DNA of 64,000 nucleotides from Bremia lactucae (taxonomy: Eukaryota > Oomycota > Peronosporomycetes > Peronosporales > Peronosporaceae). Under the pieces are notes generated by a model that worked only from the letters and a program-made list of their open reading frames with translations, was not told the origin of the DNA and ran no database searches. This document shows positions 1-64,000 of the stretch, piece after piece. The stretch's first letter is position 1. Each line of letters starts with the position of its first letter. The translations under genes were made by a program, and so were the position numbers. The stretch is taken from assembly GCF_004359215.1 (NCBI RefSeq), contig NC_090627.1, positions 32,168-96,167 of the forward strand. Reading direction: 5' to 3'.

Positions 1-1155
1 CTGAAAGTAGTTCGAAGCCATGCTTCCACGCATTGGACCGGAAATGCCCACCCATGTCGAAGACGACGCAATGCTACACTTTCCCTTTGCGATGGCCCCG
101 GCAAGCAAAAGATTCCCAAGTGAGTGCGCAATGATTATCGTGTCGGCAATCTCCCTCGTTTTACTGCCCCCGTTCACTGCAAGTATCCGGTCACACACTT
201 CCTGCTGCAACGCATCGTCGGTCCACGCGGTGCCCATTGTCGATTGGATGACAAAAGTCTTGGAAGAACAGCATGGAGAATGATCCGTTAAATTCCCCCA
301 ATACCTTGGCGAGACTGGAATCAAACCATCGCCATGCACTCCCTCGTACCGCAAGCCATGAATAAATACGCACGGGCGTATAGTGGACTTGCAGGAACAT
401 TTATGATGCCTCGCCGAGAAATTAAAATTGGCGAGAAAGGCCCTTAGCTTTCTACTATCGCGAAGTGTGCGCTTGCCAGTAAGCAAAGATCGTCCAATGG
501 TAGTCACGGAAGCTGGCGATGCCACTGTCTCGCATGTACCGTTCGCTTTGGTAATTTGCTTGTACCTTCTTTCATGCTTCTTTAAATACTTGACAGTTAT
601 GGTCATGTCACTTCCGTACAGTGTGAAGCCGGATGACTCTGCAAAACACAGACCCAGTTCGACTCCATCAATTGAAATCTTGAGCGTGGTTTCACTCGAG
701 CACTTAATTGTACCACTGCTATTAGATGAATTGCTCGACACGGGTTCAGCTTGATTAATAGCGTTAATAATCGCGTTTATAGGTGGCGTGACTCCTGTAT
801 CATCACATTCTACCCCAGCGTTTAGACCATTGTCTCTCAAAGAAACGTGAGAAGCATACGCTTTGCCTTCGACAACCATATACCTGGAAAGGGTCGAACC
901 TTCTGTGAATGTAGCGACTGTATCATACATAATACTGTCGATACCTTTGTAGGTTCGAGAGAGAACAGGAAACGCAAGCACGGAAAAGTTCGCGTAGCCG
1001 TGGATGGCCATAGAGCTGCGCTTTATCTCAAAATGGAAAGCCAACGTCGGCCAATTCAATGTCATTTCATTCGCAAGAATTTGACCATCGCTTTGAGTCC
1101 GAATCGCAAAAACTAACGGCACCACTATCGCTGTGAAGAAAGCATTTGGAAGCAT
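1..1155 (-). CDS. Secreted serine-hydrolase-like protein, 3' end cut by window edge
   Basis: One uninterrupted reading frame of 385 codons runs from ATG at 1153-1155 to the window edge; no stop is reached, so the C-terminus is missing. An in-frame TAA lies directly upstream of the ATG, which fixes the start unless there is an upstream intron. Residues 1-20 form a hydrophobic signal peptide (MLPNAFFTAIVV...). Residues about 25-230 are an unrecognised extracellular-type region rich in Ser/Asn with possible N-glycosylation sites (around 142-147). From about residue 255 there is an alpha/beta-hydrolase-like part: strand plus oxyanion motif CVFIHG (262-267) and a nucleophile-elbow-like AHSLGN with Ser345. 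Cysteines at 253, 255, 262, 295 and 296 fit a secreted protein. The acid and His of a triad are not identified. Lipase or esterase activity is inference; family unknown to me. Confidence 0.72.
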   Translation of the reverse strand, partial: MLPNAFFTAIVVPLVFAIRTQSDGQILANEMTLNWPTLAFHFEIKRSSMAIHGYANFSVLAFPVLSRTYKGIDSIMYDTVATFTEGSTLSRYMVVEGKAYASHVSLRDNGLNAGVECDDTGVTPPINAIINAINQAEPVSSNSSNSSGTIKCSSETTLKISIDGVELGLCFAESSGFTLYGSDMTITVKYLKKHERRYKQITKANGTCETVASPASVTTIGRSLLTGKRTLRDSRKLRAFLANFNFSARHHKCSCKSTIRPCVFIHGLRYEGVHGDGLIPVSPRYWGNLTDHSPCCSSKTFVIQSTMGTAWTDDALQQEVCDRILAVNGGSKTREIADTIIIAHSLGNLLLAGAIAKGKCSIASSSTWVGISGPMRGSMASNYFQ

Positions 1156-1907
1156 TTATTTCCGAAGATGATCGTTCTAAGTAAAATAAACTTAATCTGA
1201 CATCCATGATTGGATGGGATTTCCTCGAGCTTCCCTAAATACCAGCAAGAGTTCCAAAAAAGGATGGAGCAACGATTGGTGCATTTCTTCCGACCAGAAA
1301 GAGGCAGCCAAGGTATCAGACGGTGTGTGTGAACAGATGTCAGAGCATGGAAGCAATTAAAACCTAACCATGTAACACGCTCCGGCAAGGAGAGATGTCG
1401 CGTGAAGTCTCAGTGCGAGAGAGAGAGGAACAGACAGTCTATTACACGGTATCAATGTGAACAAGACTTCTGGAATGTCCTAAGCCAGATTAGCAACGTC
1501 TCAGTGCTTCAGACAGGTAACAGGAAAAAAATGTTTATGGTTGAAGTCTATCAATCCTTCGGAATGTACATATGAGTTTTGAACACACTACAAGATGATA
1601 TTTAGCAATCATTCATAATTTTACTCTTAACCGATGAGGTGCTGGTAACTTGAATCATCTGTATTATTATTGCAAATATCTTTTTGCAGCAAAATATCCC
1701 ATTTTTTCTGCGCACTGATTCGGTCTCACTTTGACGGTTCTTATTTCCGTTTATTTTTTTGTGTATAAAGGTGGCCTGGTCATCCGTGATTGATATAGAT
1801 TCGCCTGTTTATTTGCCAAAAATGCAGCTGTTGCAACTTGCTATCCGAATGTATTTCAACTCATTTCATAACGATGAGACCTGAAAACGGCAACATTATT
1901 ACAAATT

Positions 1908-2060
1908 CAGTCCTCCCTCTGATAACTTATATCCTTGGTAAACGCTTTCAATGACGTTATAAGAGGTTATAAGGTATCGAATGAGACTGTAGTGGCCGTC
2001 AAATCCTGAGTTAGCGGGTGTAATAAGTTTTCGGGGTATAAGTAATCGGAGGAAGAACTG
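1908..2060. repeat. MITE copy 1 (terminal inverted repeats)
   Basis: The left end starts CAGTCCTCCCTCTGATAACT and the right end, read on the other strand, starts CAGTTCTTCCTCCGATTACT, giving imperfect terminal inverted repeats of about 27 bp around a 153 bp body without coding capacity. A TA follows the right end. Closely similar in ends and length to the copy at 51403-51556. Tc1/mariner-like non-autonomous element is an inference from the TA and CAG ends. Confidence 0.6.
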
Positions 2061-2128
2061 TATGTTGCTGTATTCATATTATCGTAGCGCATTTCACTTC
2101 ATTTTATAACAACGTATATTGCAAAATA

Positions 2129-2300
2129 CAGTCTTTCTCTACTAACTCATCTTCCAAAAACATATAATCCTTTTTAATTTATAGTATTTGCGTTCATTGT
2201 GGTCGTTCGATGGTAGCTAATATATATCGATTTAATCTAATAACTAATAACCAGCGATAACCTATAGTAAAAGATATATAAGATATCAGAGAGAGGTTTG
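2129..2300. repeat. MITE copy 2, degenerate, in tandem with copy 1
   Basis: Starts CAGTCTTTCTCTACTAACTC and ends in a sequence whose complement resembles the same inverted repeat. Both flanks resemble those of copy 1 (TTTCA..TCATTT.ATAAC on the left, GTATGTTGCT.TAT on the right), so the element and its flanks look like an old tandem duplication of about 220 bp. Confidence 0.45.
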
Positions 2301-2407
2301 TATGTTGCTCTATACATATAGGATATTGCTGCAATTTATGCTACTCTGAAAGTGAAATTTTTTCTACATCCCCCCAATTCTTAATAAAAGCGAAATAACA
2401 TAATTTC

Positions 2408-2617
2408 TTAAATACAGTCATTTGAATCGACATCAGAATCTACGACAACCTCTTGTGTACAGTTAGCAAGCAGAGGCAACCAAACTTTTCTGTCTTGGCC
2501 AAGCGTGAGACAAGCCTCTTTTCACCCATTTTATAAAGTAAAAGTGTCTTTTAAGTCGACACGAACCTCTGAACTCGCTACGGCAGTGTTGAGAGGCGCA
2601 AATTCGTCGCAAACCCC
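2408..2617 (-). pseudogene. Decayed coding trace, unknown
   Basis: One minus-strand frame reads protein-like for about 70 codons (GVCDEFAPLNTAVASSEVRV, later ACLTLGQDRKVWLPLLANC) with a TAA and a TGA in the middle and a terminal TAA. Composition is coding-like and unlike the AT-rich surroundings. I do not recognise the protein; it could be a host gene fragment or a transposon remnant. Confidence 0.35.
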
Positions 2618-2900
2618 TTTAAGAAGCCTATTTGGCTCAATAATAGATAGCTAGGCAAGTATGACGACATAAAAACCTGGGGTGGGTCTAGACAATTCTT
2701 AAGTTAATATGTTAAGTAGTTCGACAGCCCTTTTGAACGTTCTGATATGAATACAGTTTAACTTTTCTCTATTCAAAAGCCTAAGAATTTATGGAACTTT
2801 TTTTCAAAGTTATCTGGTAACCTTTGACCAGAGGTTTCTGGGGACTATTTTCCGTCGATTCTGGGGGCTTATTCCCTCGAATTTTATTCGGGAATTTTTA

Positions 2901-4712
2901 TCCTTAATTGCCTCTAGCTGTGGTTGCACAACCACAGCCAGATCTTCTACAATCGACTGTCCAGTCAATCTAAAACTTTCGCACTATCTCTTATAGACAG
3001 GCGTTGGATAATTTCTTGGAAGTTACTTTCAACGCAAGCATCCTTTTTCGCACTACTCAACTTATTCGAGTGGTCGAACTTCGACGCTGTCTGTGCTTGT
3101 GCACAGCCGTCGATATCTAACTCCACAGTGTGATAAGTAGTCACACTGAGGTCATGTGCAGACGTGCAAACGACCGACTTACAAATGAGACGTCAAACGC
3201 AATCGGAGAACATCCACACGCTTGTGGATGCACCAAGACGTTCATCAGACGGTCATCTGATGAACAAGAGACAGGCATCGTCACGGCCTGATGATGCGAC
3301 TTTATGCATTGCTCGAACTTTCTGAGCCATGGTTATTCAAGCATGACATTAAATTTGTCATCTTAATCTAGTAGAGCGAGCACCTCGCTCTTCAAGTCAC
3401 AAACGATTGCAAAATGTAGTCGTTTCAAAAACGGACTTCAACTCTATGAACGTAATGTTCCACGCCCAGTGCCATCAAACAATTAGCGAAATGATCGACT
3501 CCCGCTAGGAACGGTGAAGGAAGCGGGTCGTAAGAAAATGGTCCGGTTCAGTAGGTGCGGAGCGCCCTGCTGGTCCAGCAGCGTCAAAAGAATTTGCAGG
3601 CCGTTTGACAAAAGTTGCTCCGCACTCACAAACATTGTGTGTAACTGCCCCAGGTGACGAGGTATCCTCGCCACCTTAAAAAGTTATAGTGGAAAAAAGT
3701 TGCCACCAAAGTTCCTAGTCGATTGTGGGGCGTCGAACAATTTCATTCGACGCCAATCGCTAGAAGATCGCAGATTCAAATTTATTGAGCGTGGTATCCC
3801 TCTAACGAGGATAACAGTGCGCCCAGCAACAGGTGCATTAAGATACGTGTAGTTCGTATCCAATACACGTGAAAGGGTAATACGATGAAGATTGCATCGT
3901 CACATACGAGATATCCATAGAGTGTAGACCTCCATTTTCTTGTCGTCTTGGAGGACGATAAGTTCCGAAGTGGACGAAAGCTTGTTTAAGACTGAAATTC
4001 TTCTGTTCCGCTATAGAGATCGCTTAATCGAGGGACTCTAGTTCAAGCCGGAACAGGTGGGTCTAACAGGACCGTGTGCAAGTCCTCTAAGAACTCATTC
4101 ACCTGTATTTGTTCATTAATTAAAGAACTCACGATACAACGGATCAGGTTTCGTGTATACTGGGCATAAGCATGAATGTCACGTTTACCCTGCTTCAAAT
4201 CCAGAAGCTCGGCTCGAGCCCTGAATTCGGCACGTGGCGCTCATGTGTTTGCCTGAGCCGACCTCATACGACCCAAAAAAACAATGGGTCGTGAAGCTTG
4301 AGTTCATGGTGTACGAACTCGGCTATGGCCGCATGTTGTTCATCTGTGTTCAGAGTGAACAGCATGGCGCCAACAGCCGGTCCGCCTTCAACTGACTTCA
4401 TGCGTTCAATCGCTCTTCATTCAAGGTCACTCGTACGAGTGAACGTTTAACTCGTTGCGTGATAGCCTTCTTTAGTGGCATTAAAGCTTTCTCCTTATCC
4501 AATTAGCATGTCCATGTTGATTTTGAACGTGCGTAGGCCGTTGAACAGACTACGAAGGGCTGACAGGTGTAAGGAGACACCCTTTGCTAGTACGGATAAC
4601 CGTACAAGTCATCCTACACTGATTACAGCGAAGGTCGAGACCTCGACTACAACGTGCAGAGTAAGGTTCTAATAGCTATAAGTCTTAGCTACTAAAGGAA
4701 GAGAAAATCAAG
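2901..4712 (-). mobile_element. Family A gypsy fragment with inverted protease part
   Basis: In minus orientation the order is LTR 3' part (4712 to about 4560), gag (about 4500-3901) and protease-RT linker (3372-2901), matching element A2 at 37023-34900. The protease part between them (3373-3900) is in the opposite orientation (separate entry). All frames are broken. The lower end, near 2901, grades into spacer. Confidence 0.65.
3373..3900 (+). pseudogene. Inverted zinc-knuckle/protease segment of family A
   Basis: Plus-strand frame at about 3715-3842 gives the family A aspartic protease start (LVDCGASNNFIRRQSLEDRR) followed by a conserved IPLTR..VRPATGA stretch and a stop. The flanking gag and linker pieces are on the minus strand. 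Compared with A2, the block from the tail of the gag region to just past the protease has been flipped in place: left junction after AATCTAG at 3372, right junction after CATCGT at about 3900. Active site reads D-C-G-A instead of D-S/T-G-A, as in the other family A copies. Confidence 0.6.
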
Positions 4713-4719
4713 ACACTAA

Positions 4720-5027
4720 TGCCTTGGTAAACAACAGATCACTTGTAGGCGCTTATACACTTGATCTGATAGCGATGAATTAATTGCCAACGCGAGAACC
4801 GAAATAATTCTTGCGTGATCTTCGTAATGGCAAAGTCAAGCAGATCTGTGTACTTGTCACAGATGACAACTACGTAGCCGATATTCGGTCGGCAATTGTA
4901 TTTCCTGAGAACATTCGAGTTCTAAGCAGCTCGTTGATGGACGAAAGTATCCTCGATCAGAAGACTCGGATTGAACGTTTCACGTCCCAATCTTGGGAGT
5001 CTTTAATGAAAAACCCTTTCTAAAAAG
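4720..5027 (+). pseudogene. Family A linker/RT-start fragment
   Basis: A 70-residue frame at 4811-5023 (LRNGKVKQICVLVTDDNYVA...) matches the region just before reverse transcriptase in A1 (10915-11148). Orientation is opposite to both neighbours. Ends with an in-frame stop; only a remnant. Confidence 0.6.
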
Positions 5028-5029
5028 AT

Positions 5030-6925
5030 GCAAAATTCATGGCAAGATGCTCGTTATCATGCACTAATTAATTTCGCTCAGCTGGCTGCAGCTGACGCTA
5101 CTGAAAGCAGACGATACGCTCTGCGCCGTCAGTGCCATTAGGCCTCAACTCACAGCCGATTGCAAAATCGCTGGGGTCACAGGCGACATGAAATGGTCTT
5201 CCCTGGTCTTCAATCACCAAGATCGACGATTGCATCAAGCTTGAATCAATATCTTCGAAAGAACGGAGAAAAACGTTTGAAGACCACGTTACATTCGCTT
5301 ATGTAAACAAGAAATACGCACTGTCATTTCAGCGTAGTTGCGCGAGTATTTCTGCAAGTACGACGCTAGCACAACGAAGTTTCGAAGTCACTTGACATCG
5401 ACTAGTCTATAATTGTGTTGATTTTTTCAGGATTAGGGCGTACATCGTGTTTCCTCACGATGCAGCCAAGAAGTGATTATTCACTTGCCGCAAATAAACA
5501 TGCCTTAAGGTTGGTGTACGTCTTATGCGCACACATAAGTGTAAGAACATTACGAGTGTGGGTAAAATGTACCTCATTAACCGGTTTTTCATTTATAGCC
5601 CGACTAGAAATGTATACATCGACAAACAACTTAATGCGATATCAGCTAGAACAGATTGGTAACATGATTGATGTAGGAATCCCTTGCCACTCTCGCAGCA
5701 TACCGTTTAAGGTGCTTACTGGAATATCCTGCTCACGCGTTAGGAACTGAATGAACTCATCTATTAGATCCATCGACGTCCTTCCTCGATGTCGGCGTTT
5801 AAGCCGGTACCGTTGCAGCAATTTATTTATTAAATGCATGCACTATCCGTCATCCTCCTGTGGCCTTACGCACACAAAAGGTTTGAGAGCTATGTGGGGA
5901 GATTGACTCTCTCACATGACTCGCTGCGAAGCGATAGGAAAAAGATCTTTTTACTCGTTAGTTCCTGTTTATGAGGTGTGACTACTGCTTCATGACGCAG
6001 CATTATAACGTGGTTTCAGGTCGATCACGTGTCGGGTACATTTATACTTAGACAACTCGCATGGTAAAAATTCTGGAAAACATCCATAGATTTGATCAAA
6101 TTCTCATATAAAGGATTTTTTCTCAAGCAATTATTATGATTGAGACGTAAGACATTCAATTTGAGTCTTCTCATCGCGAATGTTTCGTCCATCGGTGAGC
6201 TGATGAGAGCATGTGAAATATATTGGTGATCGGATATTAGCCACGTACTCACCTCCTGTGACGAGTACGCAAATCCAACTGACTTTGCGACTACGCATAT
6301 TGCGCAAAAACTGTCATGGCTCTAACGTTAACAACTGATTTAACCTCAGAGTTAGCTTCGGAGGCACATCGGATCAAGTGTATAAGAGCCTGCACATGCT
6401 TCAATATTAGCCAAGGGTTCAACGTCTCGGATTCTTCCGGAAAATTTAATTTCACAAGTTTTTGGGGACTTATTTCCTCAGGTTCTTTGGAAACTATTTC
6501 CTTATTTATTTGGGGAGCACCGTCCCTAACTGCCTCGAGCCGTGGTTGAGCAACACAGCGAGATCCTTAACGATCGACTCTACCGTTGATCTAAGATTTT
6601 GCACTGTCTCTTATCAACAGGATTTTAATACTTTTCTGGATGTTGCTCTCTAGACAAGCATCCTTGTCCCGGTCTACTCGACTTACTCGAGTGGTGGATC
6701 CTCGACGCTGCCTTAACTCCATAGTGATATAGGTGATCACACTAAGGACTTGTGCAGTCGCACTAGCTTCCGAACCACAAGTGAGGCTCCAGCAGTCACT
6801 CGTAGTGCATCCACACGCTGGAGGAATCTTCAGACGCTCAACAGATGGCCATCTGATGAACAAGATGCAGACATCGAAACAGATCGATACTGCCAATATA
6901 TGCATGGCTCGTTTTTCTTAGGCAT
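5030..6925 (-). mobile_element. Family A fragment: RNase H, RT and linker, broken
   Basis: In minus orientation the order is linker (6925-6025), RT N-terminal part (about 6000-5840), RT (5839-5400) and RNase H (5400-5030), collinear with A2 33230-35300. Recognisable pieces include the RT frame at 5642-5839. Many stops and frameshifts. No LTR is attached on either side. Confidence 0.6.
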
Positions 6926-6935
6926 TGTATAAACA

Positions 6936-7135
6936 GCGCAGTGGCAAAGTCAAGCAGATCTGCGCAAATAAAGACACGACTCCAGCCATCGGCTGTGATC
7001 AACTGCGGGAATGGAACAAGATGTGCCATCTTGCTGAATTGGTCAACAAACACAAGAATACCATTATTCTTGTGATCGGCTTCGGGGAAGCGAAGACGAA
7101 GTCCATACAAACGGACTGCTCGAATAGGCAGGAAG
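6936..7135 (-). pseudogene. Integrase core fragment, family A
   Basis: Minus-strand frame with NNGILVFVDQFSKMAHLV and ITADGW, the first part of the DDE integrase core (first catalytic Asp region). Joined out of order to the linker of the previous fragment. It stops abruptly at the border of the Tudor-SN pseudogene. Confidence 0.6.
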
Positions 7136-7159
7136 CTTTATATTGTGAGTAACGTCATG

Positions 7160-7900
7160 CAGCGGGTAGTTATGGTCGAGATCGCAGAAATGAACCGTGG
7201 TGGAAATGCCTTTGGTCCCCTCCAGTAGCGGGGGCGACCCTGCGCGCGACGACCAGACAATTGCTTGGTGTATCTGCTCGACAAAGGACTTGTTAGGGTC
7301 GATTCCTTCAATGTAGAGCTTTCTGCTCTTGCAATGTGCTTCAGCGCGCTAAAGAGCGTGCCAAAGCGTAGAAAAATAAATACTGGGCTACTTACCAGGC
7401 TCAAGCCAAGGCCCAGGCTGCTCAGGCCACCAAGGCGAAGACAACGGACGATATAAATCGGCATGTCAAGCTGTCAGAAATTATCAATAGAACGCGATTC
7501 TAATTTCAAAATGTTCTAGACCGCAAGTATGCCATTGCGGAAGAACACATGGTAATTATTTACACGTACACAAGGTCTTAGCAAGAAGACTTTCGAGGTG
7601 CGTCGCAACGCTGTGTATGCTACCGTATTCGATGACCGTAATGGCTCTACCTGAACCCGTGATAAAATAGAGCATGTGTCTTCTGATGGTTCTACTCGCG
7701 TCAGCTTTCTTGACTACGGAAATCAAGCAACAAGGACGGCGAGTTGTCTCCGTCCGTTTGACGGCAACGCGCTTCAGTATCCTCCCGAAGCAAAAGAAGC
7801 AGTTTAAAATTGGATTAAGTTGCTTGCTGCTGACGAAGAGATTGATTCTGATGCCGCGATTCGCCTAGGCGAAGAGGCGTGGAACAAGAAACTGCCATAA
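7160..7900 (+). pseudogene. SND1-like: Tudor-SN (SND1/p100-like) pseudogene, C-terminal part
   Basis: Three reading frames together give the end of a Tudor staphylococcal-nuclease protein. 7164-7218: VEIAEMNRGGNAFG, like the start of the last SNase repeat. 7260-7350: LLDKGLVRVDSFNVEL. 7342-7500: RAKERAKA then KNKYWATYQAQAKAQ and VKLSEIINRTRF. 7581-7900: YATVFDDRNGS and STRVSFLDYGNQA, the Tudor-domain signature DYGN, then LRPFDGNALQYPPEAKEAV and a terminal TAA at 7898-7900. In-frame stops interrupt the frame near 7370, 7500, 7652 and 7806, and frame changes occur. Intact SND1 proteins have four SNase repeats plus Tudor and act in RNA processing and silencing complexes. No intron is evident in the retained part. 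Family assignment rests on motif order recalled from the family. Confidence 0.68.
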
Positions 7901-8504
7901 CAGCAATGATGACCACGTTCGTTAGTACCCCGATGAGTAGCACAATTTACGATGCTGACGGACCAATGCTAATTATATCATATTCCAAGCGCTTAGTAAG
8001 TCCCTAATTGATATTTTAAGGTACTATTAATATTAAACACGCAACAAACATTTACGTATGATGAAGCCATGTGTTACTTACGTAATGAAGAGATGGCAAA
8101 TGATTAAGAAAGCTTACATTCATTTATTTCCAAGCCTTCTCAGATGCGTTTGAAGTCGTAGACGCAACAAGGATAATCCAATGACAATAAGTCCATCCCT
8201 CCCTGGGAACTTATCCTTACATTCTGCAGTGATATTATTTTTAATGTCCCAAATGCATAGAAAATCGTCACTTCCGGGAATGGCACATGGGTCGCATTGA
8301 TCAAGGCCAGGTCACGGTCCACTATAAATGTTGCTGCTTGTAAGTTGAAAGTTAACAGTAGCTTTTAAGCAATCCAGCTCCCAAATAAATGCTCCTTAAT
8401 CCTCAGTACAAAGAAATGCAGATGAAGCAAAATTGTCGGTGCCATACCAACTATTTTTTTAGTGGCATATGGAACCGATTTGTTTTATACATACAGTCCA
8501 AAAA
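7901..8504. other. Spacer without recognisable gene
   Basis: AT-rich sequence between the Tudor-SN pseudogene and the A1 LTR remnant. Short frames on both strands show no coding character. Possibly the old 3' flank of the Tudor-SN gene plus a degraded LTR 5' half. Confidence 0.5.
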
Positions 8505-8691
8505 TAAAACAGGTATTAATACAGCTTTACTTTTCCCTAATTATGATCCTTTGATTACCTTTAGTAGCTAAAGACCCTTAGCTACTTAGAAACCTTTCTC
8601 TGTACCCCTGTGTACGTGAAGTTTTGAGGCACTATAATCAGTGTAAGGTCAACTAGTACTTACCAGTACTAATAAAAGGTGCCCCGTTACA
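8505..8691 (+). mobile_element. LTR of element A1, 3' part only
   Basis: Matches the 3' half of the family A LTR at 38609-39097 (ACTTAGAAACCT...CTGTACCC and TAATCAGTGTAAGGT) and ends GTGCCCCGTTACA at 8691. The 5' half (TGTAACGGGG start) is missing. Confidence 0.65.
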
Positions 8692-8693
8692 CC

Positions 8694-8710
8694 TGGTAGC
8701 TTTTCGTAGT
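8694..8710 (+). other. Candidate primer-binding site of A1
   Basis: TGGTAGCTTTTCGTAG begins two bases after the LTR end. The same TGGTAGC follows the LTR of A3 at 39100. Position and TGG start fit a tRNA primer-binding site; the tRNA is not identified. Confidence 0.45.
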
Positions 8711-8742
8711 CCGTTCAACGGCCCACGCACGTTCCATCCATC

Positions 8743-9680
8743 ATGGACTTGTTGGATGGTGAAGGAGGGTGCTTTTAAGATCTTCAAGAAAGTTATTACG
8801 CAATGCGTGATAGGCTTCCTCATTTGAGTGACCTCGAATCGAGAGCGATCGAAGGAATGAATTCGGTCGTAGGAAGGCCAGCAGTTGGCGCTATGCCGTT
8901 CACTCTGGGCAAAGATGAACAGCATGCGGCCATAGCCAAGTTCATTCAACCAAACTCGACGGGGCTTAAGAGAAAGTAGCCTTGCTTTACCAGCAAGGCT
9001 CTCAATACACAGAAGTGTCGAGAGAACAGGGCGCTCAACAATGGAACTGTTGTAGCAGCAGCATTTACATGCTGGTTTTGGTCAACGCTTTTGCTTCGAC
9101 CCGAAAGCTTAAAGATAGAAATATCTAAGTTTAAGGCAGTCGAAGGCGACTACCTTTTGAGATGGCTCGTCGAGTTAGACGACGCCATAGAAGCTCATCG
9201 TATCAGTGATGATGCGACGAAAGTGAAATTTGGCATGTCCAACTTAGCCGGACGTGGGCAAGCGTCGAATTCACGCTTATGCCCAACATACACGATACTT
9301 GGTCAGTTGTATCGTTAGTCATCCAATAGATGATCAGAACAGGTAACTGTGTTTATTAAAGGTGTCCTGTTAAGATCCACCTGTTCCAGCTAGAATAAGA
9401 GTCGCTAAACCAAGCGATATCTATTCTGAAACAGGACTTTAATCTTAAACATGTTTTGGTCCACTCTGGTGCTTATCGTCCACCGAGACGACAAATAAAC
9501 GGCGGTCCAGATTCCATGGATCTCTCTATTTAGAGAGCGAGAAAAATCGCTCTTCCAGTTACAAACGATTACAGATATGTAATCGTTGTCAAAAGATGAG
9601 CCACTACGCATATAAGTGTAGTGCCGCACGGCCAGTGCCTAAAAGCACTGAGCGAAAAGAGCGACCTCTTGCTGGAAACA
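8743..9680 (+). pseudogene. gag: Gag of A1, broken
   Basis: Starts at ATG 8743 (MDLLDGEGG), then stops interrupt. 9091-9318 holds the gag core (ISKFKAVEGD, LLRWLVELDDAIEA, ISDDATKVKFGM), typical of the retrotransposon gag domain. A CCHC zinc knuckle (CNRCQKMSHYAYKC, C-x2-C-x4-H-x4-C) follows near 9580-9621. Structural protein of the particle in intact elements. Confidence 0.65.
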
Positions 9681-9903
9681 GCGGAGGACGCGAATCCGAC
9701 GCTGCTGCGAAATCGCAACGGAGAGGCGAATCGTCAAAAAGCGGTCGGGGTCAGTAGGTGCGGAGTGCCCTACTGATCAAGCAACGTCTAAAGAATTTGC
9801 AGGTCTTCCTACGAAAGTTGCTCGTCACACACAAACATTGGGTGTAACTGCCCCAGAGGATAGGGTTAACCTCATCATTTTGAAAATTAAAGTGTCGAAT
9901 TAG

Positions 9904-10203
9904 TTGCCACTTAAGTCCCTAGTCGATTGTGGGGCGTCCAAAAACTTTTTGAGACGCCAATTGCTATTAGATTGCAGGCTCAAATTTAGTGAGCGCGATT
10001 TCCCTATAACGTGGATGACAGTGCGTCTAGCAACAGGCGCATCTGTAACGGTTAAGAAACGTGTAGTTGGTATCCAATACACGTTAAAGGGTAAATAGTG
10101 CCATGTTGAATTCATCGTACTAGATTTCGATGACAAATATGATGTCATCCTTGGAATACCATGGCTAAAAAAATACGAGCCATGTATAAATTGGCACCAT
10201 TAA
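9904..10203 (+). pseudogene. Aspartic protease of A1, interrupted by a stop
   Basis: Frame 9904-10098 begins PLKSLVDCGASKNFLRRQ, the retropepsin active site with Cys in place of Ser/Thr, and ends at TAG after TLKGK; the same frame continues after the stop with FIVLDFDDKYDVILGIPWL, the usual flap-to-C-terminal part. Cleaves Gag-Pol in intact elements. Confidence 0.65.
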
Positions 10204-10914
10204 TCCGTGACATTGTCTGTCTCTTGTTCATCAGATGGTCAACTGATGAACGTCTTGGTGCCCTTAAGCGTGTGGATGTCCTACGAGTGAGTGCGATGGT
10301 CTCACAGGTGGCTCGGTCGTTAGCATGACTAAACAAGACCTCAGTGTGATACCTAACACATTGTGGAGTTAGATCCCGACGGCTGTGCACAAGCACAAGC
10401 ATCGTCGAAGGTCCACCATTATGACGTAGACATAGTTACCGACGGCTGTGCACAAGCACAGGCAGCGTCCAAGTTCTACCACTCGAATAAGTTGAGTGCT
10501 ACGAAACAAGGATGCTTGCTTAAAAAGCTAAACTCAGGAAAATTTAAAACGCCAGTCTATAAGAGACAGTGCGAAAGTCCTAGATCGACCGGAGAGTCGA
10601 TCATAGAGGATCTCGCTGTGGTAGCGCAACCATAGCTAGAGGCAGTTGGGGAGTATACTACCTAAGAAGTTTCTGTGGGAATAAGTCCCCGGAAACCTGC
10701 GTCAAAGGTTCCAAGGTAAGGGGAAATAAGTTCCAAAGAAGACAATCAATATCTTAGTAAACAATGGATCAAGTGTAGGCGCTTATACACTGAGACAATC
10801 AAGGTCTTAGTTATCAATGAATCAAGTGTAGGCTGCTTATACACTTAATCTTTTAGCGCCTCCGAAATTAAAGTCGGAGATAACTCAATTGCCAACGCTA
10901 GAACCGAAATAATC

Positions 10915-11863
10915 TTGCGTGATCTGCGTAGTGGCAAAGTCAAGCGGATCTGCGTACTTGTCACAGATGACAACTACGTGGCCGATATTCGGTCGGTAAT
11001 AGTATTCCCTGAAAACGAACGGATTTTCAGTAGCTCACCGATGGACGAAAATGTCCTGGATGAAAAGACTCGGATTGAACGTTTTACGTCCCAATCCTCG
11101 AAGTCTTTGAAGAAAAATCCTACATATAACGATTTAAAAGGAATTTAAAGATGTCTGTGTCATGAAGCAATGGCCATTGCGTCGTGTTCAAGTAATAGCG
11201 ATCGACAAATTCTTTGCTGAATGCTTTCCAGCGGGCCATGTGGGGAAATCAACTTCCCTACATAGCTCTCCAACCTTCTGTGTGCGTAAAGCAACAGGAA
11301 GATGGCAAATAGTGCATGCATTCAATAAATTGAACGCTGCAACTGTACCGGCCCAAACGCGGATACCACGAAAAGGCGTAATCATTAATGATATGTCAAA
11401 GAGTACTATCTTTTCGTCAGTGGATCCGATGGATGGATTCTATCAGATGCTTATGCGTGAACAAGATATTCCGTTCACAGATGTAAGCACCCCAAGCGGT
11501 ATACTATGGGAGTTGCTAGTCATGCCACAGGGACTTAGTGATGTCTTTGCGACATCTAACAGATGTGAAACGAATCTGTTGAAATCGGTGCGAGATTTTG
11601 CACCGAGCTATTTTGATGACGCCTTCGTTCATAGCAGAGCCATAAACGGAAAGTCGGATGTTGAAGTACATCGTACTAACGTCCGAAAGGTTCTTACGCT
11701 CATGCGCAACCACAAGTTGTATGCAAATCATAAGAAGCGTATATTCGCTGCAAGCAAATTACCACTTCTTGGATGCATCGTGGGTAATCACAGTACGCCC
11801 GGATCCATAAAAGATCAAGGCGATAACCGATTGGCCTGTGCCAGTCGATGTAAAGGGAGTTAG
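10915..11863 (+). pseudogene. Reverse transcriptase of A1, nearly open
   Basis: A linker frame (10915-11148) precedes a 233-codon RT frame (11162-11863): FCVRKATGRWQIVHAFNKLN, then MDGFYQMLMREQDIPF, and catalytic Y-F-D-D at 11609-11620. Motif order matches Ty3/gypsy RT palm. A frameshift near 11850 separates it from RNase H. A few conserved residues have drifted, for example FATSNR where relatives read ATFNR. Confidence 0.7.
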
Positions 11864-12458
11864 AAAATTTCTCGGCTTAGCGGCGTACCTGCACAAGCAC
11901 TCACGCAATCATGCCGAAATGACAATACTCCTTTCTTCTTTGTTGAAGAAAAGTATAAAGTGGTCATGGAACGCTGATTATCAGCGTTCCTTCGAGGGTA
12001 TCAAAAAGATCTTGATGCAATCGCCAATCCTGGCGATTGCAGAACAAGACCGACCTTTTCATGTGGTCTGTCACGCCAGCGATTTTGCAATCTGCTGTGC
12101 GCTAAATGCAATATGACACGGCGCAAAGCGCGTAGTCTGCTATCAGTCGCGTCAGCTTCAACCAGATCGATGCGATGAATGAGTGCGTGACAAGAAAACT
12201 CGTTGCCATGAATATGCACTGGCTAAGTCAAAGGTCTATATCTTGGGAGATGGACCCTTCATTATTAATATGGACCATGCGTCTTTACGCACGGCCTTAT
12301 ACTGGCCACACCTCTCGCAAAGAATGGCGAGATGGTTGCCTATCTTTGCCCAGTATAACTTCTTCTCTTCGTGGATTGCAAACCAGGTCGACTTAGCGTC
12401 GTCGCTGATGCCCTTTCGCGCCGGCCCGTTCTTGAGCCGGCAGCGCAAAGAACAATGA
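11838..12458 (+). pseudogene. RNase H of A1, broken
   Basis: Connection frame 11838-12116 (KGVRKFLGLAAYLHKHSRNH) runs into RNase H (FHVVCHASDFAICCAL), where the first catalytic Asp of the usual VCDASDFAIG motif reads His. Later pieces are split over two frames (12175-12458). Inactive. Confidence 0.6.
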
Positions 12459-12957
12459 GGATAAGCCCACTGTTGCAACAATAATGCCGTCGTCAACATT
12501 ACTCGACGGCGTTAGAAGAGCTTGTCAAGAAGATAAGGCTCTTGAAGGTTGATGGATTTTATAGAAAAACCATCCCAATAATCCTTGAAAGGACTGTCGA
12601 AATTGTATCGTTCCTTAAAAGATCCATACACAACACAAAATGGGTTACTGTATTACGCAGCCATTGCTGGCGACACACCTCTGTCGTGATCCCTACTTAT
12701 AATGATTTGCATTCACGCAGCATGTATGAGTGCCACGATGCACCAATAAGTGATCATCGTGGACGTGAGAAGACTTATCTCACGATAAGTCGCGACTTCT
12801 ACTGACGTGAGCCACGCCAGTATGAGCTCGTCCACAAGTACATACGGGCTTGCGAAGTTTTTCAACGGGTAAAGCTCAGTGCTTCATCCCGTACTCCGTT
12901 ACAACCTCTGCATGTTCCGGCAGAGTGTTTGCAGTCCGTATCCATGGACTTCGTCTT

Positions 12958-13354
12958 CAACGTGAACTGCTTTTTGACTCGACAAATTCGTTTGAATTTA
13001 TTAAAATAGCAAGGACAGAAAAATTGATGAATTGAAAGAGCGACTGAAGCCTAGAAGTCTATCCATTCTGAAGCGCTAAACGTGGAGAAGGAAACAGTCG
13101 TAGGAAGCTATGATGTCACGTCCTATTCCGTAAATGTAGTTGCTAAGCTCGCGGATGGCGCTGTGGTTGCATCGTGTGGCCTTACTGTGCTCCTCACCAC
13201 AGTGGTCAGCAGCAATTACGACGGTGGTCTGTCATCTAGCGGCCGCCCGGCACACCGCGACTTCTTGCCACTCACAGTAGACCTCCCCGTTAAGTCACAC
13301 GCTGTGTGTCTTATTCCGGATAACAAAAATGCCGCGAGTATACGAGTGGCTTCG
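12958..13354 (+). pseudogene. PNPT1-like: Captured host fragment resembling polynucleotide phosphorylase (PNPase)
   Basis: The frame 13082-13354 reads AKLADGAVVASCG, TVLLTTVVSS, RDFLPLTVD and SHAVCLIPDNKN. This order (ADGxVVxxxGxTxVLxTVV, then DFLPLTVDYxEK and xAxGxIPxxKxxRE) is that of the first RNase PH domain of PNPase, a 3'-5' exoribonuclease of mitochondria and chloroplasts. It interrupts the integrase core between GACTTCGTCTT and ATTTCCCGA, which are adjacent in A4. CTTC stands at both edges. The first 120 bp of the insert are non-coding in this frame (stop in frame). Also present in A2. Confidence 0.65.
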
Positions 13355-13650
13355 GATTTCCCGACGACATAAGAATGTTAGTATTCTAGTTTGTGCTGAT
13401 CCATTCAGCAAAATTGTACATCTTGCTGCAGTATACAGGTCGATCACAACCAAAGGCTGTGCTCCTGCCTTTGTTGACGCGATATTTCGACTCCATGGGT
13501 TTCCCCGTGAACTAGTCTCGGATCAAGACCCTAAAATTACGGCAAAATTTTGGCAAACTGTGTTCAAATCAGTTGAAATACATTTGAGAATGTCAACTTC
13601 TGATCATCCTAAAACAGATGTCAGACGGAGCGTGCAAGCCGTATCTTCGA

Positions 13651-13732
13651 AGAGGTAATCCGGCTTCACGTGCTCTTGTGTTGTTAAGTAGGAAGTAGTT
13701 TTAAGACTGATTTATAATTAATCGAATTGAAT
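13651..13732 (-). repeat. LTR-B-derived patch inside integrase of A1
   Basis: GTAATCCGGCTTCACGTG through TTTAAGACTGATTTATAATT is the reverse of part of the family B LTR (about 28434-28504). A3 and A4 lack it at the same position; A2 has it (31851-31934). It breaks the integrase frame. Confidence 0.6.
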
Positions 13733-14382
13733 ATACTTCGCGGATACGTCCACTTTTTAACGAGTTAAAGTGAGTTCTTGCCGATGGGAGATTTCGCAAT
13801 CAACAAGTCAGTGCATACTTCTACAAAGCATACACCGATTTTCGTGAACGGCTTCCGCCATTCACGTATTCCCACCTTGTTAGAGAGTGACTCTTCCTCA
13901 AAGCGGGGAGGGACTCGCTCGATCAAAAACCTTTCTACCTTCTGCTCATTTTTAATCAACATTGAAGTGGACAAATTTAATGCCATTGCGGACTCTAATA
14001 ACGATGCGGAAAGACTCACCATCGAAGACAATGATACTATTAAAAACAATAATGCTCTTCCTAGGGAGGAGTGCAAGCCGGTCGCATTGAAAGCAAAAAC
14101 AGAACCGAGTCAGCAGGTGATGTCCTGCTGGCTAGAGAAGCAGTGGTCCGCTTCGCACAGGATTCCATCGCTGACGCGGTAAATCGACATAAACGAAACT
14201 CTAACAATAATGGAAGAGCCAACATTCTTTAATTTCATGTTAACGAACTAGTCCTTCTGGCTACGATAAGTTTACCAAAGCACGTAGTGACGAATGTTTA
14301 CAGTGATAAACACTGCCCATGTATATCGACCCTTTCCGTGCACTGCACCGCCAAGGCAATGCAAACACGATCGAGCTGCCTC

Positions 14383-16110
14383 GTAGGATGAGTACGCATC
14401 CTACGTTTTACGTTAGGCGTCTCCGACCGTACCATCAGTACGAGGCTTCTTGCGATTTCAGATTACACCAGAACAGTCAAGAGCATCAGCCAAAGCCTGA
14501 TGGATCCGAGCCAAAGACTTATTGTCTCGGAACAGGGTTTAATTCTCTTGAACCAGACTATCCGCTCTTTGCTCCAAGGAAGAGATCTTCCGACGAGCTG
14601 TCAATATTTCGTTTTAAAGGGACTGATGAGTCCTTTCGTTCGCCAGTTGTTCAGTCGCAATCTGCGCACAACTTTTCAACTGGTCACGAGAAACATTATC
14701 GACCGCCAGCGCTAACGCGCGGCGATGGGATGGCTCGTGATCAAGAACCGACCTCAGTGGCCGAGTGGTTAAGCACTGGAACTGGGACCGGGAGGTACGT
14801 GGATCGATACCCGCGGAGGGCGGTACGATGATATATCGCCGGAGATAGGCTAAAAAGCAGACGAGCAACCATCCAATGGAGGGCCGCCCTGCCAACCCGC
14901 ACCGAAGGTGTGTGATAGTTAGGTGGGAGGAGGCCCTGTAGCCGAAATTCCCCATAGTGTAATGAGGGGTGCGGGGTTTCAATAAGAGAACTTCGTCAAA
15001 ATTGAATCTCAAGATTCTCCCTTAAATAATAAAGGGTGTGATCCAAATCACGATGAGAATCGGGCTCATCAAACGAGGCGAATCTAATCTTTCCTCCCCT
15101 CTTCATCAATTGATGGATTCAGGTGGCGAGAAGCCCTTCTTGTTGAAAGTTTCTTGAGCCACTGTCAGGCAAAGGGGGTCGAACGAGTAACTCGTTCGTT
15201 GCCGAGGGTATCCGCCCTCGCATGATAGTTGAGAACCTCGTGGCCAACTGATGTTGGACGCTCCGGGTCTGGTCTTGCAGTACGACGAGACCCATCCTCC
15301 TCGGCAGAAGGTCCATCGGAGATCGAGCGCTTCCCGCGCTCGTAAAGGTTTGGAGGTTCTCAATCCCTTGACGCATCTCGTACGAGACGAAAGTCCTCCA
15401 ATGGAGGTCTTTGAGGGAATACGCATCAAAAGGGACATGACCTGCACCCTCAAAACAGCATGGGCATGAGCCCCCCAGGAAAGGCAAGGAATCCCTGCCT
15501 TTCTAGACAAACGGTGCAACTCATAGCGTGCACCGACTACGGTTCGATACTTAAACCGTTTACGAAAAGTATTTAGCTTGTCAAGCCAGACCCCACGACC
15601 TATGTTTTGTACATTCTGTACAAAGGCTGCCCAAGCTTGGAACAATGGTTTGACATCCTTTGCCCGTTTGCAAGTGTACCAACGATGCCGGTAAAAGGCA
15701 TCGAGGAAGAATTCTGTTTCATCCTCACCAGGCTTGTGTAGCCTGGATGAGTCGAATAACGGAATATGATAGTGATCGTCGGTCATACCAGACGTGGTCA
15801 TCGGCCTCGGAGTCATCTGATGATGACTCCCCACTAAAAAAGATCTGACGAGTTGAATAACCTCGTCATCACCTCTTAAGTAGTCATGTTAAAACCCAAA
15901 GGTTTAACGGACTCGGGCCCGGGTGATCCGGCGGTCTCACAGTCGCCACTGAGTCGGGCGAAGCAGCTGACTTGTCCCCGTCACCTGCAATGTCATCAAT
16001 AGATGACATACCCCCGTCACCTTTAATGGGAGTAGGAGGTGACACATTCCTCGCGGTAGACGCATTAGCGTCTACTGAACATTTGCCTTACTGATAGCTA
16101 CACTTATCCG
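14383..16110 (-). pseudogene. Antisense extra ORF of A1 (aORF-A)
   Basis: Runs opposite to gag-pol. N-terminal part at 16110-15800 (Ser/Asp-rich, SSDDSEADDH). A long open stretch 15834-15106 contains DETEFFLDAFYRHRWYTCKR, LFQAWAAFVQNVQNIG and FRKRFKYRTVVGARYELHRL. A neighbouring frame (15487-15119) continues KDLHWRTFVSYEMRQGIENL, conserved in A3. The C-terminal part (about 14700-14500) is a coiled coil (DQLKSCAQIATEQLANERTH, LLTARRKISSLEQRADSL). The SINE at 14746-15008 sits between these last two parts. Function unknown; no match to Gag, protease, RT or IN. Frameshifts make this copy defective. Confidence 0.6.
14746..15008 (+). mobile_element. tRNA-derived SINE inserted in A1
   Basis: Absent at the same site in A2. 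Internal pol III promoter: A box TGGCCGAGTGG (14758-14768) and B box GGATCGATACC (14801-14811), 32 nt apart, in a tRNA-like head (D-arm GGCCGAGTGGTTAAGC). A non-tRNA body follows to about 15008. Short target duplication TCAAG(A) on both sides (14741 and 15009). About 260 bp, no coding capacity. A functional tRNA is excluded because the stems do not pair and no acceptor stem is seen. Confidence 0.65.
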
Positions 16111-16166
16111 TGCGTCAAATATTTTTTTGATTGGCAAATATTTAATATGAACTTACTTGGAACTAA

Positions 16167-18651
16167 ATGGTGCCGTCAAGATTACAACGTAATAAGCCGA
16201 AATTACGCCCAAGTACCTTTGCGATGGCTTCCGACGAAGCCGAGCACCAGCGCGTGAGCGAGTTGTTTGCTCGCGTGGTAGGAAACTCAAAATCCTTCGT
16301 CAGTGGCTCTCTCTCGATAGACGAATCGACCGAATCGGCTGCTGTGCAACTGGTTTGGGGCGGAACGGACCTGGTCAACAGCGTGACGCACAAGTACCAG
16401 ACTCACCACCATGTGAGTGCACTCTGTCAGTCGCAGCCAAACGTGATCGCCACAGGTTTTCCTCGCATTGATAGTAGCGATTGCACGAGTGTGTCGCCTT
16501 CTGGAAAGTACTTAGTGACACTGAAACTCGAGAAAACACAGAACGACGGCACACCCGAGGGGCTATTCTGCGGTACTCGTTTAAACTTTTTTGGTTTTTT
16601 TCAACAATTGCTCACATTCTGATATGTATGTGGCTTTGCGGTCTCCGTACTTAGTGTTTGAAAAACACAGATTCGTGTCGTCGTTTAAAGCCCCAAAGAC
16701 GCTGCATGGAGCGATTTATCTTGGCGAACGCGAGGGTGGCATTGTGTGGTCAAACGATGAGAAAACCATCGCGTACGTAGCAGAGAAGAAGATTGAAGCG
16801 GCTGTTGCATTTTATACAAACGTGAATACAAAAGGGGCGGAAAAGAAGGGCTCTGTTGGCGCCAAGTTTCAGTACTGTGGAGATTGGGGCGAGCAATACG
16901 AAGGCAAGAAGACGGCTTCGATTTTTCTTGCCACGTTGGCAACGGGAACGATTCATGAGGTGAAGAATGTACCTGAGCACTTGACGTGTGCAGACGTGGC
17001 ATTTGTGCCTGGAGACGACGAACTGGTTTTTGCAGCCATTGAGGTCGATAAGCCCAAGCGTTTGGGAATCATCTACTGTTTCAATCGACCACAAACGCTC
17101 TATCATGTTTTTCTAGACAAAAAGGATCCGACCAAAAACGTCGTGCAGAGGCTGGCATTGGATTTCCAGGACGAAGACGACACGGACATTGGATCAATGA
17201 GAAGTCCACGCTTCGCACCAGATGGCAAGCAACTGGCATTTCTCGCAACTCGCGACATTGCCACGCATGGGACTTGCAGCTTCTTGTGCGTGACGAATTG
17301 GGCATCCAAGAAAACGTCGACGGTCATTCCTATCGTCGAGGAACCTGATGCATCGGAGCTTGATGTCGCGAAACGATTTAACGGATTATTCGTCACGTCA
17401 TTGCATCGAAAGGCATGGTCGTCAGATGCGCGGTTTATCTTTATCGAGACGCATGTGGGCTCTCGAGTTCTTTGGAAATACGTCGAGGTCGCTTCCAAAG
17501 AGCTCGTGTCTCCTGCATACGTCGAAGGCTCGAAAGTAGCTGTTGAAGTCGTAGTGGACCGATCGCATGACTACTATGTCGTGCTTGTCATGTCTCCCAT
17601 ACGACCTGCCAGTGTCTTTCTTGTGCATGTGGACCCTACGACAGGAACCTATATTCGACCTCCAATTTGTATTGCTGACCAACAGGAAGCCACGACGTTT
17701 ATTAAGCAGTGGAAAGTCTACTCGATTCCATCGTCTGTATCTGACGGGCCCGCTGCTGCAAAGACAAAACCAAAAATGCCTCATGTGCTTCAGAATTTGC
17801 TACTTTCGTCAGTAGCCAGCACAACGGACTATGAAGCAACAGTCTTGCTTCCAAGCAGCGTTCCGTCACAAGATGGGTACCCTGTCATCTTAGATCTGCA
17901 TGGAGGGCCACATAGCTGCTCCACAGTTATGTACCAAAAGCTATACGATTTCTGGGCTGCGCTCGGATTTGCCATCATAAGCGTCAATTACCGTGGCAGC
18001 ACTGGATTTGGGAGGAAGCCATTGGAGTCTCTAGTTGGCAAAGTTGGGACTCAAGATGTCTATGATTGCCACTATGCATTGGACTACCTCTTGGAAAACA
18101 AGGCCACGCTGGGTCTGCCATTAGATCAAACACGTGTGCACTGTTCAGGAGGCAGCCACGGCGGATTCCTCGTCACGCACCTTATTGCGCAGTTTCCAGG
18201 ATTCTACAGATCCATGGTAACACGAAATCCGGTGACGAACATGGCTAGCGTGTTCTACACGTCGGATATTCCGGACTGGGGGCTCGCGTGTGCAGGCATT
18301 CAGCGCTTTGAAGCCATTTACACGTCTCAAAAGCTGCAGAGTTGCCACCAAAACTTGCCACCGCTGACACCCGAAGCGCGGTTGGCAATTCTCAGTAAAT
18401 TGTGGCAGCATTCCCCAGTTAGCAACGATCTCAGTAAAGTCACGACTCCGTCTCTGTTTGGATTAGGGGGAAAAGATAAGCGCGTGCCACCGAATCAAGG
18501 ACTCGAGTATCAGGCGACTATTGCCGACTACGGCGTGCCGACGAAAGTCTTTTGGTATCCCGACGACTCGCACCCATTGAGCTCTGTGGAAGCCCTGGGG
18601 GATTTTACAGTAAATTGGGCTCTGTGGTTACTCAAGTATAATTCCATCTAA
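16167..18651 (+). CDS. APEH: Acylaminoacyl-peptidase (S9C prolyl oligopeptidase family)
   Basis: Two exons, 16167-16572 and 16655-18651, joined across an 82 nt intron (GTACTC...TTAG); the join restores phase and the sequence (CVFEKHRF) aligns with the family. Product 800 aa from the first ATG; a second ATG at 16224 (MASDEAEHQ, better context GCGATGG) may be the real start. N-terminal beta-propeller region about 40-530, then an alpha/beta-hydrolase: LHGGPHS (oxyanion), VNYRGSTGFG, nucleophile Ser636 in GGSHGGF, Asp743 in GGKDKRVP, His775 in DDSHPLS. The DIPDW and RNPV motifs are typical. Releases N-acylated amino acids from blocked peptides in the cytosol. No signal peptide. Ends TAA, 94 bp from the convergent POLD2 gene. 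Its start lies about 40-100 bp from the truncated end of A1. Confidence 0.93.
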
Positions 18652-18744
18652 CATCGTAATTATTACAAACATGTTTTCTGTATGCTGTATCGATTGAGCG
18701 CTCTGACTCACAGGTCGTTGCTTAACCATTTAGTCACCAGTTAC

Positions 18745-20239
18745 TTACACGTCAATTGTGATGGGAAAGCAAGAAAGGTCCTTCAAATCGACAAGTACAA
18801 TCGTTGCTGACTTGGAGAAAGCAGGCACGGTGATAAGTCGCACTTGCTGGCCATTGGTTCCTGTGCACGTACAATTCCATCACTTTTGCGTCCGTGGTTG
18901 CTACAAATAAATCAAACGTCGTACCTGCCACAAACCGTGTGCTGAAGCGAGGCTGGTTGCCTGAAAAGTACACCTGAGGACACGATTCGAGAACAAACGG
19001 ATCTTCGTTCGAGACGGGAAAACACGCCAACAGGTCCGGAGCCGTCGGCGCAGTGTGACGCCATTCGAGACAGCACTGCAGGTAATTCAATGCTCGTTCT
19101 TGCTCTCGCAGCTCCTTGCTTACAGTCAAATCGTCTCTATTAGGGAGAGTGCATTGCAGCATACTACGCAGTGGCTGCCCTGCATCCCCATAGAGTTGCA
19201 CGCCTCCCACGCGCGCTTCGTACGGGTTGGTGACACATCGAAAGGACTGGAAGTGGGAGCTCCTCGGGAACAGACACGGATGGAAGCTCTGTTGCGGAAG
19301 CGTATAATTGCTGGGGTCGGACGCTCCCGGCATGAGGTCCACACACATGGCTGCTGCCAATGTCGACACGATCTCATCAGCATTTCGCAGCGGCTCGCAC
19401 TCGAGATCTAACTGTGCTGCGGTCTTGCGCTTAAGTGTTGGCACCTGGACGTCGCGCTTATCGACAGCTTCAAGCACATTGCCAACAATAATTGTGCGAA
19501 CGATTTTTGATACAAACGATTGCTCCTGAACATCGCCTAATCGACCTGCCAAATAGTCGACCAGAATGTGGTTCCGTAGCGGTTGGCTATCGGTATTGCG
19601 GCCAATATTTAGACCAGAGACCAGTGCCACGTATTGACTCTCGATTCGTTTTGGCAATGGACGTTGAGGCGGGAACGACGGAAGATAAATTTCGTCGACG
19701 AAAAAGCAGCCGTCTGTCCCGTCGCGGGCGACTCGGCCACGGACTCCGAGCACGACGCCCGTGACGTACCTCGCAACGTCAATCTCTCCCACGAGCTGCA
19801 CGCGGCCGCTTTCGTCTTCGAGAAGCAACTTGTCCTCGTCGGTGGCCAACGGCTGCGTCATTGACTCAATGAGCGAGACACCCGACTCACTCATGAGAGC
19901 TTGGAATAGATCTGGCTTCGCGTCTAGTGTCTTGAGCAACGTGCCAATGACCACACACTCTTGATCGTCCGCCTTTAGGTCAATGACCTTGGATAATACT
20001 GCTATGCGACCATCCGTGCGCTTCTGGACCTGTTGGTGGACTACATCGCGCAGCTGCTGCAATCGACTAACGTAAATGTGCGAGAATTGCAACGCGTACG
20101 ACTTTTGCTTTAGCACGAAGCGCTGATACGTAGGTGTATAATCTACGGAGCTGCGTAGGGTCTGTAAAATGCGAAATTATTATCGACCTGCGAGCTGCAA
20201 TGACAAGATAATGGTTCTTCGAGGCTGGTGACTTACCAT
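18745..20239 (-). CDS. POLD2: DNA polymerase delta small (B) subunit
   Basis: Three exons are proposed: ATG alone at 20237-20239, 18925-20161, and 18745-18842, with introns 20162-20236 (75 nt, GTAAGT...CAG) and 18843-18924 (82 nt, GTACGA...AAG). Phases agree and give 445 aa, close to the usual 450-470. Without the last splice the frame ends in nonsense; with it the end reads VRLITVPAFS...LKDLSCFPI, the normal C-terminus. Residues 25-40 (YALQFSHIYVSRL) match the family N-terminus; an OB fold (about 50-160) is followed by an inactive calcineurin-type phosphoesterase fold (165-430) with the hallmark DLMPGASDPSNYTLPQQ near 276. Scaffold between the catalytic subunit and other subunits at the replication fork. 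The start is the least certain point; an extra 5' exon is possible. Confidence 0.9.
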
Positions 20240-20655
20240 CGGAGAGTTGGCGCCAATATTGTAGAAATCTAGGGCTGTGGCCAATACTTTTCATCGAATG
20301 TTTTTGTCGGATATTATTTGCACCTGTAATCGATAAAATGGCATTTATGAAAATGAATGCACCTTTTTCATCAGGTAATTTATTACAATTGCTGTCATTT
20401 GTCTTTTTTATTCAGAAAGCTTGATACTGAATACTACATCCACTCTAGTTACCCGCGACACTTCGAGCATCGCACAGCTAGAGTAGGTCAAGTTGAAAAA
20501 CCAACAAGTTTAAGTTCATTTCTAGTCGGCCCGTTTGGTGCAATAAGTGCTCGAAGCTTGGATTAATTGACGTGCCCAAAATGTATTTGATTCATGTCTC
20601 TTTCTTGGTTCGTAAAGCCAATAGCTTCAGTAGACTTTGGCACATCTATCGTCTA
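20240..20655. other. Spacer upstream of POLD2
   Basis: About 400 bp, AT-rich near 20290-20420. Should hold the POLD2 promoter; no core motif stands out. No convincing frame on either strand. Confidence 0.5.
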
Positions 20656-21082
20656 TGCAGGGGTGTATTGTTACATGAGATAATCACTTAAAGGTTGTTA
20701 GTTAATATGTTATCTAAAAGGTGAATAATATTTGGAGAATATTACTTTAATATTCAGAAAGCTTATCCATTTGTAGATATAGGCCATTATATCTACTCCG
20801 CGGTCCAGTCAGCACTGGATGCGCGCAAAGAGAGAGACAGATAAGACTTTATTACATGTTTATATTAGTATATAATTAAGTCAGTATTAAATAGATAGAA
20901 ACAGAAGAACTTAATTATATTAAACAAACTTTACTTTAAACCCTCTTTAAAGCAAGTGTTTTAAAGAAAGTCTTCCTCTGCACGTACTAGTGCATGTGTA
21001 GTGACGTGATGCACCACTCGCACTAAAGGAGTGCGAAGTGGACTTGTACTGAAGCAGTTTAAGTTGGCAGTGCCCCGTTACA
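20656..21082 (+). mobile_element. Solo LTR-C
   Basis: 427 bp, collinear with the LTR at 57980-58429: GGGTGTATTGTTACATG at the start, CCATTATATCTACTCCGCGG inside, and GCAGTGCCCCGTTACA at the end. No internal element on either side. Target duplication not recognisable, so it is old. Confidence 0.7.
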
Positions 21083-21208
21083 AGGATAGTACTACAAGCG
21101 TTCAATAGTCTCTTGACTTGGCAGCAATCAGTCGCTAGTTCTTGATCTACCGGATTACGCGGAGAGGCATACGGCAGTAACTAAACCTTTCGGAAGGTCA
21201 AGCATTTC

Positions 21209-21282
21209 CTAGTCGCGTTTTCTTTCTTCTTCCGTGTTTATATTTAATGCCTGACGGATGCCAATGACAGAATCAATAGATG
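21209..21282 (-). pseudogene. Gene X, C-terminal piece
   Basis: Directly outside the left end of B1 a minus frame reads SIDSVIGIRQALNINTEEER and ends at TAG (21209-21211). Reading from the other side of B1 (28673 upward) gives FIKKFGAT just before it in the same frame once one T of a TTTT run is ignored. The flanks AGATG and TTATG look like a damaged target duplication. It is the end of a host gene split by B1 and A2. Confidence 0.55.
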
Positions 21283-21753
21283 TGTAACGGGCTAAAGTTG
21301 CCCAAGTTACACAATCCCCGTTAAGTACACTTTGTTTGCTTAAGGGTTTGGTCAATTACTTTAGTGAAGTAATTAGACTCACTACTTGAGTAAGCTCACA
21401 TTGTACCCACCACTTGGGTATGGCTCAAATTGTACCCACCACTTGGGTACGGTTCACATTGCGACCCACCCTTGTGTATGTGATGCACCTCAGGGCATTC
21501 ACGTTAACGGGGATGACGGCTCGCGTCATCCAAGAAACGAGGTATTTAGAATAATACGCTCGCAGCACAAATCAGTGCATATCTACAGAGATTTCATTTA
21601 TGATTGGTTAAAATAGGTTCTATTTTTATTTTAATACGATTAAATATAAACCAGTCTGAGAACTACTTTCTAGTTTACAAGTGAACACGTGGAGCCCGGT
21701 TACTGCTTCCTCACTGTGCCTGAAGGTGTGTGCATAAGTAGAGCGCCTTCCCA
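21283..21753 (+). mobile_element. 5' LTR of B1
   Basis: Starts TGTAACGGGCTAAAGTTGCC; collinear with 28160-28672 (CCACTTGGGT, GATGCACCTCAGGGCATTCA, CAGTCTGAGAACTAC). Includes a short tandem triplication of CCACTTGGGTA at about 21409-21450, of which the 3' LTR has fewer. The 3' end is shortened relative to the 3' LTR. Confidence 0.75.
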
Positions 21754-21783
21754 CGAACCGTCTCTCAGAGCTTGTCAGTGAAG

Positions 21784-22960
21784 ATGAGCCTCAATAACGA
21801 TTGGGCTCATTCCCCACCTCTCCGAACTTTATCGGGAGGTGGTAGAGCACTTGGCGAGGGACTTGGTTAGCAAGCCCTGGCCAGGCTCTTGGGCAGTCCT
21901 CCTGAGCAACATGTTGCTCAGTTGGAGCAGTTTTGAGGCGCTCGTGCTCGGACAGCGAATGGCCGCGTCCGAGGCACAGAGCCATGCTGCGGCGGAGTCC
22001 GTCACTCAGACTCAGGATGAGCTTAGGCGAGAGCATGCTCGAAGCGAGGCTCTCAACAGGACTGTTGAGATGCTCTCCGCCCAGCCGCATCAGCCGAGGC
22101 CCATTCGGATGGACCTGCCTAAGTTCGATGGAACTGCATCGCACACGATTGTCCACTGGATTTAAGCCGTGGGGTAGTGCGGTGTGGCGCAGCTCATCGA
22201 GGACGACACTTGGATGGTATCGTACACCATGTCGCATTTGCGCGGTAAGGCCTCAGAGTGAGCTTTCTCGGCGCTTATGGTGGACGTTAAGGCGTTCCCT
22301 TCACCGGCAATCTTTAAGACAAAGATTCGCGCCATGTATCAGCCGCCGAAGAACGAAGAGTTGCTTCAGGCGCGCTTCTTTGGAGCATGACAATCGAAGC
22401 GATCCCTGCCAGATAATGTGCAGGGGATGCGTTCGCTGTCGGCGTTCATTAGTGTGAGTCCGATACCGGAACACATTAAGGTGCCCACGTTCATGTATGG
22501 ACTGCGGCACGGCCCATCGCGGCAGGCTATTTTTAGAAAGGTGTCGTCAACGATGAAAGAGGCAATCCAAATTGCCTTAGTTGAGGAGCAATCCCACAAC
22601 AGTGCCTCGGCGACAGCTTGGTATAAATGGTCGGCCGATAGGCTGGCTGCCACTACAACGGAGTTGAGCAATGCTGACGTAGCTACTACAAGTGCGGCAA
22701 GCGCGGCCACATGATGGCTCGCTGCTATGCCAGAGCCCCTTCTGGTGCTAAGATGCCAATCAAGACGACTCCCTTTTCAAAGGGCGATGGCAAAAAATAG
22801 CGTGCGAGACGCATGAGTTCTGCATCGACCACTGAGGGGTCGGGAATGCAGCAGCGCAGTAGGAGCGGATGCCCTACTGACGCAGGCTCTGAAGCTTCCC
22901 CAAAGTTCCGAGTTATCGAGCAAATGGGTAGCATAGTCCCAGAGGTCTCCATTTTATGAC
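21784..22960 (+). pseudogene. gag: Gag of B1, frameshifted
   Basis: ATG at 21784 (MSLNNDWAHSPPLRTLSGGG), coiled coil in frame 21839-22165 (EAQSHAAAESVTQTQDELRR), then IRMDLPKFDGTASHTIVHWI, the start of the gag core. Further core in 22418-22714 (FMYGLRHGPSRQAIFRK) and a damaged zinc knuckle near 22690 (YYKCGKRGHMMARC, first Cys of the pair lost). Several frames; defective. Confidence 0.65.
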
Positions 22961-22965
22961 CTCAA

Positions 22966-23290
22966 CCGTGCTGGCCTATAGCGCTCGAGCACGAGGCTAT
23001 GACCATGCAATGACCCTTCCAGTTGATTCGGGTGCATCACCGGGTTTTATCAAGCTCGCGCTCTAAGAACGAGACCGGCGGTGTTTGAGTCGCTTTGCCA
23101 GGATGGCAAGAGAGAAGATACAAACGTTCGTTTAGCGAGCGGCGTGCTCGTAAAGTCTGAGGGAGTTCAAGTTGTACTTGCCTTCAGTTTAAGTAGAGAG
23201 AAGTTCACAGTGCTGGGTATAGAGAGCCGCATGACCTCATTCTAGGCATGCCATGGTTGGCAAAACACCAACCATGGATAGACTGGCGTA
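22966..23290 (+). pseudogene. Aspartic protease of B1
   Basis: VLAYSARARGYDHAMTLPVD followed by SGASPGFIKLAL gives the D-S-G-A-S active site; then NVRLASGVLVKSEGVQVVLA and, after a stop near 23245, MPWLAKHQPWIDW. Interrupted frames. Confidence 0.6.
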
Positions 23291-24108
23291 CACGCACAGT
23301 TGCTAATTCTACGCAGAAAATCGGAAGGACTGTGCTCCTGCAAGAGGCATATGCAACTGATGTCGTAACAAATGCAGTTGAGGGTCCGTTGACGAGATGT
23401 CAAACGTTATCAGGTCCTACCCATAGCCTAAAGCCTCGTGTAGTAGGAAGTGTAGCGACAGCAAGTCAGGCGACACAAAGTCCTATCCAGCTCGGAGAAA
23501 CTGATGCAGCGAAAAGGACGAGGACAAGTAGTCATGCGTCCGAATGTCTTGCACAGAGCCGAAAGCCTGCGGCAGTAGACAGCGAGCTGACAGGATGCCA
23601 AGCGTCGCAAGAACCGGCATAGAGCCTAGAGCCTCGTGCGGGTGGAAGGGGTGCGTTAGCCGAGAGAAGCAAAGGCACCCGCTTCCCAGTCAATGGTCGT
23701 GGTGACTCGAAAACGAGTACCCGACAGATAAGACGATCAAAGGCACGTCAAAACGAGTGAACTTTGGATCGGTCCTGACAAAAGAGAACGGGCTTTCGAA
23801 CGAAGTGTTCGAGGTCGTCGAAGACGAAAAAGCGGAGACATCCTCTGTTGAGGTGCTCCTGCACGTCTTGAAATCTACCGAGGAGATAGTTAAGCTCCCG
23901 GAGATGCCGTGGGATCTGTTACTGTCCGACGTTAAGAATAACGAAGTAGTCGCACCAGTTCCAGAAAAGAACTTGGTGGACTATTGTTCGTCGTCCACAA
24001 TGGACAAGAGCGTCCTCGAAACGGACAAAACGAAAGAAATTCGCTGCTCAAGGCTAGGATGCCTTGAGAGACAGCCCGTTCTATTAGATTATGTGAAAAG
24101 ATCGTGAT
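23291..24108 (+). pseudogene. Protease-RT linker of B1
   Basis: Ser/Thr-rich frame to 23622, then a Glu/Val-rich frame 23757-24107 (EVFEVVEDEKAETSSVEVLL). No known domain; low-complexity spacer typical for this position in oomycete gypsy elements. Confidence 0.45.
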
Positions 24109-25468
24109 GTGCTCTCCGAAGAAGTGCCGCGCCGCCTACCAGCCGGTAGGGGCATCGGGCACGAAATTAATTTGGAACCTGGCACCAAGTATGGTCTGAA
24201 CAGGAAACGGTTGTTGCCGAAAGAACAAGTCGATTATATCGATAAGCTCTTCGACAAGCGAGCCAAGGCGGGACATGAACATGAGGGCGAGTCGGCTCAC
24301 TCCAGCCCGAACTTCTGTGTGCGTAAAGCCACAGGTGGATGGCGCGTGGTTCATGCTTACAATAAGCTGAACACGGCCACCATTCCGGCGCAAACGTAAA
24401 TCTGTTGAACTCCATGGAAAAGTCAATTATCTTTTCCGCGTTGGATTTAAAGGATGGCTACTATCAGGTACTCATGAGAGAGTCCGATGTGGCCAAAACG
24501 GTAGTAAGCACCCCAAGCGGTATGGTTTAGGAGTGGCTTGTGTGCTCGAAGGTTTGAAAAACGCCTCAGCAACATTCAATCGAGTAGTGGCTCACATGAT
24601 GCGTCAGCACCGTGCCTACGCGCGTCATTACTTTGACGATGCATTCGTTCACAGTAGGGCCGAGGGCGGGCTGAGCGCAATTGAGTCGCACAAGTATCAT
24701 TTCGACGCTGTGTTGCAGACTCTGGGGGACGCCCAATTGTACGTCAACTTGCAAAAGTGCGTCATAGGGGTCTCCGAGATACCTGTGCTGGGCTGCATCG
24801 TAGGTTCACATGGTGTACGAGCAGACCCAGACAAGGTAAAATCGGTAAAGGAATGGCCAATCCCACGGCATGTGAAGGATTTGCGCCAATTCCTAGGGCT
24901 CGCTCATTACTTGCATAAGTATAGCAAGAATTATGCGGAGCAAACTAAACCATTATCTGATCTCCTTAAAACGGACACAGAATGGGTTTGGTTAAAAGAA
25001 CAAGAAGATGCGTTCACATCAGTGAAACAGTCTCTTGTTGAGGCACCGGTCTTGGCATTGCCAGACGTGGACAAGATCTTTAGCGTCGTCTGCGATGCAA
25101 GTAATTTTGCAATCGGCAGCGCGCTTATGCAGAAGGATGACGACGGCGTAGACCGTGTCATCTCTTATCAGTCCCGGCTATTAAAAACCGCAAAACTGAG
25201 TTACCCTGTGCATGACAAAGAGCTACTTTCACTAAAGTATGCTCTTGTCAAGTTTTGTGTGCACCTTTTGGGCACCGAACCATTTGTGGTTTATACCGCA
25301 ATAAACTCACCACACCTCTCGCCTAGAGTGACAAGATGGCTCACATTCTTCTCTGAATTTAATTTCAAAGTTGAATACAAGCCGGGTAGGTCGAATGTCT
25401 TGGCTGACGCGTTGTCGCGCAGACCAGACTTCGAGATCAGACTCCAGGAAAGTGTGTCTAGTGCTTAA
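24109..25468 (+). pseudogene. Reverse transcriptase-RNase H of B1
   Basis: RT N-terminal part 24109-24399 (NFCVRKATGGWRVVHAYNKL), a short frameshifted stretch with LKDGYYQVLMRESD, an internal TAG at 24528-24530, then an open 311-codon frame 24533-25468. Catalytic Y-F-D-D at 24629-24640. Connection KDLRQFLGLAHYLHKYSKNY; RNase H VVCDASNFAIGSALM and HDKELLSLKYAL. Near its end the usual TDH of RNase H reads TAI, so a metal-binding Asp seems lost. Ends with FKVEYKPGRSNVLADALSRR. Confidence 0.72.
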
Positions 25469-25569
25469 GCACATTCTGAGCCGTTAACGTTGGCAGCCAT
25501 AAAGGCTCACCGCGTAAAGAGATCGTTAGCCTCTGATATGTAAGAGAAATACAGTCAGGAAGAACATTG

Positions 25570-27060
25570 TCACCTGCTGTTAGATCACTTCGGTGGACGA
25601 AAGATAACCCTTCCGTCGCACCTGAAGGCTAAGCTAAATCGCTTCAGTTTCAGCGATGGCCTGTAATGGCATCAGCTGACACCTTGTGATCCCTTGAAAA
25701 TCTACGAGCCTCATGACACAGAACTCAAGCTGATGATCCTTCACGAGCTCCATGATGCGCCATCGAGTGGGCATCTGGGCCGCGAAATTTTTTTTTAAAA
25801 ATGCCGACATAATTTTAGTGGCCACACCTACATCGAGGTGTTGCCAACTATATTCGCTCCTGCGAACAGTGTCAGCAAATTTACACCATACAACAGTGCG
25901 CCATTGCTTCCGCTACCGATTCCAACGGATTGTTGGAAGTCGGTTATTCATGTTTGGCATGCCGCCCGACCACAAGGGTTGAGGGGCTCGTCGTCTTTGT
26001 AGACAGACTGAGCAAAATGGTGCATTTACCACCATGTAAGACATCGATCACAGGCAAGGAGGCAGCTCTCTTGATCTTATATCATGTATACCGACTACAC
26101 GGGATGCCCGAGTACATAGTATCGGACCGAGATCCACGTTTTACATCCGGGTTTTGGCGTCATGTGTTTGAGCTGCAAGGTAGCAATTTCCACATGTCGA
26201 CCGCAGGTCATCCCCAGACCTCTGGTCAAATAGAACGTGCCAATCGGGTTGTGGCAGATGTATCACGCACGATAGCGACTCCAAAAGAATGGAGCAAAAA
26301 ATTGCCCTTCGTGATGTTTAGTATAAATAACAATGTCCACGCCAGTACGAGTGTTACACCTTTTTATATAAACGGACTGCGGCATCCTCGGACGCCAGTC
26401 TCGTTCGTGCGCAGCCCGAGTCTTAGTGACGGAGGGCCCCTCTTTTTGCTCGGTGCGAAAGAGGGATGCAATTTCGTGACGATGACCCACGAGGATATCA
26501 TCTCAAAGACTGAAATTTGCCCTAGTGATCCTGCTGGTTTGGCAGTGGTAAGTATAGAGTCACGGCAAGGATGCCTGTGCATTTGAACAATAACGATGTT
26601 CGTTGTTGACAACTACGTCCTATAACGAACATCTCGGCGGTGTCAGCGGCGAGTTGATGCTAAAAGCGTGAGCGAGCTCAACGCTTTGTGGATGAGTGAT
26701 TAGCCATCACACGTAAAGTCGGTGACGCGGTAAGTGCACCGGATAAGCGAAAACAATATGCAGACCAAAATGGTCGCAAAAACAATGAACGCTTTAGAGT
26801 GCGAGAAAAAGTACTATTAAGTACTGCTTACCTAAAATGCAGTTTATGTACTACCTGGAGGTACTACAGAATTATTGCCGCGTTTCATCGCGCCGTTTAC
26901 GGTGGTCGAAATGGTTGGAGGCCAAAGTTATAAGCTTATTCTGTCCCCGTATAAGAAGACGCACGCCGTCTTTTACGTGGGTCGTCTGAAAATATATGTT
27001 GATCCAGAAGAGATCACATACCCCATCCGTCTAAGGAGACAGATGGTGACGCCGACAGTG
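25570..27060 (+). pseudogene. Integrase of B1
   Basis: H2C2 part 25730-25890 in several frames (HELHDAPSSGH, RSCEQCQQ). Core in the open frame 25930-26586 with first Asp in VVFVDRLSKMVHL, second in VSDRDPRFTSGFW, and Glu in GQIERANRVVADV, so the DDE set is intact. C-terminal region 26700-27060 (PRFIAPFTVVEMVG, FYVGRLKIYVDPEE). Frameshifts between parts. Strand transfer enzyme in intact elements. Confidence 0.68.
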
Positions 27061-28024
27061 AGTCGAGCGTCGATCGGGTGTGGAGACGGGAGGTGCAGTA
27101 CCGCCCATGATTTCTTTCACACGCAAGCGAGCGAAGTTAATTTTAAATTGCTGCGACTGTTGTATCGCCACATCGGAATGTGGCTGAAAGCGGCGCAGGA
27201 AGTGGTTGATTCATTTTAATGCAACACTACCGGGATCGAGGAAACGCGACGACCAAGTTGTTTTCTTTAAGCCTTCCACGAACTATAGGTGCCGTAATAA
27301 TTATGTGCATCTGAATAGCGCGCTCTAGGAGCGACACACTCGAAGGTGGCATTGGTGGTTCGCATAGCCACGTTCAATGCGAGGGCTTGTGACACCGACT
27401 GGACACGTTCACGTGCCGTCGGTGGAGCTTTACGCTCAGGCTCTTCTGCGTCAGACCCAGTGTGAACGATGATCTGAACGACAGGTGTTGTGGTTCTGCC
27501 CAACTGAGAAGCAGCTGCAATTATATGGGCAGCGCTCTTACGAATGGTCACTGCACTAGCTAGCGCAGACGACGAGACAGTTGCTTTGTTGGCGTAAGGC
27601 AAGTTGGCTCTGCAAAGTTGGGCGTCTTCATGTTAGGAGCAATGGGTGAACTTTGGATTGGCAATAAAGCGCCATCATCCTTCCTCATTAGCTTGCTGTA
27701 CTCATCACTACTATGTGAGGTGATGGCATCGGTGTCGACACATTGTAGTCAACAATGAGCGACGGATCTACGTCCACACTGTAAACGTGGGATGGCATCG
27801 GTGTCGACTCATTGTAGTCAACAATGAGCGACCGATCTACACATCCACACAGTAAAGTTGGGTGAATCTGTAAGTCCAGTTAGCGCGACAGCAGTAGTAG
27901 CTGTCGGCGTTGCAACTGTGGCACTAAGCGACGGCGGCGTATTAATGCGGCGCTGACGCTTCATGCGTGGTTGTGAGGGCATCTTTGCAGACGACCCATC
28001 ATCTTTGCCCCTCCAAGGTGGCAT
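27040..28024 (-). pseudogene. Antisense extra ORF of B1 (aORF-B), shortened
   Basis: ATG at 28022-28024 next to the 3' LTR: MPPWRGKDDGSS, PSQPRMKRQRRINTPPSLSA; farther on, HSSDEYSKL and ALLPIQSSPIAPNMKTP in other frames, then NFARLRVKEIMGGTAPP near 27150. The same order occurs on B2 (58741-60370, opposite to its integrase), with matching residues and differing third positions. Compared with B2 about 520 bp containing the coiled coil are deleted. Frame broken at several points. Function unknown. Confidence 0.58.
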
Positions 28025-28159
28025 GGCTGGCGCTGTGTGAGGGCACACAGGTCGCTAGAGTGACTGAGAGAACTAGAGCGGCGCGTTAAGCAGCTCGCTG
28101 TCCCTCGTTCCTCTTTGACGAATTTGCAAAATGAGAATTCGCTCTTAAAGGGCAGATGG

Positions 28160-28672
28160 TGTAATGTGCTAAAGGTGTTCTAAGTTACATAATTCCCATT
28201 AAGTTCACTTTGTGTACTTAAGGGGTTGGTCAATTACCTAAATTAAGTAATAAGGCTCACCACTTGGGTGTGGTTCGCATTGTGACCCACCCTTGTGTAT
28301 GTGATGCACCTGAGGGCATTCACATCAACGAGGATGATGGCTAGCGTCAATGAAGATACGAGGTACTTAGAATAATACTCTCGCAATACATATCTACAGA
28401 GATGAAATGTAGGATTGGTTAAATAGGTTCTAATTCAATACAATTAAATATAAATCAGTCTGAAAACTACTTTCTAGTTGAGCGCACGCGGAGCCGGGTT
28501 ACCGCTCCCGTGACGTCACTGAAATTAGGTTTCTATTTCGTTGGGTGAGGTCGCTTTGGCGCCCATCAACTGCCTCACTGCACGTGATAGAAGAACGGAT
28601 GAACCACTTCCTCACTGTGCCTGAAGGTGTGTTCGTAAGTCGAGCGTTGTTCTATAGTAGCGCCCGCCTACA
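28160..28672 (+). mobile_element. 3' LTR of B1
   Basis: 513 bp, starts TGTAATGTGCTAAAGG and ends CGCCCGCCTACA. Collinear with the 5' LTR and with the minus-strand copy at 57629-58607. Substitutions and indels between the two LTRs show that the insertion is not recent. Confidence 0.75.
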
Positions 28673-29018
28673 TTATGTCGCACCAAATTTCTTGATAAAA
28701 TTTTATCGCATCCTCCAGTACCGTGCTGTCCCGGGTTTCGAGCCATAACGGCCCGTCAACGGTTAGCAACGCCACGTAAATCAACAAACCTGGCTCATCA
28801 CAAGTACGATTTTTTTCCATCGCTATGGCTATCAAAAATTGGCATTGCGAATTGTCAAGGTTCTCCACACCACGAATACTAACGCCACCTATTTTTTCAA
28901 CCGTAGACTTAGTACCGATATTTTTTTTTCGTTGAGAGTTGAATTCTGTTTTTGAGCTTAATTTACTTACCCAATACAAGCGCAAGAAACTTCTCAAGCG
29001 GCAATGCAACTTTGAGCT
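28673..29018 (-). pseudogene. Gene X, middle piece
   Basis: Non-repetitive island between B1 and A2. Minus strand: LKVALPLEKFLALVLG up to about 28970, then an 82 nt intron (GTAAGTAAATTAAGC...AAATAG, 28884-28965), then GVSIRGVENLDNSQCQFLIA, GLLIYVALLTVDGPLWLETR and TVLEDAIKF. The splice keeps phase. Continues upstream in 37518-37796 beyond A2 (target duplication GAGCT) and downstream at 21282 beyond B1. Single-base shifts at two joins. Protein not recognised. Confidence 0.58.
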
Positions 29019-29440
29019 TGCAACTGACCCCTTTTACTAGTACTGATAAGTACCATTTAACCTTACACTGATTACAGTGTATATGAGGTGACTCGAAACT
29101 TCACGTACACAAGGGTACAGAGGAAGGTTTCTATGAAGCTAAGGGTATTTAGCTTAAAGGTCTAAACTAAGGCTTTTTAATAAAGAGAAGTAAATATATA
29201 TATATATATATATGTTCAGTTTCCTACATCATGATCTTCTATCAACTACTGAACTTATTATATTCGTAACTAACTAAATATGGCGCCTCCTTGCGCAACG
29301 CACAATGTGTCTTATAACGATTGGCAGGGTTGACTTTAAGTTAAATTAATAATGACTGATTCGGGTGACAGGGAATACTTTAATGTCGCTCTCTGTAATT
29401 TTGCATTATTGATTTTATTAAAAATTCCAATTTTGTTGCA
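29019..29440 (-). mobile_element. 3' LTR of A2
   Basis: Minus-strand match to 37023-37517 over its 3' part (CCTTAGTTTAGACC, ACCTTCCTCTGTACC, CACTGTAATCAGTGTAAGGT). The U3 end is too diverged to place exactly. Contains a (TA)n run. Confidence 0.65.
29194..29213. repeat. (AT)n microsatellite
   Basis: Ten uninterrupted AT units inside the 3' LTR of A2. The 5' LTR has no such run at the same position, so it expanded after insertion. Confidence 0.8.
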
Positions 29441-31018
29441 TTATCGATCTTTGTTCGGAAATCCGTGCGTGTCGGCCGTGAGGCCGCAAAGCTGACAGCT
29501 GCGCGGATCAGGTCAGCTGCTGGAAATGCAAACGTTTCAGTAGACGCTGATGCGTCTACTGTGGGGAATCTGCTCTGACTGGAACTTGTCATCTGTTGAT
29601 GCATTGCAGGTAACGGTGACAAGTCACCTGCTACATTAATTGTATATGACCGGTCCAAGTCACCGTCTTGCCCGACTCAGTGGCTACTGTGACGACCGCC
29701 GGATCACCCGGGCCCGAGTCCGTTAAGCCTTTGGGTTCTAACGTGACTACCAAAGAGGTGATGACGAGGTTATTTAACTCGTCGGACCTCTTTGGTGGGG
29801 AGTCATCATCAGATGACTCCGAGGCCGATGACCACTCTGGTGACGTTTTTAGTATGCGTCACCAGGAACAACGTGGTCGCGAAGGAAAGAGTACTGGTGG
29901 TGGGGCTAGCTTGCATTACCTGAGAAGGAGTGAATGTAGTGATCGCTCCCAGGGCCAAGCTAATGTTAACGTTAACATGATCCAACAGGAGAGGGACCGC
30001 AATACGTTGCGGTTCGCTCCTGAAAAGAGGCCTTGGTCACCCTCTAAGAGATACCTCATTCGTTGGTCTGGTATGACCACATGACCTGCACCCTCAAAAC
30101 AGCATGGGCATGAGTCCCCCCAGGAAAAGGCAAGGAATCCCTGCCTTTCTAGACAAACGGTGCAACTGATAGCGTGCACCGACTACGGTCCTATACTTAA
30201 ACCGTTTACGGGAAGTATTTAGCTTGTCAAGCCAGACCTCACTGCCTATGTTTTGTATATTCTGTACAAAGGCTGTCCAAGCTTGGAACAATGGTTTGAC
30301 GTCCTTTGCCCGTTTGCAAGTGTACCAACGATGCCGGTAAAAGGCATCGAGGAAGAATTCTGTTTCATCCTCACCAGGCTTGTGAAGCCTGGATGAGTCG
30401 AATAACGGAATATGATATTGATCGTTCCCTTAGGAAGCGTATTCCCTCAAAGACCTCCATTGGAGGACTTTCGTCTCGTACGAGATGCGTCAAGGGATTG
30501 AGAACCTCCAATCCTTTACGAGCGCCGGAAGCGCTCGTTCTCTGATGGAGGTGGATGGGTCTCGTCGTACTGTAGAACGAGACCCGGAACGTCCAACATC
30601 AATTGGGAACAAGATTCCCAACAATTATGCGAGGGTGGATACCCTCACCAACGACCGAGATAACTCGTTCGAACCCCCTTTACCTGAGGGTGGCTCAAGA
30701 AACTTACAACAAGAAAACGCTTCTTACCACCTGAATCCATCAATGGATAAGGAGGGGGGGAAGATTAGATTCGCCTCGTTTGATGAGCATGATTCCACAT
30801 CGTGATTTAGATCACACCCTTTATTATTTAAGGGAGAATTATGATCACGAGCGACCCCGTCGCCGCGCGTTAGCGGCGAAGTCGATAATGTTTCACGTGA
30901 CCAGTTGAAAAGTTGTGCGCAGATTGCGACTGAACAACTGGCGAACGAAAGGACACATCAGTCCCTTCAAAACGAGCTATTGACAGCTCGTCGAAAGATC
31001 TCTTCCTTGGAGCAATGA
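29396..31018 (+). pseudogene. Antisense extra ORF of A2 (aORF-A)
   Basis: Opposite to gag-pol. N-terminal stretch 29396-29548 (VGREAAKLTAARIRSAAGNA), then open 29668-30084: PDSVATVTTAGSPGPES, SSSDDSEADDHSGDVF, GGGASLHYLRRSECSDRSQ and KRPWSPSKRYLIRWSGMT. At 30081 an inverted block starts (separate entry); its minus strand holds the expected continuation. From 30426 the plus frame resumes: EMRQGIENLQSFTSAGSARS in 30485-30805, then a coiled coil ending SSLEQ and TGA at 31016-31018. Protein-level agreement with A1, A3 and A4 shows that it was coding. Unknown function. Confidence 0.6.
30081..30425 (-). repeat. In-place inversion inside aORF of A2
   Basis: The block matches 15475-15775 of A1, but relative to its flanks it is reversed. 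Left edge: GGTATGACC joined to ATGACCTGCACC; right edge: GGAATATGATATTGATCG joined to TTCCCTTAGGAAGCG. In A1 the same sequences run straight through. On its minus strand it still encodes FLDAFYRHRWYTCKRAKDVK and KYRTVVGARYQLHRLSRKAG. Confidence 0.7.
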
Positions 31019-32235
31019 GCGGATCATCTGTTCAAGAGAATTAAACCCTGTTCCAAGACAATAAGTCTTTGGCTCGGATCCATCAGGCTTTGGCTGATGC
31101 TCTTGACTGTTCTAATGTAATCTGAAATCGCAAGAAGCCTCGTGCTGATGGTACGGTCGGAGACGCCTTACGTAAAACGTAGGATGCGTACGCATCCTAC
31201 GAGGCAGCTCGATCGTGTATGCATTGCCTTGGCGGTGCAGTACACGGAACGGGCCGATATACCTGGGCAGTGTTTCATTACTGTCAAGATTCGTCACTAC
31301 ATGTTTTAGTAAGTTTACCGTAGACATTAGGACTAGTTCGTTAACGTTAAATTAAAGAATGTTGGCTCTTCCATTATTGTTAGAGTTTCGTTTATGTCGA
31401 TTTACCGCGTCAGCGATGGAATCCTGTGCGAAGCGGACCACTGCTTCTCTAGCCAGCAGGACATCACCTTTTGACTCGGTTCTATTTTTGCTTTCAGTGC
31501 GACCGGCTCCCACTCTTTCCTAGTTAGAGCATTATTGTTCTCAATAGTATCATTGTTTTCGATGCTGAGTTTTTCCGCATCGTTATTAAAGTTTGCAATG
31601 GCATTTAGTTTGTCCACTTCAATGTTGATTAAAAATGAGCAAAAGGTAGAAAGGTTTTTAATCGAGCGAGTCTCTCCCCGCTTTGAGTAAGAGTCACTTT
31701 CAAACAAGGTGGGAATACGTGAATGGCGGAAGCCGTTCACTTAAAACAGTGTATGCTTTGTAAAAGTATGCACTGACTTGTTGATTGCGAAATCTCCCAT
31801 CGGCAAGAACTCGCTTTTACTCGTTAAAGAGTGGACGTACCCGCGAAGCATATTCAATTCGATTAAATATAAATCAGTCTTAAAACTACTTCCTAGTTAG
31901 CAACACAAGTGCGCACGTGAAGCCCGATTACCTCTTCGAAGATACGGTTTGCACGCTCCGTCTGACCATCTGTTTTAGGATGATCAGAAGTTGACATTTT
32001 CAAATGTGTTTCAACTGATTTGAACACAGTTTGCCAAAATTTTGCCGTAATTTAGGGTCTCGATCCGAGACTTGTTCACGGGGAAACCCATGGAGTCGAA
32101 ATATCGCGTCAACAAAGGCAGGAGCACAGCCTTTGGCTGTGATCGACCTGTATACTGCAGCAAGATGTACGATTTTGCTGAAACGATCAGCACAAACTAG
32201 AATACTAACATTCTTATGATGGTCGTCGGGAAATC

Positions 32236-32690
32236 CGAAGACACTCGTATACTCGCGGCGTTTTTGTTATCCGGAATAAGACACACAGCGTGTGACTTAA
32301 CGGGGAAGTCTTCTGTGAGTGGCAAGAAGTCGCGGTGTGCCGGGCGGCCGCTAGATGACAGCCACCGTTGTAATTGCTGCTGACCACTGTGGTGAGGATC
32401 ACAGTAAGGCCACACGATGCAACCACAGCGCCATCCGCGAGCTTAGCAAATTCAATTACGGAATATGACGTGACATCATAGCTTCCTACGACTGTTTCCT
32501 TCTCCACGTTCGGCGCATCAGAATGGATAGACTTGTAGGCTTCAGTTGCTCTTTCAGTTCATCAATTTTCTGTCCTTGCTATTTTAATAAATTCTAACGA
32601 ATTTGTCGAGTCAAAAGCAGTTCACGTTAAGGACGAAGTCCATGGATACAGACTGCCAACACAATTTGTCGAGTCAAAAAGCAGTTCACG
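32236..32690 (-). pseudogene. PNPT1-like: Captured PNPase-like fragment in A2
   Basis: Same insert as in A1 with the same borders: AKLADGAVVASCGLTVILTT in the frame 32507-32214, a shift, then PLTEDFPVKSHAVCLIPDNK in a second frame. One shift and several substitutions relative to A1. It shows that the capture predates the split of A1 and A2. Confidence 0.65.
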
Positions 32691-32726
32691 TTGAAGACGA
32701 AGTCCATGGATACAGACTGCCAACAC
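32600..32726. repeat. 63 bp tandem duplication across the insert/integrase border
   Basis: AATTTGTCGAGTCAAAAGCA begins at 32600 and again at 32663; each unit runs through TCACGTT, GACGAAGTCCATGGATAC and ACTGCCAACAC. Units differ by an A-run length and two substitutions. The unit spans the junction of captured DNA and integrase, so it arose after capture. A1 has one unit. Confidence 0.75.
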
Positions 32727-33229
32727 TCTGCCGGAACAGGCAGAGGTTGTAACGGAGTACGGGATGAAGCACTGGGCTTCACCCGTTGAAAAACTTCGCA
32801 AGCACGTATGTACTTGTGGACGAACTCATACTGGCGTGGCTCACGTCAGTAGAAGTCGCGACTTATCGTGAGATAAGTCTTCTCACGTCCACGATGACCA
32901 CTTATTGGTAAATCGTGGCACTCATACATGCTGCGTTAATGCAAATCAGTATGGGTAGGGGTGACGACAGAGGTGTGTCGCCAGCAATGGCTGCGTAATA
33001 CAGTAACCCATTTCGTGTTGTGTATGGATCTTTTAAGGAACGATACAATTTCGACAGTCCTTTCAAGGATTATTGGGATGGTTTTTCTATAGAATCCATC
33101 AACCTTCAAAAGCCTTATCTTCTTGACAAGCCCTTCTAACGCCGTCGTGTAATGTTGACGACGGCACTATTGTTGCAACAGTGGGCTTATCCTCATTGTT
33201 GTTTTGCGCTGCCGGCTCAAGAACGGGCC

Positions 33230-34560
33230 GGCGCGAAAGGGCATCAGCGACGACGTTAAGTCGTCCTAGTTTACACTCCACGAAGAGAAGAAGTTAGATA
33301 GGCAACCATGTCGCCATTCTTTGCGAGAGGTGTGGACAGTATAAGGCCGTGCGTAAAAACGCATGGTCCATATTAATAATGAAGGGTCCATCTCCCAAGA
33401 TATAGACCCTTGACTTAGCCAGTGCATATTCATGGCAAGGAGTTTCTTGTCACGCACTAATTCATTGCATCGATCTAGTTGAAGCTGACGCGACTGATAG
33501 CAGACTACGCGCTCTGCGCCGTATCATATTGCATTAGCGCACAGCAGATTGCAAAATCGCTGGCATCACAGAACCACATGAAAAGGTCGGTCTTTGTCAG
33601 CAATCACCAGGATTGGCGATTGCATCAAACTCTTTTTTAATACCCTCGAACGAACGCTGACAATCAGCGTTCCATGACCACTTAATATTTTTCTTTAACA
33701 AAGAAGAAAGGTGTAATATCATTTCGGCACAATTGCGTAAGTACTTGTGCAGGTACGCCGCCAAACCGAGGAATTTTCTAACTCCCTTTACATCGACTGG
33801 CACAGGCCAATCGATGATCGCCTTGATCTTTTCTCGATCCGATGGTACTGTGATTACCCACGATGCATACAAGAAGTGGTAATTCGCTTGCAGCGAATAT
33901 ACACTTCTTGAGATTTGCATACAACTTGTGCTTGCGCATAAGTGTAAGAACCTTTCGGACGTGGGTACGACGTACTTCAACATCCAGCTTTCCGTTTATG
34001 GCTCTGCTATGAACGAAGACGTCATCAAAATAGCTCGGTGCAAAATTCCGCACCGATATCAACAGATTCGTTTCACATCTGTTAAATGTCGCAAAGACAT
34101 CACTAAGTCCCTGTGGCATGACTAGCCACTCCCATAGTATACCGCTTAGGGTGCTTACGGCTGTGAACGGAATATCTTGTTCACGCATAAGCATCTGATA
34201 GAATCCATCCATCGGATCCACGACGAAAAGATAGTACTCTTTGACATATCATTAATGATTACGCCTTTTTGTGGTATCCGCGTTTGAGCCGGTACAGTTG
34301 CAGCGTTCAATTTATTAAATGCACGCACTATTCGCCATCCTCCTGTTGCTTTACGCACACAGAAGGTAGGAGAGCTTTATGGGGAAGTTGATTCCCCCAA
34401 ATGGCCCGCTGCTAGCATTCGGCAAAGAATTTGACGATCGCTATTACTTGTTCACGACGCAATGCCCATTGCTTCATGACACAACCAAGACATTCAATGC
34501 CTCGGTTTGTTTCTCAGACATCTTTAAATTCCTTTAAATCTTTATATATAGGATTTTCTT
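33230..34560 (-). pseudogene. Reverse transcriptase-RNase H of A2
   Basis: RT frames 34358-34155 (ATGGWRIVRAFNKLNAATVP) and 34221-33778 (DGFYQMLMREQDIPFTAVST, catalytic Y-F-D-D at about 34021-34032, CIFAASELPLLVCIVG). The connection and RNase H follow in 33983-33230 with shifts (KKFLGLAAYLHKYLRN type) and end RPVLEP..QNNNEDKP. Motif spacing is normal for Ty3/gypsy. Confidence 0.68.
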
Positions 34561-35584
34561 CAAAGACTCCCAGGATAGGAACGTATGACGTTCAATCCGA
34601 GTCTTCTCATTCAGGACACTTTCGTTCATCGATGAGCTGGTGAGAACCCGTTCGTTCTCAGGAAATACTATTGCCGACCAAATATCGGCTACGTAGTTGT
34701 CATCTGTGACAATTACGCAGATCTGTTTGACTTTGCCACTACGCTGATCACGCGAGAACCATTTCGGTTCTAGCGTTGGCAATTGAGTTATCTCCGAAGT
34801 TAACTTTGGAGGCGCTAATAGATCAAGTGTATAAGCGCCTGCACTGAATCCATTGTTTACTAAGACATTGCCTCTCTCAGTTTCTTTTTTGGAGCGTATT
34901 TCCAATGGTACCTGGCAACCTTTGACCACAGGTTTCCTAGGACTGCGCTACCACAGCGATCCTCTACAATCGACTCTCCCGTCGATATCATACTCTCGCG
35001 CTGTCTCTTATAGACGTTTTAACTTTTCTTGGATGTTGCTTTTTAAGCAATCATCCTTGTTTCGTACCTACGAACTTGTTCGAGTGGTCGAACTTCGACG
35101 CTGCCTGTGCTTGTGCACAGCCGTCGGGATCTAACTCCACAATGTGTTGGGTATTCTCACGGAGGTCTTGTGCTGTCATGCAAGCAACCTAACCACAAGT
35201 GAGGCCATCGCACTCACTCGTAGGATATCCACACGCTGTGGACGCTCCAAGACGTTGATCAACAAGAGACAGGCACCGGCACAATTGATGCTGCCAATTT
35301 ATACATGGCTCGTACTTTCTGAGCCATGGAAATCCAAGGATGACATCATATTTGTAATCCAAATCTAGAACGATGAAATCAACATCGCACTGTTTACCCT
35401 TTAACGTGTATTGGATACCAACTTCACGTTTCTTAACCCTTACAGATGCGCCTGTTGCTAGGCGCACTGTCATCCTCGTTAGAGGGATATCCCGCTCATA
35501 AAATTTGAGCCTGCGATCTTCTAGCGATTGACGTCTAATAAAGTTTTTCGACGCCCCACAATCGACTAGGGACTTAAGCGGCAA
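34561..35584 (-). pseudogene. Protease and linker of A2
   Basis: Open frame 35584-35189: PLKSLVDCGASKNFIRRQ (D-C-G-A active site), RDIPLTRMTVRLATGASV, FIVLDLDYKYDVILGFPWL; then the linker 34929-34534 with RSGKVKQICVIVTDDNYVAD. The protease is uninterrupted, the best family A copy of this domain here. Confidence 0.68.
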
Positions 35585-35849
35585 CTTATGTGTTTCAGGG
35601 TGATGAGGTTAATCCCATCCTCTGGGAATTTACACACGATGTTTATGTGTGAGGAGAAACTTTTGTTAAAAGACATGCAAATTCTTTGACGTTGCTGGAT
35701 TCGCACCTACTGACCCCAACCATTTTTTGACGATTTGCCTCGCCGTTGCGATTTTGCAGAAGCGTCGGACCCGCGTCCCCCGCTGTTTCCAGCAAGAGGT
35801 CGGTCTTTCCGCTCAGTGCTTTTTGTCACTGGCCGTGGGGCTTTACAGT

Positions 35850-36990
35850 CATATGCGTAGTGGCCCTTTTTTGGACAACGATTACATATCTGTTATTGTT
35901 TGTAACTTGAAGAGCGAGATTTCTCGCGCTCTACATACGGTCCAGAATCCATGGATCTACATACGAGAGATTCAAGGGTTCTGGATCTCCGTTTATTTGT
36001 CGTCTCGATGGACGATCAGCACCAGAGTGGACAAAAGCCTGTTTAAGACTAAAGCCTTCCTGTTCCGCCATAGATTTCGCTTGGTATAGCAACTCTAATT
36101 CTAGCCGGAACAGGTGGGTCTTAACAGGACCGTCTGCAAGACCTTTTATAGAAACAGTTACCTGTGTTTGTTCATCTATTGGATGACTAACGATACAACT
36201 GACAAGGTATCGTGTTTGTAGGCATAAGCGTGAATGTCACGCCTGCCCTGCTTCAAATTCAGAAGCTCGGCTCGAGCCCTGAATTCGGCACATGGCGGCT
36301 CATATGTTAGTCTGAGCCGGGTCTTAAAGACCGCTTACGACCCACTAGTCTCCGACTAATGGGTCGTGAAGCTTGAGCCCCAAGTCCCAAGGTTTGGCAC
36401 GTCAGGCTAAGTTGGACATTAAAAATTAACCAATATATAAAAAGTTCACCAAACGCTGATTTAAAAATAGGTAATGCTTTACCCTTACGTAATATACCTA
36501 TTGGCAGTTTGCCAAATTTCACTTTCGTCGCATCATCACTGATACGACGAGCTTCTATGGCGTCGTCTAACTCGACGAACCATCTCAAAAGGGAGTCGCC
36601 TTCGACTGCCTTATACTTAGATATTTCTATGCATAAGCTTTTTTTTTCGGGTCGACGTGGAAGCGTCGGCCCGCTAGCAGCACGCAAATGCTGCTGTTTC
36701 AACAATTCCAACTGTTGAGTACCCCGTTCCTCAAAACATCTGCCTATTGAGAGCCTTGCTGGTAAAGCAAGAATACTTTCTCTGAAGCCCCGTCGATTTC
36801 GTGCTGTGTGAACTCGGCTATGGCCGCCTGCTGCTCATCTCTGCCCAGAGCGTACAGCATGGCTCCAGCGTCTGGCCCGCTTTCGACCGAAACTCATGCG
36901 TCTGATCGCTCTCTATTCAAGGTCACTCAAAATAAGAAAACCCTTCACGCGTTGCGTGATAGCTTTCTTGAGGGGCTGGAATTCGCCCTT
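35850..36990 (-). pseudogene. gag: Gag of A2
   Basis: Gag core in 36711-36307 (KSLCIEISKYKAVEGD, LLRWFVELDDAIEARR), frameshifted downstream, then a canonical CCHC knuckle CNRCPKKGHYAYDC at about 35885-35844. The N-terminal part (toward 36990) is broken. The sequence after PIGILRKG departs from other copies. Confidence 0.6.
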
Positions 36991-37022
36991 CTTCTTCTTC
37001 CAACATGCCCATGTTGGATGAA

Positions 37023-37517
37023 AGTACTGATCATTACTAATTAACCTTACACTGATTACAGTGTCGATGAGTTGCCTCAGCACTTCTTTTACAGAAAGGT
37101 ACAGAGGAAGGTTTTTATGAAGCTAAGGGTCTTCGGCTTGAAGGTCTAGACTAAGGCTTTAGAATAGAGAAAAAGTAAAATTGTATTAATACATTTAGTT
37201 TCCTACGTTACGATCTTATATCTACTACTGAACTTATTGTATTTATAACAAACTATGTATGTATGGCGCCTCCTCGCGCACCGCACAATCGTGACTTGTG
37301 GTGTTTGGAAGGGTTGGTATAAAGTCAAACTAATCAATGAATAGAACCAATGTATTTTTGCGTCAATATTACAAAATTTGATAACATTGGAACTATTTGA
37401 GTCAAAATTAATAAAAATAAGAATTTTGTATTTCTTTATTTATTTCGTCTCATGGCAAAAAAAGATAATATTCCTCGTATAGGAAATAATATCTATGCAA
37501 CAGGACACCCCGTTACA
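37023..37517 (-). mobile_element. 5' LTR of A2
   Basis: 495 bp, begins TGTAACGGGGTGTCCTGTTG at 37517 (minus) and ends near CAGTACT at 37023; the usual CCCCGTTACA end and primer site are deleted at the border with gag. Confidence 0.72.
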
Positions 37518-37796
37518 GAGCTGTCATACTGAGCCACGTCGAGATTGTTAGGATCGCTTTGATTGCAAGTAACCCCAGTGAACGAGACATCGCTCCCTGA
37601 ATTCAAACCGATTCGTACATTTACAACGAAACAGTAAGTATCATACAGCACTTTATCGAACGTCGAGTTCTTATTTTCTGTCTTCAATGTGAGTTTAGCT
37701 GATCATCAATTACTTCTTCTGCGTTCGAGGGAAGCTCTAATTTTGGAATGACTACCTCAGCGGTCGTGCCGCCCGTAAAGCATTCTGCCTTGCGGC
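37518..37796 (-). pseudogene. Gene X, upstream piece
   Basis: Begins after an acceptor-like TTACAACAG (37797-37805): KAECFTGGTTAEVVIPKLEL, PSNAEEVIDDQL, one-base shift, KTENKNSTFDKVLYDTYCFV, VRIGLNSGSDVSFTGVTCNQ and LDVAQYDSS up to the A2 target site. The composition (Cys, Asn, alternating hydrophobics) suggests a secreted or lumenal protein, but that is inference. Not recognised. Confidence 0.5.
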
Positions 37797-37829
37797 CTGT
37801 TGTAATTCGATGAGAAAATGCCAGAAAAA

Positions 37830-38073
37830 CCTAAATTTTTGACGCAGAAGTTCGAAAAAACATATAAATGTTTTTAACATTAGAGTTTATTAGCTCAGAC
37901 ATGTCTAAAACATTGACAGACTCATTTACGGATCCGCACCAATAGCGCTTTTGTTGACTAGCAAAGGTTGGTTCATTACTCTCTAAGACTTTGCTAGGAA
38001 CATTGCGCGTGGCGCCTAAGGTCTTAGACCTCCAATCGATCCATGGGTTATGGTGTTCCAACCAGGCCATACC
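37830..38073 (-). pseudogene. Gypsy protease-end fragment, unclassified
   Basis: Minus frame MAWLEHHNPWIDWRSKTLGA resembles the end of gypsy protease (MPWLAKHQPWIDW in B1), followed by an unfamiliar stretch to 37831. Cut at 38073 by LTR-C. It may be a family other than A or B. Confidence 0.5.
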
Positions 38074-38492
38074 TGTAACGGGGTGTATCGTTACATGATA
38101 TTAACAATAAAAGAATGTTAATTAATATTATCCAAAAGGGAGATAATATTTGGAGGAAATTACTTTAAATAGTAATTTCCTGGATTCTTATCTATCTTAT
38201 CTCGTAACTCTCTTTGATTACTTCTACAGCTGATTAGTCTGCGGAATAAATAGACATAATGGTCTATACCTATTTATGGATAAGAATTCAGGAAATTACT
38301 ATTTAAGGTNNNNNNNNNNNNNNNNNNNNNNNNNNNNNNNNNNNNNNNNNNNNNNNNNNNNNNNNNNNNNNNNNNNNNNNNNNNNNNNNNNNNNNNNNNN
38401 NNNNNNNNNCCTAACGAGAGGCACCACTCACATCTGAAGCAGTGTGAAGTGGACTTGTACTGAAACAGTACAAGTTGCAGTGCCCCGTTACA
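38074..38492 (+). mobile_element. LTR-C interrupted by assembly gap and a flipped core
   Basis: Starts TGTAACGGGGTGTATCGTTA, ends GCAGTGCCCCGTTACA. Between arms 38162-38192 and 38279-38309 (29 of 31 bases complementary) the core lies reversed compared with 57980-58429. A 100 N gap follows directly. Flanking pentamers (ATACC, CTTTT) do not match, so the two halves may come from different LTR copies. Confidence 0.6.
38310..38409. other. Assembly gap (100 N)
   Basis: Exactly 100 N, the usual placeholder for a gap of unknown size. It lies inside an LTR palindrome, a likely cause of the break in the assembly. Confidence 0.98.
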
Positions 38493-38608
38493 CTTTTGGT
38501 GTGATTATAAGAATTTGCGGAAAGGGTCTGAATTCAATGAGAAAGAATACTCAAAGATAATGTATCCACAGAAAATCAGGTCACGCGATCGCTTCTACAC
38601 ATGGATGA
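38493..38608 (+). pseudogene. Coding trace between two LTRs
   Basis: One plus frame without stops: FWCDYKNLRKGSEFNEKEYS then KIMYPQKIRSRDRFYTWM. Coding-like but only 38 codons. Cut by LTR-C on the left and LTR-A on the right. Unknown protein. Confidence 0.35.
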
Positions 38609-39097
38609 TGTAACGGGGTGTCCCGTTACTTAAATCTTTTTACCTATAAAAAATAATAAATATTCTTTCCTATAGAAGGAAATAAGAAAAAGTACAAATT
38701 ATAATTCCTTTATGATTTCCGACTCAATAATTTCAATATTACCAAATTTGGTAATATTGACGCAATAAGACATGAGTTCTGTTGATTGGTTGATTTAAGT
38801 CTAAATCAATCCCGCCAATTGTTACAAGACACGAGAGGCGCTTTGCATAGTAAGTCATAAATATATTAGATTCAGTAGATAGAAGACCGTTACTAAAGTA
38901 CTTAATATGTTAATACAGTTTAATTCTTCTCTATACTAAAACCTTAGTAACGACCTCTAGTAGCTAAGACAATCTGCTACTTGTAACCTTAATTTGCACC
39001 CCAGCGTACGTGAAGTAATCGCGGCATCTCACCTTCACTGTAATCAGTGTAGGTTGAATGGTATTGTTGTCAGTACTAGCAAAATGTGCCCTGGACA
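38609..39097 (+). mobile_element. 5' LTR of A3
   Basis: 489 bp, TGTAACGGGGTGTCCCGTTAC to CCCTGGACA. Followed at 39100 by TGGTAGCGCTTCC, the candidate primer site. Most complete plus-strand family A LTR in the window. Confidence 0.75.
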
Positions 39098-41179
39098 CCT
39101 GGTAGCGCTTCCATCCAACATGGACATGTTATATGAAGAACGAGGGAGCTTTCAAGCCCCTCCAAAAACCTTACACGCAAAGCATACAAGGTTCACTGAT
39201 TGGAGTAACCTTGAATGGAGAGCGGTCGAAGTTTGAACTTGCCGTAAGCCGGGCAGCCGTTAGCGCCATGTAGTCACGTCAGCTTCAACCAGCTAGACGC
39301 AATTATCCAATGCATGACAAGGAACTCGATGCCATAAAATCTACAGTGGCTAAGTTTGGGTCTACCTCTTGAAGGATAGACCGTTGATTGTCTAAACGGA
39401 CCATGCTTATTATTGCCCGGCCGTTAACAGTCCACACCTCTTGCAAAGAATGGCGAGATGGCGGTCTTTATTCGCAGAGTATTACTTCGCCTTGGAATAC
39501 AAACCAGACGATATATTGTCGTCGCTGATGCCCATTTGCGGCGGCCCGATTTTGAGCTGGCTGAGCAAATCAACAGTGAGCATGAGCCTACTGTTGCGAC
39601 GATAAGTGTTCCGTCGTCAACATTACTTGGCGACGTAAGAAGAGTTTATTAAAAAGACAAGAGTCTAAAAGGGTTGATAAATTACCTTAAAAATCACACA
39701 ATATTTGAAGGATTGTAAAAATTGTAATGGTTCTCAACGGATCGATACACAACACGCAATAGGTTACTGTATTGCACAGCCGTTGCTGGCGACACACCTC
39801 ATGTCGTTATCCCCACCCATAGTGATTTGTGTTTACGCATCACCAATAAGTGGTCATCGTGAACGTGAAAAAATTATCTGACGATAAGTCGCGACTCTTA
39901 CTGGCCACGCCACTATGAGTTCGTCCGTGAGTAGATAGGTTCTTGCGAAGTTTGTCAACTGGTGAAGCCCAGTGCTTCATACCGTGCTTCATTACGACCT
40001 CTGCCTAGTGTTGGCGATTCGTATCTATAGACTTAATATTAGGATTTCCCTAAGACGATCACAAGATCAATGGTATTCTTGTGTTTGTTGATCGTTTCAG
40101 CAAGACGGCACATCTTGCTGCAGTTCCAGAATTGAGCACAGCCAAAGGTTATTCTCGTGGCTTTGTTGAAACGATATTTCGACTCCAATAGTTATCCCCT
40201 GAACTAATCTCAGATCGAGGCCCCTGGTTCACGGCGCGAAGATTTGGCAATCTGTGTTCAAATCACTTGGAACACAGTTGAAAATGTCAGCTTCTAACCA
40301 TCCGGAACCAGATGGTCAGACGGAACGTGCAATTCGTATCCTCGAAGGAATACTTCGCGGAAACGTCCACTCTTTACGAGTTGGAGCGAGTTCTTGCCGA
40401 TTGAAGAATTTGCGCAATCAACAATTCGTTGTATGCCTCAACAAATTATGCACCGCTTTTCGTGAATGGCTTACGCAAGCCACGTATACCCACCTTGTAT
40501 ATGAGTGACTCCTATTCAAGGGAAGCACTTGCTCGAGCAAAGAACAATCTATCCCTTCCTCATCACGCATTGACTCAACAGTAAATGCGGACAATACCAA
40601 TGTTGATTTAATTAATATTGAAGTGGGCTAACTCAGCAATAGCGATTAGGCTATTGCTGACTTTGATAACGATGCTGAAATGCTTAGCGTCAAAAATAAT
40701 AATATTAGTGCGATTAATATGTTCTCACTAAAGAGAAGAATGACATCTCCGCAGTGACATCGGGCGCGCTGAAAATAAAACAAACCAAATCAGCATGAGA
40801 CTTCCTGCTAGCTAGAGAAGCAGCGGTTCTTTCGTACCGAATTCCACCGCTGATACGATAAACCGACAGAAATGGAACTGTGACACAAATGTGATATTTC
40901 ATTTAATGTTAATAATCTAGTCCTACTCTTTACGGTAAACCTACATAAAACGTTGTGATGAATGTGGGCAGTATTGCATTACTCTCCAGGTATGTCGGCT
41001 CGTTCTGTGTACTGCACCGCCAAGGCAACGCGTACACGATCGAGCTGCCTCGTAGGATACGAATTCTACGTTAATCGTCTCTGCCCGTATTATCAGAACG
41101 GGACTTCTTTCGGTTCCGAATCAAAACAACAGGGTGTAAGGTATCCGCCAAAGACTTATGGCCCGAATCAAACCTAATA
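39098..41179 (+). mobile_element. Element A3: internally deleted family A copy
   Basis: After the LTR only the start of gag remains (to about 39265); it is joined directly to RNase H (SRQLQPA-type motif at 39280 onward), deleting protease and RT. RNase H/IN junction 39458-39652, integrase zinc region 39780-39970 in broken frames, core pieces (ASNHPEPDGQTERAIRILEG in 40254-40508), C-terminus 40962-41177 with a shortened IN end. It lacks both the PNPase-like insert and the LTR-B patch. Confidence 0.65.
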
Positions 41180-41765
41180 ATCTCGCAACATATAATAGTT
41201 CTCACGAAACAGATGCTTTGATTCATCCTCAAATGGACTAATGTGTCTATTCGTTCGCAGCTAGATGATCAACCGCAACCTACGCATGGTTTCTCAACTG
41301 TACGCGACAACCACCGTCGACCGTCGTCGCTAACTCGCGACGATTGGAACGTTGGAGATCAAAGTCCTTCCGTATATTCCGGAGGACGTGATCCAAGTCA
41401 CAATTATAACTCGGGTTCGGCGAATAATGCGAATCTTTTTTTCTCCTCCACACCCTTTGACGATTTCAAGTGGTGAGAAGCGTTTCAAGTTGAACGCTTC
41501 TTGAATCACCGTGAGGTGAAGGGATTTTGAGCGAGTTACCTCATTCGTTGGCGTGGGCAACCACCACAAGAAAACTCGTTCCCAACTAATAATGGATGTC
41601 TTTGGTGTATGACGAGGCCCATCTTCCTCATTAGAGGGTTTTTTAAGGAATGAGCGCTTCCCAAGCCCGTAAATGGTTTGTATGCTTTCAATCCCTTCGC
41701 GCATCTCATTAGACACGCGCGTCATCCAATGGACATCTTTAAGAAAGTATGTCCCCTTACCATGC
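41180..41765 (-). pseudogene. Antisense extra ORF of A3 (aORF-A), partial
   Basis: Open frame 41725-41330: TRVSNEMREGIESIQT, TPKTSIISWERVFLWWLPTP, TNEVTRSKSLHLTVIQEAF, FSPLEIVKGCGG. It aligns with A1 (KDLHWRTFVSYEMRQGIENL) and A2 (EMRQGIENLQSF). Downstream RRELATTVDGG and QLRN match A4. N-terminal half missing. Confidence 0.55.
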
Positions 41766-41789
41766 GCTTTCGCGGGTTTTCAATTGACC

Positions 41790-42960
41790 CCACAAGTACA
41801 AGTGGTTACGCAAGTGGGTTTGTTCCTGTGAAGTTTGTCAGCGTGTGACTCGTCACAGGTCCCACTTTGCCAATTCTGATCACCACGGAGGCTTGGAAAT
41901 CCGTGAGTAGATATTTCATGTATGGCTTACCTGCCGATGCGCAGGGGCGCACCGGCAATTTAGTGGTTCTCGACCGATTTAGCAAAAAGGTGGACCTTTT
42001 GCCTGTAGCTGCGTCCATCACAGCGGAGAAGAAAGCGGCTCTCTTCCTCGACATGGTCTTCCGACATCATGGCATGTCTGCCACGATTGTTTCGGATCGG
42101 GATCCTCGTTCCGCTGCCGCATTATGGCCTCGGCTGTTTGAACTCCTCGCGTGTTGGAAGACGTGTTGCGCAGCTACGCTACATCGTTTGCATCATAGAG
42201 TGAGTTCCCCCCCATGTCCGCGTTTTTGCTAAACAACGCAGTCCATGCTTTGACAGGGTTGACACCCTTCTTCGTTAATAACGCGCGCCATCCACGCGTT
42301 CCAGTTCTACTTGCATTGACCAGCAGTTCTACTTCTGTTAGGTGAGAGTCACCAGATGGATTGGTGTCGACAGCGTCTTCACAAATAGACCTCGACGGCT
42401 TAACTTAATGTTGCACAAATTCGCGCTGCAAATCAGCGCGAGAATACCCCAGCTGCCATCGATGCCGCGACTCGAAAGGAGTCCGAACCAACTACGGACA
42501 CCGTGCAATGCTATTAGTTCCGTCGCCATGTATAGCAAACGCCGATGCGGTTCCCGAAATTATACCGTCGCAGATCGCTCGACAGTTGGACTCCACAGCG
42601 ACTGACGCGTTCGTGCACCAACTACAGTTCGTCGTGCGCTCGACGCTATCTCCTCTGCAGTCTACAAACAAAAGTCGTCGGCTGACCAGCGAGGACGTAA
42701 GAACCTTGAAAAGTTCAAGGTTGGTAATTCTGTACCACTTATAACTACTGGAATACAAGATGCGGTCACGAACCTCGGTGCCACGAAGTTGGCACCGCGA
42801 TATATGGGTCCGTTTAAAACTACTATAGTTAAAGGCGATGCCTACACTCTGGATATTTTTTCATCGATGCGATTGAATCCTACTTTCGACGTCGTCGTCT
42901 CAAGCGTTACTGTCCGGTGGTTCTTCTGACGAGGGATGATTTCTTGCGGTGGCATTTTGC
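41790..42960 (+). pseudogene. Integrase of element D
   Basis: Starts near the C-x2-C of the zinc region (CSCEVCQRVTRH), core in 41867-42232 (GNLVVLDRFSKKVDLLPVAA, ATIVSDRDPRS), then damaged. C-terminus 42700-42890: KVGNSVPLITTGIQDAVTNL, LAPRYMGPFKTTIVKGDAYT and LDIFSSMRLNPTFDVVV. Frameshifts between parts. Confidence 0.62.
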
Positions 42961-44270
42961 GGTCCCCGATACCGCGGCGGTTTCGGCAGGTCGGACTGAC
43001 GCAGCCCCCGCAACTCTGCGTTGTTTCGACGAAGAGCGGTATTTGACTGGTCCAGGCACTCCAGATGCTGTGCGAATTGAGCGACCGCGGACGAAGTTTC
43101 CTCAGCAAGGCTTTCCGCAGTCTTGGCCAGATCACGCAGTTGACTAGCATCATAATCAACGAAGACCATCCGCCGATGGACCTCTTGAAGCTTTTTCGAA
43201 CGATTTTTCGGGTTCGGCCCACCACCATTGGTTGATAGTGCGCGGAATCGACGCTGGCTTGTTGAGTGTATCAAGGACCAAAGTGACCTACGACAGATTG
43301 GTCGTGGAGCTGCTCACGCTCCTAACAGCTCCGTCCCGAAATTTCGATGTTATCGCGTTCGCTTGCTCGGCTTTTCTCCGGATCACGACTCGTGAGAATC
43401 TCACTTCTATCGGATGTTGCGAATATCTCACACGACTACGATCGTGCGGCGAGTGGGATCGCGAACGTCGGGCTGCTTCTGGCGGACATTCCTGATATTA
43501 AGCTCGGCTACGATCGCGCAGCGAGCGGGATCACGAGCGTCGAGCTGCTTCTGGTTGACGTTTCGGAACACGACTACGATCGCGCGGCGAGCGGAAGCTC
43601 AAGCGTAGAGCTGCTCGCGATGTTGGGGACTCGACGCCCGGGAACAAGTTCTTGGGTTTGGCGAAGAACCTCCACGGTCATGTTTGCTCGAGACGAAGGA
43701 TGCACGCGCCGGTATCTGTGAAGGTTCCTCCCATACCTTTTGATCAATAATCAACGGATATTCTGCAAACATCGCCGTTCATTGAGCGCGGTTTGGCTGC
43801 GCTACGCCATATCGTCAAAAGCTTCGACATCCGTCGCGCCAGTGCACAGTACAAGAAGGTCGATCCGCAGCCCATGTTAACTTGTAGACCTTCTCACGGG
43901 TCTCTGCGAGGTCGTAGCACCGCTGTCGCTCTTCGCGCATCGGCACAATATCCTCAAAAGAAGTTTTGGTATTTCACCGGCGGATGAATGCAGTCCACGA
44001 CTCGTCAAATGAAGTTTCTCTCACGGCAAGCGTAGTCACAGTTGGCTTGCCGCGTGTTCGCCTCCACCGGCACCACATTTCCCACATTTCATTGTCCCCA
44101 CGTGAGCGTTCAATCGCACGACAGTCGGACAGTTTCAAGACGCGAAGAGCTTCCCGCTTATGTCCGCTGAAAATATTGGACACCGCTTCCTGCGACGGTG
44201 TCATGGTACGCGTTCCGGTATTGTCTGTCTGGTTTGCTGGCGTGGGAGAAGTGGTGTCGATTCGGGTGCT
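42842..44270 (-). pseudogene. Antisense extra ORF of element D (aORF-D)
   Basis: Minus strand, facing integrase. N-terminal frame 44297-43974: STRIDTTSPTPANQTDNTGT, TPSQEAVSNIFSGHKREALR, ESWTAFIRR. More pieces (FEDIVPMREERQRCYDLAET) follow a stop. The C-terminal frame 43274-42900 is a coiled coil: QLRDLAKTAESLAEETSSAV, QFAQHLECLDQSNTALRRN, NAELRGLRQ, then Pro/Arg-rich KPPRYRGPQ. Same position, strand and architecture as aORF-A. Broken. Confidence 0.55.
43433..43620. repeat. Three imperfect tandem units (72, 66 and about 50 bp)
   Basis: Each unit begins CG(A/G)CTACGATCG(T/C)GC(G/A)GCGAG at 43433, 43505 and 43571 and continues CGTCGAGCTGCTTCTGG. Unit lengths are multiples of three, so both the plus frame (YDRAASGI..V.LLL.D) and a minus frame stay open. 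Lies in the middle of aORF-D. Confidence 0.7.
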
Positions 44271-44373
44271 CATGGTTGGCTGCGATCGCCGCTTCAAGGT
44301 CGACGCTACTATTGGTAGTTACGTTGTGTTATCTTTTAGTTTTGTTTCGCACACAAAATTGTGCGCTATTTTG

Positions 44374-44600
44374 TGTTAAGGGGCGAGCGGGACGTATCGT
44401 CACACATCCTGCTAGGTGCGATCTAGCAGGCCCTTACATAGATAGACTTAGCTAAGTACATATATTACATAAGTAGGTAGGTATACACTGTACCCGAGAT
44501 AGCTGATATTACTTGTCCAGTTTTAAATCTCCGTAGTTTCCTACGCTTCCTCGTTAAACATTTAGTGTGAGCTAAAGAAACGGGCTCCTAGTCCGTTACA
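44374..44600 (+). mobile_element. Putative 3' LTR of element D
   Basis: 227 bp, TGTTAAGGGGCGAGCGGGAC to CTAGTCCGTTACA; ends resemble family A/C LTR ends in CCGTTACA. Lies just past the N-terminus of aORF-D, where the 3' LTR stands in A and B. No second copy in the window, no target duplication, hence tentative. Confidence 0.4.
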
Positions 44601-45620
44601 TCACAAGTGATTTTGAAGGCAATTTTAAGGCTGGGCCGAAGCAAAACGGCAGTTTCACAGATTTCTACGTCTTCATCAGAATATTCAGCTGGCCCTTTAA
44701 CCCAGGTTGCTGACGCTTTAACACCAGAAGACGGGTTTGGACACCTTCAAGGTATTTTTAATTAGAGCGAGAATCTCACAAAGACGTTGCACTTCGTGCG
44801 TCAAAGCAACATGAGCACACGCCGATATCTCGACATCCTCCTGCGCTGCTAGATGAGCGAAGGAACCTTCAATTACATGTGGTGACGCTTCTGAGGTGAC
44901 ATTGTTTTATAGGCCAACACAAGTAGCTGGCGTATTGGCGTGGTTACCCCGCGTCTAAGACTGGAAGTACGAGGTACTCCTTCAGCCAATATCGCCCGTG
45001 CGTTTTGACGATTTTCAACGCCGCGTTCAGGAGCGACTTGCGTCAAACGATACTTTCTGCAATATGTGGGGGCGCGGGCGGATCTAAGAGCATGGTATTG
45101 CTTGAGCCCACAGTTTTACAAGCTACCAGTGCCCAGTGCACTGGCTAGAAAGATTTTCGTAACGTGTATAATGCCTGAATTTTATTGGCTTCGGCGTTTA
45201 ACTTTCAGAAATTATAGCGGAGTTTCGTTCCAGTTAAACGCCCGCCATGTCGACGCTGGCTTGAAGACTTATGTTCTCTCAAGAGTCGGATTTAATGAGC
45301 TAATCAGACGAACATACAATCATCTTAGTATTCCGCTTCATCGGAAAACAATAATTTGTAACTTTCATCGAATGCAGGCGCACAAAGCACCGACTTGCAC
45401 CATGAAGTGTGGAATACGATACCTCTCGTTAAGGGCTTCGCGAGCCGCGAGCTCCTCAGGCGTCTTAGCCTTAGGCTACATTATCGCAGTGGTACAAAAG
45501 TAGAACATTTGTAAGCCATCACGTCATTCTAATTCGATACTGACGGAATGCTCACAGCCTGAAGAATAACGTTCGCTATGTGCCTACGGTGTTTCATAGG
45601 AGTCCCACTCGGTTTCAGTA
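44601..45620 (-). pseudogene. Possible multi-exon host gene or remnant, unresolved
   Basis: Minus-strand pieces look coding: MKHRRHIANVILQA (45595 area), then a GTGAGC...TGTAG intron of about 82 nt, PKAKTPEELAAREALNERYR and IPHFMVQ; later KLNAEANKIQALYTLRKSF, PVHWALVACKTVGSSNTMLL, DPPAPPHIAES; ISACAHVALTHEVQRLCEIL; and KASATWVKGPAEYSDEDVEI. I could not find splice sites that connect all of them in one frame. No family recognised. It may be an intron-rich gene or a pseudogene. Confidence 0.35.
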
Positions 45621-45754
45621 ACTCCCAAAAATGAAGGTATCAAATAAATAAAAATACAGTGGTTTCTTATCACTCTTTATCATTTATTTGATACGTCAAC
45701 TTTTTAGCTTGAGTTCATATGAATATGCATGAAATAACAAAAAAATAAGGATCT

Positions 45755-45898
45755 TTGTATTGACCTTCAATAGCTAAGACTTCTTAGCTACTTGAAACGT
45801 TTCTCTGCACATCGTGTACTTGATGTATTCGGAGGCACCTCGCCTTCACCGGTATCAGTGCAGGTTGACAAGTACCGAAACAATGGTACCCCGTCGCA
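45755..45898 (+). mobile_element. LTR-A fragment, plus orientation
   Basis: 3' third of the family A LTR (TAGCTAAGACTTCTTAGCTA, ACGTTTCTCTGCAC, TATCAGTGCAGGTTGAC, ending GGTACCCCGTCGCA). Its orientation is opposite to A4, which follows, so it is not the 3' LTR of A4. Confidence 0.55.
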
Positions 45899-45989
45899 GA
45901 AATAGGTTATGGCACAAATCTTTGCTGTAGGGATATGAAATTATCACAACCTCCTTTCACCTCATCGCTTTCAAAAGGCGTTCAACTAG

Positions 45990-46440
45990 GAAACGCTTCT
46001 CACCACTGAATCCGTCAAGATGTGGATGAGGAAGAGCAATCGAGTTCGCCCCATTCTCCGAACCCGAATCAACATCGTGACTCAGCTTCCGTCCTCCGTT
46101 GTTTATGGAAGGACGTTGTTCACAAGATCCCGTCGTCGCGAGTTAACAATGACGGTCAACGGTGGGTCTCGCGAGCAGATAGAGAACTGCGCGCCAGTTG
46201 AAGTCGATCAACTTGCGAACGAATAAACACACCCGTCATTCCATTTAAAACGAGCTGCTGGCAGCTCGTCAAGAGATCTCATCCATGGAAGAATAAATGG
46301 AACGCCTGATTCGTGAGAGCCAGACGCTGTCCCGAAACAATCATGCTTTGTCTCGGGCCTTCAGGCTTTGGCTCGAAGCCAACAGGCTTTGATGAGTGCC
46401 TAAGACCGTGCCGGTTTAATTCGGAACTGGACAAGCCTTG
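45990..46440 (+). pseudogene. Antisense extra ORF of A4 (aORF-A), C-terminal part
   Basis: Plus frames facing integrase: VDEEEQSSSPHSPN, then SRRRELTMTVNGGSREQIEN in 46020-46226, then a heptad-rich stretch (ARQEISSMEE, MERLIRESQTLSRNNHALSR). Position, strand and residues match A1-A3. The N-terminal half is absent; it is cut near 45960. Confidence 0.52.
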
Positions 46441-46980
46441 TGCTGATGGTACGGGTAGAGGCCGCCCGGCACAAAAGGTAGGATGCGTACGTATCCCACG
46501 GGGCAGATCAATCGTGTATGCATTGCCTTGGCGGTACGAAACGGGTCGATATCACTGAGCAGTAATTTTGTTACTGCCCACATTCGTCACTACATGTTTT
46601 GGTAGGCTTGCCGTAGACAGTAGGACTAGATTATTAACATTAAATGAAATAACATTGCTCTTCCATATCTGTCAGAGTTTCGTTTCTATTGGTCCACCCC
46701 ATCAGCGATTGAATTCATGTACGAAACGGACCACTATTTCTCTAGCCAGCAGGAATTCTCCTGCTGGCTCGGTTTTGTTTTTTGTCTTCAGTGCGACCAG
46801 TGCGCACTACCAAGATGTCATCCTCCTCTTTAGTGAGAGCATTATTTTTCTCATTAATATTAATGCTCTCGATGCTGATTATTTTTAGCATAGTTTTCAA
46901 AGACAGTAACAGTCTTATCGCTATTACTGAGTTTGCCCACTTCAATGTTAATTGAAGTGACATTGGTATCCTTGCATTGA

Positions 46981-47053
46981 AAAGATAATCTAACTCTCGC
47001 TCATCATGCATTAATAGAGTCAATGCATGATGAGCGAGAGTTAGATTATCTTT
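46981..47053. repeat. Perfect 32 bp palindrome with 9 nt loop
   Basis: Arms 46981-47012 (AAAGATAATCTAACTCTCGC...) and 47022-47053 are exactly complementary; the loop is AATAGAGTC. In A3 the same place has a single arm, so the second arm is a new inverted copy. No mismatch in otherwise decayed DNA implies recent origin. Confidence 0.9.
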
Positions 47054-47137
47054 GCTCGTGCGAGCCGCCCCCTTTGATAAGAGTAACTCTCAAACAAAGT
47101 GGGTATACGCATATGACGTAAGTCGTTCACGAAAAAA

Positions 47138-47939
47138 GTGTATGCTTTGTAGAAAAATAACTTAAATGAATGGCAAGTTCTACCATCTGCAAGGGCTCGT
47201 TACAACTGGTAAAAGAATGGACGTACCCGCGACGCGAAGTATCTCTTCTCGAAAACGATGTGCAGGTTCTGTCGGATCTGTTTCAGGATGGTCAAAAAAT
47301 ATTATTTTCAACTGTGTTCCAAGTGATACGAACACAGATTGCCGAAACTACGCCGTGAATCTGGGGTCTCGATCTGAAACCGCTTCACGGGGTATACGAT
47401 GGGGTCGAAATATCGTGTCAGCAACAACACGAGCATAGCCGTTTGCTGTGATCAACTCTGGAACTGCATCACGATGAAACATCATGCTGAATCGGTCAAC
47501 AAGCACAAGAATACCGATACCGTCATTCTTGTGATCGCCTTCGGGAAATTCGAAGTTACTACCAACACTCTGCCGGAATAGGCAGAGGTTGTAAGGGAGC
47601 ACGAGATGAAGCATTGGGCTTCACCCGTTGACAAACTTCGCAAGTACGTATGTACTTGCAGACGAATTCATACTCGCGTGGCCAGTAGAAGTCGCGGCTT
47701 ATCGTGAGAAAATACTTTTCACGTCCACGATGCCCACTTACTGGTGCATCGTGGCTCTGATACATGATGCATAAATGCAAATCATTATGGGTGGGGAGGA
47801 CGAAACGAGGTGTCTCACCAGCTATGGCTTTGTAATACAGTAAGTCATCGCGTGTTGTGTATCGATCCGTTAAAGATCGTTTCAATTTCGACAATCCTTT
47901 TAAGGATCGTTGTGATGGAATCTCAAGGTAATCCATCAA
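47138..47939 (-). pseudogene. Integrase of A4
   Basis: Frame 47939-47559: THNDLHLCIMYQSHDAPVSG, HRGREKYFLTISRDFYWPRE and RTCEVCQRVKPN, an intact H2C2 zinc region. Core 47614-47348: GIGILVLVDRFSMMFH, ITANGYARVVADTIFRPHRI, PREAVSDRDPRFTA (two of three DDE residues visible). Shifted by a deletion between the two; not functional. Confidence 0.68.
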
Positions 47940-48075
47940 CCTCTAAACAGCTTTAGGTGCTGAAACTTTGTTTATAATTCCAAACGGACCTATAAAATTA
48001 GCTAATTAAAATTACAAATCTCATCTTCTTGGTGGGCTCCTCTAACGTCGTTAAGTAATGTTGACGATGGAACAC

Positions 48076-48590
48076 TTATTGTTGAGCACTGGGCTCATGC
48101 TCACTGTTTATTGTTGCACCAGTGGGTTTATTGTTTTGCACAGCCGGCTCCAAATTGGGCCGGCGCGCAAGGGCATCAGCGACGACATTAAGTCGTCCTG
48201 GTGTATATTCCACGGAGAAGTTGTACTCCGCGACGACAGACAACCATCTCGCCATTCTTTGCAAGAGGTGTGGACTGTTTACCGCGTGCCTAAAGACGCA
48301 TGGTCCGTATAAACAATGTAAGGTCCATCTCCCAAATTAGAGACCCTAGACTCAGCCAGTGCATATTTCATGGCAAGGAGTTTCTTGTCATGCACTATTT
48401 AATTGCATCTATCTGTTTGAAGCCGACGCGACTGATAGCAGACGACGCGCTCTGTGCCGTCCGTGTCACATTGCGTTAAAGCACAGCCGATTGCAAAAGC
48501 GCTGGCATTACAGACCACATGGAATGGTCTGTCTTGGTCTACAATCACCAGATTAACGATTGCATCAAGTTTGCTTGATACCTTCAAAGG
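48076..48590 (-). pseudogene. RNase H of A4
   Basis: VVDQDRPFHVVCNASAFAIG (first catalytic Asp reads Asn) in 48587-48399 and MQRMARWLSVVAEYNFSVEY, GRLNVVADALARRP in 48264-48076. Several shifts. Inactive. Confidence 0.6.
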
Positions 48591-48748
48591 AACGCTGACT
48601 GAAAGCGTTCCACTACCATTTCTCGTCTTTTTTCAAGCGACGAAAGAGATGAACTGTTATCTTGTCATAATTGCGTGAGTACTTGTGTAAGTCCGTCGCT
48701 AGCCCCAAGAACTTTCTTAGTCCCTTGACATCGACTCGAATTGGCCAG

Positions 48749-49186
48749 TCAGTAGTTGCCTTTATCTTTCAGATCAGGGCGCACACCCAATTTTCCGACG
48801 ATGCACCCAAGAAGCGGTATTTCGCTTGAAGCGAATATACACTTCTTGAGGTTTGCGTACAACTTATGCTTTCGCATAAGTGTAAGAACCTGACGAACGT
48901 GAGTTTTATGAACTTCCACGTCCGCCTTTCCGTCCATAGCCCGGTTATCGAGAAATACATCGTCAAAATAACTCGGTGCGAATTCTCGCACCGACCTCAA
49001 CAGATTTGTTACGCATCTGTTAAATATTGCAGGGGCGTAACTAAGCCTCTGTGGCATTACTAGCCATTCCCAGGGCATCCCACTGGGAGTGCTCACTGCT
49101 GTGTACGGGATGTCCCGTTCACGCATAAGGATTCTGATATAAAATCCATCTATCAGATCATAGACGAAAAGATGGTACTCTACCAT
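48749..49186 (-). pseudogene. Reverse transcriptase of A4, partial
   Basis: 145-codon frame: DGFYIRILMRERDIPYTAVS, TPSGMPWEWLVMPQ, FNRCVTNLLRSVREFAPS, catalytic Y-F-D-D near 48960-48971, LYANLKKCIFASSEIPLLGC. The N-terminal third of RT is missing: linker residues join directly at 49186. Confidence 0.65.
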
Positions 49187-49591
49187 AAGCGCCTACTCCT
49201 GATCCGTCATTAACCAAGACATTCAATGTCTCGGTTTCTTCGTGGGATTTATCCACAGGCTGCCGAGGGATCGACTCCTCGGGATGCTGAATTATAGTCA
49301 CTTCAGCATTAAATATTTGAGGAGATTTCTCCTTAAGTACGAGTACACTTATTCCCTCAACATCTTTCGACTGTAATTGCGCTATCACAGTCGGGTCCTC
49401 TACAGTCGACTCTCTACTCAACCTAGGATCATCGTGTTGTCCATTTTGGGCAACCGGTATCTTCCTTGAATGTCGCCCGCTAGGCGTACATTCATGTCTC
49501 AATCCACTCAACATTTTCGAGTGGTGGACCTTCGGCGCTGCCTGTGCATTCGCACAGCCGCCGGCAGCTAACTTCACAGAGTGATTAGCAA

Positions 49592-50040
49592 TCACACTGT
49601 GATCTTGTGCAGTTGTACTAACGACAGTACCACAAGTGAGGCCATTGCACTCATTCGTAGTACATCCACACGCTTGTGGACGCCCAAGGAGTTCATCACA
49701 TGGCCATCTGATGAACAAGTGGCAGGCATCTTTACGGATCGATGCTGCCAGATGATTCTTGGCTCATGTTTTCTGAGCCAGGGTAAACCTAGGATGACAT
49801 CAAATTTGTCATCTAAGTCCAGAACCATGAAATCCTCATCGTACTGTAAATCTTTCAACGTGTGGTGAAGTTTCACTACGCATTTCATCACTGTTATCGA
49901 TGCGCCTGTCGCTAGACGCATCGTCATCCTCGGCGGAGGGATGTCGCGCTCAATATATTTGGTCCTACGACCCTCTAGTGACCGGCGACGAATAGAGGGA
50001 TTTGATGCCACTCAGTCCACTAGGGCTCCAAGTGACAAAT
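49592..50040 (-). pseudogene. Protease of A4
   Basis: Frame 50011-49592: IRRRSLEGRRTKYIERDIPP, MRLATGASITVMKCVVKLHH, DFMVLDLDDKFDVILGLPWL. The active-site line just upstream reads LVD then a Ser codon in place of Cys-Gly (DCGA damaged to D-x-V-A). The zinc knuckle HRCQKLGHYALEC lies at 50350-50310. Confidence 0.6.
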
Positions 50041-50532
50041 CATCATTTGCCACCTTTAAATTCAAGGTGATGAGGGGTACTACATCGCCAGGTGCAGACA
50101 GTTCCTAAAGTAACTTTTGTCAAGAGATTTGCAAATTCTATTGAGGTTGCTGGATCAGTAGGTCGTTGCGCTCCTACTGACTCCGACCGTTTTTTTGCGC
50201 CTCGCTGTTGCGATTTCGCAACAATGTCGGACCCGCGACCAATGCCCTGTTTGGCATTCGGTCCATAAAAACGTTCAGTACTTCTCGGTACTGTGCCTGG
50301 GCCTGGGGCACTGCACTCAAGAGCGTAGTGTCCTAACTTTTGACAGCGATGCATTGCTGCAATCGCTAACTATTCGAAAAGCGAGGTTTCTCGCTTTCGA
50401 CATAAGTGAGGTTCATTTAGGTTCTGGAACTCCAAGCTCGTGTCGTCTTGAAGGACGATAGGATGACGAACTAGCTTGAGCCTGTCTCAAGCTAAAGTTT
50501 TCCTGTTCCGCAACGGATATTGCTTTTTAAGC

Positions 50533-50800
50533 GACCTTTAAGTGTTACTTTCATGTAACGATACACCCCGTTACAGCATAGACAAAACGTCTGTTGCCAT
50601 AGTCGCACCATATATAATATCTAAAGCTATTTTATAGCGACTTCTTGTGCACCGCTCATTATTGCGTCTGGCAGCAATTGGCGGGCAACTGAAACCTTAA
50701 ATCCACCAATCAACAGTACTGTTGTCTTGTTGCTACGATATTGCCATGTACGGTAATATTGGAAATTTCAAGTAGAAATTATTAAGTAAATACAGGTGCA
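50533..50800 (-). mobile_element. LTR fragments next to A4
   Basis: Minus strand 50575-50533 is the first 43 bp of LTR-C (TGTAACGGGGTGTATCGTTA). 50640-50800 resembles the U3 part of LTR-A in minus orientation (TATTGCGTCTGGCAGCAATT, CAATCAACAGTACTG, GGTAATATTGG). A patchwork of two LTR families. Confidence 0.5.
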
Positions 50801-51402
50801 GAATTTGCATCGCAAGGCTAATTTATGACACAGAAACGATGCGTCAAAGCCAAACGCATGCAAGGATTTCTGCACTACAGAAAATATTTTTGCTTTAATC
50901 GATGCGATTGAATATCAAGCCGTAAAAGTCGCCTTCGCGACATCGATGCTCTTGATATCGCATAAATTACAGGCGCGCAATCATGCGAAGGTGAAGGTGG
51001 CTGATTCAGAGCAGGCAAAGATTAAAAAAATTGTTTGGTATTCACTTGAAATAAGTTGTGCCAATAACCATACCCTGATCTGTTGACTCTAACCAAGACG
51101 GCAAAAATTACAAATAATCGTCGCTAGTAGATTTTGCATCCGCGTAGAAGCTCCGTCCTGCTTAAGAAAATTTTAAGGAAATAGAAAAGGCAGATTTGTA
51201 ATGACAATGCACTTACTGACACTGTGTCGCTTGAGACAAATGAATGCTTCATATATATCTTACGCCTCAATTGAGAGATAGCGACAAAGCTGCCAGTTGC
51301 GATAAATGAGTGCTTCGACCATCGTGTTCAACGTTACATAAATATTATTTTCTATAAAAGGAACAATTCCTATGAGAACAATGTGAAGAAGATAAATCAT
51401 TA
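50801..51402. other. Spacer with one weak open stretch
   Basis: A plus frame at about 50860-51083 is open without a clear ATG (ALIDAIEYQAVKVAFATSML, KVKVADSEQAKIKKIVWYS). I do not recognise it, and short length makes chance plausible. Nothing else seen. Confidence 0.4.
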
Positions 51403-51556
51403 CAGTCCTCCCTCGGATAACTTGTAGCATCTTTTCTATCAGTTATACTTGTCTATTAGTTATTGGAGTCAATTAAGTTGAATGTTTTAAGGTCGAAATC
51501 TATAAGTTCTACACGGTTATTTTGTATGTAAGGATAAGTTATCCGAGGGATTTCTG
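51403..51556. repeat. MITE copy 3, best preserved
   Basis: 154 bp with terminal inverted repeats: left CAGTCCTCCCTCGGATAACT, right (complement) CAGAAATCCCTCGGATAACT. Same ends and length as 1908-2060. TA precedes the left end. Lies upstream of the acyltransferase gene. Confidence 0.65.
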
Positions 51557-52536
51557 ACCTTTTTTATACATCGTCGTCGTTCTGTTGAAGATGCAACTGG
51601 AGATTGTCCTAAGAGAGAACCTTCAAGGTTGGTACAAATCTTGCTTGAGATGTTTTTATCAGTTTACTCAGTTTCTCGCTCTTCTGAAGCTGTCTCATTC
51701 CAATAGCAATTTCATGGAAGTGGCTCAATTAAAAGGAAGGGGACAGCTATCTGTTTTCAATACAGAAACAAGCTGCTTGAATTGCGCAGGACCTTCGACA
51801 CAAAGGCAAGCCATATTTCGACGCATGAATACCGCTTCACAGGTAAGTTAGACGAGGCCGACTAGCTTGAAACCTTCTTTATCACATTCACAAACTCTTG
51901 TTCAATAGTTGCGGCAGTTTTGTAATTGACTACATCTACTTCCTACGAACGTGTCGAACTTCTTGCCTGAACGTCGACCTTTTAAATACTGAGGGATCGT
52001 TCGGTACGCCATTACGAAGGAGGCATTGCTCTTCAAAAATCTGTCATCCACTTGTAATGCTTTCACGAAATAGGTGTGCGTCAATTCTATCTTCAAGCGC
52101 CGTAGCAATGAGGCGGACCTCAAATACAGCTTATGGTGCATCATCGCGAAGAATTTGGGACCAGGTACGCAATGACAATGTCACACGATTTGCCTTGAAT
52201 AGATGTTGCCAGCTTCTAAACCCTCTTGTTTGTGCACAGCTTTGCGACTACAGTGAAGGTCGACGTGCGACCAGGAGGTAAGGTGAGTAGATATCTATGT
52301 TTGCCACCATATGCGGTCAGTATCTTTTCCGTAACGTCTAATTTCCAACATTGCCTCAAATCAATACGCGTCACTATAAGCATGAGGATCCACAAAAATA
52401 GATGACAAAATACTTCGTCATTTAAAATACTTTCTGTTTAAACAATGTTCGCTTAAGACGTGGTTAGGTGTCTATTGCTGTGACAGGTGTTCTCTTCACT
52501 TTGCAATTGTCCAGCAATTTACTTAAGTTCACAAGA
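51557..52536 (+). other. Upstream region of the acyltransferase gene with possible exons
   Basis: A plus frame 51594-51842 (MQLEIVLRENLQGWYKSCLR) ends at a good donor CAG/GTAAGT and an acceptor TTCAATAG at 51908, which could be a spliced 5' leader. On the minus strand 52230-51950 there is competing coding-like sequence (TALEDRIDAHLFRESITSG, EEQCLLRNGVPNDPSVF) with stops. I cannot decide between a leader, a small gene and a decayed one. Confidence 0.3.
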
Positions 52537-53838
52537 ATGCAACACAATGTCGAGGATGAGACTAACAACGCCGACGAGTTGCAGCCCCCGCCTGAAGACC
52601 ATCCACTGCTAGTCCAGGAAGAGGGTAAAAGTAGCAGTCATCATATCCACGTGAAGGCTACGAAAGCACTTGTGGCGTCCAAAATCCTGTTTCTCGACGG
52701 CGTGCGTGGTCTCGCTGCCTTATTGGTCTTCGCGCAGCACGTGCCTGAATACTTAAAAAACATTAATGTTGGCGCTGTGGCCGTCGACTCGTTCTTTGTG
52801 CTCTCGTCATTCTTACTCACGTGGCTCTTTATGAAAAAAAGTCTTCGCCTTGTGCATGAACGAGCAGGGCTGCGCAAGTGGCTCTATGTGCTAGCCGATT
52901 ACTTTTGCAAGCGCTTTTTTCGCGTCTATCCGCTCTTTGCCATCACATGCGTCGTGTTGTGGTTTATGGATGTGGATTCGAGACGGCACTACTACTTAGG
53001 TGATAATCCCACAGCCTTCGATCTCTTCAAAACGCTGACGTTTGAGTTCCACTCCCGCTACTTTGTCTTTTGGACGCTGCCTTTAGAGATTTCCTACTAC
53101 TTTTGCATACCCGTATTTGTGTATGGTACGATCGTGTTGCGGAGATTGTGGTGGATTGCGTACCTTCCGGCCTACTATTGGGTGATCTCTCAAGGCTGGA
53201 CCGAGTACCGCACGAGCCACACGGGGCTATTGCCGCACATACCAACGTTCTTGGCAGGATCGATGGCGGCCGTGATCTTTGTCAAGCTCGATACGTGGAT
53301 CAAAGCTAGGAAGTTTCAGTTTCAGTGGTTTCACACGCTTGTGCTGCGTGCGATTGAACTCACGGCCCTGGGTCTGTTTCTAAGCGTGGTGTTTCGTGGC
53401 CTCTTTTTCGTTTGGATCCATGAAAACGTGGCACCTAAATCGCCTGGTTTTCCATTCACGAGCGTTTTATTGACCATCTTATTGGTCTGTGAATTGCTCT
53501 TGCCGTCGCCACTATCGAGAATGATGGAATGGAATTTTCTGCGGTTTTGGGGAAAAGTGAGTTTTTCCGTCTACTTGTTGCATGGCTTTGTCATATACAA
53601 CGAGCGTTTGAATTTCCAAACGGACTATTACTGTCGTCTCTTCTCGCGCCTTGGAATGCTTGCGTTGCTGACCACAGCATCGTACCAACTTGTTGAATAT
53701 CCGTCTCAATTGCTGGCTCGGCGCATTAGCAAAACTCTCGACGAACAGGAAGCCAAAGCATCAATGACAATGCCTGTGCTCTGTACATTTGCCAGTAGTG
53801 AAGGAAGCAAAGGTCTCGGCGCTGGCGTCATTAAATGA
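52537..53838 (+). CDS. Membrane acyltransferase, acyltransferase-3/OafA-like family
   Basis: 433 aa, single exon. ATG at 52537 chosen (MQHNVEDET...); the frame is open further upstream but has no ATG. An N-terminal cytosolic-type segment (1-50, acidic) precedes DGVRGLAALLVFAQH (54-68), the family signature with the conserved His68. About ten hydrophobic segments follow (for example VGAVAVDSFFVLSSFLLTWL, ITCVVLWFM, SVLLTILLVCELLL, MLALLTTASYQL), and FGKVSFSVYLLHGFVI-like WGKVSFSVYLLHGFVI near 345 is typical of the last third. Family members move acyl groups onto exported sugars or lipids; substrate unknown. Ends TGA-less at TAA-type stop (TGA after AGVIK, 53836-53838). Confidence 0.85.
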   Translation: MQHNVEDETNNADELQPPPEDHPLLVQEEGKSSSHHIHVKATKALVASKILFLDGVRGLAALLVFAQHVPEYLKNINVGAVAVDSFFVLSSFLLTWLFMKKSLRLVHERAGLRKWLYVLADYFCKRFFRVYPLFAITCVVLWFMDVDSRRHYYLGDNPTAFDLFKTLTFEFHSRYFVFWTLPLEISYYFCIPVFVYGTIVLRRLWWIAYLPAYYWVISQGWTEYRTSHTGLLPHIPTFLAGSMAAVIFVKLDTWIKARKFQFQWFHTLVLRAIELTALGLFLSVVFRGLFFVWIHENVAPKSPGFPFTSVLLTILLVCELLLPSPLSRMMEWNFLRFWGKVSFSVYLLHGFVIYNERLNFQTDYYCRLFSRLGMLALLTTASYQLVEYPSQLLARRISKTLDEQEAKASMTMPVLCTFASSEGSKGLGAGVIK

Positions 53839-54740
53839 AACACTTTTTTTCAGTACATTTTTTTTTTGGATCAGCAACTTTTCGAAACTGAATCTCGCTG
53901 TATTACATTTAGGTATTAATAAAGCAACTAAGATCTCCCTTTCATTGTTGTTGTCGTCATCAAAAGATATAAAGGGTACACAAGAATGTACTTAATGCGG
54001 AAAGGAAATCTCCAAAATTTCTCAACACAAGCAAGACCGCGCTTGAACTCAGCATTACGCGTCAAGTCTCGAGATCGATGCGTCATCGCACCGTTACTAA
54101 ACACGCACGTAATGAGGTGCATATCTAGTCACGGTACGAGACGACTCGGCCACGAAGACTTGACAACGAAGTCCACCACGCACTGCATCCACAGCCATAG
54201 CATGCACGCAATGAGGTGCTGCTACGCTGAATGGTTGAGTGAGCAGTGGAATCCGTTTGTAATGGTGAATCCAGACGATGTCTAGAGCTGATACGCGCAC
54301 GAAATGAGGTGCAACGTTTGCTGGGCCCGTCGATTGAAAGCGTCGGAGAAACGCGTCATGTGATTGTACACGTGATGAGGTTTAGCAATCCCAGAGCGTA
54401 AAGCGACAGAGAGGAGAATTTCGGAGGAAGAAGTGGCTTGATCCATTGGTCTTGAGACCACAAAGAAAAGAGACTTGATCCGAAGGAGACCTGATCCGAA
54501 GGAGAACATAGTCCCATTCCGCTTACACGTCGCACGTGATGAGGTGCGTTGAGAGACAGAAATTCTTGTGAGAACGATAATGATATTCTTGAGAGCTTGA
54601 CTTTGCCATGGTGGTATCTTGCATAATGTCCCGCGCGTTTGTGGTGCGCTGGTGAGACGTTAAATAGGCTATTCTAAAGACTTTCGTGTAATGCGTGAGC
54701 CGACGCAGATCAAATCTTGCACGGGATCCTGGATACGTAC
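53839..54740. other. Spacer between convergent genes, with repeated motif
   Basis: 900 bp between the 3' ends of the acyltransferase and the KEN-box protein gene. The first 150 bp are T-rich 3' flank. From 54100 it holds five copies of a short motif (separate entry). No convincing gene; short frames on both strands only. Confidence 0.5.
54101..54550. repeat. Five spaced copies of CACGNNATGAGGTGC
   Basis: Copies at about 54107 (GCACGTAATGAGGTGCA), 54206 (GCACGCAATGAGGTGC), 54298 (GCACGAAATGAGGTGCA), 54369 (ACACGTGATGAGGTTTA) and 54534 (GCACGTGATGAGGTGCG); spacing 99, 92, 71 and 165. Only the 15-17 bp core is shared, not the sequence between. Confidence 0.65.
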
Positions 54741-55574
54741 CTAGAAGAAACGAATTGTGACGGAGGTTGATAGTCTCTTGACGGACTCTTCGCGCTGCTG
54801 ACGTTCGTACAGACGCGAGTGCTCATTTACATACAAGTGGGTAATGTCCTGCAACGGTTGACGCTTGGGTTTTGTGCTCTTGACTTCTTTGACCGGTTTT
54901 CGGATAATCTTCTTCGACTTTGTTTTCAGCTTTTTCACCTTTCGAGATACTTTCTTCGCAGAAATTTTGGATTCCTGACGCATTCTCACGGGTGTCACCG
55001 ATTCTGTCAACTTTTGTATCGAGTCCGCTTCATCAATATTTTTCACTTTCTCCTCGCTTTTCTGCGCATGATTTTCCTGGTCCTCGGTCTTCTTGTCGTC
55101 TTCCTCGGTTTGTTTCTCTACAACCTCTTTCTCCGCTGTCTTCTCCTCGTGTTCCTGATTCACCACTTCTTTCATAACTTTCTCACTAGTTGCTACCTGC
55201 TTCTTCAGCTTCTGTTTTTTAGCTCCTCGCTCTTCACTGTCGCTATCGGACGCTTCACGTCGCCGCTTGACGCTGTGACTGCTGACTACAGGTTCCTTTA
55301 TCTTTTCTGCAGTGACTTGTTTCTTGACGCCTTTCCGTACTTCACTTTCATCATCAGAGTTTTCGCGCCGACGCTTGACACCGCGAGCAGAGTCCTCTGT
55401 CTTTGTGTCGGACATGCGACGTCTCGAAGGACGGCGAGGCGTTCGCAATATAGGCGATTCTTCTGACGATACGGGTCGTGCACGTCGACGGATGACATAT
55501 CCATAGTTTTCCTTGTTCGACTCGTCATAGAAGTTGTATTCGCGATAGATAAGCGGCAAAAGGTGATCCAACAT
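54741..55574 (-). CDS. Basic/acidic nuclear-type protein with KEN box and D-box-like motif
   Basis: 277 aa, single exon, ATG 55572-55574, stop at 54741. N-terminus MLDHLLPLIYREYNFYDESN followed at once by KEN (20-22) and YGYVIRRRARPVS. Two related basic repeats VKRRRENSDDESE and VKRRREASDSDSE (about 66 and 106) look like nuclear localisation signals with casein-kinase sites. Residues 120-200 are Glu/Lys-rich, probably coiled or disordered. C-terminal Lys-rich block, then RQPLQDITHLYVN, which fits RxxLxxI destruction-box spacing. KEN plus D-box suggests turnover by the anaphase-promoting complex; that is inference. No family recognised. Confidence 0.7.
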   Translation of the reverse strand: MLDHLLPLIYREYNFYDESNKENYGYVIRRRARPVSSEESPILRTPRRPSRRRMSDTKTEDSARGVKRRRENSDDESEVRKGVKKQVTAEKIKEPVVSSHSVKRRREASDSDSEERGAKKQKLKKQVATSEKVMKEVVNQEHEEKTAEKEVVEKQTEEDDKKTEDQENHAQKSEEKVKNIDEADSIQKLTESVTPVRMRQESKISAKKVSRKVKKLKTKSKKIIRKPVKEVKSTKPKRQPLQDITHLYVNEHSRLYERQQREESVKRLSTSVTIRFF

Positions 55575-55967
55575 AATTGATTATTGATTGAGGCTCGCAC
55601 TCTGCTTGAAAATGAGCGCCAAAACCCAAACTCTCGATTCCCGCCAAAACCAGCTTGCAGCGCGGTATCGATACCGGTGAGCTTAAATGGTGTTCTTACA
55701 TCGCGATGGCAAGGAAAAAAAGGGCGGTAAACTGAAATAGTGCCATTCCCAATCATATATGAGATCAATTGAATGCAGTAACGCCGACAAATCTTAAAAC
55801 GCAAGTTTTAACAAAGCGACCGCCCACTGTTCAAAACATGAAACGCAAATCCGTCTATAATACGATACTATTTTGACCTATTGAAACTCGCCTGTCAACG
55901 CTGCTTTCCCTCTAAATACAGATATGACGGGGGGTATTCACCCAACTAGTAGAAATCTGCTTCTCTT
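55575..55967. other. Promoter-side spacer
   Basis: 393 bp between two minus genes. It should contain the promoter of the KEN-box protein gene. AT-rich downstream half (55840-55930). No motif assigned. Confidence 0.45.
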
Positions 55968-56519
55968 CTAGATCCACTCCGAGCGCACGTCAAAGATTGA
56001 CGACCGGCGGGGCTTCATCTCGGACTGTCGCTCGGGTGCCACCTCTTTCTGTTTTGTGTCCGCCTTCTGCTCCGGCTCGCCATTCTCCGACACGGCCTCG
56101 GGAATTTTCACAAAGGAGGAGCTACTAGACGAGAGTCGACCGGACGGTTCCCGCCTGTGCTCAACTGGTGACTTCGCGCGACTGATTTTCATTCGATTCA
56201 TAGTGGGAGTAAGGCTCTGCATCTCTTGTACCGCAGTTGCTATTGCCGGATCGGACGGCTCGCGGTGTTCATTATTGCTAAGATGTGTCGAAAAGACCGG
56301 CATGGTCTCGCGCGGACGGTAGCGTAACGCAGCCGCAATGCTCGCGGTAGACGAGAGTGCGCGACCGCTAATCCGTTGCATCTCGAGCTGCTCGGCCAGT
56401 GCCTCTTCAATGTCAATATTCGCGCCATTGACCGTGCGGCGCTGTTGTTGACTCGAAGCCTTGGGCTTGATGCGGCTCAAGAGTCTGCGGATGCAATCGA
56501 GCAGCGCCTTCAGCATCAT
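55968..56519 (-). CDS. Uncharacterised Ser/Arg-rich protein
   Basis: 183 aa, ATG 56517-56519 (MMLKALLDCIRRLLSRIKPK), stop TAG at 55968. The first 18 residues form a basic amphipathic helix that could bind membranes. Residues 30-60 hold a helical EEALAEQLEMQRISGRALSS; the rest is Pro/Ser/Glu-rich and probably disordered, ending RRSSIFDVRSEWI. No known domain. Same strand as its neighbours, no intron seen. Confidence 0.62.
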   Translation of the reverse strand: MMLKALLDCIRRLLSRIKPKASSQQQRRTVNGANIDIEEALAEQLEMQRISGRALSSTASIAAALRYRPRETMPVFSTHLSNNEHREPSDPAIATAVQEMQSLTPTMNRMKISRAKSPVEHRREPSGRLSSSSSSFVKIPEAVSENGEPEQKADTKQKEVAPERQSEMKPRRSSIFDVRSEWI

Positions 56520-56639
56520 TCAATGCTTTAGTAATTTAACCTGCGCATGCAGCAAAAAGAGCACCTTGTTAGTTTTTAAAATGCTTCTTTACAACGTGCG
56601 ACGTAGCGCTGGCAACAGAACGTCTCGTAAAAGTACCGA

Positions 56640-56855
56640 TTAGTAGCAGTCTTCTTCCAAGTCCACACGTCGGGACGCCAACTTCCGACCTGTGCACGTT
56701 CCGGCCTTTCGTGTTGTTCGACGGAGCTTATGTCTCGCAATTTGCTGGCTAGGGCTGATCGCTACTAACGGAGGTGGCGTTCTCGAGCCCGGCTTCTCGC
56801 AACTGTCTTTAAATTTGTATCTGACTGGACCGTCTACACCCCCGAACTGGCCCAT
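56640..56855 (-). CDS. Small ORF, doubtful gene
   Basis: 71 aa: MGQFGGVDGPVRYKFKDSCE, GSRTPPPLVAISPSQQIARH, KLRRTTRKAGTCTGRKLASR, ending EEDCY and TAG. An in-frame TGA lies upstream, so the start is defined. Composition is coding-like, but the overlapping plus frame 56692-56898 is also open. It stands 120 bp upstream of the 183 aa gene and could be a leader exon of it. Confidence 0.35.
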   Translation of the reverse strand: MGQFGGVDGPVRYKFKDSCEKPGSRTPPPLVAISPSQQIARHKLRRTTRKAGTCTGRKLASRRVDLEEDCY

Positions 56856-57628
56856 TCCCTTTCTTTCTTGTATGTGGTCGCTCCGGTCTCAGCAATAGCG
56901 TATCTCATGTGGCTTCACGACGAGGCTGGACACGGCAAAGAGGTGGAAAGGAAAAAAGCCGGGTGGAAAATCGACGCGGCTGTCCAGTCACGCCTGCATT
57001 GTGTTGTGGAGTGTCCTTATCCTGCTCTTATGCACTATCAGACCGCAAAAAAATTAATTGTCATGGCAATACTTGAAATGGACCAAGCACCATTATGCCC
57101 GATATCTCCATTCCCAAGTGTTTTAGGTTGCGATGGGTACACAATGGCAGAGAAGATAAATGTTGCCAAGGGCGAGACGATGCCTTCAAAAAGCTACCAG
57201 ACAAAAAATTATCTCTACCCCTTAATATTTGCATAAAAATGCGAACCACGGAATTTTCAAAAGTTTACAGAAAATCCTTTTGAAAAAAATTGGCAAAATC
57301 ATTTAACCTGCGTACATACATGTATTTGTATAAAAATTTTAAAATGTTAATGTCACGTTTTTGGCTTATTTTTGCTCAGCAATACACATTCACTTCACTA
57401 AAAAAATGAATGCCTACATGCGGAACGAAGTTGCGCGCAACACTAAGGACCGCACGAGTCAATCAGTTAATTATGATTCAACACTTCCCTCTAAGACTAG
57501 ACAAATTTATTAATTATTTTTTAATCACTTTTGAGATTTTTTTTAGCTTGACTAGCAGTGCGACTTGATTAGTCTGACTATCGGTCTACGAATGATCCGC
57601 TGTGAACATGTCCAACCTGGTGCCAAGT
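56856..57628. other. Spacer
   Basis: AT-rich, especially 57230-57550. A plus frame to 57236 is open but has no coding character I trust. Marks the right edge of the gene island before B2. Confidence 0.5.
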
Positions 57629-58607
57629 TGTAGGCGGGCGCTATTTTAAGCTGCCACGCACTACTAGCACACACCTTCTGAGCACAGTGAGGGAGCGTTT
57701 CACCGTCTTCTCTCACGTACAGTGCGGTAGTTGGTGGGCACCTAAGCGACCTCATCTAACGAGCTAGAAGCCTTAATTTGAGTGACGTCACGGGACCGGT
57801 GATCCGGCTCCGCGTGCGCACTTGTGAACTAAAAAGTAGTTTTAGACAGAAAAATAAATAATAGTATTAACATAAATCCTAATTTAACCGATCATAAATG
57901 CCATCTTTGTAGATATGCACTGATATGTATTGCGAGCGTTTCATTTTTTAGAATACCTCGTATCTTAGATGACGCCAGCTGTAACGGGGTGTATCGTTAC
58001 ATGAAATTGACACTAAAAGGTTGTTAATAAATATTATCTAAAAGGTAGATAATATTTGGAGGATTTTATTTTATATAGTACTGTTCAAAAATCTTATCCA
58101 TAAATAGGTATAGGCCATTATGTCTATTTATTCCGCAGACTAATCAGCTGTAGAAGTAATCAAAGAGAGTTACAAGATAAGATAGATAAGAATTCATTTA
58201 CATGTTTAGTATTAGTTTATAGTTAAGTTAACATTTACAAAGATAGATTAAAAAGACACTTAACTATATTAATACATTTTTCATTTTACCCTCTTAAGCT
58301 AACTTGCCTTAAGAGAAGTCTTCCTCTATACGTACAGTGTACGTCACCTAACGGGAGGCACCACTCACATCTGAAGCAGTGTGAAGTGGACTTGTACTGA
58401 AACAGTACAAGTCGCAGTGCCCCGTTACACCAGCCGTCATCCTGTTAATGTGAATACCCTCAGGTGCATCACATACACAAGGGTGGGTCACAATGTGAAC
58501 CACACCCAAGTGGTGGGACTAATTACCTCACTGAAGTAATACACCATCCGCTTAAGTACACAAAGTAACGAGGATTTTGAAACATAGGGCAACTTTTATC
58601 CGTCACA
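57629..58607 (-). mobile_element. LTR of B2 (family B), with a nested LTR-C
   Basis: In minus orientation starts TGTGACGGATAAAAGTTGCC at 58607 and ends CGCCCGCCTACA at 57629. Without the nested element (57980-58429 plus one target copy) it is 524 bp, like the B1 LTRs. By position it is the 3' LTR of B2, whose body lies at higher coordinates. Confidence 0.75.
57980..58429 (+). mobile_element. Nested solo LTR-C with target duplication
   Basis: 450 bp, TGTAACGGGGTGTATCGTTA to CAGTGCCCCGTTACA, flanked by perfect CCAGC (57975-57979 and 58430-58434). The clean duplication and full ends make it the youngest-looking LTR of the window. A solo LTR implies loss of the internal part by LTR-LTR recombination. 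Confidence 0.88.
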
Positions 58608-58740
58608 CCATCCCCTCTATAAGAACGAACTTACATTTTGCAAATTTGTCAAAGAGGAACGAGAGACAGCGAGCCGCTTTACGCACCGCTTTAGTCCTCT
58701 CAGTTTCTAGAGACCTGTGTGCCCTCACACGGCACCAACT

Positions 58741-60370
58741 ATGCCACCTAAACTGGACAAAGATGATGGGTCGTCTCCCTCACAACCACGCACGAAGTGT
58801 AAGCGCCGCGTTAACACGCCGCCGTTGCTCGCCCTCACAACCACGCACGAAGTGTAAGCGCCGCGTTAACACGCCGCCGTTGCTCAGTGCCACAGTTACA
58901 ACGCCGACAGAAATGCTGCTGTTGCGCTGTTAATTGGGCTGAATGATCCATCCCACTTTCACGGTGAGGGTGTAAATCCGTCGCTCATTGTTGACCACAA
59001 TGAGTTGACACCGCTGCCATCACCTCATAGTAGTAATGAGTACAGCGAGCTAATATGGAAGAATGATGGCACTTTATTGCCCATCCAAACTTCACTCATT
59101 GCTCCTAGCATGGAGACGCCCGACGTTACGAAGGGAAAGCCAACTTGCCTTTCGTCAACAGCAACTGTCTCGTCGTCTGCGCCAGCTAGCGCAGCGACCA
59201 GTCATGCGAGCGTTGCTTATAAAGGCGCAGCTGCTTCTCAGTTGGGTGGGACCACAAAAGCTGTCGCTCAGAGCGTCATTCACAATGGGTCTGACGCAAA
59301 AAGCCGGGGCTTAAAGCTCCACCGACGGCTCGTGAGCATGTCCAGTCGGTGTCACAAGCCAGTCGCGTTTAACGTGGCTATGTGACTGGTGCCATACCAC
59401 CAATGCCACCTCCATCCGAAATACCTTAATCGGATGGAAGAAGTTCGTCGCTCCTAGAGCGCGCTGTTCTAAATATGCATAAATAACGGCATCTATAGTT
59501 CGTGGAAGGCCCATGGGAAATCACATGGTCGTGTTTTCCCGATCCCGGTCGTGTTGCATTCGAATGAATCACCGACCATTACCAAGCGAAATTTCAGCGC
59601 CGCTTTCAGCCACATTCTGTTGTGGCAAAGCAACCGTCGCAGGGACTTAACTTCGCTCATTTGCGTGTGAAAGAATTCATGGGCGGTACTGTACCCCTGT
59701 TTCTTCTACTCACATCGCTCCTGCTAGTCCATCCGTAACTAGCGAACCGACAACCGGTGCTCCTTCTCGTAGGCAGACACCAGACCCGGTACGCCGGCGC
59801 GCAGCGCGTCGACCGGTTCCAACGAGTCAACGCTCTTCGGAAATCCTCTCCACTAGACGAGGATTTTGATGCTTCCGCTGCACGGAGCGGTGGGCAACCA
59901 GTTTTTCAACAAGGAAGCGTTGGTTCCCAGCAGCATCCATCATTGCAGGTGGCGTTCAATAGGAGTGGCGACCTGCTTGCGGTAGCCTATCCCGCATTCG
60001 ATCAGTTGCAGGCGCTAAACGCTGCTGAGGGACGGATTAAGGGTCTCGAAAGTCAAGTCTCTCGACTGACTCCGTATCTTCATGTCCGCACGAAGGATCG
60101 TCACGGTTACGAACGCCTGAAATTTCGGCTGGAACTTTTGGAAAAGATGATGCTGAGAAATATGCGTTACACGCGTAATATCCTCCCCCTCGCTCTCAAA
60201 GTCCTTATTGGGGTCGGAGGAGTCATTCGGCTGGAAGTCTTACACCTTCCCCGTCTCCCTCACCAGATCGACGCTCGAGTCACAGTCGGCGTCACTAACG
60301 TCTCCTTACACGGATGGGGGTATGTGAACCCTTCAGAATCAACAAACCGTTTCAAACGACCCACGTAAAA
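58741..60370 (+). pseudogene. Antisense extra ORF of B2 (aORF-B)
   Basis: ATG at 58741 right after the LTR: MPPKLDKDDGSSPSQPRT, then a 61 bp tandem duplication (58784-58905) and KRRVNTPPLLSATVTTPT. 59005-59385: HSSNEYSELIWKNDGTLLPI, QTSLIAPSMETPDV. Then NFAHLRVKEFMGGTVP (59650-59700), Arg/Ser-rich, and in 59757-60368 SSPLDEDFDASAARS and a coiled coil (DQLQALNAAEGRIKGLESQV, LKFRLELLEKMM). Agrees with aORF-B of B1 where both exist. Broken by shifts. Faces the integrase. Confidence 0.6.
58784..58905. repeat. Tandem duplication in aORF-B of B2
   Basis: TCACAACCACGCACGAAGTG through CGCCGTTGCTC occurs twice in a row with no difference (about 61 bp period). B1 has one copy. Shifts the frame of the ORF. 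Confidence 0.8.
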
Positions 60371-60620
60371 TCCGGGGTGCGTTTTCAGATACGGGTGAAG
60401 GGTGAGCCTAAAATTCAGGTCTCCAACCTCTCCGACCGCCGTAAACGGCCTGATAAAACGCGACAATAATTTCGCAGTACCTCCAGGTAGTACAGAAATT
60501 GCATTTTTAGGTAGAGTAACAGTACTTGATAGTACTTTATCTCCAGCACTAAAGCGTTCATTAATTTTGCGACCATTATGGTCAGCATATTTTAGTATTC
60601 TGAGCGCTTGCCGTCACGTC
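60260..60620 (-). pseudogene. Integrase C-terminus of B2
   Basis: Minus frame 60466-60260: SRFIRPFTAVGEVGDLNFRL, HPYLKTHPGFYVGRLKRFVD; upstream pieces GRKINERFSAGDKVLSS. Matches B1 26720-27060. The rest of B2 pol is missing: at about 60621 the sequence changes to family A. Confidence 0.65.
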
Positions 60621-60621
60621 A

Positions 60622-61900
60622 CGGACTTTCCTGCAAAAAATACCGCTGACCGAATTGTGGTTACGTAATCGTCCTCTGTGACGAGTACGCAGATCTGCTT
60701 GATTTTACCACCATGCAGATCTCTCAAGAACCGCTTAGGTTCTAGGGTTGGTAATTGAGTTATCTCCGAAGTTAACTTCGGAGGCGCATACAGATCAAGA
60801 GTATAAGCGCCTACTCTCGAACCGTTACTAACCAAGACATTTAAAGTCTCGGTTTCTTCCTGGGATTTATCCACAGGCTGCCGAGGGATCAATGCCTCGG
60901 GATCTTGAAGTCTAGTAACTTCAACTATTTTGAGGAGATTTCTCCTCAAGTACGTGGTTACCTCTTCCCTTAACGTCTTCCGAGTGTGATTGCGCTATCA
61001 CAGTCGGGTCCTCTACGGTCGACACTCGACTCGCATAGGATCATCGTGTTGTCCCTTTGGGGCAACCGATATACTCCTTGAATGTCGCCCGCTAGGCGTA
61101 CATTCATGTCTCAATCCAATCGACTTCTTCGAGTGGTGGACCTTCGGCGCTGCCTGTGCATTCGCACAGCCGCCGGCAGCTAACTTCAAAGGGTGATTAG
61201 TAATCACACTGTGATCTTGTGCAGTTGTACTAACGACCGTACCACAAGTGAGGCCATCGCACTCACTCGTAGTACATCCACACGCTTGCGGACGCTCCAA
61301 GACTTTCATCAGATGGCCATCTGATGAGCAAGTGGCAGGCATCTTAACGGATCGATGCTGCCAGCTGATTCTTGGCTCATTTTTTTTGAGCCAAGGTAAA
61401 CCTAGGATGACACCAAATTTGTCATCCAAATCCAGTACGATGGAATCATTATCGTACTGTAAATCTCTTAACGTCTAGTGAAATTTTACTACGCATTTCA
61501 TTACTGTTATCGATGCGCCTGTCACTAGACGCACCGTCATCCTCGTTGGAGGGATGTCGCGCTCAACATATTTGAGCCTACGACCTGGCGACGAGCAAAA
61601 TTATTCGACGCTCTGAAGTCCACTAGGGCTCTGTGTGACAAATCATTTATATCACTTTTAACTTTAAGGTGATGAGGGATACCTCATCACCAGGTGCAGA
61701 GACACATAATGATTGTGTGTCTGGAGCAACTTTAGTCAAAAGATTTGCAAATTCTCTTGAGTTTCCTTGATCAGTAGGGCGTTGCGCCCCTACCGAACCC
61801 GACCGTTTTTTTGCGGTCCGCCTCGCTGTTGCATTTTGGCAACAATGTCGGACCCGCGACCGTTGCCCTTTTTGGCATTCGGTCCATAATTAGTTTAGTA
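60622..61900 (-). mobile_element. Element A5: family A fragment (knuckle side, protease, linker)
   Basis: Minus order: end of gag (61900-61700), protease (about 61620-61400, ending MDDKFGVILGLPWLKKNEPR) and linker to 60622 (QACGCTTSECDGLTCGTVVS; RDLHGGKIKQICVLVTEDDY). Closest to A4 49100-50200, so it is of the older branch. Confidence 0.65.
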
Positions 61901-61910
61901 CCTCTTTATG

Positions 61911-62031
61911 GATAAGATTTCTGAACATTACTATATAAAGTAATATCCTCCAAATATTATTTACCTTTTAGATAATATATTAATTAACAACCTTTGAGTG
62001 TTAATTTTATGTAACGATACACCCGGTTACA
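61911..62031 (-). mobile_element. LTR-C 5' fragment
   Basis: Minus strand from 62031: TGTAACCGGGTGTATCGTTA, then TTAACACTCAAAGGTTGTTA, to TTATCCATAAA at 61911. About the first quarter of LTR-C; truncated against A5. Confidence 0.65.
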
Positions 62032-62640
62032 TATATGCTTTGTATTGGGGCTGGTGAACCGTTGTTGTGGTACATTCACTTTATGGGTATAATTCCCGTT
62101 TATTCTACTTAAAATAGTGAATGAATAAATTCCGTTTATTATGGGTAACATATGTGGTAGCCGCCGATATAAATCTGACGGCCGAAATCTATTTATTTTA
62201 GCTAGGGTGTCTAGATTTTAAATAATGTAGTAAAGTTTAGTTCCTCTTTTGATCTTAAAGCGTCTAGTGCCTTCCTACGGCATGCGCATTGATCCGTGAG
62301 AGAAATAATCCTTTTTACGATATATACTCTCCGGCACTAGTTGCCACTTGGTTCTACGAGCCTCTGAATCCCTTGAACTAGGATTCACTCAGTTTTACGA
62401 GCTTGGACGACTTTCTGAATTGTTGAACTTATTAGTTCTAGAGAACTTAGCGAATCTTTGAGTCGATGAATCTTTCTCTGACTTAAGGAGCAAGGTAGAT
62501 CCGTTACAGAAATGCCCTGTGTTCATTGCATTTGAGAAGCATTCCAAAGCACTGTTGTGAAATGAAGTTATCATTTTCTTTCTTTTACCTGCTTCTCCTC
62601 CTTTTCCAGTTGTCAATACGTCAACGAAGCCGCACTGCTG
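62032..62640. other. Non-coding stretch, possibly another solo LTR
   Basis: 62063-62518 starts TGTTGTGGTACATTC and ends GATCCGTTACA (456 bp), with TG...CA ends and no coding frames, as a solo LTR would have. No second copy and no target duplication (ACCGT, GAAAT), so it stays a guess. Repeated short words TTCTACGAGC and TTTTACGAGCTT near 62350-62400. Confidence 0.3.
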
Positions 62641-64000
62641 TGGGGCGCAAGAACGAACGGATTCTTAGCAGCTCATTGATGGACGAAGTGTACTCGATGT
62701 GAAGACTCGGATTGAGATATATACTACTCAAACCTGGGAGTTTCTTAAGACAAATCCTTTATACAAGGATTTGATGGAATTCAGGGATGCATTCCCTGAA
62801 GCAGTTCCATGCGAGTTGCCTAAAGATAAAGGCACTCGACATGAGATCGAGCTCAAACCGGGCGCGTTATACTGTGTCGTGTAGCAGTGGCCACTGCCTC
62901 GTGAACAAGTACTTGCGATCGATTAATTCTTTATGAATCAATTAAAAGCGGGCCCATGTAAGGGAGTCAACCTCCCCACATAGCTCTCCGACCTTCTGTG
63001 TGCGAAAGGCCACAGGAGGGTGGCGGATAGTGCTCGCACACGCATTCAACAAACTGAATGCTGCAACGGTACCCGCTGAAACGCCGATACTTAGAAAAGA
63101 CGTAATCATAGATAATATGTCTAAGAGTACGATCTTTTCGTCTATGAATCTGATCGATGGATTTTATCAGGTCCTTATCCGTATACAAAACATCCCGTAG
63201 ACAGCAGTGAGCACTCCCAGTGGGATGCTCTGGGAATGGCTTGTGGTGCCTGAGGGGCTTAGTAACGCACCTACAACATTTAACATATGCGTAACAAATT
63301 TGTTGAGACCGGTGCGAGAAAATATTAGCAAATTATTAAAACTTGATATTCGCACCGAGTTATTTCGACGATGTATTCGTCCAGAGCCGGGCCATGGACG
63401 GAAAGACGGACGTGGAATTTCATAAAACTCACGTTCGTCAGGTTCTTACACTTATGCGAAAGCAAAAGTTGTACGCAAATCTCAAGAAGTGTATATTCGC
63501 TGCAAGCGAAATACCACTTCTTGAGTGCATCGTCGGCAAACATGGCGTGCGCCCTGATCCCGAAAAGATCAAGGCAATCACGACTGGCCAACTCCAGTCG
63601 ATGTCAAGGGATTTAGAAAGTTTCTTGGTTGAGCGGCGTACTTGCACAAGTACTCTCGCAATTATGCAGAGATGACAGTTCATCTCTCTCGTCTCCTAGA
63701 AAAAGACGAGAAATGGTTACGGAACGCTGATTGTCAGCGTTCATTTGAAGGTATCCAGCAAAGCTTGATGCAATCGCCTATCTTGCCGATTGCAGATCAA
63801 GACGTACCAATTCATGTGGTCTGTGACGCCAGCGATTTCGCAATCGGCTGTGTGTTAATGCAATACGATAAAGACGGCGCGGAGCGCGTCGTCTGTTACC
63901 AATCGCGTCAGCTGCAACCAGCTGAACGCAATTACCCAGTGCATGACAAGGAACTCCTTGCCATGAAATATGCATTGGCTAAATTTAGGGTCTATCTCCT
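62640..64000 (+). mobile_element. Element A6: family A copy running off the right edge
   Basis: Linker/RT start 62699-62884 (TRIEIYTTQTWEFLKTNPLY, FPEAVPCELPKDKGTRHEIE), RT pieces 63000-63675 with shifts, catalytic Y-F-D-D at 63361-63372, KLYANLKKCIFAASEIPLLE. From about 63671 RNase H is open to the window end: VVCDASDFAIGCVLMQYDKD, RVVCYQSRQLQPAERNYPVH, DKELLAMKYALAKFRV. This is the best preserved family A RNase H here (catalytic Asp and Glu kept). A 30 bp insertion disrupts RT at about 63322-63350. Confidence 0.72.

What the first reader, a model, noticed from the sequence alone, without database searches (positions are those of the whole stretch)
14383..16110. Extra antisense ORF after integrase, conserved in three gypsy families
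In A1 (14383-16110), A2 (29396-31018), A3 (41180-41765), A4 (45990-46440), B1 (27040-28024), B2 (58741-60370) and D (42842-44270), a protein-like frame lies between integrase and the 3' LTR on the strand opposite to gag-pol. Within families the copies agree at residue level through different frameshifts (for example KDLHWRTFVSYEMRQGIE against KDVHWMTRVSNEMREGIE). Families A, B and D share a plan: Ser/Asp- or Pro-rich N-terminus next to the LTR, a middle block, and a coiled coil facing the integrase C-terminus. Extra sense or antisense ORFs at this place are known from some plant Ty3/gypsy lineages; I know of none described for oomycetes.
Basis: partly seen in the sequence, partly recalled or inferred. 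Interest (0 to 1): 0.87.

Follow-up and report, generated by a model that had tools for sequence, protein, structure and literature searches.

The report
Antisense gene inside oomycete gypsy retrotransposons
Two large families of old jumping genes in what appears to be a downy-mildew genome carry a second long protein-coding frame written backwards against the end of their main gene; in one family the pattern of changes and relatives in other downy mildews show that it was kept as a protein, but what it does is unknown.

Summary
The antisense frame is real. In natural copies it has no majority stop for 627 codons in family A (48 copies) and 512 in B (20 copies). In B, outside the query used to pick copies, old shared variants are depleted of amino-acid changes relative to recent singletons (ratio 0.44, p 9e-5) and rarely make stops (1 of 141 versus 22 of 482). 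In A this test is strong only inside the query block; outside it is weak and not frame-specific, so A rests mainly on the long open frame. The B protein has 11 database relatives, five named Peronospora. A and B proteins show no detectable homology; D is too rare to test; A4 was not recovered. [quoted passage not shown] A nuclear accessory role is inferred only.

The parts
15014..16078 (-). A1 antisense gene remnant (broken by frameshifts): N-terminal Ser/Asp-rich part 15794-16078, middle block about 15481-15786, C-terminal part 15014-15520
14313..15319 (+). A1 sense pol 3' part: SH3 and linker 14313-14750, linker end and chromodomain 15059-15319, overlapping the antisense frame
29402..30869 (+). 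A2 antisense gene remnant; its middle block 30097-30486 lies inverted on the - strand
30549..31336 (-). A2 sense SH3, linker and chromodomain (chromodomain about 30555-30776)
29039..29355 (-). A2 3' LTR (5' LTR copy at 37023-37340, 78% identical)
41337..41779 (-). A3 antisense gene remnant; opposite sense SH3-linker-chromodomain 40952-41575 (+)
26929..28024 (-). B1 antisense gene remnant; ATG at 28024 aligned with Met1 of P0008
28154..28646 (+). B1 3' LTR (5' LTR copy 21278-21745; the two longer matched pieces are 79% and 81% identical)
58612..60406 (+). B2 antisense gene remnant
59754..60279 (-). B2 sense linker and chromodomain opposite the antisense coiled-coil part
42903..43313 (-). D antisense open frame with coiled-coil character (sub-cutoff TRIM_CC match), opposite a sense linker and a chromodomain-like stretch (43189-43392 +, by eye; no Pfam hit)

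Best explanation
Chromodomain-bearing Ty3/gypsy elements of this oomycete carry an additional gene on the antisense strand. It starts about 0.1 kb from the inner edge of the 3' LTR, runs towards integrase, and its 3' part is written over the sense-coded linker and chromodomain of pol (tail-to-tail overlap of roughly 0.6-0.7 kb, codon position 1 facing codon position 1). Shown: location, long open frame in A and B, protein-level selection in B, relatives of the B protein in Peronospora. Probable: protein selection in A and on both strands of the overlap. [quoted passage not shown] I put 0.93 on protein coding under selection in B, 0.85 in A (lowered from 0.93), and about 0.4 on the nuclear accessory role.
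For: Antisense frame without majority stop: A 637 codons (28 copies), 625 (50), 627 (48; other frames 22-44 majority-stop columns, this one 1); B 512 codons (20 copies). Natural single-copy open frame of 462 aa in B (L068). B antisense-only part, outside the query that chose the copies: shared N/S 84/57 versus singleton 371/111, ratio 0.44, p 9e-5; non-mirror frames 0.85-1.61; stops in 1 of 141 shared versus 22 of 482 singletons; with L069 left out 0.45, p 6e-5, stops 3 of 153 versus 22 of 488. A outside the query block: 0 of 107 shared variants make a stop in this frame versus 14 of 533 singletons. B relatives: 11 proteins, E 5.8e-163 to 2.6e-44, five named Peronospora, covering antisense-only and overlap parts. 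Antisense stops fewer than after synonymous shuffling of the sense ORF: L019 5 versus 13.3 (0.0005), L068 0 versus 3.9 (0.003), L069 0 versus 4.2 (0.0025), L094 0 versus 6.1 (0.00025). ATG at the expected place in 11 of 14 B rows. Sub-cutoff Pfam matches of B members include several coiled-coil models.
Against: No expression data; no Pfam match over cut-off and no convincing PDB relative, so function rests on composition. A: the whole antisense-only part gives 0.46, p 4e-6, but copies were picked by similarity to a 136-aa block inside it; in the block the ratio is 0.22 (p 3e-5), outside it 0.57 (p 0.016), and another frame is as low (0.51, p 0.008). B overlap ratios (antisense 0.54, p 0.009; sense 0.58, p 0.02) lie inside the B query, so the antisense one may be inflated; in the A overlap antisense is 0.64 (p 0.03) and sense 0.75 (p 0.19). 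The mirror frame with the same third positions gives a similar ratio in the antisense-only parts and is excluded by its majority stops (28 A; 46 B). Shuffle test: L012 not significant (4 versus 5.6, 0.22); L068 and L069 had been chosen for long antisense frames, and L094 was cut to the antisense ORF. ATG in only 14 of 31 A rows. The last part (about 100 aa) of the 390-aa L027 frame is probably out of the gene's frame. A relatives elsewhere: two short fragments (none with one query). Promoter block not clearly enriched (11.65 versus 11.40 shuffled in A, 11.57 versus 10.86 in B). Window copies are broken, LTR pairs about 20% diverged. Genomic context of the Peronospora proteins was not seen.
Confidence: 0.48

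Rival explanations
1. Mirror of sense coding: the antisense frame is open only because it faces a sense-coded linker and chromodomain whose codons happen to avoid antisense stops.
For: Sense SH3, linker and chromodomain do lie opposite the 3' part of the frame; one of five sense ORFs shows no significant shortage of antisense stops (L012).
Against: About 1.1 kb of the A frame and 0.7 kb of the B frame lie beyond the pol stop, and the B constraint is measured there. Synonymous shuffles bring antisense stops back in 4 of 5 sense ORFs tested, with the choice effects named above. Database proteins conserve the antisense-only part too.
Confidence: 0.04
2. A captured host gene or a nested foreign element, fixed in antisense inside an ancestral element, now a passenger or keeping its original function.
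For: No Pfam family over cut-off; A and B proteins differ, so separate captures are possible.
Against: The frame extends for about 0.5-0.7 kb across the sense linker and chromodomain in A, B and L094 in the same phase, which a simple insertion beside pol would not give. The three protein searches run gave no recognisable host-gene relative, though a host gene could hide among the unnamed Peronospora proteins.
Confidence: 0.15
3. The antisense unit matters as an RNA: an antisense transcript from the 3' LTR side regulates the element, and the protein is secondary.
For: Position and orientation suit an antisense transcript; one 14-of-16 promoter-block match lies 112 nt before the B1 ATG (the best of 100 shuffles also reached 14).
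Against: The constraint in B is specific to codon phase and amino acids, which an RNA alone does not explain.
Confidence: 0.11
4. A particle or integration accessory: the protein acts in the particle or with integrase and chromodomain rather than as a nuclear regulator.
For: It is encoded opposite the integrase C-terminus and has coiled-coil character suited to oligomers.
Against: A Lys/Arg-rich start and an Arg/Ser-Pro tail point to nucleic acids (sequence); the retroviral antisense proteins HBZ and APH-2 are described as nuclear (PMC11963269, passages).
Confidence: 0.2

Closest known systems
Antisense additional ORFs (aORF-3R) of plant Ty3/gypsy elements: Retand lineage, maize Grande, rice RIRE2 (PMC7264820, first of three text parts read; PMC11963269, abstract, Discussion and passages read)
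   Same: ORF antisense to gag-pol between pol and the 3' LTR, conserved over many copies, function unknown; nuclear localisation is reported for the Grande protein.
   Different: No TRP28 domain (PF04195) matched here at E up to 1. Retand elements are non-chromoviruses. Here the frame runs across the linker and chromodomain of pol; the word 'overlap' does not occur in the main text of PMC11963269.
Boty of Botrytis cinerea (named in PMC7264820, first part read)
   Different: Not compared by sequence here.
Chronos, chromodomain gypsy elements of oomycetes (PMC5348765, 12 of 42 passages read)
   Same: Oomycete Ty3/gypsy with a chromodomain at the 3' end of pol.
   Different: 'antisense' and 'opposite' do not occur in the main text of that paper; the second RNase H of Chronos was not tested here.
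HBZ of HTLV-1 and related antisense proteins (as described in PMC11963269)
   Same: Gene antisense to the main genes, nuclear accessory protein; coiled-coil character (the bZIP of HBZ is recalled).
   Different: Retroviral; no sequence comparison was made; the likeness is in the way of working only, and that is inferred.

Membership tests
Ty3/gypsy LTR retrotransposon with chromodomain | RT and RNase H, then integrase, SH3 and chromodomain in pol | tested here: met
   RVT_1, RT_RNaseH and RVP_2 over cut-off, Integrase_H2C2 under cut-off in window ORFs; SH3_Tf2-1 over cut-off in B1 and B2; Chromo over cut-off in B copies L068 and L069, under cut-off in A copies L012 and L019
Ty3/gypsy LTR retrotransposon with chromodomain | Paired direct LTRs around the element | tested here: met
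   A2 and B1 LTR pairs; no pair found for A1
Antisense aORF-3R kind | ORF antisense to pol between pol and 3' LTR | tested here: met
   here it also extends into pol
Antisense aORF-3R kind | Conserved as a protein across copies | tested here: met
   clear in B (22 copies), only partly in A (48 copies); share of all genome copies not measured because searches are capped
Retand-type antisense protein | TRP28 domain PF04195 | tested here: not met
   no match at E up to 1 in Pfam-A scans
Chronos elements of oomycetes | Chromodomain plus a second, archaeal-type RNase H | not tested
   only the chromodomain was looked at
Nuclear antisense accessory protein (HBZ-like way of working) | Nuclear localisation and effect on transcription or RNA export | not testable with these tools
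   inferred from composition only

The most novel reading that the evidence does not exclude
In at least two families of oomycete gypsy elements with unrelated-looking antisense proteins, and in an A-related third one (L094), an antisense accessory gene is overprinted on the linker and chromodomain of pol in one fixed relative phase, giving two proteins that constrain each other; it is an ancient regulatory gene of downy-mildew retrotransposons, working like the antisense genes of retroviruses but of separate origin.
Probability: 0.33. Interest if true: 0.82.

Novelty: new variant of a known kind. Interest (0 to 1): 0.68.

Why it matters
Antisense extra genes of LTR elements are a standing puzzle in plants: conserved, with function and origin unknown (PMC7264820, PMC11963269). 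Finding them in chromodomain-bearing gypsy elements of a stramenopile, with measured protein selection in one family and an overlap with pol, shows that the arrangement is wider than plants and fungi and offers a natural case of a new gene arising on the back of an old one. If the Peronospora relatives, now deposited as unnamed proteins, lie in such elements, they would be retrotransposon genes and not host genes.

Tried and rejected
Pure mirror artefact of the chromodomain: taken seriously once the sense chromodomain was seen, rejected. Per-phase diversity over all variants gave almost no signal, since most variants seem to have arisen after insertion; splitting shared from singleton variants gave it. 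A check made last showed that the A result leans on the block by which copies were chosen; the odds for A, the overall confidence, the novel-case probability and the interest were lowered a little for that reason. Homology of A and B: none by hhalign. PDB matches are weak, E 0.06 or worse. Promoter block upstream of the antisense ATG: no clear enrichment; the 16-nt consensus used there is recalled, the paper read gives the INR part YCAYTYY (PMC3599244, passages). IMG/VR scan with the B alignment: nothing. L001-L008, L092 and L093, meant as comparators, have integrase ahead of RT and look like copia elements; dropped.

Rows dropped before counts: L016 and L036 as near duplicates (kept); variants seen twice or below the frequency limit, and columns without a majority base; copies whose N-terminus was not found (9 of 52 A, 9 of 24 B) or with under 150 nt upstream (12 A, 1 B); L065 and L067 as duplicates of L063 and L060, and L059 as the window itself. 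Limits: columns treated as independent, six frames compared without correction, copies taken from the best protein hits and not at random (L068 and L069 for their long antisense frames), majority-occupied columns as coordinates, and the open spans reach the trimmed edge of the alignment (B) and 65 and include some codons before the ATG.

Full report
What was claimed.

Where it lies. The window is C18:32168-96167 of a 116 Mb assembly in 220 contigs. Named relatives of the antisense protein are from Peronospora, so a downy mildew is likely; a Bremia-like genome is my guess from size, not a result. A2 and B1 have recognisable LTR pairs, 78% and about 80% identical, so these copies are old; none was found for A1. 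Window ORFs carry RT, RNase H, protease and SH3 domains by Pfam.

Is it in the sequence? Natural antisense proteins from other loci, searched against the window, recover A1, A2, A3, B1 and B2 on the strand opposite to their pol, but not A4. In the genome the A middle block has 150 matches including itself (150 scored of 4549 candidates), the B piece 151 (150 scored of 3520), the D piece 9 (16 of 16 scored). The first two are lower bounds.

Sense coding on the other strand. Pol does not end at the SH3 domain: a linker and a chromodomain follow. Pfam Chromo: in A copies L012 E 1.2e-4 and L019 E 0.0016, both under the cut-off; in B copies L068 E 6.5e-7 and L069 E 1.3e-9, both over it. They lie opposite the integrase-facing part of the antisense frame; in A1 at 14313-14750 and 15059-15319.

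Is the antisense frame more than chance? Codon columns in which at least half of the natural copies carry a stop were counted in six frames. A (48 copies): antisense frame 1 such column, open for 627 codons; the other five frames 22 to 44. About 585 of these codons follow the ATG (L027:860, to about L027:2617). B (20 copies): 512 codons; 439 in a trimmed alignment of 22 copies. The sense pol frame is open over 255 codons of the A alignment, to its edge, and 689 codons in B, and overlaps the antisense frame by about 0.7 kb (A) and 0.6 kb (B). Worked out by hand from frame numbers, codon position 1 of one strand faces position 1 of the other in A, B, D and L094. In D, with 7 copies, the antisense frame is open for 233 codons opposite a sense frame of 454; farther out the D frame breaks up.

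Selection. Overall diversity is nearly flat across codon positions, as expected if most variants arose after insertion. Variants shared by several copies should be older. B, antisense-only part, which lies outside the query that chose the copies: shared N/S 84/57 against singleton 371/111, ratio 0.44, p 9e-5; the four non-mirror frames give 0.85 to 1.61; stops 1 of 141 against 22 of 482; without L069 0.45, p 6e-5 (one search gave 0.45 over slightly different columns). The mirror frame shares third positions and ratio (0.44) but has 46 majority-stop columns. As a positive control the sense pol frame of B gives 0.28, p 3.8e-8. A, whole antisense-only part: 122/77 against 713/207, ratio 0.46, p 4e-6; stops 1 of 199 against 33 of 920. 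But copies were chosen by a 136-aa block inside it: within the block 0.22 (p 3e-5), outside it 0.57 (p 0.016), where one other frame is as low (0.51, p 0.008). Outside the block 0 of 107 shared variants make a stop in this frame against 14 of 533 singletons, while other frames take 2 to 18. So amino-acid selection is well supported in B and only suggested in A, whose case rests on the long open frame. In the overlap, B gives 0.54 (p 0.009) antisense and 0.58 (p 0.02) sense; A 0.64 (p 0.03) and 0.75 (p 0.19); the B overlap lies within the B query, so its antisense value may be inflated.

A second test of the overlap. Synonymous codons of natural sense ORFs were shuffled; antisense stops in the relevant phase are fewer than expected in L019 (5 versus 13.3), L068 (0 versus 3.9), L069 (0 versus 4.2) and L094 (0 versus 6.1), fraction of shuffles as low 0.0005, 0.003, 0.0025 and 0.00025, not significantly in L012 (4 versus 5.6, 0.22). 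L068 and L069 had been picked for long antisense frames and the L094 stretch was cut to the antisense ORF, so L019 is the cleanest case. Two control stretches of pol show no significant deficit (0.29 and 0.19). L094, one natural copy of an A-related family picked by its chromodomain, has sense (249 codons) and antisense (202 codons) frames open together over 0.5 kb.

Relatives elsewhere. The 462-aa natural B frame has 11 relatives of 290 to 559 aa; five are named 'unnamed protein product' of Peronospora effusa (four) or P. farinosa (one), 42-54% identical. Eight of the 11 carry the start MPPKRG or a close form (P0001 after an extension, P0006 as MPLKRG); P0004, P0007 and P0011 do not. The 13-row alignment has 23 invariant columns, nearly all in a central block, then a coiled-coil stretch and an Arg/Ser-Pro-rich end. 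The B1 ATG at window 28024 aligns with residue 1 of P0008; ATG stands at that place in 11 of 14 B rows, 10 of 13 distinct loci, and in 14 of 31 A rows. For A, an alignment query found two fragments of 113 and 178 aa, a single query none.

How it probably works. Shown: an antisense frame starting about 0.1 kb from the 3' LTR, conserved as protein in B, overlapping pol. Inferred: transcription from the 3' LTR side and a nuclear accessory role; the composition suits an oligomeric nuclear protein that touches RNA or chromatin. The oomycete core-promoter block was not found consistently upstream. No expression data were at hand and structure prediction was off.

Comparison. [quoted passage not shown] PMC11963269, abstract, Discussion and passages read). 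The position is the same here; the TRP28 domain of the Retand lineage is not found. Oomycete chromodomain elements (Chronos) are described without the word antisense (PMC5348765). Three searches on oomycetes, Bremia and downy mildews gave no listed title about such genes; only 15 of 43, 12 of 305 and 10 of 37 papers were listed, and most subscription journals are not in the library. Hence: new variant of a known kind.

Noticed in passing
window 30097-30486: In A2 the middle block of the antisense gene (about 0.35 kb) is inverted relative to the rest of the element, although the flanks continue in the expected order; a local inversion or an assembly error.
   Followed up: partly
window about 14746-15009: A1 carries roughly 0.26 kb not aligned with L027 between its linker and chromodomain, which splits the sense match.
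   Followed up: no
L070:2742-3041 and 6342-6641: A 300-nt direct repeat, 97% identical and 3.6 kb apart, in or beside pol of this A copy; it looks like a younger nested LTR element.
   Followed up: no
L071:1558-1791 and 1811-2125: Tandem duplications just before and at the start of the open B antisense frame of this copy; plant Retand elements often have tandem arrays between pol and 3' LTR (PMC11963269 abstract).
   Followed up: no
L001-L008, L092, L093: The ten fetched high-ranking integrase (PF00665) matches look like copia elements, some with very long open frames (up to 1389 aa among L001-L008), while the gypsy copies seen here are decayed.
   Followed up: partly
window 28121-28136 (-): A 14-of-16 match to a recalled oomycete initiator plus flanking block 112 nt before the B1 antisense ATG; B2 has 12 of 16 at -110. 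Not clearly enriched over all copies.
   Followed up: partly
L094:34-780 (+) and 266-871 (-): An A-related family with a sense SH3-linker-chromodomain frame and an antisense frame of coiled-coil look both open in one natural copy.
   Followed up: partly
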